A stretch of 64,000 nucleotides of DNA from Sipunculus nudus (Eukaryota; Annelida; Sipuncula; Golfingiida; Sipunculidae): the NCBI GenBank assembly GCA_026874595.1, contig CM049308.1, positions 24,330,367-24,394,366 on the forward strand, given 5' to 3'. The notes below the pieces were generated by a model. That model made no database searches and was not told where the DNA came from. It saw nothing but the letters and a program-made list of their open reading frames with translations. The stretch's first letter is position 1. Every line of letters starts with the position of its first letter. Position numbers and translations under genes: made by a program. This document shows positions 1 through 64,000 of this stretch, one piece after another.

Positions 1-590
1 ATTGACGTTTTTTTTTCAGTTTGGTATTAGTGGCAGTGGTCAAATCTTCTCAAATAAAATTAGTTTCTTTTTCAGTAGTTTCCAGTTTATAGAACAAATT
101 TGGTCTATTAAGGGCTAGGTCTTTTAGGGGCATATACACTGGATAAGTTTAACGTAAACTACAAAAGATATATCCAATATGATGATTCTTCCATATTTTT
201 CCATGCATATAAAAACAACATTAACCAAAATGGCTACTTAATATGATACACAAACAGCACATCCAGTGATTAACTTTAAGTTATAGCAATTCTTAATTAG
301 GTATCACCACGTGTAACTTAATGCAGTGAGGGCATTCTAGTGACCACTGCTCAACCGTTCTCGTGAAATGGGGTTATCGAAACTGGTCGTGCAAGTGTAG
401 TATCTGTTTCGAAAACCACCGAGCAATTATAGCAATTCTAGGGTGTTTTCTATAAATGAACATTTATGTTGAAAAGGATATAAGTAATTGTGGAATATAT
501 ATTAATGAAAGCCCTTAACAATATCTGATACGTCAAGAACCATATTTTTGCACATCTAATCAAAATCAGTACTCTCTTCGATTAAAGATT
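1..590. other. Non-coding stretch, no gene recognised
   Basis: I see no convincing exon, RNA gene or repeat here. The first 2.1 kb tandem unit begins at about 591, where this sequence joins the bases AGACGAATTTTGG that also follow the truncated LTR at 2683 and 4779. Confidence 0.5.
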
Positions 591-639
591 AGACGAATTT
601 TGGTAAACAACAAAACTATTCCACGCCTTTTAGGAGGTG

Positions 640-1012
640 GGTTATGTTTGTGAGATTGTTGTGTAGGCTAGGTCATGTTGGTGGGATCGTCATGAATCGT
701 CATTTAAGCTGGGAGGTCATTTTACTGTGATCATCACGCAGACTGGGAGGTCATGTTAGTGAGATCGTCGAGTAGACTGGGAGGTCATGTTAGTGAGATC
801 GTCGAGTAGACTGGGAGGTCATCTTAGTGTGATCGTCATGTAGACTGGGAGGTCATATTAGTGTGATCGTAGAGTAGACTGGGAGGTCATCTTAGTGAGA
901 TCGTCGAGTAGACTGGGAGGTCATGTTAGTGTGATCGTCGAGTAGACTGGGAGGTCATGTTAGTGAGATCGTCATGTAGACTGGGAGGTCATGTTAGTGT
1001 GATCGTCATTGC
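640..1012. repeat. 34-bp minisatellite, short array (about 11 units)
   Basis: Monomer of the type GTCATGTTAGTGAGATCGTC + GAGTAGACTGGGAG (34 bp). The same array recurs at about 2732-3104 and 4828-5263. It is the small counterpart of the 3.5 kb array at 44401-47890. Confidence 0.9.
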
Positions 1013-1082
1013 TACTGCAACTGACATTTGAACTGTTTTGAGTGTAAAGGTTTAATTGTAAGGCCGTGATCAGTTTACGGGT

Positions 1083-1325
1083 AGAGCTCTGAGTGTTGTT
1101 TATTTGTATTGGTGAAGGTATGTGCCCTGAGTGTTGTCTGATTGTATTGGTTGAGGTATTTGCTGTCTGAGTGTTGTTTGTTTGTATTGGTGGAGGTATG
1201 TGCTCTCTGAGGGTGTTTGTTTGTATTGTCGGAGGTATGCGCTCTCTGGAGGTTGTTTGCTTGTATTGTTGGAGGTATGTGCACTCTGCGTGTTGTCTGT
1301 TAGTATTGGTGAAAGTATGTCCACT
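1083..1325. repeat. 40-bp minisatellite, short array (about 6 units)
   Basis: Monomer of the type TGAGTGTTGTTTGTTTGTAT + TGGTGGAGGTATGTGCTCTC. It recurs at about 3175-3417 and, cut short, at 5338-5484. It is homologous to the start of the 5.8 kb array at 47915-53690, with the same order relative to the 34-bp array and the same downstream flank. Confidence 0.9.
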
Positions 1326-1598
1326 CTGATGGGCGACCATACAGGAATTTCAATCATCTGAAATGAGATGGGCATAATTTGCATACTAGTATTCTGAGAC
1401 GCTTAATTACTTGCTGCTCACATTTATACACCACTGTCGGCAAAATTCCGAAGAAGTATACCGCCTCTTAGCAATGGTCTTAATTTATGCACGCAACTGT
1501 AGTCGGCAATATTCTGAATAAATGTTCTTTACAACCGCATCCCAGGGTAATGCAAATGAGTTTACATGGCCTTTGTCTTTAAGCTAATGAAAAGCAGT

Positions 1599-2678
1599 TG
1601 TTACTGCCCTGACAAGGGTGTGTAATATCCCAGGTTGTTGTAATTTTAGAGTTGATAGATAAGTTTAAGTAGATTTGTGTAAGCATATGTTTTGCCATGT
1701 TTGTGGTATTTGTTTAATGCACATATGTGTCATCTGAATTAAGTGTCATTTTAAGCAATTAATTCACGACCTCTGTTGGAAACCCATTATTATATGTATT
1801 ACATTTAATTCATGCAGTGACCTTGTGTAGGCTATACCAGTTATTTTAATTTCCTTAATTCAGACGGAGCACCAGGATTCATGTGCTGTTTATTGTTTGA
1901 GCTAGCCAGCCGGGTGGTAATTTTTCATGCTGTGGCTGGTGTCCAGCCATACCGACAGCTCGCCAGCTTGTACAGTGCTTCATAGGGTCAAGGATACAAA
2001 ATTGTCACTGTTCTCAGCTCGTGGGACAGGGGTGCTCTCGAAAGCCCCGTGTTGTGTTACTGTTCCCAGGCCGCCTGGGTATTTTAGGTATGCCCCGAGA
2101 CAAGGGGGGAGTCAGTTGGCAACAAGTGTTAGTTCAATTCACTTTACTGTTGTGTACATGTTAAGCTTTTAAGTCACCGTTACGTCACCCTGGTCAAAGA
2201 CTCAATGTCACCATAATGTGTGGGTCAAGTCAATAATAGCGCATATTCTGTGAGTATTTCATTATTTATACATGTCATTTAAATTCAGTATGGTTTATTC
2301 AAATATAACAGGACATAGTGTTAGGGGCGGTAATCTTGCCCAGTGTATTTTCTTGGCTGTCAGATCAGGTCAAGCCGTTGCTTCCTTTGATGTTAAACTT
2401 TCATGTTGTAACTGTTTGTAATTTTGTCATGTTGACAGGATATCTGTGAGAATTTGTCAGGTTATATAGTTATACAATGTTGCCATTTTGATAATTTTTG
2501 AAGTGAGTCTCATACAGTGTTAAGGTAACTTGTTTATGGAAGGTTATGATACAAAATCAAACTTGAGTATGAACAAATTTAAATGATTTATAAGTTCTTA
2601 TAAATTTTTATTCAGTCAGTTTCAAGTTTCAATTTATTCCTGATAATGATATATTCTTTATTGGTAATTCAATGCATG
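1599..2678 (+). repeat. Truncated BEL LTR copy (left ~1080 bp)
   Basis: Starts TGTTACTGCCCT after the bases GCAGT, as in the true insertion, but ends at CAATGCATG where the next tandem unit begins. It is a by-product of tandem duplication rather than a solo LTR. Confidence 0.85.
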
Positions 2679-2682
2679 ATTT

Positions 2683-4778
2683 AGACGAATTTTGGTAAAC
2701 AACAAAACTATTCCACGCCTTTTAGGAGGTGGGTTATGTTTGTGAGATTGTTGTGTAGGCTAGGTCATGTTGGTGGGATCGTCATGAATCGTCATGTAAG
2801 CTGGGAGGTCATTTTACTGTAATCATCACGCAGACTGGGAGGTCATGTTAGTGAGATCGTCGAGTAGACTGGGAGGTCATGTTAGTGAGATCGTCGAGTA
2901 GACTGGGAGGTCATCTTAGTGTGATCGTCATGTAGACTGGGAGGTCATATTAGTGTGATCGTAGAGTAGACTGGGAGGTCATCTTAGTGAGATCGTCGAG
3001 TAGACTGGGAGGTCATGTTAGTGTGATCGTCGAGTAGACTGGGAGGTCATGTTAGTGAGATCGTCATGTAGACTGGGAGGTCATGTTAGTGTGATCGTCA
3101 TTGCTACTGCAACTGACATTTGAACTGTTTTGAGTGTAAAGGTTTAATTGTAAGGCCGTGATCAGTTTACGGGTAGAGCTCTGAGTGTTGTTTGTTTGTA
3201 TTGGTGAAGGTATGTGCCCTGATTGTTGTCTGATTGTATTGGTTGAGGTATTTGCTGTCTGAGTGTTGTTTGTTTGTATTGGTGGAGGTATGTGCTCTCT
3301 GAGGGTGTTTGTTTGTATTGTCGGAGGTATGCGCTCTCTGGAGGTTGTTTGCTTGTATTGTTGGAGGTATGTGCACTCTGCGTGTTGTCTGTTAGTATTG
3401 GTGAAAGTATGTCCACTCTGATGGGCGACCATACAGGAATTTCAATCATCTGAAATGAGATGGGCATAATTTGCATACTAGTATTCTGAGACGCTTAATT
3501 ACTTGCTGCTCACATTTATACACCACTGTCGGCAAAATTCCGAAGAAGTATACCGCCTCTTAGCAATGGTCTTAATTTATGCACGCAACTGTAGTCGGCA
3601 ATATTCTGAATAAATGTTCTTTACAACCGCATCCCAGGGTAATGCAAATGAGTTTACATGGCCTTTGTCTTTAAGCTAATGAAAAGCAGTTGTTACTGCC
3701 CTCACAAGGATCAGTAATATCCCAGGTTGTTGTAATTTTAGAGTTGATAGATAAGTTTAAGTAGATTTGTGTAAGCATATGTTTTGCCATGTTTGTGGTA
3801 TTTGTTTAATGCACATATGTGTCATCTGAATTAAGTGTCATTTTAAGCAATTAATTCACGACCTCTGTTGGAAACCCATTATTATATGTATTACATTTAA
3901 TTCATGCAGTGACCTTGTGTAGGCTATACCAGTTATTTTAATTTCCTTAATTCAGACGGAGCACCAGGATTCATGTGCTGTTTATTGTTTGAGCTAGCCA
4001 GCCGGGTGGTAATTTTTCATGCTGTGGCTGGTGTCCAGCCATACCGACAGCTCGCCAGCTTGTACAGTGCTTCATAGGGTCAAGGATACAAAATTGTCAC
4101 TGTTCTCAGCTCGTGGAACAGGGGTGCTCTCGATAGCCCCGTGTTGTGTTACTGTTCCCAGGCCGCCTGGGTATTTTAGGTATGCCCCGAGACAAGGGGG
4201 GAGTCAGTTGGCATGCAACAAGTGTTAGTTCAATTCACTTTACTGTTGTGTACATGTTAAGATTTTAAGTCACCGTTACGTCACCCTAGTCAAAGACTCG
4301 ATGTCACCATAATGTGTGGGTCAAGTCAATAATAGCGCATATTCTGTGAGTATTTCATTATTTATACATGTCATTTAAATTCAGTATGGTTTATTCAAAT
4401 ATAACAGGACATAGTGTTAGGGGCGGTAATCTTGCCCAGTGTATTTTCTTGGCTGTCAGATCAGGTCAAGCCGTTGCTTCCTTTGATGTTAAACTTTCAT
4501 GTTGTAACTGTTTGTAATTTTGTCATGTTGACAGGATATCTGTGAGAATTTGTCAGGTTATATAGTTATACAATGTTGCCATTTTGATAATTTATGAAGT
4601 GAGTCTCATACAGTGTTAAGGTAACTTGTTTATGGAAGGTTATGATACAAAATCCAACTTGAGTATGAACAAATTTAAATGATTTATAAGTTCTTATAAA
4701 TTTTTATTCAGTCAGTTTCAAGTTTCAATTTATTCCTGATAATGATATATTCTTTATTGGTAATTCAATGCATGATTT
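2683..4778. repeat. 2.1 kb tandem unit, copy 2
   Basis: Near-identical to 591-2682, shifted by about 2092 bp. The partial LTR starts at 3691, right after the target-site bases GCAGT (3686-3690). Its first bases (GCCCTCACAAGGATCAG) match the 3' LTR better than those of copy 1 do, so this is the best candidate for the original left boundary of the retroelement. Confidence 0.9.
3691..4774 (+). repeat. Left part of the 5' LTR of the BEL element
   Basis: Starts directly after GCAGT (3686-3690) and is collinear with 9563-10639 of the 3' LTR. It then breaks off into the third tandem unit. The missing right part of the LTR is found at 5485-6176. Confidence 0.85.
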
Positions 4779-6176
4779 AGACGAATTTTGGTAAACAACA
4801 AAACTATTCCACGCCTTTTAGGAGGTGGGTTATGTTTGTGAGATTGTTGTGTAGGCTAGGTCATGTTGGTGGGATCGTCATGAATCGTCATTTAAGCTGG
4901 GAGGTCATTTTACTGTGATCATCACGCAGACTTGGAGGTCATGTTAGTGAGATCGTCGAGTAGACTGGGAGGTCATGTTAGTGAGATCGTCGAGTAGACT
5001 GGGAGGTCATCTTAGTGTGATCGTCATGTAGACTGGGAGGTCATATTAGTGTGATCGTAGAGTAGACTGGGAGGTCATCTTAGTGAGATCGTCGAGTAGA
5101 CTGGGAGGTCATGTTAGTGTGATCGTCGAGTAGACTGGGAGGTCATCTTAGTGAGATCGTCGAGTAGACTGGGAGGTCTGTTAGTGTGATCGTCGAGTAG
5201 ACTGGGAGGTCATGTTAGTGAGATCGTCATGTAGACTGGGAGGTCATGTTAGTGTGATCGTCATTGCTACTGCAACTGACATTTGAACTGTTTTGAGTGT
5301 AAAGGTTTAATTGTAAGGCCGTGATCAGTTTACGGGTAGAGCTCTGAGTGTTGTTTGTTTGTATTGGTGAAGGTATGTGCCCTGAGTGTTGTCTGATTGT
5401 ATTGGTTAAGGTATTTGCTGTCTGAGTGTTGTTTGTTTGTATTGGTGGAGGTATGTGCTCTCTGAGGGTGTTTGTTTGTATTGTCAAGTCACATCAATGT
5501 CACCATAATGTGTGGGTCAAGTCAATAATAGCGCATATTCTGTGAGTATTTCATTATTTATACATGTCATTTAAATTCAGTATGGTTTATTCAAATATAA
5601 CAGGACATAGTGTTAGGGGCGGTAATCTTGCCCAGTGTATTTTCTTGGCTGTCAGATCAGGTCAAGCCGTTGCTTCCTTTGATGTTAAACTTTCATGTTG
5701 TAACTGTTTGTAATTTTGTCATGTTGACAGGATATCTGTGAGAATTTGTCAGGTTATATAGTTATACAATGTTGCCATTTTGATAATTTATGAAGTGAGT
5801 CTCATACAGTGTTAAGGTAATTTGTTTATGGAAGGTTATGATACAAAATCCAACTTGAGTATGAACAAATTTAAATGATTTATAAGTTCTTATAAATGTT
5901 TATTCAGTCAGTTTCAAGTTTCAATTTATTCCTGATAATGATATATTCTTTATTGGTAATTCAATGCATGTGAACGTTGCTCATGAGTTGACAAATCATT
6001 TTGTCATTATTATACATCGACATTTATGTCATTATCTTATTTGTTGTAGATTCGCCATGATCATGATCATAACCATGACCTTTTATAAAGTGACACGCGT
6101 GTAATAGCAGTGCAGTAAAATGATATACGTCTACACGTTGTTATGTTTATGTCCGTAAGTCTACCCGCGCGTTACA
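4779..6176. repeat. 2.1 kb tandem unit, copy 3, internally deleted, ending in the true LTR terminus
   Basis: Starts like copies 1 and 2. The 34-bp array carries about two extra monomers. At about 5484, inside the 40-bp minisatellite, the sequence jumps into the LTR at a point equivalent to about 2198 of copy 1, deleting ~960 bp that include the LTR start. It then runs past the copy 1/2 break point to the complete LTR end ...GCGCGTTACA at 6176, followed at once by the gag region. Confidence 0.85.
5485..6176 (+). repeat. Right part of the 5' LTR of the BEL element
   Basis: Collinear with the right end of the 3' LTR to its last base (GTTACA at 6171-6176). The gag reading frame opens at the next base. 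The left junction at 5484/5485 lies in minisatellite sequence. Confidence 0.85.
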
Positions 6177-7060
6177 GTGAATAGACTTAGCAAGATGGAA
6201 CACCTTAAGACTACCCGACGTCAGGAAAAGGCAGCTATTACCCGCCACCTTGGGACATTACGTCGCCTTGTTGCTGAGGAAGATGCTGATGAGGTTCAGT
6301 CAAAATTGCGGCAACTTCGTGTATCATTCTCTGAATTTGAAGCTTCACATGACTGTTATAGAAATGCGTTAGAGGATTTAGATGAGATTGATGAGTGTGA
6401 ACAGTTGTTCCGGGATGTTGAAAATGGCTACACCTGTGCGTTAAAGGAAGCAAAACTTGGCTGAAGTCTGCGCTTGATGACCCCACGGTTGAGCGAGATG
6501 TCGCAGTAAATGGTGTTGGAGATGAAAAGCCTGTCGCGAATGAGCAAGATTTAGTCGACCTTCTGAGTATCCCGAAGGTAGAGATTGACAGATTTGACGG
6601 TAATCCGATCGAATATCAAACCTTTATTGCCATATTTGATGAGACCGTGGACAGTAAATTCGTTGATAGCCAGATCAAGCTAACCAGACTGTTGCAGTAT
6701 ACGACTGGGCCAGCTAAAATGTCTATAAAGAATTGTGCTCTGATTGGAGGCGAGGCTGGCTATAAACAGGCACGGGAGATCCTTAGGAACCGTTTTGGAT
6801 ACTCCCACCTGGTGTCACAAAGAATTATAACGGACCTCAAGTGTGGCAGGAAGGTTGTTAAGGCTCATGAACTGCAACAGCTCGCGGATGAGCTTACCAT
6901 GGCCTTAACAGCTCTGGAAAAAAATGGAAGATATTCAGAGCTTGATACACAGCAAAGTATCATAGACATGGTTCAGCGATGTCAACCGCATATCAGCAAC
7001 CGCTGGAGAAAACAGGCTTTGACTACCAAAAAAAGACAAAGACGAATCTCCCACATTTAA
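6177..7060 (+). pseudogene. BEL/Pao gag, N-terminal and DUF1759-type region, frameshifted
   Basis: The first open segment (6177-6464) encodes a charged, probably coiled-coil stretch beginning just after the LTR. It then breaks frame near 6460. The second open segment, readable in another frame from about 6466 and ending at 7060, carries the Pao-type gag core: a FDGNPIEY motif near 6596-6620, a K-L-x-x-L-L-Q-Y block, and an E-I-L-R-N-R-F-G block typical of DUF1759. A further frame change at an A-rich run near 7030-7060 leads into the zinc-knuckle segment. The family is clear; the coding capacity is broken. Confidence 0.8.
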
Positions 7061-7076
7061 AGATTTTGTTGAATTC

Positions 7077-7802
7077 ATGAGGATGATCGCATTAGGAGCC
7101 TGTGATCCCGTGTATGGGACTGAAACAATGAAATTCAGGGATAATCCCCAGAGCGCCATCAGCAATGCAGTGACCAGCTGGCCGTCTGCAGATCCCTCAG
7201 TGACGTCACGTCTAGAGAATCCTGAGCAGGCATCAACAAGTGAGCCCGGACAATCGCGTCCTTGTGTGGTATGTAGTCAAAGTCATAGACTGTTTCATTG
7301 TGACTCTTTCAAAGCCATGCAGCCTGTAGATCGGTTGCAGATTGTTAAAAGAAACAGATTGTGTTACAATTGTTTGTTGGCAGGTCATAATAGCCGTGAA
7401 TGTAGAAAAGGATCAGTTTGTACAGTGCCAGGTTGTGGTAGAAAGCATACGAAATTTATTCACGTTGAAGGTGAAAACGGTAGGCAGGCTTCACATGTGA
7501 ATGTTAGTGATGAGACTAGAAGCGAGAGTCAGATCAGTGTGAGTAGTAATGCAAATGTCAACACTGTAAATTCCAGTGTCTTCTTACCAATAGTTCCGGT
7601 GATAGTCAATGGTCAAAAGGAAGCTTACACTCTGCTGGACACTGGATCTACAAACACATTTGTCAGTCAGCGACTTGCGAGTCAGCTGAAGCTGAAGGGC
7701 ACCGAAGCAAACTATGAAATGAATACCCTAAACAATAGTTCTAAAGTATGCTCAAAGATTGTCTTTCCATTTAAAGTCAGTGGATGGGAATCAGGCTATT
7801 GA
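7077..7802 (+). pseudogene. BEL/Pao gag zinc knuckles and aspartic protease, frameshifted
   Basis: The open segment has a CVVCSQSHRLFHC cysteine/histidine cluster, then CYNCLLAGHNSREC (a canonical CCHC knuckle), then a third Cys/His group, as in BEL/Pao gag-pol. About 120 residues later comes the retropepsin active-site motif LLDTGSTNTFVS. The frame is lost near 7790; protease sequence continues in another frame at 7759-8073 (IGMDNAYALMPLELR). The DTG triad is intact, but the polyprotein is not continuous. Confidence 0.85.
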
Positions 7803-8073
7803 AATGAAAAATGTACTGGTGGTACCAAGCATCCCAGCGAGGTATCCTGGCCACGTGATGAACCTACAGAGATATCCTCACTTGGGTGGTCTACCAATAC
7901 GACAGGTTGATAATGACATACAGGCAGACATCCTTATTGGCATGGACAACGCATATGCCTTGATGCCACTAGAACTAAGGAGTGCCCCTGACGACAGAAA
8001 TCAGCCTTATGCCATTCGAACCTTGTTTGGTTTGTCTCTGAGTGGACCTTTAATGGCCAGGTGTCTCAGGTAG
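7759..8073 (+). pseudogene. BEL/Pao protease C-terminal part, shifted frame
   Basis: Overlaps the previous segment in a different frame. It contains D-I-L-I-G-M-D-N and a TLFGLSLSGPL block, both typical of the region between protease and reverse transcriptase in BEL/Pao elements. It ends by frameshift near 8060-8073, where the next segment takes over. Confidence 0.75.
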
Positions 8074-9152
8074 TTAATTCAAATTTTGTGGACCTCAACC
8101 AACAGATAGAGAAGCTATGGAGTATAGAGTCAGTTGATGAAGATGTTACGTCATTGTCACCGGAAGACCGTAAGGTTCTTGATCTATGTCACGATGAGAT
8201 CCGTCACGAGGAAGGTCATGATGTTTTGCCGATACCATGGAGAGCTGGGACACCGAAATTACCCAACAACAGGTATGCGGCCACAGTTAGGTCATACAAT
8301 CTTCAGAATAAGCTTCAGAAAACCCGGATGGCTGAAGTTTACCAAGAGAACTTTAATAATTCGGTCACAGGAAGTCACATATCAGTTCCCGAGATGATTC
8401 ATGCTCGGAACCTAGTTGTCCAGAATCAGGCCTACCACGAGGAGATCACAGCAGTTGAGAAAGGTAAGGGTGGGTCGAAACCTAACCCACTCTACAAGCT
8501 GACACCTGCTCTGGAAAATGGAATATTAGTTCTTGGTGGGCGGCTGAAGCATGCAGATATTGAATCCGAGTGCAAGCATCCAGTGATATTGCCAAATGAA
8601 CACAAGCTAGCTGCCATGGTTGTTCGGCAATGCCATAACTCAGCCCACCTTGGAATCGAGTGGACTTTGAGTCAAATAAGGAGGAAGTATTGGATTATAA
8701 AAGCAAGGAACCTGATTAAGAAGGTAAAAAATGACTGCATCACGTGCAAGAAACTGTATGGGTCACCAATGGTTCAGAAGATGGCTGATTTGCCTCCTGA
8801 ACGCTGCGAACCTGGAAGTCCACCTTTCAGCTATGTCGGTGTTGACCTATTTGGACCATTTCTTGTTAAGAGAGGCAGATCCGAAGTAAAACGATATGGT
8901 TGCATTTACACTTGCTTCACAACCAGAGCTATCCACCTTGAGGTCTTGAATAGCCTGGAATCTGATGCTTTCATAAATGGCTTCTTCAGATTTGTATCGA
9001 GGAGGGGGTCCCCGCGTAAAGTTTGGTCAGATAACGGCACTAACCTCGTGGGCGCACGTACGGAGTTATCTAAAAGTCTTCGTCAGTTAGATCGTGGTCA
9101 GGTTATCAGGGCTGCTCGTCGACGAGATATCGTCGATTCAATCCTCCATTAG
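8061..9152 (+). pseudogene. BEL/Pao pre-RT remnant fused to integrase; RT and RNase H deleted
   Basis: The first ~100 residues are the linker that normally precedes reverse transcriptase (a DVLPIPWRAGTPKLPNNR block). The frame then passes directly, near 8360, into the region before integrase (a LVLGGRLKHADIE block), so RT and RNase H (normally about 2 kb) are absent. Integrase follows: an HHCC zinc site (H-N-S-A-H-L-G ... C-I-T-C) and catalytic Asp residues in YVGVDLFGPF and VWSDNGTN. A frameshift at about 9140 ends the segment. The in-frame join suggests a clean internal deletion. Confidence 0.85.
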
Positions 9153-9401
9153 CCTCTCACCAAGGAGGCGTTTGGGAGCGCATGATCAGAACCATTCGAA
9201 GAGCAGAATATGAAGAAAGGTGATTTAATTTTGATCCTGAGAGAGAATACACCAAGGGGTTCATGGCCTTTGGGAGTGGTGTCGGAAGTAATACCAGGGA
9301 GGGATGGCCTAGTTAGAAGTGTCAAGGTTAAGACCAAGACCACAGAGTTGATTAGGCCAATTACCAAAGTGGTATCCCTGGAAGGATCGCCTGGCATGTA
9401 G
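9140..9401 (+). pseudogene. BEL/Pao integrase C-terminal remnant
   Basis: In a different frame from the upstream integrase, about 9140-9200 reads [11 protein letters not shown], which includes the third catalytic residue Glu. The sequence then jumps to the C-terminal DUF5641-like domain (9210-9401, with D-L-I-L-I and an SWPLGVV block, then V-I-P-G-R-D-G-L-V-R-S-V-K-V). The usual stretch between these motifs is missing, a second internal deletion. Confidence 0.75.
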
Positions 9402-9541
9402 GTTACTTATTATATATCAAGGATGCATGCATATAGTGTATAGTGTTTTTTATGTTAGATTCACTTGTTGAAGTTTTTTTTTGCATTTATTTCTGCCTAT
9501 AGTTCTGCCTATGGAATTCCTATGTTAAATCATGTTGATTT
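9402..9541. other. Untranslated stretch between integrase remnant and polypurine tract
   Basis: AT-rich and without coding potential. It belongs to the BEL element internal region. Confidence 0.6.
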
Positions 9542-9562
9542 AAGGTGGGGGGGGGGGGGGAG
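9542..9562 (+). other. Polypurine tract before the 3' LTR
   Basis: A purine run dominated by about 14 G (one T near its start) ends in AG immediately before the TG of the 3' LTR. This is the expected position of the plus-strand primer of an LTR retroelement. Confidence 0.75.
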
Positions 9563-10843
9563 TGTTACTGCCCTCACAAGGATCAGTAATATCCCAGGTT
9601 GTTGTAATTTTAGAGTTGATAGATAAGTTTAAGTAGATTTGTGTAAGCATATGTTTTGCCATGTTTGTGGTATTTGTTAAATGCACATATGTGTCATCTG
9701 AATTAAGTGTCATTTTAAGCAATTAATTCACGAACTCTGTTGGAAACCCATTATTATATGTATTACATTTAATTCATGCAGTGACCTTGTGTAGGCTATA
9801 CCAGTTATTTTAATTTCTTTAATTCAGACGGAGCACCAGGCTTCATGTGCTGTTTATTGTTTGAGCTAGCCAGCCGGGTGGTAATTTATCATGCTGTGGC
9901 TGGTGTCCAGCCATACCGACAGCTCACCAGCTTGTACAGTGCTTCATAGGGTCAAGGATACAAAATTGTCACTGTTCTCAGCTCGTGGGACAGGGGTGCT
10001 CTCGATAGCCCCGTGTTGTGTTACTGTTCCCAGGCCGCCTGGGTATTTTAGGTATGCCCCGAGACAAGGGGGGAGTCAGTTGGCAACAAGTGTTAGTTCA
10101 AGTCACTTTACTGTTGTGTACATGTTAAGATTTTAAGTCACCGTTACGTCACCCTAGTCAAAGACTCAATGTCACCATAATGTGTGGGTCAAGTCAATAA
10201 TAGCGCACAAGTCTGTATTTCATTTTTTATACATGTCATTTAAATTCAGTATGGTTTATTCAAATATAACAGGACATAGTGTTAGGGGCGGTAATCTTGC
10301 CCAGTGTATTTTCTTGGCTGTCAGATCAGGTCAAGCCGTTACTTCCTTTGATGTTAAACTTTCATGTTGTAACTGTTTGTAATTTTGTCATGTTGACAGG
10401 ATATCTGTAAGAATTTGTCAGGTTATATAGTTATACAATGTTGCCATTTTGATAATTTATGAAGTGAGTCTCATACAGTGTTAAGGTAACTTGTTTATGG
10501 AAGGTTATGATACAAAATCCAACTTGAGTATGAACAAATTTAAATGATTTATAGGTTCTTATAAATGTTTATTCAGTCAGTTTCAAGTTTCAATTTGTTC
10601 CTGATAATGATATATTCTTTATTGTTAATTCAATGCATGTGAACGTTGCTCATGAGTTGACAAATCATTTTGTCATTATTATACATCGACATTTATGTTA
10701 TTATCTTATTTGTTGTAGATTCACCATGATCATGATCATAACCATGACCTTTTATGAAGTGACATGCGTGTAATAGCAGTGCAGTAAAATGATATACGTC
10801 TATACTTTGTTATGTTTATGTCCGGAAAGACCCGCGCGTTACA
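9563..10843 (+). repeat. 3' LTR of the BEL/Pao element (1281 bp)
   Basis: Begins TGTTACTGCCCTCACAAG and ends GCGCGTTACA, with TG/CA termini. Sequence matching its first ~1080 bp is at 1599-2678 and 3691-4774, and its last ~690 bp at 5485-6176. It is followed directly by the 5-bp target duplication GCAGT. Short open frames inside it (for example at about 9891-10136) recur in every LTR copy and are not separate genes. Confidence 0.9.
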
Positions 10844-10848
10844 GCAGT
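10844..10848 (+). other. Right target-site duplication of the BEL element (GCAGT)
   Basis: GCAGT follows the 3' LTR directly. The same five bases precede the LTR at 3686-3690 (and at 1594-1598 in the duplicated unit). In copy B a single GCAGT at 54008-54012 joins the two flanks without any insertion. Confidence 0.85.
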
Positions 10849-11788
10849 GCCGCTGTGACCGCATTTACTAACATTGGAACCGTTCTCGTCGTGTCAGAAC
10901 CACCGCCTTGTGCGATAGAAATATGGTATTCTTCTCAAATATTTCACCCGAACAGTTAAAACAAATGAAATGTGGGGAAATGTTTTCGGTGTTAAGTAAA
11001 GTTTGAAATTGTTTTTGTTTGTGCTGACACCTGCTGGGAAACATTGATACTATAATAATTGCCTTGTTTGAGACCATTCTTAGTTAGTTTGTTGCTTATA
11101 CATTGTTGACTCCAATTAAGAAATGACAGAAAAACATGGATTTTTCAAAATCGAATTTATTATTCAGTTTTCTATAATTTATATACACTGAAATGGTACC
11201 TAGTCAATTCAACATAAAGGAGAAAATAACATAATATAATATATAATGTATTTATACAATATTTTGTTCATTTGAATGAAAAAAATAATTGACACCAATT
11301 ATGCCACTTTATATTTATAACCACTTGTTATCACATTAACCCATGCAGTGGTCACGTTAGATCCGCCGAGTCGTAGTCAAGCGCAACAGACTACTAATGA
11401 TGACCGTGTGATATAGTCGAAAGCAACAGTTACAACTAATAAAAGTCCCCGAGCTGAGAATTTAACTAACGTTATGGGACCTCCAGGGATAGGATAAAAC
11501 ATACATAGTTTATATTAAGGCAAATCAAGCATGTATTTACTTCATATGAAATGACTGCTAATGGTGAACATCTTCGAGGGTTTATCAAAGCTCAGTCACC
11601 ATACACACAAATCAAGGTAGGTATCATATCTATAAAGCTAATACATTTGTTATATATTGTTCATTCTCACAACACCCAATGACTTAAAGACAAATTCCTG
11701 TTAGATATGAGACAATGGTATCAACAATATATATCCATTTCAGTACTTTCCCCAGTTGCTACCAGACTGAGCAAGGTGTTTAGTGGTT
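10849..11788. other. 3' flank of matrix gene copy A
   Basis: Non-coding. Collinear with 54013-55499 of copy B, but copy B holds ~390 bp more (54180-54575) and another ~160 bp (about 54817-54978). It probably contains the 3' UTR of the minus-strand gene. A minus-strand AATAAA is present near 11155-11160, too far away to assign with confidence. Confidence 0.5.
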
Positions 11789-11829
11789 TCAAGCCTCTTC
11801 ACGAAGCCCCTCCGCTGGTTCCCTCGGCA
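11789..11829 (-). CDS. Matrix gene A exon 11 (C-terminal tail and stop)
   Basis: The short last coding exon encodes [13 protein letters not shown] and TGA. The acceptor is TTATTAG. The reading is conserved in copy B (55500-55540, ending in TAA), which supports the model. Confidence 0.7.
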
Positions 11830-12918
11830 CTAATAAAATAAATAAACATAGAAATATTATTAAAATTAATGCGTACTGTTGAGACAGAAAATATAAAAAA
11901 AACTTAAACTTGAATAAATAAACAGCCAACCTTTACTCAAATATTAAATAAAAATGTCTATTACAATCAATTTTAGTTTTCATGTTTAAAATGTGCTACT
12001 TTCATGGTCATAATTTGTACTCGTCTTTTTACAACATTTATTTTCAATATTTCATATAAGTGAACGGATCGGATGAACATGTAAATAACCTCAACCCTTT
12101 GTTTTAACAGGCACTATTTCAAAAGGTTCACAACTGTCTCAGACATGACTAACTGCTGCTTATTATAAACTGTAATACTAAGCTTCGACGGGTGTCACCA
12201 ACGATAAAAGATCGCAAACGACCTGAACAATTAGAGTGTAGCCGATATGGAGTATGATCAGTATTTTTCTATATTTATCTGCAAGTAATCTTAACAAAAG
12301 TCGGCCATCAAAAGTATTTGATCTGAAAAAGTTACAGATGTAATTTACCTGCGTGGTAACACGGATACAATGACGAATCACACTTTTTGGTAAACTGGTT
12401 CCATCCTGTCCTTGGTGGACACATTCCTGTGAATTTGTTGTAACTGTAGGGAGACGGTGGCGCCACCACTCGGCGGGCTGTTACAGGAGGACGGAGAGTG
12501 GCTTGCTGGAGAACCGGACGACGGTAACAGACGTAGTATTGTGTACAGGTTGTCGGGTGAGCCATGTAACATCTGTTGTTAATGTAAGGGCTGCATCGAG
12601 CACAATCTGAAAAAAAACAGGTAAATCGGTAAAATCTCATTTCAATATATAGAAAATGGTCTTATATTTCTAAGACAATACAATTCGCAGAAAAAGTCAT
12701 ATGATTATTTATGAACGAGGCATTTTCACTCTTGAATCATATGATGCATTCTTATTTAATCTATTTGGCGTCCCGTTCTATCTGTCACTTCAAAATGAAG
12801 AAGCTTTTGGAAACTCTGATCTAAACAGCAATAATGTATATACCAGTTGTGGATCAGGATACGCACTGTGTATCAGGACACGCATATTTTCTGCATGTAC
12901 AACTTTTCAAAGATAATA

Positions 12919-12977
<59 letters not shown>

Positions 12978-15900
12978 TTATCTTAACACTTTATTGTCTA
13001 GCTTCTGTCCGGGCATAACAGTATTTACCAATCTCTATAGATTTATGCTGTTTTTGTCTTTACCATTTGCACATTGGACTGTACAGGATTGTCTCTGGTA
13101 GGAGGCGCCACTGCATGGTTTTCCACCAGATGAGGGACGGGGGTTTGTACAGCTGCGTTTCCGGATCCTGTAACCACGTCCACATGGTGTACCAATACAT
13201 GAACTCCATGAACTCCAGCTGCTCCATCCACCGTTAACTCCTTTATATTAAAAAAAATTATTTACAATTAATCTCTATGCAGAGGAAAAGCAGCTTGCAT
13301 TTGGGTCAGTGGGTAGTAATTCAGAAGTTGAGATAAACTTGAATTTGGGTCCTTTTTTCAAATACATGCAATTTCCTTTCATAACAGTTCTTAAAGGTCC
13401 CCAATTAACTACCTTAAAATTAAGTATTAATGTGATTTCTGGCTCCCTCTGTGTATATATTAATGATCTTAGGGTAATTTTGGTTGTGAAAAGTTCTTAT
13501 TATGTCTTGTGAAGGACGTGTGAACTTGTTTATTAACAACATAAACACAGCAATGTTGACAAACGGGAAAAACATGTAACCTGAGGTGGTATGCTGCATT
13601 AATGCCTCGCTGCAAGTTGCCCTTGTTGAATTTGTTTTGATTATTTTGGCGGGCCCTCCATAGATATTATAAACACGCTGATATAACCAAAACAAGCAGC
13701 CTGTGTGCGGTGATTTCTACATTTTTTTGCCTATTTTTATGAAAGCTCCAAGGGATTGCCTTTCGTTTATAAAGGCCAGTTAGGTGATAGGGCCCCTTTA
13801 ATAAACACATGATTAAACCTTTTATTGGTCTTTCGCCTGCATACTGAGTTTGCGTGTCTTTTAGATACAATGTATTACCATCATAGGTAGCCTTTATGTT
13901 CTACTCGATATTTCATCTCCATTTTCACTTTGTTTATGATATGAATCATTCTCACCTCCTCCACAAATGCAAGACCTTCTCTGGCTAAATGGACCCTTGC
14001 AGTCACCATATAGACATTCTCTCGTCCTGTTCTGGTAACACCTCTTGTACATGACTGTAGAACACGTGCCCCACGCTGACCATGGACCGTACTGTGGGGC
14101 AGAACCTGTATCAAACCAGGAAAGTAATATTTTATAGATGTCGTTGTATAAATAAAACGTGTACCAGCTGTTTATGTATCTACAGTTATTATATTTGAGA
14201 GATCCAACCCGTATCAGAAAAATACACGGGTGCTGTATTTTAAGCTGAGACAAATGAGCATGGTTTTTTACATAATTTTTTTGTCCAACTTTAACATGTG
14301 AAATCTAACCCAAATTCTTTCCAAATGTTGTAAATAATACGCATACATTATCAAATATTGTTTTATCAGAACTAAGATGGTAAAGTATCCGAAGGAGAAT
14401 ACAGTTTCAGGATATCATGGTTATGAATTGGTAAAAGGTAGTAATTATATATTTATTTATAATAAATTTAGGTTCGGCGAATTATGCATGATCGGTCGTT
14501 ACAACATGAATATTTTTCCATAAATCGGAGTTGTAAGTCGAACAAAAACTTACTGCAGTCTGAAGGTCTTCTCCAGTCAGTGACCTCTAGCCCTTGACCT
14601 CCACACTCTTGCTCCACATTTTCCAGTGCGTTGCAAGCCATGGCTTTCATCAGTCGACCATCTGGGTAGGCGGCACACACGTCCTGTTCACAGGCCTCAA
14701 AAAATTTCTTCAGATCCAGCTTGGTTGCGCATGCGCTGAAGGGGCCATTTCTCTCTAGGAGAAGACCACAGTAGTACCGTGTCCTTACACGTGTCAACAC
14801 GTCTTTGGGGCAGGTGGTCGACTGGTAGTCATTGTTGATACATCTGTAATGGAAATACAGTCTTTGTATTCTTTGTAAGGGAAATAAAATACATTTGAAG
14901 TTCATAGAAAGGGAAATTAGTTTACTAATTTAAAATCATTTCACCTCAGCATGCCTGGCTACTAATTTTGTTTTAGCTGAAATATATATCAGATTACAGT
15001 ATGTTTTTTTCTTTTCAACCCAGCATTATTCTTTAGTGCTCAACAACATTAAAATTAAACGGACTTCAGGAGTTTAGTGTCCTAGTAATATCTATTTGTA
15101 AACTATGTTGTCACTAAACTATTTCGAAAGAGTTCAGATTGTCAAAATGTACAGATGAGTGATATGTCTAAGTTTTTTCGTAAGAAATGGGCGGTATGTT
15201 AATAAATCATGTGGTTCAAGCTATCGAATACAAAATTAGTTTCGTTGGAAATTTGTGACGTTTAGCACAAAAAAAATAGAAAAGGGACGGCAGGGCCACA
15301 AAACCATGCAGTCGTTCTTAATTACATCAAGACTCTGCCACTATGCCTTTATTCTGATGCAGTACAAGTAAAGATTTGCCATCTAATCATCATTGAACCG
15401 TATTTTGTATAAGTTGAGACCTTTAGAATCTGATCAGTTCTTGTATTTTTCAAAATTAGCGTTAAGGAGAATGAGATGATTTCATTGCAACACTCACCTT
15501 GGGTTTTCTGGGTCGTACACTTTCCAGCTGTCTCCGATTTGTTTGAATCCCGCGGCGTTACCCGGCATTTGTTGTCCAGTAGCTGTCCGGAGGTCGTTCA
15601 CTGCGTTGTTGTCATAGTTACCACAGATGCCAGTCATCATGTACAGGTAAGTCGAGGGTACACAGATCCGTCCACAGGCGTTACCGTTATACCTGACCAC
15701 AACTCCGTTGGGGAGAGTGGCGATCAGGTAACCACTGGATAGCTGTATATGAACACCATTCACTGTGTGAGGAACGCTTCTAGCGACCCCGTTTACCTGA
15801 AATGAATGTCACAGCGAAAACGATATTAAGTAACATTGTCTTTCTTGCAGTGAAAACCTCTTAAGACATCGCTAGAAAGAACAGAGCCTTTATTATTTTA

Positions 15901-18900
15901 ATGTACGTTTCTGATACCAATTGTTGTGGTTATGGCTGGACCATTTACAACTAACAGTATCGAAGCGTATGTTTTATATGTTTTATATTTGGGTTACGAT
16001 AACAACCCTAGGAAAAACCCCTTAATTTAAAATCACACAAAAATATTAAATAATAATATAAAAAATATTAAAATATTTTACTGAATCAAAATTCCAAAAT
16101 TTAATTTCAGGTCAGAAAGAAGCTTGATACTGGATAAACAAATAAAGGTTTTCAGATATTTTCATGTTGTGTAATATTAGCCAATTAAAAAGTGGTTTGC
16201 TGTTACTTGTTGCTTGAAATTGTGTACCATTTGAAAAATAAACTTTTCGAAACTGTCGTGCCACATTTAAGCTATTCACCATATCACATTTAATCCCACC
16301 CATAACACACTATGCCTATCATAGGAATAAATATAAATGAACGAAAAGGGAAAATTACGATTTCGATTTCACCCCTTTATTTTAGTTCCGTGTTGTCAAC
16401 CAAACATTTTCTGCTTATTGTATGATGACAGCAAGAATACACTTACTTCAATAAGTTTTGAAATAACGACGTTAAATATATTCAGAATATTGCTCTCTCT
16501 TTCTTAATGGGGATAATGTCGTAAACATATATGTTTACCCTGTTTTCAGATAAGTCCGGATTGAATAAAGTGTTATAAATCATGACAAAGAAATGATTAA
16601 TGATAAATGATTGGAATATATGAATAAATCTGAGTTTCGTACCTTTAGCACTTTGTGTTTGTCGAGACGCACGGTCACTTCGCCGTATGTGATGTCAATA
16701 TATTTTAGGTAGCTGACATGTGAACTGGAGTAGCGATTCTCGTTGGCGCCTTCAATACGAAACTCTTTTCCAGTAGGCGTGGCCAGGTTGTATTTGCATG
16801 CCCCTTGGTAGTGGATCATTTGTCCGTCAAACGTATTGTAATGAGGATCACCGCATATATTACAGCAGGCGGTAGATGATGATGAAGCTAGTGGTAGAAA
16901 TCAGTGACATATTAAAGATACACCAATGTGTCGATCAAGCTAATAGCGCTCCTGAAATATAATAAGTTCCTGAAATGACTATGATTTACAACAAGGCCCC
17001 AAAGTTTGAAAAAAATGCCAAATCATTATACATTAAGTAAGAGGCCAAACAACCAATCACCTTTGAAATCAACTATACTTCGGTAAATGACAGTTTATGT
17101 CAAAAGAGCGTATAATTCCCGAAAGAGACAAAACAATCGTAACAACGATATCAGGTCGTGACAATGTATCAATGTTTTATTAATGATTTATTATCATATT
17201 GATGGCATTGCCTTTCAAAATTTGAGAATAATAAGGTTTCAGAAATATTGTAGTAATATAAGGTGAAGAGCTTAAAAAAAATTCTAATCCAAGTCACGGC
17301 CGACACAGTGTATATAGGACTGACAATCAAATACCTGTCCGGTCAATATTTGATATGTTCTTGTTGAATATAGAATATAATACCGCACATAACAAGAAAG
17401 CATACTTATTTACTTTACAGATTTCCTACACTTACAACAGGCGCTCTTGACCAGGCTCTGTACGATGGTCTGAAGAGCGGAGAACCCTGCCACCTGGTGG
17501 TAGTATGTAGAATCAGGATCACTGGCGACGGCTTTCAGTTCGTTGACATTCACATTAGAACCAATACCTGTTCAAACAGGAAAGATAGGATTATATACCC
17601 GAACAACGGTATATATGATTGTTTGATTAAGGATAACACTGTATTATGTGCTGATTACAAATTCATGTCTGCAAAAGTGTAATCCTCTGCAGTAATTTCG
17701 TATTTTTTCCCCGATCAATTAAGAGCTTTAATTACCATTTAATTCAACACAAACATTATGTCAGGCTACGTGTTGTAAGTCCAAATGGGACGTTTCATCA
17801 CAGAACAAGTACCCGTGCACCTCTGGTGCGGTTTTCCTTATTTTGTAATATCTTTATTGCAAATCAATAGCTTTGTGCGCAACTGCATGTTTAGACTGGC
17901 AGGCAAGTAATTTGTCTTCTTGTTGCAGAAATCACAGCTGTGATATATTTTCACGCTAAGTACACGTCCCAGGGAAAGAATTGCTAGACAGGAGTGAAAA
18001 TCAATTATTTTCTTGCATTTGGTTTGCCGTAAGAAAACTTCATAAGGGAGATTTGTATATCTGAACGAATTGTAAAATTGTGGATTTTTTTTCATGTCTA
18101 TTTTAGAAGGAAAGTGCGTTCGACCACATGACGCCAAAAGACTTACCGACTGCGTACATATTTATCCCAGCTTGTTTTGCCAGATTTCCCTGCACGATGG
18201 TAGATGGTCTGTTGTTGGACCATCCATCTGTCACAAGGATGCCTACATTTAGTACGCCAGCGCGATCCCCGTTTCCAGCCGTAAACATGGTGGTCCTCAT
18301 TTTCTCGAGTGCTCCCGCAGTGTTCGTTCCACCTGGTTGGTAAGGCAGCCCCCAGACGGCGCTCTCCACAGCTGCCTGACTGTTGTATTGGTTCAAGTAG
18401 AATTTGATGAAGACACCGGACGAATATGTTACAACTCCAATCCTCGTGGTGCCCTGACTGACCGGAAGTGACCTGACTATGTCTATGGCGAACTGTTTTA
18501 CTCTCCACCAGTTGAATTCTCTGACCGATCCGGATGTATCCAGAACAAAGACCAAATCCAGTTTGCAGCGTAGAGGAACTGATGAGGGAAATAAATTATC
18601 TTTTATTTGTTCTTCCTATTAATAGTCAACCCATTATGTACATTACATACATTAGTAGGGATCTTTGCTTTCAATTTCACCATTGATCTATATCTCATCG
18701 AGAATACCAGCTCTATTAATTGAATATAACAACCAACTGCTAAAAGGAAACAAAATATAAAAAAGTAACATAACTACAGTACGATGACAGATGGAAGAAA
18801 TACTAAACAAACTAAAATTAAAGATCGTGATACCAAAAAGCTTGTTGATATGGTTTCAGAATGATAAAAAATTTCCCGAAGACATTGTAAATAAAAATAA

Positions 18901-20230
18901 CCCTTGCATGGAGAAATAAATCTACACCTGTCCCTTCTGCACTGTTCTCACGATATGTCCTGATCACCTTTCAAATAGGTTTGTTCTTTTGGCCCATGCC
19001 TATACTGGCTTTCTACACGTTAAGGCCACAGGCTATGGCCATTGCAGACTAGTAATCAAGGCGAACGAGATGTGATTTTTTACATGAATAGACAGGAATT
19101 AATGTTAGTGCCGCTATCAGAGTTTTTGTTTCCCCTAAACTCTCCAAGGTTTGTGTACACGCAAAGTTTCTTTTAGATACATAACAACCACTGAGGTATA
19201 TGTGTTCTCTGCCAAAAACTGAAGCATGGATTGACATAAAGCACAAACTGAAGGCAAGAGGTCAAAGCTAAATGATAAGACACTAGTTCACTGGTAAACC
19301 TTTGGAAATGCCAAGTTCGGGAGAGTTCAGGGCCATTTGAGTTCTCCTCAAACGAACGCCGGGGTGGCGGAGCTCGGCTGAAACTCCGTTTTGGCGGATC
19401 CAGTTACCCAGAGATATATCTTAAGGTATGGAGTGTCACACGTATTCAAGATTTGAATACGGGACATTCAATCGGAACCCCTTTGCAAATGACCGACCTA
19501 ATCTATTGGGGTATTACCAAGACATGCTCTTTGCAAACTCAAGGTCCCGAAGCCGAGCTCTATTTCTTTGGTATCTAGTGCCAACTATATAAATATAAAA
19601 AAATACCCTTTACTGATTAGGTGTATAGTGGTTGCTGTTACAACTAAATTTCTGTATAAAATATGGTACTTACTTGATGTACAAGGGTTGTTGTTGCAGC
19701 TCATTTCCTCTTTTTGTCCATTATAAATTCTAGTCCTCTTGCCACCACCACATTTTTTGTCACATTGGCTCCAAGGTGTAGTAACAGGTCGTAGACCCCT
19801 AGGAGGAGCCACCGGTCTGAGTCCTTCGGCATCTTCCGGGTTAACTTTAAAATGAATACAAATTTTCAAAGTTAATCTTAAAACTAATATCCTCACAGCA
19901 CGTTTCTTTGAAATATTGTGTTCGATTTGATAAAAGTATCTTGCATGTGTATTCTTAATGTGAATTAATAAATATATCTTTATCATTAATAATATCTTTA
20001 CAATATTTTACAAATCTTTCAATATCTTTGATTGTTTCCAAATATTTATATATTAATAATATTATGCTATTTTACAGTTTGTCTAATCCATTAAACCGAT
20101 GATACACAAATGTTATATACAGTATGTATATATCCATACCTCTCTCAAGTTCTCTCGCCGATTCTGGGGCCGCAAACCCGGTGGCGGCAACAAGCAGGAG
20201 TCTGAGCGCCACGACGTACAGTAGTGACAT
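11789..20230 (-). CDS. Secreted VWA/VWD/TSP1/chitin-binding matrix protein, copy A (11 exons)
   Basis: The spliced model predicts 760 residues. Coding exons on the minus strand, in order: 20230-20140, 19844-19674, 18578-18147, 17567-17436, 16887-16643, 15796-15498, 14843-14554, 14105-13956, 13237-13064, 12606-12349, 11829-11789. All have AG/GT borders, the exon lengths keep frame throughout (2283 nt), and the protein ends with TGA. Domains: signal peptide 1-20; partial TSP1 52-86; VWA 94-245 with a complete MIDAS (DTSGS at 101-105, later T and D); VWD about 285-450 ([11 protein letters not shown] ... GICGNYD); C8 about 470-545; two TSP1 repeats about 555-660; CBM14 peritrophin-type chitin-binding domain about 662-740. 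The protein is expected in extracellular, possibly shell-forming, matrix. The function is inferred from domains. Shell-matrix proteins with VWA plus chitin-binding domains are known, but I cannot name this one. Confidence 0.85.
12349..12606 (-). CDS. Matrix gene A exon 10 (CBM14 chitin-binding)
   Basis: Encodes [24 protein letters not shown] ... [16 protein letters not shown], the cysteine and aromatic pattern of a peritrophin-A/CBM14 chitin-binding domain. Phase 1 borders, donor GTAAAT. Confidence 0.85.
12921..12974. repeat. (TA)n microsatellite in intron 9 of copy A
   Basis: About 54 bp of TA dinucleotides. The equivalent position in copy B (about 56634-56702) has a longer run. Confidence 0.9.
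13064..13237 (-). CDS. Matrix gene A exon 9 (TSP1 repeat)
   Basis: Encodes [20 protein letters not shown], then R.R..C.NP.P..GG..C.G and two further Cys: a textbook TSP1 repeat with a C-mannosylation-type WxxWxxW motif. Flanked by phase-1 introns. Confidence 0.85.
13391..13801. mobile_element. 411-bp MITE with TTAA target duplication, copy A only
   Basis: Sits in intron 8. The ends are inverted repeats: TTAAAGGTCCCC at the left and GGGCCCCTTTAA at the right. The equivalent intron of copy B has a single TTAA (about 57124-57127) and none of the intervening sequence. This fits a non-autonomous DNA transposon with TTAA target preference (piggyBac-like); no transposase is encoded. Confidence 0.75.
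13956..14105 (-). CDS. Matrix gene A exon 8 (TSP1 repeat)
   Basis: Encodes [11 protein letters not shown] ... RTREC ... [11 protein letters not shown], a thrombospondin type-1 repeat with the WxxW motif. Flanked by phase-1 introns. Copy B has changed the cysteine of GTC to Phe. Confidence 0.83.
14554..14843 (-). CDS. Matrix gene A exon 7 (C8 domain)
   Basis: Encodes a cysteine-rich C8-type domain (C..L..R.GPFSAC ... [16 protein letters not shown] ... [11 protein letters not shown]) that usually follows VWD. Donor GTAAGT, phase 1 end. Confidence 0.85.
15498..15796 (-). CDS. Matrix gene A exon 6 (VWD, second half)
   Basis: Encodes [12 protein letters not shown]..., then [11 protein letters not shown] and [14 protein letters not shown], the calcium-binding end of a VWD domain. 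The donor is GTGAGT. Exon and flanking introns are almost identical to copy B (58913-59211). Confidence 0.85.
16643..16887 (-). CDS. Matrix gene A exon 5 (VWD, first half)
   Basis: Encodes a Ser-rich start, then [20 protein letters not shown], the N-terminal signature of a von Willebrand D domain. The exon ends on a codon boundary (phase 0) at donor GTACGA. Confidence 0.85.
17436..17567 (-). CDS. Matrix gene A exon 4 (end of VWA, linker)
   Basis: Joins phase-1 to phase-1. It encodes the final helix region of the VWA domain ([18 protein letters not shown] ... [10 protein letters not shown]). The donor is GTAAGT. Confidence 0.8.
18147..18578 (-). CDS. Matrix gene A exon 3 (VWA domain)
   Basis: Acceptor TCATCAG, donor GTAAGT. 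Encodes most of a von Willebrand A domain: [13 protein letters not shown], the MIDAS Thr in GGTNTAG and the MIDAS Asp in [10 protein letters not shown]. Phase 1 at both borders. Copy B has lost 2 bp in this exon. Confidence 0.88.
18600..19670. other. Intron 2 of matrix gene A
   Basis: No exon recognised. A locally GC-rich patch at about 19330-19390 interrupts the AT-rich intron, and copy B has the same patch at about 62790-62850. It may be an old repeat remnant. Confidence 0.4.
19674..19844 (-). CDS. Matrix gene A exon 2 (TSP1-like)
   Basis: Acceptor TTTAAAG, donor GTAAGT. Encodes a Pro-rich linker, then [17 protein letters not shown] ... C..NPC, a short thrombospondin type-1-like module. 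Both borders are phase 1. Confidence 0.8.
20140..20230 (-). CDS. Matrix gene A exon 1 (signal peptide)
   Basis: The ATG opens a hydrophobic signal peptide ([20 protein letters not shown]) with a likely cleavage site after FAA. The donor is GTATGG and the exon ends in phase 1. This reading, not the longer overlapping minus-strand frame, connects in frame to exon 2. Confidence 0.8.
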
Positions 20231-22329
20231 CTGGTGGTGAGGAAAAATGTGTTATCCCTTTAAAACCATAAATGTGTTTCTTTTGTTTATTGCTCGCCTT
20301 GTACATTAAGCATGTCACATGACCGACGACATTTAAAAAATGCACAAGTATAAACTGTAAATTAATACATAATCCACATGGGGATCAAGTTATATCTCTA
20401 ATACAGGGTCGCATGAAGAAAATAAATTGATACAAATGGATATACTTGTAAACATGTACTTATGTCTTTTATATGTCAAATTATCTTTTCTTCGGAGTAA
20501 ATTCTAAATAAACTGATTAAAAAATGGTTTCCGTAGGCTCTTTCTTAATTTTTTTGTTGCCTCAGCTTTCATGTATAATTTACAACCATTTTTTTCGTTT
20601 TCAGCATGGACGACATTTGTTGATGATTCACATGTACAAATATATCCATAGAAACATGTCTATATATATTGTAGGGAAATTGGTCGAAACCTTTGTATAT
20701 ACTACCAAAATTTACAAATATATATGCATATTCTCACATATTTACTTATACAAATATACTGCTTATACGTCTCAGCTTTCAATGTATAATTTACAGTATT
20801 TTGTTTGTTTTAATTATCGACGAAAATTGTTGAAGATTCACATGTACAAATATACCCATATTAATAAATATACATAAATATGCACACATGATAATATTAA
20901 CTATTGATTTCCGAAACCTATGCTAGCGGGGTAGTCTTACTTTTCGCATGCACACCAGAAAATCACACTCTGTCAGTTGTCATTCGACTGTATATTTTTG
21001 TCCATTACTTTTTCATCATTCAAAGCAAAATCTTGTACACTATAAGAAAATGGTACCTAAATATTAAACCTAGTCCTTTTCGCCGGAATCTTCTCCAATC
21101 AAATAAATGTATCGACTTAGATCTGTCTTAGTTCGCCATGAACAAGGTGGAAAAATTATCTCCAAAACACGCAGCAAAAAGTTTGAACAAGAAAAAAATA
21201 TGGATCTATACGAATGCTGTTTTAAAACTGATAAGATTATGTTACAACGAATAATTAATTGATTTTCCTGAGCTGAGTACGGGGTATAACAGGTCAATAT
21301 CTTTTTATCATAGATCAAGTTCTCGTTCGATTGTTTTGTTATAACTTTATTACATGTTCCATGACACAGGAACACCTACACTACGCAGTGTATGAAACGT
21401 TTTAAGCTGTTATTAATATGCTTTACAATATACATGATTCAATTATATATTTCAGAGATTTTATATCTGTATAAATGCATTTATATGAGCAAATGTATTT
21501 TAATATTACTGTGTTTTATACGTTTAGACACTGAAAACTGGCATCATCATTTCTTTTTCTCGATTCCAAAAGTAATACTGAAAAGTGTAGACGATTCCGT
21601 CAACAAAGCAATTAAACACAGCGCTTGAATAATCAATGATTACTTACTATTAATTTTCAGAGTCGCCTCGATCGCTCTTGTCTCTCTTCAGTATCTCGTG
21701 GCTGTCTCGCGACAAAACGTCTGTTGTGACGCCGATGAACCTGAGCATTTTTATACATAAGACGACAAACCCGGATGGTCCTTCTCGGCTGATGGGGAAA
21801 TTACGGGGAATCCCCTCTGTTGGCATGGAGCCTCGAGCTAATAGCACGTGACCGCTCAAGCGTTGCGATGGGAATAGAGACCACTGAAGCAGAACGGGCC
21901 CGGGGAGAGTGAGTACAACAACGTTAAGAACTTGACAAGGGGCGTACGTAAATACCTATATACAGGCGGGTCTTACATTAACAGAACAAAGATGAACGTA
22001 AATACCTCAATAAATGCGGATCTTACATTACCAGAAAAAAGACGGTTTACCTTTCATATCCGGGAGGTAAATCAAGCTTACTTAAAGGTAGTTTTAAAGT
22101 TTATATATTTTTAACTAAAGCGATAAATATATTTCTAGTGTACATTTTGTTACAAATATTTACGGTCCTCAACACCGAATCGTATATTGACGTTTGATGC
22201 CTTTAAATAGATTATGTCTATGTTTACCTTTGGCGATAAATGAATCCTATAAATGGACTGTTCTATTACGCTGAATATAATTTTAACAGGAAAAAAATGA
22301 AACTTGGATTTGAATAATTTATTTATGCA
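20231..22329. other. 5' flank of matrix gene A, intergenic
   Basis: No coding exon recognised. It should contain the promoter and 5' UTR of the minus-strand matrix gene just above 20230, but I cannot place a core promoter reliably. A less AT-rich patch lies at about 21660-21910. Confidence 0.5.
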
Positions 22330-22733
22330 GCGACATTAAACAATTAAACAAAATTAAAATATTTAGTGATCATGAGGACAGTGTTCTGCACTGTGATGGA
22401 GTCTTAAAAAGGCTGTTGGCGCATTTTTACTGACTACACACAAACAAACACACACTCACACATCTCCCTTAAACGTCACAGCGCAAACACTCATGATAAG
22501 TTAGATATAGTATTAGTGAGTTTGTATATGTTCAAAACAATAATCTTTGGGCATCTTTGGTCGTTGACAATTTCCAAGCGTTCATAATATGTTAATTGGA
22601 CTATGTTGAAGGATCAGCAAATAGGCGTTTCATTGTTTTCTTATTTCAAATTATCATAAATTTGATGCAGTATCGGCTATTGTTTTCAGTGAATATCAAC
22701 AAACTAATGTGAAATGGTTGGACATGGGTTGAT

Positions 22734-22792
<59 letters not shown>

Positions 22793-23007
22793 ATAAAGAA
22801 AAAGAGTGACGCCTTTTAGATAGACTAACGTGTTTATTAATAAACAAGATTGTCTATCTGAAAGGCGTCATTCTGTGACGCCTTTTAGATAGACTAACGT
22901 GTTTATTAATAAACAAGTTCGTCTATCTGAAAGGCGTCACTCTGGCTCTTTACCTACACTTCGACTACAAACTAACACGGCTTTAATATATATATATATA
23001 TATATAT
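22330..23007 (+). repeat. Hairpin/(TA)n repeat, long copy at the outer-left edge of the palindrome
   Basis: A ~400-bp body (22330-22735) is followed by (TA)n(TG)n, two tandem near-palindromes (22806-22871 and 22875-22940, each starting GTGACGCC and ending GGCGTCA), the tail CTTTACCTACACTTCGACTA, and (TA)n. The body also occurs, reverse-complemented, in the palindrome spacer (about 34044-34440). The last (TA)n adjoins the left arm of the palindrome. Confidence 0.75.
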
Positions 23008-23544
23008 CACGAATCCGGTGCATCCATCACGAGTCACTTGTGTTATCTAGACTAAACATGATACTATGTATGATATCGGTTGACAGTTTTCAGATCTGCC
23101 ACTGCTTTAATAGTGCTTCCTGTTTGGATCGGTGACTCATCATAACTAAAACCTACGAACCCTGGGGTTCTAAGGGATATCCCCTCTAACTAAATACAGA
23201 CATATCTTCAAGTTCAGGGGTATCATATTGAGTTTGAGGTTAATGGGATGTTTAGAGTGTAAAAGGTGTTGAACCAGCAATGATGAAGAATATATAATAT
23301 AAACATTTGTCTATGTAAGTTGTAATATCATGCAGTAAATTTAAATTTGGAGTCAGGGCATACTTATAATATCAATTTTGAGGCACCTATTGAAATATTC
23401 TACAAGCAGACTCCTGATCGTAAGCACCTTGTTGTCATTAGTGAACTTTATTAAAATTGTCGACGATCGTGAACGTTTACCTACTCTTTCCAAAATGGAA
23501 ATACTTTTGTGGTACAATTGTCAAAATAACTGTTGATTTCATCC

Positions 23545-23710
23545 TGAACCGCCCATACACTAGTTGTTGCGTTAGACTGTTGATGGCACTTCACCCGCCC
23601 ATACACTGGTTGCTATGTGAACTTGATGGCTCTTTACCCGCCTATACACTAGTTGCTACGTTAAACTGTTGTTGGCACCTAACCCTAACACGCCTATGAA
23701 CTGGTTGCAT
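23545..23710. repeat. ~46-bp tandem repeat (3-4 units), mirrored at 42785-42960
   Basis: Three units contain CGCCCATACACTAGTTG or a close variant, spaced about 45 bp apart. The mirrored copy in the right arm is similar. No coding role seen. Confidence 0.7.
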
Positions 23711-25123
23711 GCCCTCGACTCGTGACGTTACATTTATATGTTTCAGAGATAGACCAAAGGAGACCTTTTGACAGAATCTTGTTGTAAATTTGCTTAAACT
23801 AGTCATTGTTGCTTTAATTATAAAAATCCTTTTATTATTAAAAATCTTTTACTTTCTTCAAGTAAACTTTTTCCTTCATCCATCAATATTTCATCTCATG
23901 ATACACCTTGAAGTTATTTGTCTAGACTTTGCCGAAGTTTACCAGGGTAATGAACCACTTGAAGGGTTTATTTTGAAACAAAATCAAAGATGAACTACCC
24001 TCACTGTGACGGTCTTTTCTCTAAGTAGGAGTATTCTATGTTTAATGTTCACTTTATGTAACAAGCTAGCTGACGGAGGGGATATGGCTGAAAGTCAGTT
24101 ATTTCTAAAGAAGAACGCGAATACATTCCCCTACCCACAGTTGAAGTGCTCCAGACTAATCGGCGAGGTGGCTGGTAACTTTGGTTGAAAAACTGCTATT
24201 GCACAATCGGTTTCTTTTAGACTAACTCGTGGAAATCTGTGTTAACTGAATTTGTCAGGCCGAGATTAACACCAGGTATTCTCAGACAGGTAAGGTCTAG
24301 AAGTTGGGAATGAATAACACAATTGTTAGTAAGTGAAGAAGAAAAATTCAATGCCACTGATACAAAAACGTGAATGTGGTCATTTTGGTACTTTTGAATA
24401 GAGACAGGAAACAGAGTTGGAATAATCTGTAAGCGAAAAACGTTTAATCGTACAGTATTGCTCCATATGTTATAAGGTTCATTTATATGAGTTCCATGAA
24501 ATATTCTAAACGTCAAAATTGACATTTCATGTAACTTTTACTCAAAGGCACTGGCACTTGACAGACATCGCAGCAATATAAACTTAAGAAACATGTTGTC
24601 AATATCCACCTTATAACGAATTTTACATATTTGCAGTTATTATTTAAAAGTTTTAGCATAGTCCTTTCGTCTATTTACCATTTCGATCTGTGCAGCCACT
24701 TCATTGAGCACATGATTCTTTAAACAACAATACATCTTAGTTTGGACTTTAAAAAGCAGCTGCCAAAGCGACAAATTATACCAAAGCTGGTCTTTTTTTA
24801 CGGGCACACACTTTACAGCCCATGGAGCTAGTTGATATACCAGGCACTGTATTTAAAGTATTCTGGCCATTATTAAAAATATCTGTAAGAAAACAGGTTA
24901 AACTTGCAGGATTTATGTTAATAGGCTATAATACATATATAAATGTATCATTTATAGGAACAGTCATTGTGCAAAGGTGGTAGCTGTAGAACTCACTCAC
25001 GTACACGACATATTTACAGAGAATATAATATACTATTGTATGCATTCATTTTTGTATATCTATACCTTCTATATAGAATCTGGAATGATACATACATAAG
25101 ACGATGATTGAATATGTGTCATT
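23711..25123. other. 3' flank of the left-arm receptor gene
   Basis: No gene recognised. Short open frames here (for example 24217-24525 minus) are cut or frame-shifted in the mirror copy at 41962-42189 and are probably not genes. Confidence 0.5.
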
Positions 25124-26830
25124 TCAATACGTGTTATTTAATAAAGGAGTGTTTTCGTCAGGTTGTGCCGCAACAGACACATCCCTTCTTGTCCTCTTCC
25201 CTTGCTTTTCAAACTCAGGGGTATCCGTTTCATCCTGTTTATAGGAAGGTAGGTGGTACAGCAGTTTCTCAATGAAACAGGACTTGCCTGGCGAAAGAAA
25301 GATACCCGCGTTCAGGTAGGCGTCGAGCGACTTGTTTCTTGTTTTCTCTCTTCTACAGGACTTGTCAAGAAGTATGATAATGCGGAATCCTGGGATAGCT
25401 TCCTCATAATCCTCAACCTGCTGAAACAATTGTTGGAGTGACGGAGACTTCAAAAACTCTTGGCTGATCACAAACACTGCGCGGGAACATTCCTTCATTG
25501 CAATATAACAGTCTTCTTGCAATGATGCCCCCAAAATTCCATCCCTTACATTTGCAAGAACTGATAAACCATAATCCTCTTCAAGGACGGGCAGTAAAGT
25601 TTCAACCACGAAACCGTCAGCATCTTCGCCTTCTGACACAATATAGGCAGCGTAACGTCGGCGCTTCTCAAAACGTCTACCAATAGTACAGCCGAATCGT
25701 ACATATGCCACTGCTAGCATTTCTCTGCGGAAATACACAACCAGTCCAGCAAAGAGATTGAGGAAGGCTGCGACCAAGGATGATACAATTATTCCAATCA
25801 ATGGCAGCTTTTTGTCTTTTATGCACGTTGGTGCAGTCCTTTTCCATTTTCCAGATAACAAACATTTGATCTCTGCAGCTCCGACCAATCTGTAACTTTC
25901 CTTACATTTATATAATACAGAATAATGATTGTAATTATAATGTACAATTGTTGCGTGCGCATGCGTGACATTTGGCGGTTCTCCACAGTCAGGCGCTTTG
26001 TACCAGCATTTCCTGCTATGTCGCAGTGAAGGTAACAATGGACATAATCCGTCAGCAAAGGGCACTCCCCCAACTGTTGTCAACATAGTATGGCATGCTG
26101 TCACGAGGTCTTCACATGCCTCACGGCAAATGATAGTGTTATTATCCCCCGGGCAGTTTGGGTATTTTACCCGACATAAGATTTCTGCTATATGCGGGTA
26201 ACATGTGATTCTGTCGGCCGCCTTAACAATAATATTCACCGACAAGTCACTCAAAAATAATATTAATTGTTGAGTAGTTTCATTGTCTTTTAAATATCTT
26301 TTCGCCACACCTTTATTTGTACAAGGAAAAGTAGGTGAAGGCGCCGTGCATGTATATTTAAGAGGCATAAGATCCATGTCATATTTTATCGTAAGATGAA
26401 TTCCCATGGCGCAACCGTCAAATCCAATATATGTGCGAGATCGAATTTTAAAGTATGGTGGGACTAAATGGGAAGAGCAGGTACACGTTTTGCCCTCTGT
26501 GTAAGAGCAATCCATTAGAAAGTACGTTCGACCGATAACACGTTTAAACGTTGCATTTTCCTTAAGCTCTTCACATGTCACCGGGGGTAATTTGTGACTT
26601 GGTTCGGACAGGAAAAAATGGACCTTCAAAGAGCCACATTCAGAAGATCTTCCCAATGATACGTTAGCTTTAAATTCAAATCGTATTTCTGTCCAGGTTC
26701 TGTTGATCACAAACCCTGACCAACCGTGTTTCGCATAAACCGTTCCAATCAGCCGCTTACTATTAGCGAATGTAAATTGAAGAAGGATGAAACTGAACAT
26801 ATATATGATAATAACAGATCTTCCTGCCAT
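25124..26830 (-). CDS. Frizzled-CRD/sushi/TIR transmembrane receptor, left-arm copy
   Basis: Single-exon frame of 568 residues. The start ATG lies in a good context (AACCATGG) and opens a signal peptide (1-23). Residues 24-160 are an unassigned ectodomain with six Cys and several N-glycosylation sequons. Residues 161-275 hold exactly ten Cys in the Frizzled-CRD order, including CREACEDLVTAC (235-246). Residues 281-336 are a sushi/CCP module (CGEPPNVTH ... GKWKRTAPTC). Residues 343-367 are a transmembrane helix, followed by a basic stop-transfer. Residues 392-530 are a TIR domain (YAAYIVSEGEDADGF; RDGILGASLQED in the BB-loop region; CSRAVFVISQEFLKS). The tail ends in ENTPLL, an acidic di-leucine sorting-type motif. 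Predicted role: surface or endosomal receptor signalling through TIR; ligand unknown. Transcribed away from the palindrome centre. Confidence 0.9.
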   Translation of the reverse strand: MAGRSVIIIYMFSFILLQFTFANSKRLIGTVYAKHGWSGFVINRTWTEIRFEFKANVSLGRSSECGSLKVHFFLSEPSHKLPPVTCEELKENATFKRVIGRTYFLMDCSYTEGKTCTCSSHLVPPYFKIRSRTYIGFDGCAMGIHLTIKYDMDLMPLKYTCTAPSPTFPCTNKGVAKRYLKDNETTQQLILFLSDLSVNIIVKAADRITCYPHIAEILCRVKYPNCPGDNNTIICREACEDLVTACHTMLTTVGGVPFADGLCPLLPSLRHSRKCWYKAPDCGEPPNVTHAHATIVHYNYNHYSVLYKCKESYRLVGAAEIKCLLSGKWKRTAPTCIKDKKLPLIGIIVSSLVAAFLNLFAGLVVYFRREMLAVAYVRFGCTIGRRFEKRRRYAAYIVSEGEDADGFVVETLLPVLEEDYGLSVLANVRDGILGASLQEDCYIAMKECSRAVFVISQEFLKSPSLQQLFQQVEDYEEAIPGFRIIILLDKSCRREKTRNKSLDAYLNAGIFLSPGKSCFIEKLLYHLPSYKQDETDTPEFEKQGKRTRRDVSVAAQPDENTPLLNNTY

Positions 26831-28140
26831 GGTTAACTTATTTGTACGAATTATCCCAAATTATATCTGATTATTATATCCGGACATAGATGCTAAGGAC
26901 TGCCAAAAACATTCTCTTTGGTTTATCTTTGATATTACACCGGTTCACAAAATAGTGTAAGTCTGTCATCATTCTCTATCCAAATGTCACATGTGTGGAT
27001 TCGTATCCATTGTACTTACTCTTTTTATTTCTTATTTGTTTCTTATTCAAAATGTTGTTCACATGTAAATCCCCCATCGTCTTCTAGGTTAAATCCTTCA
27101 GTTACAAATGACGAGGAAGCGTTATATTTAATGCTGCACATAATATTGTTGTTTTTCCTCATGCCAGATTATCTTCCATCAGGTATCCGGTTTATTTAAG
27201 ATTGTAACAGCCTCACGCTGGCTTGTACATCCTTATACCCTTTTATCATCTAGTCAGCTGTGTCAGCATGCTCTTAATGCCGCATTGTTTCCCCTAGGCT
27301 TATCCTTTTCTTTTATCACTTCTGATTGATGGACACTTAAACAATGCCATAGTCTAGTTTGCCTGGAAATAGTTTATCTTATTACCACCAGAGTTGTGCC
27401 AAAACTAAAAAGCTCTCAGGTGAAGGATAGGTGGTTGAATTTTTTTTAATGCAGTCCTGGGATTTATTACATACATGATAAAATTTACTTACACGTACGT
27501 GTAGACGCCATGGCTCCTTCAGCGTAAACAGGTATTCTAAGTCTAGTTGGGCATAGCTTATGTTGAAGTGTTTATATTACACATTATTTTAGATTTTATA
27601 ATTTATTCTTAATATCTTATATGCCCACACTATTTGCATGCAATGTCCTTAGATTTATCATGGCTTCGGACTTTGGATTAGAATTTCCATTGCTCAAAAC
27701 TCGTAAGGTCACTTGCGACTCACTTTAACATACAATAGGGACCCCACATGGCGGAGGTTTGTACTATTTAGCATGCAGTTGGACAGTTTAACCAATGACG
27801 CAAAATTTGTGTCACCACTTGCAATCATATTTGGAAGGACATATAAAATTGATTATTATTCCATTGAAAACGCTCAAGGCGCCTTGGATGTTAATGGTAC
27901 ATATTTATTTGCAATAAAATGTGTACCATCTCACAATTTTATATCATTTTTGCTGTTTGCAAAAGTTTCCCAACAAAGCTATAATGGGTTTCTAATAAAT
28001 CCGGTTTTACCGATTTTATACGGTTTATTGTTTGTATGTGTGTCTAAAACAGTCCATGTGTTTCTGTTTACCAAACCAAGACTACGTGACAAGATGTCCG
28101 ATCTAGCACTAGCGCGATAATTCACAAACAAAAAATAATT
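26831..28140. other. 5' flank of the left-arm receptor gene
   Basis: Non-coding by eye. It mirrors about 38350-39653. An open frame at 27713-28120 (+) is shortened in the mirror copy (38374-38670) and matches no family I know. Another at 26984-27199 (+) is conserved at 39282-39527 (-) but is probably 5' flank. Confidence 0.45.
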
Positions 28141-28144
28141 TTGT

Positions 28145-28150
28145 TCTGTA

Positions 28151-28214
<64 letters not shown>

Positions 28215-28307
28215 TAGAAGGTTAAGATAAAGAGTGACGGCTGTCTAAAAAGGGTCACTCTTTTTCTTTACCTTCACTGCAATTACAGACTAACACTGCT
28301 GTACAAC

Positions 28308-28348
<41 letters not shown>

Positions 28349-28355
28349 AATAATA

Positions 28356-28408
<53 letters not shown>

Positions 28409-28410
28409 GC
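28145..28410. repeat. (TA)n, diverged hairpin repeat, (TTA)n, (TA)n cluster
   Basis: (TA)n at about 28152-28212. A short hairpin 28232-28260 (GAGTGACGG ... GGGTCACTC) carries a diverged tail (CTTTACCTTCACTGCAATTA). (TTA)n follows at about 28308-28356, then (TA)n to 28406. Mirrored at about 38090-38325. Confidence 0.8.
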
Positions 28411-28639
28411 GCATTTCGGTCATTGTATCAGTCCAGTCATTTCTGTGTTGTTAACTGAAAGACGACGTAGGATGGACGATGGACGGACGACACACCATGG
28501 CAAAAGCTCCCATCTACCAATACCAAAATACACTTATACACTAAATACATTTATATCAGAGTAAGCCTTTATATTGTAATATCTCCCACCCTCACAGGGT
28601 GACATGTTGTTTTCAGTGCAGTCGTCTGTTGTTGTTGTC

Positions 28640-29370
28640 GTCTGTAGGATATCTTGTGAACGCGAAAACTTTTGAAGGGCTGCTTATTTTCATCAAAAAT
28701 TTAAAACAATGATGGTTCCCACCAAAATCTCGGACGAGAAACAATACCCGGTGACCATAACCTTCACTTTTAAGGTCAAATCTGCCAACAATTTAATTTT
28801 TTGTAGGATATTTTGTGATCGCGATAAAATTTCAAGGGCTGCATATTTTCCTCAAAAATATGACACTAATGGTTCCTACCAAATCCTCGGACAAGGAACA
28901 ATACCCGGTGACATAGACCTTCATCTTTTAGGGAAAATCTGCCGAAATGTAAAACTTTTTGGGTTATATTTAACAGCTGCCTATTTTCCGCCGAATATGA
29001 CACACTAATGAATCCTACTGAAATCTCCCAATATTTCTAAACCCAGTGATCTTGACCTTCATCTTCATGGCCGAATCTGCCGAAATGAAAAGTTATTGTG
29101 AAGCTCCATAACTTTTGAAGTATTTCACATTTTATCCTCTAATTTGGTACACCGATTGTTCCTTCAAAGTTCGCGAAGGAGTGCAAAAGATGCTGACCTT
29201 CACCATTATCTTCAAGGTCAAATCAGCCAAATTATGGTTATTGTCTTGTGAACGCGATAACTTTTGAAGGATTGGATATTTTCCTCCCAAATGTGAAACA
29301 CTGATTGTTCCTACAAAAATCGTGGATGTGCTTGAAAACTGGTGACCTTGACAGGGTCAGATCTCTTTCC
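28640..29370. repeat. Diverged tandem repeat, ~150-bp units (4-5 units)
   Basis: Recurrent landmarks are TTGTGAACGCGAAAACTTTT, CAGCTGCC/GGGCTGC plus TATTTTCC, a block containing CGGTGACC, and TTCATCTTxxxGGxCxAATCTGCC. Mirrored at about 37130-37860. Short open frames in it (28709-29008 and mirror) are repeat-derived. Confidence 0.7.
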
Positions 29371-29415
29371 GTGTCTTCATTGATATAACCTATATGCAGA
29401 CGGGGGCGAAGCGGA

Positions 29416-29437
29416 GGGGGGGGGGGGGGTAGGGGGG
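29416..29437 (+). repeat. Poly-G tract next to a short inverted repeat
   Basis: G14, TA, G6, followed at 29442-29464 by TTTTTTTGCACGTGCG and an A-run (a small near-palindrome). The mirror is at 37063-37082, where the C-run is 20 long, so the tract differs between arms. Confidence 0.8.
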
Positions 29438-29464
29438 CATCTTTTTTTGCACGTGCGAAAAAAA

Positions 29465-30507
29465 GCCATTCTAGTTCTAGGTTTGTAACTTAAAACATTG
29501 TCGATTATATTAGGTAAGTAATAAATGGTTGGGAAAGATATTCCTCCGACTATGACAGGTGCTCAAATCTTTAGATATCACCAATAAATTACTTTTTAAA
29601 ACAAGTGCAAATTTAGTGAAGACTGTATTCGGCGAGGTAACAAAGCAACCTTACCGAGGTTACTAACGGCCGAAATTTTCCCACAGCATTCAGTAGGATC
29701 CCGTCAATTCAATATGTTTTTGCAGATTTAAAGACAAAGATCGAGGAATCCTATTTACCCTCATCAAACATGACAAGTGCGATTCTAGTTTTAGCTACAT
29801 TTATTGTTGACAAATGGCTGATAGTTCATTTTCAGTTTGCCCGATGGGTTTAAAAGCACCACCACGAAAATAAAGCCGATGAGAATGTCATAGTAAAGGA
29901 CAAGCGTGCGAGTTTTCATTTCATTGATAATATTATAATGCGAGAAAGAATACCGCCGGCATCTTAATTGTCTTTATGTTTTTTTTTTCAGTGAGGCCAC
30001 AATGTTTTAAAATTATATTCACTGATGATTTGTTGACATAGGAGGGGACATATCGTATTTGTAATGAGTCTTAATTGTCGTCTCAAAATTACTATTCAAC
30101 GTGACATACACAGAGATCAAAGTAATAGCCATAAACGTTAGGACCTTTAACTTAAGACCTTATTATGTGTTTACCATTTATATGCATCGGTATCAGCCAC
30201 ACATCCCGAGTGGGCCAAATATCAGCCCTGTGCTGCATGGCACGTCAAACGCAAGAATATACAGACAATCAATATACTAATTTTTTTAGTAATTTTTCAG
30301 ATTGATTTGCTGAAAAGAAAACTGGCACCGCCTCTATGTGGCAAAACAAAGAAAGGTGCACTTGGCGCCTAGAATCTGAATGCTGGCAGGTTTCTTACTC
30401 GGGTAACTTTTACATAGACAAATTCTTTTCAAATGATCCCTCCGAAACTGTTATATTTTAAAGTAAAACTGAACAAAAGTCAGCGAAATGCTTCAACTAC
30501 GGTGCAT
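29465..30507. other. Arm sequence, no gene recognised
   Basis: Mirrors about 35975-37020. No coding exon, RNA gene or transposon signature that I can identify. Confidence 0.45.
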
Positions 30508-30559
30508 TACTGTTAGACGATTGGATCATAACAATGAAGTTGTGTGAACATTTCTAGGC

Positions 30560-30605
30560 TAGGATATATATAAATATATATATATAAACATATATTATTG
30601 TTAGC

Positions 30606-30668
<63 letters not shown>

Positions 30669-30827
30669 CGATAAATGGTATAGTCGTATTAGCTTGTAGT
30701 CCAAGTGTAGGTAAAGAGTAAGGATGACGCCTTTTAGATTAACTTGTTTATTATCACACGGTTTTTCGAAGCGTACAGGCTTATTCGTCAGTTCATGTGG
30801 TAATTAGGAACTCCCAGGCGTTACTCT

Positions 30828-30835
<8 letters not shown>
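30560..30835 (-). repeat. (TA)n plus expanded hairpin repeat copy
   Basis: Contains (TA)n (about 30608-30667), then the family tail in minus orientation (GTAGTCCAAGTGTAGGTAAA) and the left hairpin arm (GATGACGCCTTTTAGATTAA). The centre is different and longer, including CGAAGCGTACAGGCTTATTC. It ends in GGCGTTACTC. Mirrored at about 35686-35850. Confidence 0.75.
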
Positions 30836-30839
<4 letters not shown>

Positions 30840-30884
<45 letters not shown>

Positions 30885-32828
30885 TTATGATTAAAACAGT
30901 TATTTCACTAACATAATGGGACAATATAAGTTTCAGTGGGTATCAACTTGCTAAGTTATATGAAAGCCTATGAAACATCCTGCAGCTCCGGGTCTGCTCT
31001 GTTATTTGGTAATCTCATTGAATCCTTCATCCTTTTAAATACTAATTAAACAGGAGTAATAATAGTTGGAAAAATTATTTATAATGTAAACATAATTAAC
31101 ATTTTAACGTTTTAAACATTTGTTGCACGATATCATCACAAAAAAATATGTCGGGTTGAAGTAACTTGTTTTTAATCAAATTAATCAACTGTGGTAAAAT
31201 GGTAGTAATTCAGTTTCTGAGGTGGCCGCCAGATGGCAAGGGAATTCGCCGTCTAATTAAAGCTGTTAAGACTTTGATAACGTTGCATCTCATGTTGTGT
31301 GTTTTTTTTCTTGAGACCCAAGCCGCCTCTGAACTTATAGGTTGCCTGAAAATAATAAAATAAAATAATTTAAAGGACACGTGTTTTACAAGAAATATAT
31401 GGGTCTTTTGCCTGCTGCGTGTCCGCCTCCCGCCTTTGACAATCTTGTGACATTCTTAGACAACCTGGTGACAACCTTAGTGACTGGGATCCAGTCTCTG
31501 GTTTGGTTGCAGAAATTACTCCAAATAAATATACCCACGTGTTAATACTGATTTTTGCTTTGCTTTTGGACATGTTTTGAGACCTTTTTGGTTAACTTCC
31601 TAATGAGATGCCATTCACTCTGCCGATACATACGCCTAAAATACCCTTATATAAAAAAGATGATAAATTACCTGACACAGCTTATGATTTTCAGGGATTC
31701 ATCAAGGCCTTCAACTTCAAAGGAATAAAACCCAAACACAGAATCATACTTCATTCAGTGCGCAGAATGTTTTCTTCCTAAATGATCATCAATAGCGTTC
31801 CTCACAGTAACCAACACAATGTGCATCACTGATGAAGTACAAATACACCATTAAGCTGAATGATGTCCTGTAAATATCATATGGTTAACCTTTGCAGGAA
31901 AAAGAGGGATAGAGCCTATAATCCTATTTAGTGGATCGAATTTCGAGTAAGCTCTTGATGCCATGTCAACATCTTTTGTAGATGCCATACTTGGAAAATG
32001 AAATATATATAGTTGGTGTAAAAAAAGAAAGGATTACGTTGTATGGAAAATTGTCAGAAAGTTCACTTGACAGGAAGCCTATCGTCGACTTGTGTAGATA
32101 GAGAAGAGATTTATAAAATTTATATTATATATGTGCACTTAAAGAATATACTTGTTTCTGTTATATCCTACAGGAGAGATAATATTTGATAAGATTTTGT
32201 GTATTAATCGAGGTAACCTATTAAACAGCACAAGATAAGGGTTCATACTTCTTCGTTTTCCTGGACTTTTAACATGATGTACTTTAGTCTGCACGCATAT
32301 ATTATATTTATATATTAATATTTGTGATTTTTTATGATCGAAATATGAATATTTAACTTGTTGTGATTTATAGAAAGAGGTTATTTCTCTTGCTATGTAA
32401 TGTGGAACGTTGTACACTGACATGACGTATCGTGTTATTAGCAGCTTGATCGGCAAAGTTTAACTTTATCCAATAGCTGTGTCTACCTTAATAATAGAAT
32501 ATAATAATATAATAAAAATAATGAGGGATTTATGTTTTTCTTCTAATAAAGCAGCGATTTTATTTTTTTTTGGATCAGATTAAAGGCTGAGCCTACATAC
32601 CTCAGAACTGATTGTTTTTCTATGATCAAATAATATCAGTAATAATGAATTGCATCCTTAGCACGCATAATCTTCGGATCGGTGCACGTTAAATGTGCCA
32701 GCAAGGGGTCATGTGAAAGGCAAAGCGTTTGATTGGTCGGTTGTAAAATAATTGGAAGCCCCTTCTGTAATAGCTCGGCGGTTACACCTCTCATATTAAG
32801 ATGATTTTTTTAATATACATATTTATTC

Positions 32829-32862
<34 letters not shown>

Positions 32863-32865
32863 CAT

Positions 32866-32890
<25 letters not shown>
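30840..32890. other. ~2.06 kb segment present only in the left arm
   Basis: Bounded on both sides by (TA)n runs (about 30827-30880 and 32834-32900). In the right arm the same (TA)n lies directly between the flanking sequences (about 35648-35685). No recognisable gene: open frames at 31166-31363, 31370-31573 and 32139-32456 match nothing I know. It is either an insertion here or a deletion in the right arm through the (TA)n runs. Confidence 0.75.
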
Positions 32891-32904
<14 letters not shown>

Positions 32905-33820
32905 CTAGAAGGGACTAGTGTATATTGTATTGAATATAGTTATTCATGTGCAAAGTAATATAACCATTTAAATTTAAAAACATGTATAATATATATATGC
33001 AAGAGAATAAACATTTAGAATGATTGAGGTTAATGGATCAATACAACTGATGTTGAGTGAATTATATTTCAAAATACCAAGGTTTTGATATTTATCAAAC
33101 TCACTGTCAAACGTATTTTAATTGTTGCTTATATCAATATAATAGCAATCATAAGAATTATATATTTCATACCAGAAATAGTATTATTCACCATTATTAC
33201 CAAAAGAAATTGAAATGATATTTGAGCATGTAAAAGAAAAGGGATAATTTTTTTTATCATGGACAAAAAGCATATAATAAAAATGAGAAGGTGCATCGAA
33301 TAGTAAGTGAACATTTAGATGAACATACAAGGACTCAACGCTTTGTCCGACTCTATATAATATTAAAAAGATAATGAAACATGAACCACAATTAACAGAT
33401 TTGAAAAATGAGCAATGGATGTTTTAAATGAAAAAAATGCAGTTATATTCGATAATGATCTCAAATCCCGAAGGGCATTCGATTACTATATTCAGTTTCA
33501 GATTATAATGAAATAACATAAAATAGATGTGTTTAGAACAAATATGAAATTGATGAACTGGTTTAGAGGTCCATAAAATTATGTTTTCTTTATATCATGA
33601 ATGCGATCAATGCGACCATCTGATTAAACACATCGACGCACAATGACATGGGAAAACTGATATGAAATGATTTGCTACTGGCGAGTAAGAATGCAGCTAT
33701 TTTATGTGAATATTAAAGAACGGATAGCATGCAAAACATGTTAAATATAATGATAAGTGTTGAAGGAAATACCAAAATTAGATACCGTTAAAAACGCTGA
33801 CATCAACATCCACTAACTAT

Positions 33821-33825
<5 letters not shown>

Positions 33826-33863
<38 letters not shown>

Positions 33864-33990
33864 GTAAAGCCGTGTTAGAATGTAGTCGAAGTGTAGGTAA
33901 AGAAACAGAGTGACGCCTTTCAGATTGACAAACTTGTTTATTAATAAACACGTTAGTCTATCTAAAAGGCGTCACTCTTTTTCTATCCAC
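33826..33990 (-). repeat. (TA)n and hairpin repeat, inner copy of the left arm
   Basis: 66-bp near-palindrome at 33910-33975 (GTGACGCC ... GGCGTCAC, centre TTTATTAATAAA), preceded by the tail in minus orientation (AAGCCGTGTTAGAATGTAGT) and (TA)n. It is the reverse complement of 34557-34730 and opposite in orientation to 22796-23007. Confidence 0.85.
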
Positions 33991-34043
33991 ACACACACAC
34001 ATATATAATTAACCCATGGCCAACCATTTCACATTAGTTTGTT

Positions 34044-34488
34044 TATATTCACTGAAAACCATAGCCTATACTGGAACAAATTTATGATCATTTGAAATAA
34101 GAAAACAATTAAGCGCTTATTTGCTAATCCCTAAACAGAGTCCAATGAAAATATTATGAACTTTTGGAAATTGAAACGACCAAATATGCCCAAAGACTAT
34201 TGTTTTGTACATATACTAACTGACCTATAATACAGCTGACTTATCATGAGTTTTTGCGCTGTGACGTAGAGGAAGGTTTGTGTTTGTGTGTGTATTCAGT
34301 AAAAATGCAACAACAGCCTTTTAAGACTCCGTCACACTATAGCGCACTGTCCTCATGATCATTAATATTTTAATTTCGTTTTAATAGTATAATGTCGCTA
34401 CATGAATATTTTATTCAAATCCAGGTTACAATAAATCGGTAAATACATTCACAAATCAAGCAACCCTCAACCAAACTCATGATAAGTC
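34044..34488. other. Spacer of the large inverted duplication (445 bp)
   Basis: Most of it is a reverse-complement copy of 22330-22690. Within it, GACTTATCATGAGTTT (about 34223-34238) is inverted at 34473-34488. The symmetry therefore continues into the spacer, but one side has lost ~180 bp. Confidence 0.75.
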
Positions 34489-34539
34489 AACAAACTAATG
34501 TGAAATGGTTGGCCATGGGTTAATTATATATGTGTGTGT

Positions 34540-34672
34540 GTGTGGATAGAAAAAGAGTGACGCCTTTTAGATAGATTAACGTGTTTATTAATAAACAAGT
34601 TTGTCAATCTGAAAGGCGTCACTCTGTTTCTTTACCTACACTTCGACTACATTCTAACACGGCTTTACAATA

Positions 34673-34727
<55 letters not shown>

Positions 34728-34730
34728 ATA
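34540..34730 (+). repeat. Hairpin repeat and (TA)n, inner copy of the right arm
   Basis: 66-bp near-palindrome at 34557-34622, tail CTTTACCTACACTTCGACTA, then (TA)n at about 34676-34725. Same orientation as 22796-23007. Confidence 0.85.
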
Positions 34731-35639
34731 GTTAGTGGATGTTGATGTCAGCGTTTTTAACGGTATCTAATTTTGGTATTTCCTTCAACACTTATCATTA
34801 TATTTAACATGTTTTGCATGCTATCCGTTCTTTAATATTCACATAAAATAGCTGCATTCTTACTCGCCAGTAGCAAATCATTTCATATTAGTTTTCCCAT
34901 GTCATTGTGCGTCGATGTGTTTAATCAGATGGTCGCATTGATCGCATTCATGATATAAAGAAAACATAATTTTATGGACCCCTCAACCAGTTCATCAATT
35001 TCATATTTGTTCTAAACACATCTATTTTATGTTATTTCATTATAATCTGAAACTGAATATAGTAATCGAATGCCCTTCGGGATTTGAGATCATTATCGAA
35101 TATAACTGCATTTTTTTCATTTAAAACATCCAATGCTCATTTTTCAAATCAGTTAATTGTGGTTCATGTGTCATTATCTTTTTAATATTATATAGAGTCG
35201 GACAAAGCGTTGAGTCCTTGTATGTTCATCTAAATGTTCACTTACTATTCGATGCACCTTCTCATTTTTATTATATGCTTTTTGTCCATGATAAAAAAAA
35301 TTATCCCTTTTCTTTTACATGCTCAAATATCATTTCAATTTCTTTTGGTAATAATGGTGAATAATACTATTTCTGGTATGAAATATATAATTCTTATGAT
35401 TGCTATTATATTGATATAAGCAACAATTAAAATACGTTTGACAGTGAGTTTGATAAATATCAAAACCTTGGTATTTTGAAATATTATTCACTCAACATCA
35501 GTTATATTGATCCATTAACCTCAATCATTCTAAATGTTTATTCTCTTGCATATATATATTATACATGATTTTAAATTTTAATGGTTATATTACTTTGCAC
35601 ATGAATAACTATATTCAATACAATATACACTAGTCCCTT

Positions 35640-35643
35640 CTAG

Positions 35644-35687
<44 letters not shown>

Positions 35688-35844
35688 AGTAACGCCTGGG
35701 CGTTCCTAATTACCACATGAACTGACGAATAAGCCTGTACGCTTCGAAAAACCGTGTGATAATGAACAAGTTAATCTAAAAGGCGTCATCCTTACTCTTT
35801 ACCTACACTTGGACTACAAGCTAATACGACTATACCATTTATCG

Positions 35845-35883
<39 letters not shown>

Positions 35884-35945
35884 GCTAACAATAATATATG
35901 TTTATATATATATATATATTTATATATATCCTAGCCTAGAAATGT
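35640..35945 (+). repeat. (TA)n and expanded hairpin repeat, right arm
   Basis: Mirror of 30560-30835. Holds AAGAGTAACGCC, a different centre with ACTGACGAATAAGCCTGTAC, then GGCGTCATCC, the tail CTTTACCTACACTTGGACTA and (TA)n. Confidence 0.75.
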
Positions 35946-37129
35946 TCACACAACTTCATTGTTATGATCCAATCGTCTAACAGTAATGCACCGTAGTTGA
36001 AGCATTTCGCTGACTTTTGTTCAGTTTTACTTTAAAATATAACAGTTTCGGAGGGATCATTTGAAAAGAATTTGTCTATGTAAAAGTTACCCGAGTAAGA
36101 AACCTGCCAGCATTCAGCTTCTAGGCGCCAAGGGCACCTTTCTTTGTTTTGTCACATAGAGGCGGTGCCAGTTTTCTTTTCAGCAAATCAATCTGAAAAA
36201 TTACTAAAAAAATTAGTATATTGATTGTCTGTATATTCTTGCGTTTGACGTGCCATGCAGCACAGGGCTGATATTTGGCCCACTCGGGATGTGTGGCTGA
36301 TACCGATGCATATAAATGGTAAACACATAATAAGGTCTTAAGTTAAAGGTCCTAACGTTTATGGCTATTACTTTGATCTCTGTGTATGTCACGTTGAATA
36401 GTAATTTTGAGACGACAATTAAGACTCATTACAAATACGATATGTCCCCTCCTATGTCAACAAATCATCAGTGAATATAAATTTAAAACATTGTGGCCTC
36501 ACTGAAAAAAACACATAAAGACAATTAAGATGCCGGCGGTATTCTTTCCCGCATTATAATATTATCAATGAAATGAAAACTCGCACGCTTGTCCTTTACT
36601 ATGACATTCTCATCGGCTTTATTTTCGTGGTGGTGCTTTTAAACCCATCGGGCAAACTGAAAATGAACTATCAGCCATTTGTCAACAATAAATGTAGCTA
36701 AAACTAGAATCGCATTTGTCATGTTTGATGAGGGTAAATAGGATTCCTCGATCTTTGTCTTTAAATCTGCAAAAACATATTGAATTGACGGGATCCTACT
36801 GAATGCTGTGGGGAAATTTCGGCCGTTAGTAACCTCGGTAAGGTTGCTTTGTTACCTCGCCGAATACAGTCTTCACTAAATTTGCACTTGTTTTAAAAAG
36901 TAATTTATTGGTGATATCTAAAGATTTGAGCACCTGTCATAGTCGGAGGAATATCTTTCCCAACCATTTATTACTTACCTAATATAATCGACAATGTTTT
37001 AAGTTACAAACCTAGAACTAGAATGGCTTTTTTTCGCACGTGCAAAAAAAGATGCCCCCCTACCCCCCCCCCCCCCCCCCCCTCCGCTTCGCCCCCGTCT
37101 GCATATAGGTTATATCAATGAAGACACGG

Positions 37130-37860
37130 AAAGAGATCTGACCCTGTCAAGGTCACCAGTTTTCAAGCACATCCACGATTTTTGTAGGAACAATCAGTGT
37201 TTCACATTTGGGAGGAAAATATCCAATCCTTCAAAAGTTATCGCGTTCACAAGACAATAACCATAATTTGGCTGATTTGACCTTGAAGATAATGGTGAAG
37301 GTCACCATCTTTTGCACTCCTTCGCGAACTTTGAAGGAACAATCGGTGTACCAAATTAGAGGATAAAATGTGAAATACTTCAAAAGTTATGGAGCTTCAC
37401 AATAACTTTTCATTTCGGCAGATTCGGCCATGAAGATGAAGGTCAAGATCACTGGGTTTAGAAATTTTGGGAGATATCAGTAGGATTCATTAGTGTGTCA
37501 TATTCGGCGGAAAATAGGCAGCTGTTAAATATAACCCAAAAAGTTTTACATTTCGGCAGATTTTCCCTAAAAGATGAAGGTCTATGTCACCGGGTATTGT
37601 TCCTTGTCCGAGGATTTGGTAGGAACCATTAGTGTCATATTTTTTGAGGAAAATATGCAGCCCTTGAAATTTTATCGCGATCACAAAATATCCTACAAAA
37701 AATTAAATTGTTGGCAGATATGACCTTAAAAGTGAAGGTTTTGGTCACCGGGTTTTGTTTCTCGTCCGAGATTTTGGTGGGAACCATCATTGTTTTAAAT
37801 TTTTGATGAAAATAAGCAGCCCTTCAAAAGTTTTCGCGTTCACAAGATATCCTACAGACG
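37130..37860. repeat. Mirror copy of the ~150-bp diverged tandem repeat
   Basis: Reverse-complement counterpart of 28640-29370 with scattered differences. Confidence 0.7.
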
Positions 37861-38089
37861 ACAACAACAACAGACGACTGCACTGAAAACAACATGTCAC
37901 CCTGTGAGGGTGGGAGATATTACAATATAAAGGCTTACTCTGATATAAATGTATTTAGTGTATAAGTGTATTTTGGTATTGGTAGATGGGAGCTTTTGCC
38001 ATGGTGTGTCGTCCGTCCGTCGTCTATCCTACGTCGTCTTTCAGTTAACAACACAGAAATGACTGGACTGATACAATGACCGAAATGCG

Positions 38090-38152
<63 letters not shown>

Positions 38153-38275
38153 TATTATTAATAATAATAATAATAATAATAAGTTTTACAGCAGTGTTAG
38201 TCTGTAATTGGAGTGAAGGTAAAGAAAAAGAGTGACGCTTTTTAGACAGCCGTCACTCTTTATCTTAACCTTCTA

Positions 38276-38325
<50 letters not shown>
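38090..38325 (-). repeat. (TA)n, (TAA)n and short hairpin repeat, right arm
   Basis: Mirror of 28145-28410. Short hairpin at about 38230-38258 (GAGTGACGC ... GTCACTC) between (TA)n runs. Confidence 0.8.
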
Positions 38326-38329
<4 letters not shown>

Positions 38330-39653
38330 TACAGAACAAAATTATTTTTTGTTTGTGAATTATCGCGCTAGTGCTAGATCGGACATCTTGTCACGCAGTC
38401 TTGGTTTGGTAAACAGAAACAAATGGACTGTTTATACACACATACAAACATTAAACCGTATAAAATCGGTGAAACCGGATTTATTAGAAACTCATTATAG
38501 CTTTGTTGGGAAACTTTTGCCAACAGCAAAAATGATATAAAATTGTGAGATGGTACACATTTTATTGCAAATAAATATGTACCATTTACATCTAAGGCGC
38601 CTTGAGCGTTTTCAATGGAATAATAATCAATTTTATGTGTCCTTCCAAATATGATTGCAAGTGGTGACAAAATTTTGCGTCATTGGTTAAACTCTCCAAC
38701 TGCATGCTCAATAGTACAAACCTCCGCCATGTGGGGTCCCTATTGTATGTTAAAGTGAGTCGCAAGTGACCTTACGAGGTCAAGTAACAATGGAAATTCT
38801 AATCCAAATTCCGAAGCAATAATAAATCTAAGGACATTGCATGCAAATAGTGTGGGCATATAAGATATTAAGAATAAATTATAAAATCTAAAATAATGTG
38901 TAATATAAACACTTCAACATAAGATATGCCCAACAAGATTTAGAATACCTGTTTACGCTGAAGGAGCCATGGCGTCTACATGTACGTATAAGTAAATTTT
39001 ATCATGTATGTAATCAATCCCAGGACTGCATTAAAAAAAATTCAACCACCTATCCTTCACATGAGAGCTTTGTAGTTTTGGCACAACCCTGGTGGTAATA
39101 AGATAAACTATTTCCAAGCAAACTAAACTATGGCATTGTTTGAGTGTCCATCAATCAGAAATGATAAAAGAAAAGGATAAGCCCAGGGGAAACAGTGCGG
39201 CATTAAGAGCATGCTCACACAGCTGACTAGATGATAAAAAGGGTATAAGGATGTACAAGCCAGCGTGAGGCTGTTACAATCTTAAATAAACCGGATACCT
39301 GATGGAAGATAATCTGGCATGAGGAAAAACAACATTATTATGTGCAGCATTAAATATAACGCTTCCTCGTCATTTGTAACTGAAGGATTTGACCTAGAAG
39401 ACGATGGAGGATTTACATGTGAACAACATTTTGAATAAGAAACAAATAAGAAATAAAAAGAGTAAGTATAATTGGATACGAATCCACACATGTGACATTT
39501 GGATAGAGAATGATGACAGACTTTCACTATTTTGTGAAACCGTGTAATATCAAAGAAAACCCAAGGGAGAAGGTTTTTTAGCAGTCCTTATCATCGATGT
39601 TCGGATATAATAATCAAATATAACTTGGGATAATTCGTACAAATAAGTTAACC

Positions 39654-41360
39654 ATGGCAGGAAGATCTGTTATTATCATATATGTGTTCAGTTTCATCCT
39701 TCTTCAATTTACATTCGCTAATAGTGAGCGGCTGATTGGAACGGTTTATGCGAAACACGGTTGGTCAGGGTTTGTGATCAACAGAACCTGGACAGAAATA
39801 CGATTTGAATTTAAAGCTAACGTATCATTGGGAAGATCTTCTGAATGTGGCTCTTTAAAGGTCCATTTTTTCCTGTCCGAACCAAGTCACAAGTTACCCC
39901 CGGTGACATGTGAAGAGCTTAAGGAAAATGCAACGTTTAAACGTGTTATCGGTCGAACGTACTTTCTAATGGATTGCTCTTACACAGAGGGCAAAACGTG
40001 TACCTGCTCTTCCCATTTAGTCGCACCATACTTTCAAATTCGATCTCGCACATATATTGGATTTGACGGTTGCGCCATGGGAATTCATCTTACGATAAAA
40101 TATGACATGGATCTTATGCCTCTTAAATATACATGCACGGCGCCTTCACCTACTTTTCCTTGTACAAATAAAGGTGTGGCGAAAAGATATTTAAAAGACA
40201 ATGAAACTACTCAACAATTAATATTATTTTTGAGTGACTTGTCGGTGAATATTATTGTTAAGGCGGCCGACAGAATCACATGTTACCCGCATATAGCAGA
40301 AATCTTATGTCGGGTAAAATACCCAAACTGCCCGGGGGATAATAACACTATCATTTGCCGTGAGGCATGTGAAGACCTCGTGACAGCATGCCATACTATG
40401 TTGACAACAGTTGGGGGAGTGCCCTTTGCTGACGGATTATGTCCATTGTTACCCTCACTGCGACACGGCAGGAAATGCTGGTACAAAGCGCCGGACTGTG
40501 GAGAACCGCCAAATGTCACGCATGCGCAGGCAACAATTGTACATTATAATTACAATCATTATTCTGTATTATATAAATGTAAGGAAAGTTACAGATTGGT
40601 CGGAGCTGCAGAGATCAAATGTTTGTTATCTGGAAAATGGAAAAGGACTGCACCAACGTGCATAAAAGACAAAAAGCTGCCATTGATTGGAATAATTGTA
40701 TCATCCTTGATCGCAGCCTTCCTCAATCTCTTTGCTGGACTGGTTGTGTATTTCCGCAGAGAAATGCTAGCAGTGGCATATGTACGATTCGGCTGTACTA
40801 TTGGTAGACGTTTTGAGAAGCGCCGACGTTACGCTGCCTATATTGTGTCAGAAGGCGAAGATGCTGACGGTTTCGTGGTTGAAACTTTACTGCCCGTCCT
40901 TGAAGAGGATTATGGTTTATCAGTTCTTGCGAATGTAAGGGATGGAATTTTGGGGGCATCATTGCAAGAAGACTGTTATATTGCAATGAAGGAATGTTCC
41001 CGCGCAGTGTTTGTGATCAGCCAAGAGTTTTTGAAGTCTCCGTCACTCCAACAATTGTTTCAGCAGGTTGAGGATTATGAGGAAGCTATCCCAGGATTCC
41101 GCATTATCATACTTCTTGACAAGTCCTGTAGAAGAGAGAAAACAAGAAACAAGTCGCTCGACGCCTACCTGAACGCGGGTATCTTTCTTTCGCCAGACAA
41201 GTCCTGTTTCATTGAGAAACTGCTGTACCACCTACCTTCCTATAAACAGGATGAAACGGATACCCCTGAGTTTGAAAAGCAAGGGAAGAGGACAAGAAGG
41301 GATGTGTCTGTTGCGGCACAACCTGACGAAAACACCCCTTTATTAAATAAAACGTATTGA
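39654..41360 (+). CDS. Frizzled-CRD/sushi/TIR transmembrane receptor, right-arm copy
   Basis: Single-exon 568-residue frame, same length and domain order as the left-arm gene: signal peptide, six-Cys ectodomain, ten-Cys Frizzled CRD, sushi, transmembrane helix, TIR, ENTPLL tail. Nine residues differ (positions 11 M/V, 25 K/E, 124 P/A, 128 K/Q, 272 S/G, 292 H/Q, 353 V/I, 515 G/D, 566 N/K; left/right). No Cys and no TIR core motif is changed, so both copies look functional. The start codon has the same AACCATGG context. Transcribed outward, towards the satellite block. Confidence 0.9.
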   Translation: MAGRSVIIIYVFSFILLQFTFANSERLIGTVYAKHGWSGFVINRTWTEIRFEFKANVSLGRSSECGSLKVHFFLSEPSHKLPPVTCEELKENATFKRVIGRTYFLMDCSYTEGKTCTCSSHLVAPYFQIRSRTYIGFDGCAMGIHLTIKYDMDLMPLKYTCTAPSPTFPCTNKGVAKRYLKDNETTQQLILFLSDLSVNIIVKAADRITCYPHIAEILCRVKYPNCPGDNNTIICREACEDLVTACHTMLTTVGGVPFADGLCPLLPSLRHGRKCWYKAPDCGEPPNVTHAQATIVHYNYNHYSVLYKCKESYRLVGAAEIKCLLSGKWKRTAPTCIKDKKLPLIGIIVSSLIAAFLNLFAGLVVYFRREMLAVAYVRFGCTIGRRFEKRRRYAAYIVSEGEDADGFVVETLLPVLEEDYGLSVLANVRDGILGASLQEDCYIAMKECSRAVFVISQEFLKSPSLQQLFQQVEDYEEAIPGFRIIILLDKSCRREKTRNKSLDAYLNAGIFLSPDKSCFIEKLLYHLPSYKQDETDTPEFEKQGKRTRRDVSVAAQPDENTPLLNKTY

Positions 41361-42784
41361 AATGACACATATTCAATCATCGTCTTATGTATGTATCATT
41401 CCAGATTCTATATAGAAGGTATAGATATACAAAATGAATGCATACAATAGTATATTATATTCTCTGTAAATATGTCGTGTACGTGAGTAAGTGAGTTCTA
41501 CAGATACCACCTTTGCACAATGACTGTTCCTATAAATGATACATTTATATATGTATTATAGCCTATTAACATAAATCCTGCAAGTTTAACCTGTGTTCTT
41601 ACAGATATTTTTAAAAATGGCCAGAGTACTTTAAATACATTGCCTGGTATATCAACTAGCTCCATGGGCTGTTAAGTGTGTGCCCGTAAAAAAAGACCAG
41701 CTTTGGTATAATTTGTCGCTTTGGCAGCTGCTTTTTAAAGTCCAAACTAAGATGTATTGTTGTTTAAAGAATCATGTGCCCAATGAAGTGGCTGCACAGA
41801 TCGAAATGGTAAATAGACGAAAGGACTATGCTAAAACTTTTAAATAATAACTGCAAATATGTAAAATTCGTTATAAGGTGGATATTGACAACATGTTTAT
41901 GAAGTTTATATTGCTGCGATGTCTGTCAAGTGCCAGTGCCTTTGAGTAAAAGTTACATAAAATGTCAATTTTGACGTTTAGAATATTTCATGGAACTCAT
42001 ATCAATGAACCTTATAACATATGGAGCAATACTGTACGATTAAACGTTTTTCGCTTACAGATTATTCCAACTCTGTTTCCTGTCTCTATTCAAAAGTACC
42101 AAAATGACCACATTCACGTTTCTGTATCAGTGGCATTGAATTTTCTTCTTCACTTACTAACAATTGTGTTATTCATTCCCAACTTCTAGACCTTACCTGT
42201 CTCAGAGTACCTGGTGTTAATCTCGGGCTGACAAATTCGGTTAACACAGATTTCCACGAGTTAGTCCAAAAGAAACCGATTGTGCAATAGCAGTTTCTCA
42301 ACCAAAGTTACCAGCCACCTCGCCGATTAGTTTGGAGCACTTCAACTGTGGGTAGGGGAATGTATTCGCGTTCTTCTTTAGAAATAACTGACTTTCAGCG
42401 ATATCCCCTCCGTCAGCTAGCTTGTTACATAAAGTGAACATTAAACATAGAATGTTCCTACTTAGAGAAAAGACCGTCACAGTGAGGGTAGTTCATCTTT
42501 GATTTTGTTTCAAAATAAACCCTTCAAGCGGTTCATTACCCTGGTCAACTTCGGCAAAGTCTAGACAAATAACTTCAAGGTGTATCATGAGATGAAATAT
42601 TGATGGATGAAGGAAAAAGTTTACTTGAAGAAAGTAAAAGATTTTTAATAATAAAAGGATTTTTATATTTAAAGCAACAATGACTAGTTTAAGCAAATTT
42701 ACAACAGGATTCTGTCAAAAGGTCTCCTTTGGTCTATCGCTGAAACATATAAATGTAACGTCACGAGTCGAGGGCATGCAACCA
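41361..42784. other. 3' flank of the right-arm receptor gene
   Basis: Mirror of about 23711-25123. No gene recognised. Confidence 0.45.
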
Positions 42785-42960
42785 GTTCATAGGCGTGTTA
42801 GGGTTAGGTGCCAACAGCAGTTTAACGTAGCAACTAGTGTATAGGCGGGTAAAGAGCCATCAAGTTCACATAACAACCAGTGTATGGGCGGGTGAAGTGC
42901 CATCAACAGTCTAACGCAACAACTAGTGTATGGGCGGTTCAGGATGAAATCAACAGTCTC
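42785..42960. repeat. Mirror copy of the ~46-bp tandem repeat
   Basis: Reverse-complement counterpart of 23545-23710. Confidence 0.65.
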
Positions 42961-43588
42961 GGGAATTCTAACGTGTTTTGAAGGGCCAGGTGCCATCTGC
43001 TAAATACCGCAAACTGCTAAAGTGCAGGCGTAGTCATGTTTTCACTGAACTATACGTAAGTTATTTTGACAACTGTACCATAAACGTATTTCCATTTTTT
43101 AAAGAGTAGTTAAACGTTCACAATCGTCGACAATTTTAATAAAGTTCACTAATGACAAAAACGTGCTTACGATCAGGAGTCTGCTTGTAGAAAATTTCAA
43201 TAGGTGCCTCAAAATTTATATTATAAGTATGACCTGACTCCTAATTCAAATTTGCTGCATGATATTACAACTTACATAGACAAATGTTTATATTATATAT
43301 TCTTCACCATTGCTGGTTCAACACCTTTTACACTCTAAACATCCCATTAACCTCAAACTCAATATGATACCCCTGAACTTGAAGATATGTCTGTATTTAG
43401 TTAGAGGGGATATCCCTTAGAACCCCAGGGTTCGTAGGTTTTAGTTATGATGAGTCACCGATCCAAACAGGAAGCACTATTAAAGAAGTGGCAGATCTGA
43501 TAACTGTCAACCGATATCATACATAGTATCATGTTTAGTCTAGATAACACAAGTGAATCGTGATGGATGAACCGGATTCGCGACGGAA

Positions 43589-44400
43589 TATAATCCACGC
43601 ACGAGGCATAATATACACAGCAGTATTATATTTAAACTATTACGAAAGATTTTCCCGCTTGATTACCAATTCTCGCTGGCTAAGGATATATAGACATATA
43701 AAAATCTGTGTAATGATCCTGGGATGCTTGTATGGTGTACGCAAGAATCAAATCAATGAGAATCGGTACAACCCTACGTTAAATTAACCAAAAGGTGCCC
43801 CCGTATTAACCCTGCTCTTTGATACTATAAACCTGGAGTGGGACTGAGATGGCACTGCCAGATTGGCTAACGATGGGTAATGACAGTTGTTATGCATATA
43901 TGTATATGGCCTTTTTTATTGCTCAACAATACATATAACGCATATGTAACGCGTATATATAAATACATACAGATAAATATTTAAAATCCACAATAAAACA
44001 TCATTTTCAGCTCCTTTTCAACCAAGTTAACTTTTCTAATACTTTAAATTATAATATTTGAGATCTTTAAAGATTAAATGATTCTTCGAGAAACCACAGT
44101 ATTGGTGCCCACTGAATATGTTGTTTTAACTTGTATTTTTTACTGCATTATATATTTTAATATTCAATATGGCTTTAATGATCTATTTAAATCACATTTT
44201 GGTCACCAGTTTATCTACTATAATAATACCTATAATGAGCCGATCGTGATTTTGTAATCATATTTTTCCATGTTTCTGGAATGGGCTTTAATATTAGTCC
44301 ACGGTATCTAAGGAAACCAATATGAACATGAAACCTATCCCGCTAGATCAATTAACTGTGAAGTGCTGACAATATTCTTAATATATTTTACTCATATTGT
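43589..44400. other. Unique AT-rich stretch between palindrome and satellite
   Basis: No gene recognised, and I found no counterpart elsewhere in the window. Confidence 0.45.
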
Positions 44401-47400
44401 GGATGTTCATGGTCGTGAGATCGTCGTGAAGGCAGAGAGGTCATGTTAGTGATATCTCCGTGGCAGGGAGGTCATGTTTGTGATATCATCGTGTAGGCAG
44501 GGAAGTCATGTTAGTGAGATCGTCGTGTAGGCAGGGAGGTCATGTTAGGGATATCGTCGTGTAGGCAGGGAGGTCATGTAAGTAATATCGTCGTGTAGGC
44601 AGAGAGGTCATGTTAATGATATCGTCGCGTAGGCAGGATGGTCATGGTTGTGAGATCGTCATGAAGGCAGGGAGGTCATGTTAGTTGTATCGTCGTAAAG
44701 GCAGGGAGAACATGTTAGTGATATAGTCGTGTAGAAGGGAGTTCATGCTGCTGATATCGTCGTGTAGGCAGGTAGATCATGTTAGAGAAATAGTTGTGAA
44801 GGCAAGGGAGGTCATGTTAGTAAAATCGTCGGGTAGGCAGGGAAGTCATGTTAGGGATATCGTCGTGTAGGCAGGAAGGTCTTGTTAATTATATCCTCGT
44901 GTAGGCAGGATGGTCATGGTTGTGAGATCGTCATGAAGGCAGGGAGGTCATGTTAGTTGTATCGTCGTAAAGGCAGGGAGGTCATGTTAGTGATATCGTC
45001 GTGTAGAAGGGAGGTCATGCTGGTGATATCGTCGTGTAGGCAGGCAGATCATGTTAGAGATATCGTTGTGAAGGCAAGGAAGGTCATGCTAGTAGAATCG
45101 TCGGGTAGGCAGGGAAGTCATGTTAATATTATCGTCGTGTAGGCAGGGAGGTCATGTTACTAACATCGCCGTGTAGACTAAGAGGTCATGTAAGTGATAT
45201 CGTCGTGGAGGCAGGGAGGTCATGTTTGTGACATCATCATGCAGCATGGAGGTCATGTTAATAATATCGTAATGTAGGCCGGATGGTCAAGGTTGTGAGA
45301 TCGTCGTAAAGGCAGGGAGGTCATGTTAGTGATATCACCGTGTAGGCAGGGAGGTCATGTTTGTGATATCGTCGCGTAGGCAGGGAAGTCATGTTAGTGA
45401 GATCGTCGTGTAGGCAGGGAGGTCATGTTAGGGATATCGTCGTGTAGGCAGGGAGGTCATGTAAGTAATATCGTCGTGTAGGCAGAGAGGTCATGTTAAT
45501 GATATCGTCGTGTAGGCAGGACGGTCATGGTTGTGAGATCGTCATGAAGGCAGGGAGGTCATGTTAGTGGTATCGTCGTGAAGGCAGGGAGGTCATGTTA
45601 GTGATATCGTCGTGTAGAAAGGAGGTCATGCTGGTGATATCGTCGTGTAGGCAGGTAGATCATGTTAGAGATATCGTTGTGAAGGTATGGGAGGTCATGT
45701 TAGTAATTTCGTCGGGTAGGCAGGGACGTCATGTTAGTGATACTAGTATCGTCGTGTAGGCAGGGAGGTCATGTTACTAACATCGCCGTGTAGACTAAGA
45801 GGTCATGTAAGTGATATCGTCGTGGAGGCAGGGAGGTCATGTTTGTGACATCATCATGCAGCATGGAGGTCATGTTAATAATATCGTAATATAGGCCGGA
45901 TGGTCAAGGTTGTGAGATCGTCGTAAAGGCAGGGAGGTCATGTTAGTGATATCACCGTGTAGGGAGGGAGGTCATGTTTGTGATATCGTCGCGTAGGCAG
46001 GGAAGTCATGTTAGTGAGATCGTCGTGTAGGCAGGGAGGTCATGTTAGGGATATCGTCGTGTAGGCAGGGAGGTCATGTAAGTAATATCGTCGTGTACGC
46101 AGAGAGGTCATGTTAATGATATCGTCGTGTAGGCAGGACGGTCATGGTTGTGAGATCGTCATGAAGGCAGGGAGGTCATGTTAGTGGTATCGTCGTGAAG
46201 GCAGGGAGGTCATGTTAGTGATATCGTCGTGTAGAAAGGAGGTCATGCTGGTGATATCGTCGTGTAGGCAGGTAGATCATGTTAGAGATATCGTTGTGAA
46301 GGTAAGGGAGGTCATGTTAGTAATTTCGTCGGGTAGGCAGGGACGTCATGTTAGTGATACTAGTATCGTCGTGTAGGCAGGGAGGTCATGTCAGTGATAT
46401 CGTCGTGTAGGCAGGGAGGTCATGTTAGGGATATCGCCGTGTAGGTAGGGAGGTCATGTTAATAATATCGTAATGTAGGCTGACAGGTCATGTTAGTGAT
46501 ATCGTCGTGTGGGCAGGAAGGTCATGTTAGTGATATCGTCATATAGGCAGAATGTTCATGGTCGTGAGATCGTCGTGAAGGCAGGGAGGTCATGTTAATG
46601 ATATCGTCGTGTAGGCAGGTAGGTCATGTTTGAGATATCGTCGTGTAAGAAGGGCGGTCATGTTAGTAATATCGTCGGGTAGGCAGGGAAGTCATGTTTA
46701 TATTATCGTCGTGTAGGCAGGGAGGTCATGTTACTAACATCGCCGTGTAGACTAAGAGGTCATGTAAGTGATATCGTCGTGGAGGCAGGGAGGTCATGTT
46801 TGTGACATCATCATGTAGCATTGAGGTCCTGTTAATAATATCGTAATGTAGGCCGGATGGTCAAGGTTGTGAGATCGTCGTAAAGGCAGGGAGGTCATGT
46901 TAGTGATATCACCGTGTAGGCAGGGAGGTCATGTTTGTGATATCGTCGCGTAGGCAGGGAAGTCATGTTAGTGAGATCGTCGTGTAGGCAGGGAGGTCAT
47001 GTTAGGGATATCGTCGTGTAGGCAGGGAGGTCATGTAAGTAATATCGTCGTGTAGGCAGAGAGGTCATGTTAATGATATCGTCGTGTAGGCAGGATGGTC
47101 ATGGTTGTGAGATCGTCATGAAGGCAGGGAGGTCATGTTAGTGGTATCGTCGTGAAGGCAGAGAGGTCATGTTAGTGATATCGTCGTGTAGAAAGGAGGT
47201 CATGCTGGTGATATCGTCGTGTAGGCAGGTAGAATATGTTAGAGATATCGTTGTGAAGGCAAGGGAGGTCATGTTAGTAAAATCGTCAGGTAGGCAGAGA
47301 AGTCATGTTACTGATATCGTCGTGTAGGCAGGGAGGTCATGTTACTGATATCGTCGTGTAGGCAGAGAGGTCATGTTAATGATATCGTCGTGTAGGCAGG

Positions 47401-47890
47401 ATGGTCATGGTTGTGAGATCGTCATGAAGGCAGGGAGTTCATGTTAGTGGTATCGTCTTGAAGGCAGGGAGGTCATGTTAGTGATATCGTCGTGTAGAAG
47501 GGAGGTCATGCTGGTGATATCGTCGTGTAGGCAGGTAGATCATGTTAGAGATATCGTTGTGAAGGCAAGGGAGGTCATGTTAGTAAAATCGTCGGGTAAG
47601 CAGGGAAGTCATGTTAATATTATCGTCGTGTAGGCAGGGAGGTCATGTTACTAATATCACCGTGTAGACTGAGAGGTCATGTAAATGATATCGTCGTGGA
47701 GGCAGGGAGGTCAAGGTTGTGATATCGTCGTGTAGCATGGAGGTCATGTTAATGATATCGTAATGTAGGCCGGATGGTCAAGGTTGTGAGATCGTCGTGT
47801 AGGCAGGGAGGTCATGTTAGTGAGATCGTCTTGTAGACTGGAAGGTCATGTTAGTGAGATCGTCAAGTTGACTGGGAGATCATCTAACTG
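44401..47890. repeat. 34-bp satellite array (about 100 units) with higher-order structure
   Basis: Monomer of the type GTGATATCGTCGTGTAGGCA + GGGAGGTCATGTTA (34 bp). The marker variant GGATGGTCAAGGTTGTGAGA recurs at 45281, 45898, 46855 and 47772 (spacings of about 617, 957 and 917 bp, near multiples of 34), showing higher-order duplication. The right end grades into monomers of the copy A type (TAGACTGG). It is homologous to the ~11-unit array at 640-1012. Confidence 0.92.
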
Positions 47891-47914
47891 TGATGGTCAT
47901 TGCTACCGCAGCGG

Positions 47915-50900
47915 ATAGAGCTCTGATTGTTGGTTGTTTGTATTGGTGGAGGTATGTGCTCTCTGAGTGTTGTCTGATTGTCTTGGTGGAGATATTTGAT
48001 CTCTGAGTGTTATCTTTTTGTCTTGGTAGAGATATATGCTCTCTGAGGGTTGTCTGTTTGTATTGGTGGTGGTATGAGCTCTCTGAGGGTTGTCTGTTTG
48101 TATTAGTGGAGGTATGTGCATACTGTGTGCTGCCTGGTTGTTTTTGTGGAGGTTTGTGCTATCTGTGGGTTGTCTGTTTGTATTGGTGGAGGTATGTGCT
48201 CTCTGAGGGTTGTCTGTTTGTGTTGGTGGAGGTATGTGTTCTCTGAGGGTTGTTTGTTTGTATTGGTGGAGGTATATGCTCTCTGAGGGTTGTTTCTTTG
48301 TGTTGGTGGAGGTATGTGCTCTCTGAGGGTTGATTGTTTGTATTGGTGGTGGTATGAGCTCTCTGAGGGTTGTCTGTTTGTATTGGTGGAGGTATGTGCT
48401 TACTGTGTGCTGTCTGGTTGTTTTTATCGAGGCTGTGCACTCTGAAGGTTGCCTGTTTGTATTGGTGGAGGTTGCCTGTTTGTATTAGTGGAGGTATGTA
48501 CTTACTGTGTGCTGTATGGTTGTTTTTATCGAGGTTTGTTCACTCTGAGTGTTGTCTGTTTTTATTGGTAGAGGTATGTACTTACTGTGTGCTGTCTGTT
48601 TGTTTTTATCGAGGTTTGTGCACTCTGAGTGTTGTCTATTTGTATTGGTGGAGGTATGTGCTTACTGTGTGCTGGCTGGTTGTTTTTATCGAGGTTTGTG
48701 CACTCTGAGTGTTGTCTGTTTGTATTGGTGGAGGTATGTGCTTACTGTGTGCTCTCTGGTTGTTTTTATCGAGGTTTGTGCACTCTGAAGGTTACCTGTT
48801 TGTATTGGTGGAGGTATGTGCTTACTGTGTGCTGTCTGGTTGTTTTTATCGAGGTTTGTGCTGTCTGAGGGTTGCCTGTTTGCATTGGTGGAGGTATGTG
48901 CTTACTGTGTGCTGTCTGGTTGTTTTTATCGAGGTTTGTGCACTCTGAGTGTTGTCTGTTTGTATTGGTGGAGGTATGTACCTACTGTGTGCTGTCTGGT
49001 TGTTTTTATCGAGGTTTGTGCTCTCTGAAGGTTGTCTGTTTGTATTGTTTGAGGTATGTACTTACTGTGTGCTGTCTGGTTGGTTTTATCGAGGTTTGTG
49101 CACTCTGAGTGTTGTCTGTTTGTATTGGTGGAGGTATGTACTTACTGTGTGCTGTCTGGTTGTTTTTATCGAGGTTTGTGCTCTATGAAGGTTGTCTGCT
49201 TGTATTGGTGGAGGTATGTACTTACTGTGTGCTGTCTGGATGTTTTTATCGAGGTTTGTGCACTCTGAGTGTTGTCTGTTTGTATTGGTGGAGGTATGTA
49301 CTTACTGTGTGCTGTCTGGTTGTTTTTATCGAGGTTTGTGCACTCTGAGTGTTGTCTGTTTGTATTGGTGGAGGTATGTACTTACTGTGTGCTGTCTTTT
49401 TGTTTTTATCGAGGTTTGTGCTGTCTGAAGGTTGTCTGTTCGTATTGGTGGAGGTATGTACTTACTGTGTGCTTTCTGGTTGTTTTTATCGAGGTTTGTG
49501 CTCTCTGAAGGTTGTCTGTTTGTATTGGTGGAGGTATGTAGTTACTGTGTGCTGTCCGGTTGTTTTTATCGAGGTTTGTGCTCTCTGAAGGTTGTCTGTT
49601 TGTATTGGTGGAGGTATGTACTTACTGTGTGGTGTCTGGTTGTTTTTATCGAGCTTTGTGCTCTCTGAAGGTTGTCTGTTTGTATTGGTGGAGGTATGTA
49701 CTTACTGTGTGCTTTCTGGTTGTTTTTATCGAGGTTTGTGCACTCTACTTGTCTATTTGTATTGGTGGAGGTATGTGCTTACTGTGTGCTGGCTGGTTGT
49801 TTTTATCGAGGTTTGTGCTCTCTGAGGGTTGCCTGTTTGTATTGGTGGAGGTATGTGCTTACTGTGTGCTGTCTGGTTGTTTTTATCGAGGTTTGTGCAC
49901 TCTGAAGGTTGCCTGTTTGTATTGGTGGAGGTATGTGCTTACTGTGTGCTGTCTGGTTGTTTTTATCGAGGTTTGTGCTCTCTGAGGGTTGCCTGTTTGT
50001 ATTGGTGGAGGTATGTGCTTACTGTGTGCTGTCTGGTTGTTTTTATCGGGGTTTGTGCACTCTGAGTGTTGTCTGTTTTTTATTGGTGGAGGTATGTGCT
50101 TACTGTGTGCTGTCTGGTTGTTTTTATCGAGGTTTGTGCTCTCTGAGGGTTGCCTGTTTGTATTGGTGGAGGTATGTGCTTACTGTGTGCTGTCTGGTTG
50201 TATTTTTCGAGGTTTGTGCACTCTGAGTGTCTGTTTGTATTGGTGGAGGTATATGCTTACTGTGTGCTGTCTGGTTGTTTTTATCGAGGCTGTGCACTCT
50301 GAAGGTTGCCTGTTTGTATTGGTGGAGGTTGCCTGTTTGTATTAGTGGAGGTATGTACTTACTGTGTGCTGTATGGTTGTTTTTATCGAGGTTTGTTCAC
50401 TCTGAGTGTTGTCTGTTTGTATTGGTAGAGGTATGTGCTTACTGTGTGCTGTCTGTTTGTTTTTATCGAGGTTTGTGCACTCTGAGTGTTGTCTATTTGT
50501 ATTGGTGGAGGTATGTGCTTACTGTGTGCTGGCTGGTTGTTTTTATCGAGGTTTGTGCACTCTGAGTGTTGTCTGTTTGTATTGGTGGAGGTATGTGCTT
50601 ACTGTGTGCTCTCTGGTTGTTTTTATCGAGGTTTGTGCACTCTGAAGGTTGCCTGTTTGTATTGGTGGAGGTATGTGCTTACTGTGTGCTGTCTGGTTGT
50701 TTTTATCGAGGTTTGTGCTGTCTGAGGGTTGCCTGTTTGTATTGGTGGAGGTATGTGCTTACTGTGTGCTGTCTGGTTGTTTTTATCGAGGTTTGTGCTG
50801 TCTGAGGGTTGCCTGTTTGTATTGGTGGAGGTATGTGCTTACTGTGTGCTGTCTGGTTGTTTTTATCGAGGTTTGTGCACTCTGAGTGTTGTCTGTTTGT

Positions 50901-53690
50901 ATTGGTGGAGGTATGTACCTACTGTGTGCTGTCTGGTTGTTTTTATCGAGGTTTGTGCTCTCTGAAGGTTGTCTGTTTGTATTGTTTGAGGTATGTACTT
51001 ACTGTGTGCTGTCTGGTTGGTTTTATCGAGGTTTGTGCACTCTGAGTGTTGTCTGTTTGTATTGGTGGAGGTATCTACTTACTGTGTGCTGTCTGGTTGT
51101 TTTTATCGAGGTTTGTGCTCTATGAAGGTTGTCTGCTTGTATTGGTGGAGGTATGTACTTACTGTGTGCTGTCTGGATGTTTTTATCGAGGTTTGTGCAC
51201 TCTGAGTGTTGTCTGTTTGTATTGGTGGAGGTATGTACTTACTGTGTGCTGTCTGGTTGTTTTTATCGAGGTTTGTGCACTCTGAGTGTTGTCTGTTTGT
51301 ATTGGTGGAGGTATGTACTTACTGTGTGCTGTCTTTTTGTTTTTATCGAGGTTTGTGCTGTCTGAAGGTTGTCTGTTCGTATTGGTGGAGGTATGTACTT
51401 ACTGTGTGCTTTCTGGTTGTTTTTATCGAGGTTTGTGCTCTCTGAAGGTTGTCTGTTTGTATTGGTGGAGGTATGTAGTTACTGTGTGCTGTCCGGTTGT
51501 TTTTATCGAGGTTTGTGCTCTCTGAATGTTGTCTGTTTGTATTGGTGGAGGTATGTACTTACTGTGTGGTGTCTGGTTGTTTTTATCGAGCTTTGTGCTC
51601 TCTGAAGGTTGTCTGTTTGTATTGGTGGAGGTATGTACTTACTGTGTGCTTTCTGGTTGTTTTTATCGAGGTTTGTGCACTCTACTTGTCTATTTGTATT
51701 GGTGGAGGTATGTGCTTACTGTGTGCTGGCTGGTTGTTTTTATCGAGGTTTGTGCTCTCTGAGGGTTGCCTGTTTGTATTGGTGGAGGTATGTGCTTACT
51801 GTGTGCTGTCTGGTTGTTTTTATCGAGGTTTGTGCACTCTGAAGGTTGCCTGTTTGTATTGGTGGAGGTATGTGCTTACTGTGTGCTGTCTGGTTGTTTT
51901 TATCGAGGTTTGTGCTGTCTGAGGGTTGCCTGTTTGTATTGGTGGAGGTATGTGCTTACTGTGTGCTGTCTGGTTGTTTTTATCGAGGTTTGTGCACTCT
52001 GAGTGTTGTCTGTTTTTTATTGGTGGAGGTATGTGCTTACTGTGTGCTGTCTGGTTGTTTTTATCGAGGTTTGTGCTCTCTGAGGGTTGCCTGTATGTAT
52101 TGGTGGAGGTATGTGCTTACTGTGTGCTGTCTGGTTGTTTTTTTCGAGGTTTGTGCACTCTGAGTGTTGTCTGTTTGTATTGGTGGAGGTATATGCTTAC
52201 TGTGTGCTGTCTGGTTGTTTTTATCGAGGCTGTGCACTCTGAAGGTTGCCTGTTTGTATTGGTGGAGGTTGCCTGTTTGTATTAGTGGAGGTATGTACTT
52301 ACTGTGTGCTGTATGGTTGTTTTTATCGAGGTTTGTTCACTCTGAGTGTTGTCTGTTTGTATTGGTAGAGGTATGTACTTACTGTGTGCTGTCTGTTTGT
52401 TTTTATCGAGGTTTGTGCACTCTGAGTGTTGTCTATTTGTATTGGTGGAGGTATGTGCTTACTGTGTGCTGGCTGGTTGTTTTTATCGAGGTTTGTGCAC
52501 TCTGAGTGTTGTCTGTTTGTATTGGTGGAGGTATGTGCTTACTGTGTGCTCTCTGGTTGTTTTTATCGAGGTTTGTGCACTCTGAAGGTTGCCTGTTTGT
52601 ATTGGTGGAGGTATGTGCTTACTGTGTGCTGTCTTTTTGTTTTTATCGAGGTTTGTGCTGTCTGAGGGTTGCCTGTTTGTATTGGTGGAGGTATGTGCTT
52701 ACTGTGTGCTGTCTGGTTGTTTTTATCGAGGTTTGTGCACTCTGAGTGTTGTCTGTTTGTATTGGTGGAGGTATGTACCTACTGTGTGCTGTCTGGTTGT
52801 TTTTATCGAGGTTTGTGCTCTCTGAAGGTTGTCTGTTTGTATTGTTTGAGGTATGTACTTACTGTGTGCTGTCTGGTTGGTTTTATCGAGGTTTGTGCAC
52901 TCTGAGTGTTGTCTGTTTGTATTGGTGGAGGTATGTACTTACTGTGTGCTGTCTGGTTGTTTTTATCGAGGTTTGTGCACTCTGAGTGTTGTCTGTTTGT
53001 ATTGGTGGAGGTATGTACCTACTGTGTGCTGTCTGGTTGTTTTTATCGAGGTTTGTGCACTCTGAGTGTTGTCTGTTTGTATTGGTGGAGGTATGTACTT
53101 ACTGTGTGCTTTCTGGTTGTTTTTATCGAGGTTTGTGCACTCTGAGTGTTGTCTGTTAGTATTGGTGGAGGTATGTGCTTACTGTGTGCTGTCTGGTTGT
53201 TTTTATCTAGGTTTGTGCACTCTGAGTGTTGTCTGTTTGTATTGGTGGAGGTATGTGCTTTCTGTGTGCTGTCTGGTTGTTTTTATCGAGGTTTGTGCAC
53301 TCTTAGTGTTGTCTGTTTGTATTGGTGGAGGTATGTGCTTACTGTGTGCTGTCTGGTTGTTTTTATCGAGGTTTGTGCACTCTGAGTGTTGTCTGTTTGT
53401 ATTGGTGGAGGTATGTACCTACTGTGTGCTGTCTGGTTGTTTTTATCGAGGTTTGTGCTCTCTGAAGGTTGTCTGTTTGTATTGGTGGAGGTATGTACTT
53501 ACTGTGTGCTGTCTGGTTGTTTTTATCGAAGTTTGTGTTCTCTGAAGGTTGTCTGTTTGTATTGGTGGAGGTATGTGCTTACTGTGTGCTATCTGGTTGT
53601 TTTTATCGAGGTTTGTGCTCTCTGAGGGTTGTCTGTTTGTATTGGTGGAGGTATGTGCTTACTTTGTGCTGTCTGGTTGAGTGTTGTCTG
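47915..53690. repeat. 40/80-bp satellite array with ~1.9 kb higher-order repeats
   Basis: The first ~500 bp are 40-bp monomers (about GTTGTCTGTTTGTATTGGTG + GAGGTATGTGCTCTCTGAGG). From about 48400 the unit is an 80-bp dimer alternating this monomer with a diverged one (TGCTGTCTGGTTGTTTTTAT + CGAGGTTTGTGCACTC). The irregular junction GAGGCTGTGCACTCTGAAGG recurs at 48429, 50286 and 52226, so a ~1857-1940 bp block is repeated about three times. Long overlapping plus-strand frames are a by-product of a stop-poor unit. Confidence 0.92.
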
Positions 53691-54012
53691 TCTGACATAT
53701 ACCGCCCATAAATAGCGGGTGGGACCTGAGACAAAAAGTTCCTAAATGGCCGACAAGACAGGAATTTAATTATCTGAAATTAGATGGACATAATATGCAT
53801 ACTAGTATTCTTGGCGCTTACATGCGGCTCAAGTTTATACACAACTAGCTGTCGGCAATATTCCGTAGAAGTATACCGCGTATAAGCAATGGCCTAATTA
53901 TATGCAAGCAACTGTAGTTGGCAATATTCTGAATAATTGTTCTTTACAACCGCATCCCAGGGTAATGCAAATGAGTTTCATGGTCCTTGTCTTTAAGCCA
54001 ATGAAAAGCAGT
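53691..54012. other. Copy B flank ending in the empty BEL target site
   Basis: Collinear with 1330-1598 and 3425-3690 of block A. It ends AATGAAAAGCAGT at 54012 and continues without interruption into sequence that in block A lies beyond the 3' LTR (10849 onward). Confidence 0.85.
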
Positions 54013-54864
54013 GGCGCGAAACCGTAGTTACGAACATTGGAACATGTGTACCGTTCTCGTCGTGTCAGAACCACCGCCTTGTGCGATAGAAATATGGTAT
54101 TCTTCTCAAATGTTTCACTCGAACAGTTGGAAAAAGGAAATGTGGGGAAATGTTTTTGGTGTAAAAAAAAGTTTGATATTGATTCTTGTAAACATTCTAC
54201 GTCGTTTCAGGGGGCCGACGTGTTAGTGCGATATTAGGGGAAAAAAGGGAATTGACATCGGAATATTTACATAAATCGCGTAGTATACCTGGTTATTTAC
54301 AGGAAGTGTAAATCAGCACATATTCTATATATTACCAATGGCATTGATAATATAATAATTAACAATTTTATGTACCTTTGTTGAAAACTAATAAGCAATA
54401 ATAACTGTAGATGAAGTCGACCACCACCTCCGCTAGGATATTCTCTGACCGTCAGAATTTCTGATCGCTGAAATCATGAATTCATGGATTACCTTGACCC
54501 ACAAAAAAGACGAAAATACCAACTTATATTGCTGTATCTGGAGTTTTCAAACTTCCCAGCAACATATCCATTTTTTATTTATGCTGACACCTGCTGGGAA
54601 ACATTGATATTATAATAATTGCCCTGTTTGAGGCCATTCTTAGTTAGCTTGTTGCTCATACATTGTTGACCCCAATTAAGAAATGACAGAACAACATGGA
54701 TTTTTCAAAATCGAATTTATTATTCAGTTTTCTATAATTCATATATACTGAAATGGTACCTAGTCAATTCAACATAAAGGAGACAATTACATAATCTAAT
54801 ATATAATAATAATAATATATAGTGTTTCTATAGCGCCAATTCTCCGGTGGTCGGACTCAGCGCA

Positions 54865-54895
<31 letters not shown>

Positions 54896-55499
54896 ATTTT
54901 ATGAAAATCTACCCCCTGTGCCTGACCCAGAAAAAAAAAGATGCATATTAATTATCAAAGCTTGCGGAAAGAGCAATTCATTTGAATGAAAAAATAATTG
55001 ACACAGATTTTGCCACTTTATATTTTACCACTTGTCATCACATTAACCCATACAGTGGTCATATTACAACCACCGAGTCGTAGTCAAGCGCAGCAGGCTA
55101 CTAACAATGACCGTGTGATATAGTCGAAAGCTACAGTTACAACTAATAAAAGTCCCCGAGGTGAGAATGTAACTAACGTTATGGGACCTCCAGGTACAGG
55201 ATCCAACATACAAAGTTTATATTAAGGCAATTTAAGCATGTATTTATTTTATATGAAATGACTGCTAATGGTGAACATCTTCCAGGGTTTATCAAAGCTC
55301 AGTTACCATACACACAAAGCAAGGTAGGTGCATCATACCTATAACAGTTATTACATTTGTTATACATTGTTCATTCTCACAACACCCAATGACTCAAAGA
55401 CAATAGTCCTGTCAGATATGAGACGATAATATCATCAAAACAAAGCCATTCCAGTACTTTCTCCAGTTGCAACCAGACGGCGCCAGGTGTATTCTGGTT
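54013..55499. other. 3' flank of matrix gene copy B
   Basis: Collinear with 10849-11788 but longer. Extra segments are about 54180-54575 (no recognised content) and about 54817-54978, which starts near TTTCTATAGCGCCAATTCTC and holds (AC)n at about 54870-54893, probably a transposable-element insertion. No gene recognised. Confidence 0.5.
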
Positions 55500-55540
55500 T
55501 TAAGCCTCTTCACGAAGCCCCTCAGCTGGCTCCCTCGGTA
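55500..55540 (-). pseudogene. Copy B exon 11 (C-terminal tail)
   Basis: Encodes the same [13 protein letters not shown] tail as copy A but ends in TAA instead of TGA. Its codons differ only at synonymous positions. Confidence 0.7.
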
Positions 55541-56057
55541 CTATTCAAATAATAAACATAGAAAGATTATTAAAATGAACGCGTACTGTTGAGACTGAAT
55601 ATATAAAAAACTTAAACCTAAATAAATAAGCAGCCAGTCTGTACTCAAATTATTAAATGAATATGTATATTGCAATCAATGTAAGTTTTCATGTTTAAAT
55701 CTGCTACATCCCTGGTCATAATTTGTACTCATCTTTCATCAACATTATTTTCAATATTTCATATACGGGAACGGATCGGTAGAACATGTAAATAACCTCA
55801 ACCCTTTGTTTTAAAAGGAACCATTTTTAAAGGTTCACAACTGTCTCAGACATAATAGACTCCTGCTTATTATAAACTGTAATACTAAACTTCGACGGGT
55901 GCCACACAACGATGAAAAATCGCAAACGACCTGAACAATTAGAGTGTGGCCGATATAGAGTACAAACAGTATTTATCTCAATTTATCTGCAAGTAATCTT
56001 ATCTAAAGTCGGCCATCAAAAGTATTTGATCTGAAAAACGTTACAGATGTAATTTAC

Positions 56058-56315
56058 CTGCGTGGTAACACGGATACAATGACGAATCACACTTTTTGGT
56101 AAACTGGTTCCATCCTGTCCTTGGTGGACACATTCCTGTGAATTTGTAGTAACTGTAGGGAGACGGTGGCGCCACCACTCGGCGGGCTGTTACAGGAGGA
56201 CGGAGAGTGGCTTGCTGGAGGACCGGACGACGGTAACAGACGTAGTATTGTGTACATGTTGTCGGGTGAGCCATGTAACATCTGTTGTTAATGTAAGGGC
56301 TGCATCGAGCACAAT
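56058..56315 (-). pseudogene. Copy B exon 10 (CBM14)
   Basis: 258 nt. The chitin-binding pattern is fully retained, with one residue changed (YSYYKF for YSYNKF). Confidence 0.8.
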
Positions 56316-56630
56316 CTGAAAAAAGCCCAGGTAAATCGGTAAAATCTAATTTCAACATATAGAAAATGGTCTTATATTTCTAAGACAATACAATTCGCAG
56401 AAAAAAGTCATATGATTATTTATGAACGAGGCATTTTCACTCTTGAATCATATGATGGATTCTTATTTAATCCATTTCGCGTCCCGTTCTTATCTGTCAC
56501 TTCAAAATGAAGAAGCTTTTGGAAACTCTGATCTTAACAGCAATAATGTAAATACCAGTTCTGTATCAGGATACGCACTGTGTATCAGGACACACATATT
56601 TTCTGCATGTAAAACTTTTCAAAGATAACA

Positions 56631-56633
<3 letters not shown>

Positions 56634-56702
<69 letters not shown>
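56634..56702. repeat. (TA)n microsatellite in intron 9 of copy B
   Basis: About 69 bp of AT dinucleotides, longer than the equivalent run in copy A. Confidence 0.9.
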
Positions 56703-56704
<2 letters not shown>

Positions 56705-56792
56705 TGATTATCTTTGCACTTTATTGTCTAGCTTCTCTTCGGCATGGCAGTATCGGCCGATCACTATAGATTTATGCTGGTTTTATATTTAC

Positions 56793-56966
56793 CATTTGCA
56801 CATTGGACTGTACAGGATTGTCTCTGGTAGGAGGCGCCACTGCATGGTTTTCCACCGGATGAGGGACGGGGGTTTGTACAGCTCCGTTTCCGGAGCCTGT
56901 AACCCCGCCCACATGGTGTACCAATACATGCACTCCATGAACCCCAACTGCTCCAACCTACGTCAA
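56793..56966 (-). pseudogene. Copy B exon 9 (TSP1)
   Basis: 174 nt with no internal stop. The motif reads [20 protein letters not shown]; cysteines are retained. Confidence 0.78.
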
Positions 56967-57187
56967 CTCATTTATATTAAAAAAAATGTATTTACAATTA
57001 ATCCCTATGCAGAGGAACAGCAACTTGCATGTGGGTTAGTGGGCAGTAATCGCGAAGTTAAGATAAACTTGAATTCTGGTCCTTTTTTTAAAATACATAC
57101 AATTTTCTTTCATATCTGTTTTTAATTAGCACATTTGTAAACCTTTTATTGATCTTTAACCAGCTTTCTGAGTTATCGTGTCTTTTA

Positions 57188-57285
57188 AGGCCGGCATACA
57201 CGTTGCGACCAGACACAGTTCTACAGGTAAAAAACTGTATATAGTTGAGCTGAGTTGAGTCGCGTCGCAAAGAGTATGCCAGGCT
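57188..57285. mobile_element. 98-bp MITE with TTA target duplication, copy B only
   Basis: Terminal inverted repeats AGGCCGGCATAC and GTATGCCAGGCT, extended inward by GTTGCGAC and GTCGCAAAG. Flanked by TTA (57185-57187 and 57286-57288). Copy A has one TTA at 13861-13863 and no insertion. A 3-bp TTA duplication is typical of PIF/Harbinger-type elements. Too short to encode anything. Confidence 0.78.
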
Positions 57286-57387
57286 TTAGATGCAAGCCAA
57301 CTGTATTACCATCATAGGTATTCTTTAGGTTCAACTCGATATTTCAATTGCACTTTGTTACTGATATGAATATTTCTGTGACCTCAC

Positions 57388-57537
57388 CTCCTCCACAAAT
57401 GCAAGACCTTCTCTGGCTAAATGGCCCCTTGCAGTCACCAGAAAGACATTCCCTCGTCCGGTTCTGGTAACACCTCTTGTACGTGATTGTAGAAAACGGG
57501 CCCCACGCTGACCATGGACCGTACTGTGGCGCAGAAC
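57388..57537 (-). pseudogene. Copy B exon 8 (TSP1, Cys lost)
   Basis: 150 nt. The GTC of the WSAWGTC motif in copy A reads GPF here, removing a structural cysteine of the TSP1 repeat. Confidence 0.78.
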
Positions 57538-57974
57538 CTAAATCAAAACAGAAAAGTATTATTTTAAAGATGTCGTTGTAAAGATAAAATGTGTACCATC
57601 TGTTTAGGTAATTATATTTGAGAGATCAAACCCGTAACAGAAAATGCACGGGTTCTGTATTTTAAGCTGAGGCAAATGGGCATGGTTTTTACATAATTTG
57701 TTTTCCAACTTTAACATTGGAAATCTTACCCAAATTCTTTTCAAATGTTGTAAATAATACGCATATACATAATCGAATATTGTTTTATCAGAACAAACAT
57801 GTTAAAGTATCCGAAGGAGAATACAGTTTCAGGATATCATGGTTATGAATTAGTAAAAAGCAGTTATTATATATTTATTTATAATAAATTCAGGTTTTCG
57901 AATTATACATGATCGGTCGTTACAACATGAATATTTTTCCAGAAACCGGAGTTGTAAGTCGAACAAAAACGTAC

Positions 57975-58264
57975 TGCAGCCTGAGAGTCTTCTCCAGTCA
58001 GTGACCTCTAACCCTTGACCTCCGCACTCTTGCTCCACATTTTCCAGTGCGTTACAAGCCATGGCTTTCATCAGTCGACCATCTGGGTAGGCGGCACATA
58101 CGTCCTGTGCACAGGCCTCGAAAAATTTCTTCAGATCTAGTTTGGTTGCGCATGCGCGGAAGGGACCATTTCTCTCAAGGAGAAGACCACAGTAGTACCG
58201 CGACCTTACACGTGTCATTACGTCTTTGGGGCAGGTGGTCGATTGGAAGTCATTGTTGATACAT
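57975..58264 (-). pseudogene. Copy B exon 7 (C8 domain)
   Basis: 290 nt. The donor is GTACGT instead of GTAAGT. Several amino-acid changes (for example CAQDVC for CEQDVC), but the Cys pattern is retained. Confidence 0.78.
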
Positions 58265-58912
58265 CTGTAATGGAAATACGGTCTTTGTATTCATTTTAAG
58301 GGAAATACAATACACTTGAAGTTCCTAGAAAGAGAAATTAGTTTACTAATTTAAAATCATTTCACCTCAGCTTGCCTGGCTACTATTTTTGTTTTAGCTG
58401 AAAAATATATCAGATAACAGTATGTTTTTAACTAGCATTATTCTTGAGTGCTCAACAACATTAAAATTAAACGGACTTCAGGAGTTTAATGTCCTAGTAA
58501 TATTTATTTGTAAACTATGTTGTCACTAAACTATTTCGATAGAGTTCAGATTGTCAAAATGTACAGATGAGTGATATGTATAAGTTTTCGTCGTAAGAGC
58601 TGGGCGGTAAGTTAATAAATCATGTGGTTCAAGCTATCGAATACAACATTAGTTTCGTTGGAAATTTGTGACGTTTACCACAAAAAAAAAATAGAAAAGG
58701 GACGGCAGGGCCACAAAATCATGCAGTCTTTCTTAATTACATCAGGACTCTGCAACTATGCCTTTGTTATGATGCAGTACAAGTAAAGATTTGCCATCTA
58801 ATCATTATTGAAACGTATTTTGTATAAGTTGAAACCTTTAGAATCTGATCAGTTCTTGTATTTTTCAAAATAAGCATTAGGGAAAATGAGATGATTTTAT
58901 TACAACACTCAC

Positions 58913-59211
58913 CTTGGGTTTTCTGGGTCGTACACTTTCCAGCTGTCTCCGATTTGTTTGAATCCCGCGGCGTTACCCGGCATTTGTTGTCCAGTAGCTG
59001 TCCGGAGGTCGTTCACTGCGTTGTTGTCATAGTTACCACAGATGCCAGTCATCATGTACAGGTAAGTCGAGGGTACACAGATCCGTCCACAGGCGTTACC
59101 GTTATACCTGACCACAACTCCGTTGGGGAGAGTGGCGATCAGGTAACCACTGGATAGCTGTATATGAACACCATTCACTGTGTGAGGAACGCTTCTAGCG
59201 ACCCCGTTTAC
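58913..59211 (-). pseudogene. Copy B exon 6 (VWD, second half)
   Basis: 299 nt. The encoded residues are the same as in copy A wherever I compared them, and the flanking introns are also nearly identical. Confidence 0.8.
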
Positions 59212-60056
59212 CTGAAATGAATGTCACAGCGAAAACGATATTAAGTAACATTGTCTTTCTTGCAGTGAAAACCTCTTAAGACATCGCTAGAAAGAACAGA
59301 GCCTTTATTATTTTAATGTACGTTTCTGATACCAATTGTTGTGGTTATGGCTGGACCATTTACAACTAACAGTATCGAAGCGTATGTTTTATATGTTTTA
59401 TATTTGGGTTACGATAACAACCCTAGGAAAAACCCCTAATTTAAAATCACACAAAAATATTAAATAATAATATAAAAAATATTAAAATATTTTACTGAAT
59501 CAAAATTCCAAAATTTAATTTCAGGTCAGAAAGAAGCTTGATACTGGATAAACAAATGAAGGTTTTCAGATATTGTCATGTTGTGTAATATTAGCCAATT
59601 AAAAAGTGGTTTGCTGTTACTTGTTGCTTGAAATTGTGTACCATTTGAAAAATAAACTTTTCGAAACTGTCGTGCCACATTTAAGCTATTCACCATATCA
59701 CATTTAATCCCACCCATAACACACTATGCCTATCATAGGAATAAATATAAATGAACGAAAAGGGAAAATTACGATTTCGATTTCACCCCTTTATTTTAGT
59801 TCCGTGTTGTCAACCAAAAATTTTCTGCTTATTGTATGATGACAGCAAGAATACACTTACTTCAATAAGTTTTGAAATAACGACGTTAAATATATTCAGA
59901 ATATTGCTCTCTCTTTCTTAATGGGGATAATGTCGTAAACATATATGTTTACCCTGTTTTCAGATAAGTCCGGATTGAATAATGTGTTATTAATCATGAC
60001 AAAGAAATGACTAATGATAAATGATTGGAATATATGAATAAATCTGAGTTTCGTAC

Positions 60057-60301
60057 CTTTAGCACTTTGTGTTTGTCGAGACGCACGGTCACTTCGCCGT
60101 ATGTGATGTCAATATATTTTAGGTAGCTGACATGTGAACTGGAGTAGCGATTCTCGTTGGCGCCCTCAATACGAAACTCTTTTCCAGTAGGCGTGGCCAG
60201 GTTGTATTTGCATGCCCCTTGGTAGTGGATCATTTGTCCGTCAAACGTATTGTAATGAGGATCACCGCATATATTACAGCAGGCGGTAGATGATGATGAA
60301 G
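60057..60301 (-). pseudogene. Copy B exon 5 (VWD, first half)
   Basis: 245 nt, almost identical to copy A exon 5; the [11 protein letters not shown] signature is retained. Confidence 0.8.
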
Positions 60302-60550
60302 CTAGTGGTAGAAATCAGTGACATATTAAAGATACACCAATGTGTCGTTAAGCTAATAGCGCTCCTGAAATAAAATAAGTACGTGAAATGACTATGATTT
60401 ACAACAAGGCCCCAAAGTTTGAAAAAAATTCAAAATCATTATACATTAAGTAAGAAGCCAAACATCCAATCACCTTTGAAATCAACCATACTTCGGTAAA
60501 TGACAGTTTATGTCAAAAGATCGTATAATTCCCGAAAGAGACAAAACAAT

Positions 60551-60627
60551 CGTAACAACGATATCAGGTCGTGACAATTTATCAATGTTTTATTGATACA
60601 TTATCACGACCTGATATCGTTGTTACG
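60551..60627. repeat. Fold-back inverted repeat in intron 4 of copy B
   Basis: CGTAACAACGATATCAGGTC (starting 60551) through 60574 is repeated in reverse complement at 60604-60627. The loop itself contains TATCAATGTTTTATTGATA. Copy A has only the first arm (near 17139) and no inverted copy. Confidence 0.85.
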
Positions 60628-60891
60628 ATATCTGATATATGTTTTTATTATCATATTGATGGCATTGCCTTTCAAAATTTGAGAATTATAAGGTTTCAGA
60701 AATATTGTAGTAATATAAGGTGAAGAGCTTAAAAAAATTATAATCTATGTCACGGCCGACACAGTGTATATAGGTCTGACAATCATATACCAGTCCGGTC
60801 AATATTTGATATGTTCTTGTTGAATATAGAATATAATACCGCACATAACAAGAAAGCATACTTATTTACTTTACAGATTTCCTACACTTAC

Positions 60892-61023
60892 AACAGGCGC
60901 TCTTGACCAGGCTCTGTACGATGGTCTGAAGAGCGGAGAACCCTGCCACCTGGTGGTAGTATGTAGAATCAGGATCACTGGAGACGGCTTTTAGTTCGTT
61001 GACATTCACATTAGAACCAATAC
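60892..61023 (-). pseudogene. Copy B exon 4 (end of VWA)
   Basis: 132 nt with intact borders. In the shifted frame a TAA occurs at its fifth codon. Confidence 0.75.
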
Positions 61024-61605
61024 CTGTTCAAACAGGAAAGATAGGATTATATACCCGAACAACGGTATATATGTTTGTTTGATTAAGGATAACACTGTAT
61101 TATGTGCTGATTACAAATTCATGTCTGCAAAAGTGTAATCCTCTGCAGTAATTTCGTTTTTTTTTCCCCCGATCAATTAAGAGCTTTAATTACCATTTAA
61201 TACAACACAAACATTATGTCAGGCTACGTGTTGTAAGTCCAAATGGGACGTTTCATCACAGAACAAGTACCCGTGCACCTCTGGTGCGGTTTTCCTTATT
61301 TTGTAATATCTTTATTGCAAATCAATAGCTTTGTGCGCAACTGCATGTTTAGACTGGCAGGCAAGTAATTTGTCTTCTTGTTGCAGAAATCACAGCTGTG
61401 ATATATTTTCACGCTAAGTACACGTCCCAGGGAAGGAATTGCTCGACAGGAGTGAAAATCAATTATTTTCTTGCATTTGATTTGCCGTAAGAAAACTTCA
61501 TAAGGGAGATTTGTATATCTGAACGAATTGTTAAATTGTGGGGTTTTTTTTCATGTCTATTTTAGAAGGAAAGTGAGTTCGACCACATGACGCTAAAAGA
61601 CTTAC

Positions 61606-62035
61606 CGACTGCGTACATCTTTATCCCGGCTTGTTTTGCCAGATTTCCCTGCACGATGGTAGATGGTCTGTTGTTGGACCATCCATCTGTCACAAGGATG
61701 CCTACATTTAGTACGCCAGCCCGATCCCCGTTTCCAGCCGAAAACATGGTTGTCCTCATTTTCTCGAGTGCTCCCGCAGTGTTCGTTCCACCTGGTTGGT
61801 AAGGCAGCCCCCAGATGGCGCTCTCCACAGCTGCCTGACTGTTGTATTGGTTCAAGTGGAATTTGATGAAGACACCGGACGAATATGTTACAACACCAAT
61901 CCTCGTGGTGCCCTGACTGACCGGAAGTGACCTGACTGTCTATGGCGAACTGTTTTACTCTCCACCAGTTGGATTCTCTGACCGATCCGGATGTATCCAG
62001 AACAAAGACCAAATCCAGTTTGCAGCGCAGAGGAA
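61606..62035 (-). pseudogene. Copy B exon 3 (VWA) with 2-bp deletion
   Basis: 430 nt against 432 in copy A. Plus-strand copy A reads CCTGACTATGTCTATGG, copy B CCTGACTGTCTATGG. The frame is lost after the first ~25 residues of the VWA domain (after VKQFAID). The old frame is readable again from 61855 downward, showing that the rest of the exon is well preserved. Confidence 0.85.
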
Positions 62036-63120
62036 CTGATGAGGGAAATAAATTATCTTTTATTTGTTCTTCCTATTAATAGTCAACCCATTATGTACAT
62101 AACATACATTAGTAAAGATATTTGCTTTCAATTTCACCATTGATCTATATCTCATCGAGAATACCAGCTCTATTAATTGAATATAACAACCAACTGCTAA
62201 AAGGAACAACATATAAAAAAAGTAACATAACTACAGTACGATGACAGATGGAAGAAATACTAAACAAACTAAAATTAAAGATCGTGATACCAAAAAGCTT
62301 GTTGATATGGTTTCAGAATGATAAAAAATTCACCGAAGACATTGTAAATAAAAATAACCCTTGCATGGAGAAATAAATCTACACCTGTCCCTTCTGCACT
62401 GTTCTCACGATATGTCCTGATCACCTTTCAAATAGGTTTGTTCTTTTGGCCCATGCCTATACTGGCTTTCTACACGTTAAGGCCACAGGCTATGGCCATT
62501 GCAGACTAGTAATCAAGGCGAACGAGATGTGATTTTTTACATGAATAGACAGGAATTAATGTTAGTGCCGCTATCAGAGTTTTTGTTTCCTCCAAACTCT
62601 CCAAGGTTTGTGTACACGCAAAGTTTCTTTTAGATACATAATAACTACTGAGGTATATGTGTTCTCCGCCAAAAACTGAAGCATGGAAAGACATAAAGCA
62701 CAAACTGAAGGCAAGAGGTCAAAGCTAAATGATAAGGCACTAGTTCAGTGGTAAACCTTTGGAAATGCCAAGCTCGGGAGAGTTCAGGACCATTTGAGTT
62801 CTCCTCAAACGAACGCCGGGGTGGCGGAGCTCGGCTGAAACTCCGTTTTGGCGGATCCAATTACCCAGAGATATATCTTAAGGTATGGAGTGTCACACGT
62901 ATTCAAGATTTGAATACGGGACATTCAATCGAAACCCCTTTGCAAATGACCGACCTAATCTATTGGGGTATTACCAAGACATGCTCTTTGCAAACTCAAG
63001 GTCCCGAAGCCGAGCTCTATTTATTTTGTATCTAGTGCCAACTATATAAATACCCTTTACTGATTAGGTGTATAGTGGTTGCTGTTACAACTAAATTTCT
63101 GTATAAAATATGGTACTTAC

Positions 63121-63291
63121 TTGATGTACAAGGGTTGTTGTTGCAGCTCATTTCCTCTTTTTGACCGTTATAAATTCTAGTCCTCTTGCCACCACCACAT
63201 TTTTTGTCACATTGGCTCCAAGGTGTAGTAACAGGTCGTAGACCCCTAGGAGGAGCCACCGGTCTGAGTCCTTCGGCATCTTCTGGGTTAA
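63121..63291 (-). pseudogene. Copy B exon 2 (TSP1-like)
   Basis: 171 nt, same borders as copy A. The reading frame is still intact here. Confidence 0.75.
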
Positions 63292-63587
63292 CTTTAAAAT
63301 GAATACAAATTTTCAAAGGTAATCTTAAAACTGATATCCTCACAGCACGTTTCTTTGAAATATCGTGTTCGATTTGATAAAAGTGTCTTGCATGTGTATT
63401 CTTAATGTGAATTAATAAATATATCTTTAACATTAATAATATCTTTACAATATTTTCCAAATCTTTCAATATCTTTGATTGTTTCCAAATATTTATATAT
63501 TAATAATATTATGCTATTTTACAGTTTGTCTAATCCATAAAACCGATGATACACAAATGTTTATAAACAGTATGTATATATCCATAC

Positions 63588-63678
63588 CTCTCTCAAGTTC
63601 TCTCGCCGATTCTGGGGCCGCAAACCCGGTGGCGGCAATAAGCAGGAGTCTGAGCGCCACGACGTACAGTAGTGACAT
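63588..63678 (-). pseudogene. Copy B exon 1 (signal peptide)
   Basis: Same length and donor (GTATGG) as copy A exon 1; the signal peptide is intact. Confidence 0.75.
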
Positions 63679-64000
63679 CTGGTGGTGAGGAAAAATGTGT
63701 TATCCCTTTAAAACCATAAATGTGTTTCTTTTGTTTATTGCTTGCCTTGTACATTAAGCATGTCACATGACCGACGACATTTAAAAAATGCACAAGTATA
63801 AACTGTAAATTAATACATAATCCACATTAGGATCAAGTTATATCTCTATTGCAGGGTCGCATGAAGAAAATAAACTGATACAAATGGATATTCTTGTATA
63901 CATGTACTTATGTCTTTTATATGTCAAATTATCTTTTCTTCGGAGTGGCATTCCAAATAAACTGATTTAAATATGGTTTCCGTGGCCTCTTTTTTTTATT
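63679..64000. other. 5' flank of matrix gene copy B
   Basis: Collinear with 20231-20540 of block A. Homology continues to the window edge, so block B extends further. No gene recognised. Confidence 0.55.

Follow-up and report, generated by a model that had tools for sequence, protein, structure and literature searches.

The window, by which we mean the whole 64,000-nucleotide stretch of Sipunculus nudus DNA that was analysed, almost certainly encodes an intronless type I single-pass receptor. Its predicted protein reads as a signal peptide, an N-terminal stretch, a Frizzled-type (Fz) cysteine-rich domain (CRD), a sushi module, a transmembrane (TM) helix and a cytoplasmic TIR domain. The receptor is a member of a family and not an oddity, because the same genome carries dozens of relatives; these belong to class A, which includes the window gene, or to class B. 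Taken as a whole, the explanation that we moderately favour is that the gene specifies a recognition receptor of an expanded family, with class A acting as a non-enzymatic TIR partner. The features of the gene and its surroundings are collected in Table 1.

Table 1. Features of the receptor gene, its second copy and the repeat that bears them (positions are those of the window).
Feature	Position	Strand	Basis or remark
Receptor copy 1, single intronless coding frame, 568 aa	25124..26830	-	ORF reading
Signal peptide, residues 1-23	26762..26830	-	hydrophobic stretch 1-19; cleavage point by eye
N-terminal stretch, residues 24-158, six Cys	26357..26761	-	class A alignment
Frizzled-type cysteine-rich domain, residues 161-275, ten Cys	26006..26350	-	Pfam Fz and Cys pattern
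Sushi/CCP module, residues 282-336	25823..25987	-	Pfam Sushi E 4e-9, over cut-off
Transmembrane helix, residues 341-367	25730..25810	-	hydrophobicity
TIR domain (class A), residues 386-531	25238..25675	-	profiles, alignment; box 2 VRDGILG, no Trp/Glu at the WCxxE positions
Acidic dileucine ENTPLL, residues 559-564, candidate endosomal sorting signal	25139..25156	-	motif
Inverted repeat, left arm, bears copy 1	23007..30866	.	96-97% identity between arms
Inverted repeat, right arm, bears copy 2	35647..43583	.	96-97% identity between arms
Receptor copy 2, 568 aa	39654..41360	+	16 nt and 9 aa differences from copy 1

The start codon of copy 1 lies in the context AACCATGG, and the protein, searched against its own genome, matched at 100% identity at G000:C3:24355493-24357196. 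ATG frames reached at most 218 aa in 50 mononucleotide shuffles of the window, compared to 568 aa in the real sequence, so the frame is not due to chance. The preliminary description had its coordinates and length right, and the coding strand is the minus strand. It had also stated that the gene lacks introns, and CRD, sushi module, TM helix and TIR domain do all lie in one frame. The possibility it had raised that the TIR domain belongs to a separate exon or gene is ruled out by this continuous frame, which the TIR domain shares with the CRD.

The two receptor copies lie in an inverted repeat of approximately 7.9 kb per arm and differ by 0.0069 nonsynonymous and 0.017 synonymous differences per site. 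Divergence between the arms was 0.94% in the coding sequence vs. 2.1% in noncoding sequence. This lower coding divergence points to constraint on the protein, although the signal is only suggestive because divergence is uneven along the repeat (0.6-4.2% per 500-base block). There is also a third copy (90% identity) 5-7 kb beyond the left edge of the window; a further copy just to the right was looked for, and none was there among the matches listed.

The rest of the window is rich in other repeats. A 9.5 kb block is present as a direct repeat approximately 43.5 kb apart (11012-20546 and 54572-63995, 90-95% identity). Its left copy, the one scanned, showed C8, VWA and TSP1 matches; the VWA stretch of the right copy (61602-62072) departs from that of the left copy once past its start. 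Each copy of this block has large arrays of 34- to 80-base repeats on its left (589-5485 and 44407-53679), and these arrays show a strong strand skew. At 6422-9152 there are frames that match DUF1759, aspartyl protease and integrase H2C2 and resemble a BEL/Pao-type retroelement; none of the scanned frames was recognised as a reverse transcriptase.

The domains of the receptor follow one another in the order given in Table 1, where the limits of the TIR domain are approximate. The ten cysteines of the CRD are spaced by gaps of 8-39-8-6-8-3-6-16-11. They fit a loose Frizzled spacing pattern, which was matched by 0 of 100000 shuffles of residues 156-280. On the full protein, Pfam Fz matched residues 206-260 below its cut-off (E 7.6e-6, 26.9 bits), while the CRD scanned alone scored 32.9 bits against a cut-off of 32.1 (E 1.1e-7), with the RECK Fz profile second. 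In a genome-wide scan with the Fz profile, the window CRD reached 32.6 bits. Five shuffles that kept all cysteines fixed gave 13.3-17.8 bits to Fz in four cases and no match in the fifth, so a match due to mere cysteine bias was rejected. A ten-cysteine Frizzled CRD had been proposed in the preliminary description. The spacing pattern, the Fz score of the domain alone and the higher-scoring relatives described below bear this out, and the profile search that it had named as able to contradict the assignment of residues 161-275 did not do so.

Similarity of the CRD to known structures was weak: Frizzled-6 was the nearest PDB entry to the window CRD (E 0.19), and the class A CRD profile found, among CRD proteins, only ROR2 (E 0.5). 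AlphaFold2, run without an alignment on residues 24-340, gave a mean pLDDT of 36. The CRDs of class A and class B aligned with each other at E 1.7e-11 (hhalign), but only over columns 51-122 of 122, the first part being unaligned. In Frizzled CRDs, the third and eighth cysteines (C3 and C8) form a disulphide. All ten cysteines were kept in 25 of the 31 aligned members; C3 and C8 were jointly absent in the other 6 and singly absent in none. This paired absence fits the Frizzled fold, because a C3-C8 disulphide predicts joint loss. It may reflect a single event, since the six members group together on a single branch of the TIR tree (82/92). The other eight CRD cysteines and the four sushi cysteines were invariant in the 31 aligned members, and the sushi Trp was likewise present in 31/31.

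The earlier calls of a sushi module, a signal peptide and a TM helix also held: the first has its own Pfam match (Table 1) and the other two coincide with the only hydrophobic stretches of the protein, residues 1-19 and 341-367. A hydrophobic stretch between sushi and TIR was present in 31/31 aligned members. Pfam AbrB matches overlie the membrane helix and are probably no more than hydrophobic-stretch matches, and an NCBIfam search returned nothing except such a match.

The N-terminal stretch, which the preliminary description did not list, is probably a further domain, judging by six cysteines that are conserved in 20 aligned class A members. It had no PDB match by sequence at E ≤ 10. The class A and class B stretches aligned at E 2.4e-4 with a probability of 43% in a profile comparison. 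A faint TMEM145_N match was detected in the N-terminal stretch of 4 of the 7 intact class B proteins scanned (best E 2.1e-5, all below cut-off); two class A members that were scanned and the truncated class B protein L049 gave no such match. This likeness of the class B stretches is weak and may serve as a lead only.

The TIR domain of the window copy is divergent. TIR_2 matched residues 408-492 of the full protein at E 6e-5, below the Pfam cut-off, and scored 27.4 bits against a cut-off of 28 when the domain was scanned alone (E 5.2e-6), again just below; two shuffles of the domain matched no Pfam family. The TIR region alone found the IL-18RAP TIR as its best PDB match (E 0.0011). The class A TIR profile matched the TLR15/TLR2 TIR at E 5.2e-7 over positions 4-144 of 146, and the class A and class B TIR profiles matched each other at E 1.3e-6 (hhalign). 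The TIR assignment made earlier is thus upheld by a near full-length profile match to a Toll receptor TIR and by the class B domains, which score over cut-off.

We take the box 2 BB-loop consensus of TIR domains to be RDxxPG and the catalytic Glu of TIR NADases to lie at the WCxxE position. By this standard, the two classes differ at three sites. The BB-loop Pro is replaced by Leu or Ile in 25/25 class A members and is present in 6/6 aligned class B members; the Trp of WCxxE is replaced in 25/25 and present in 6/6; and the Glu is replaced by Leu, Ile or Val in 25/25 and present in 6/6. In the remaining two intact class B genes, these sites read RDFxPG and WCTEEF. The class A TIR is therefore probably a non-enzyme, as judged by these residues. 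[DE]xxPLL tails, which resemble an acidic dileucine sorting motif, were present in 12/25 class A members.

A tree of TIR domains (25 class A rows, 9 class B rows including one fragment, and 12 Toll-type rows) placed each class in one group (100/100 and 100/99). Class B fell among the Toll-type genes, class A was set apart by a long branch, and the two were not united. Forcing them into one clade carried a cost of 5 log units, with a p-AU of 0.078 on all rows and of 0.049 when three long rows were left out. The split between the classes possibly reflects either fast divergence or replacement of one TIR domain by another (a swap).

The genome of S. nudus (1.43 Gb, 153 contigs) was the one genome searched in depth. 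The window protein gave at least 78 matches in it and a class B relative at least 81. Intact single-frame genes, taken from frames of the fetched loci plus the two window copies, numbered at least 33 (25 class A and 8 class B, 531-601 aa), with damaged ones besides, and were arranged in 18 clusters (gaps under 500 kb) on 9 contigs. The other intact class A frames were 26-98% identical to the window copy and the class B frames 15-18%. Stops were present in 35 of the 78 match rows listed, where several rows can be one gene; the rows of L040, L041 and L043 show stops, yet their frames proved intact. Single-protein scans of collections of viral contigs and genome contigs confirmed no relative.

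The Fz profile scan of the genome gave 57 matches, and 19 of these fell within one of the 33 intact frames (11 of class A and 8 of class B); the remaining 14 class A frames were missed by it. On score alone, its top rows are probably ordinary Fz-domain genes. Of the 31 aligned members, the number with a Pfam match at E ≤ 0.01 was 31 for Sushi, 25 for Fz, 17 for TIR and 12 for TIR_2. Among the class B proteins scanned in full (7 of 8), TIR was over cut-off in 7/7 (best 1.8e-14) and Fz in 6/7 (best 6e-12, up to 46.5 bits), the Fz match of L048 being under cut-off. Scanned singly, class A members L014 and L011 reached TIR_2 at E 0.03-0.12 only and L024 reached Fz at E 0.39 only. The weak Fz and TIR matches of the window copy are supported because relatives score higher (Fz 6e-12, TIR 2e-14).

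Two further observations concern incomplete relatives. L037:498-1826 (minus strand, G000:C2:23603800-23606800) has an Fz match, no TIR and a short tail, with sushi-like cysteines and a membrane helix recognised by eye; it is possibly a decoy form. At G000:C9:17945124-17992572, three near-identical partial copies approximately 23.3 kb apart were found among the matches listed, all containing pieces of CRD and TIR, with the TIR piece interrupted by a stop.

Mean pairwise identity within class A (300 pairs) was 51% in the TIR domain, which is the best-conserved domain, 43% in the TM helix and linker, 41% in the sushi module, 36% in the CRD and 29% in the N-terminal stretch. The dN/dS ratio was below 1 in 42 of 44 domain values from 11 hand-chosen pairs, of which two share P0001 and two share L026; these are simple counts with no test for positive selection. 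Median values differed little between domains (TIR 0.36, N-terminal stretch 0.38, sushi 0.42, CRD 0.45), while pair by pair the CRD exceeded the TIR in 10/11 and the N-terminal stretch exceeded it in 7/11. By these counts, the receptor protein is shown to be under constraint.

A ligand-binding receptor with TIR-mediated output is a highly probable reading of this architecture. CRDs elsewhere bind lipids or lipid-modified proteins, and sushi modules bind proteins or glycans. The ectodomain would bind a ligand, and dimerisation or clustering of receptors would bring the TIR domains together. Class B has a canonical TIR and would, like Toll receptors, recruit adaptors of the MyD88 type. Class A, including the window gene, would pair with other TIR domains and tune or redirect them as a co-receptor or modulator, the candidate partners being class B, Toll receptors or adaptors; about half of class A is perhaps sent to endosomes through the acidic dileucine tail. 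The role of non-enzymatic TIR partner is the most likely one for class A because Pro, Glu and Trp are absent while the TIR is its best-conserved domain; whether it is specifically a modulator or altered-adaptor receptor we regard as evenly balanced. Of the earlier proposal that the protein couples CRD-type recognition to TIR signalling, the architecture stands and is strengthened by the profiles, the relatives and the C3/C8 pair. The signalling, which we infer, is weakened for the window copy because the three residues (BB-loop Pro, Trp and Glu) are missing from all 25 class A members.

The same residues allow a different account, in which class A would be a decoy or inhibitory receptor that shares the ligands or TIR partners of class B or Toll receptors and passes no signal, as SIGIRR-like receptors do. 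This is possible, though doubtful. The loss of all three residues throughout a class whose TIR is nevertheless best conserved would suit it, and the TIR-less L037 suggests that signal-less forms exist, but loss of one BB-loop Pro alone need not abolish signalling: TLR3 lacks this Pro and signals through TRIF.

An immune rather than a developmental role is fairly probable. The recent duplication, the many broken copies and the more variable ectodomain speak for innate recognition rather than development. A developmental receptor, that is, a Wnt or lipid co-receptor using its TIR for intracellular assembly, is unlikely, even though the CRD is of Frizzled type and Toll itself has a developmental role; 33 intact clustered genes, stops in 35 of 78 listed rows and a recent inverted duplication have the look of a lineage-expanded recognition family and not of a conserved gene for patterning.

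A receptor whose TIR acts as an NADase and so sets off cell death or a nucleotide signal is very improbable. Class B keeps the Glu of WCxxE, and the Toll-type frames of the same genome, read by eye, seem to keep it too, but in all 25 class A members this position is Leu, Ile or Val, and we reject this mechanism for the window copy on that ground. Least probable of all is a functionless retrocopy or an assembly artefact such as one allele assembled twice, for although the gene has no introns, its two 99% copies sit in an inverted repeat and many listed family rows carry stops, this reading has against it the 25 intact class A frames with their spread of identities and the more distant class B, the dN/dS values, the lower coding divergence of the repeat (uneven as the noncoding part is) and the third copy at 90%.

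If the recognition reading is extended, the family may form an unrecognised arm of innate immunity. N-domain/CRD/sushi receptors would read lipid-bearing ligands through a competent and an altered TIR class, perhaps after a TIR swap; we hold this extension to be tentative and rather unlikely in its full form. The ligands would then be microbial lipoproteins or Wnt-like self proteins, and the altered-TIR class would tune or redirect the competent one. The two TIR classes in one genome offer a natural test of which residues serve signalling and which serve assembly only.

TIR domains joined to unusual domains are a recurrent theme in animals (PMC6321704, PMC9334734, PMC2575513, PMC5094078). In the passages covered of these and related papers, they include Ig-TIR proteins in sponges (PMC8242945, PMC7308585, PMC6208332), EGF and armadillo domains with TIR in Aplysia (PMC9334734), TIR-laminin and other combinations in amphioxus (PMC2575513), novel TIR_2 genes in anemones (PMC5094078) and ecTIR-DC proteins (PMC6321704, PMC6836662, PMC5549309). 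Kinase-TIR proteins are described in choanoflagellates (PMC6040629). The invertebrate ecTIR-DC, EGF-TIR, Ig-TIR and TIR-laminin proteins thus share with the window receptor a TIR with unusual partners, but none combines it with Fz and sushi as far as these excerpts extend. The survey of Gerdol 2017 is reportedly the main one of bivalve TIR proteins and the one that defines the ecTIR-DC families. In the literature searched, where that survey was covered through citing papers only, no description of Fz and TIR in one receptor was found, and we provisionally regard the Fz, sushi and TIR architecture as new.

With Frizzled, ROR, RECK and other Fz-type CRD proteins, the window protein has the ten-cysteine CRD in common. 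Frizzled has seven TM helices, whereas the window protein, which is not a Frizzled, has one hydrophobic stretch after its signal peptide, no kinase match and a cytoplasmic TIR domain. The kin of TMEM145 are GOST proteins such as Wntless and GPR107/108. The likeness to TMEM145 is confined to the class B N-terminal stretch at sub-cut-off scores, whereas the window family has a single TM helix and a TIR.

TIR receptors are mainly known with LRR or Ig ectodomains, and here an Fz CRD and a sushi module precede the TIR. Toll-like receptors are likewise single-pass proteins with a cytoplasmic TIR, and class B stands among the Toll-type TIR domains in the tree; they differ in having an LRR ectodomain in place of the N-terminal stretch, Fz CRD and sushi module, and the class A TIR lacks the Pro, Trp and Glu. 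The LRR-TIR genes L052, L053, L057, L059 and L060 of the same genome are long single frames (702-1160 aa) like the Fz-TIR family, so intronlessness is not special to the latter. The IL-1 receptor family and SIGIRR (Ig-TM-TIR) share the single-pass TIR layout, but the window protein has no Ig: neither LRR nor Ig was among the six Pfam families matched at E ≤ 10 on it. In this family, a ligand-binding fold of developmental proteins is combined with the signalling machinery of immunity, and the window receptor, though neither a Toll nor an IL-1 receptor, may work like those two.
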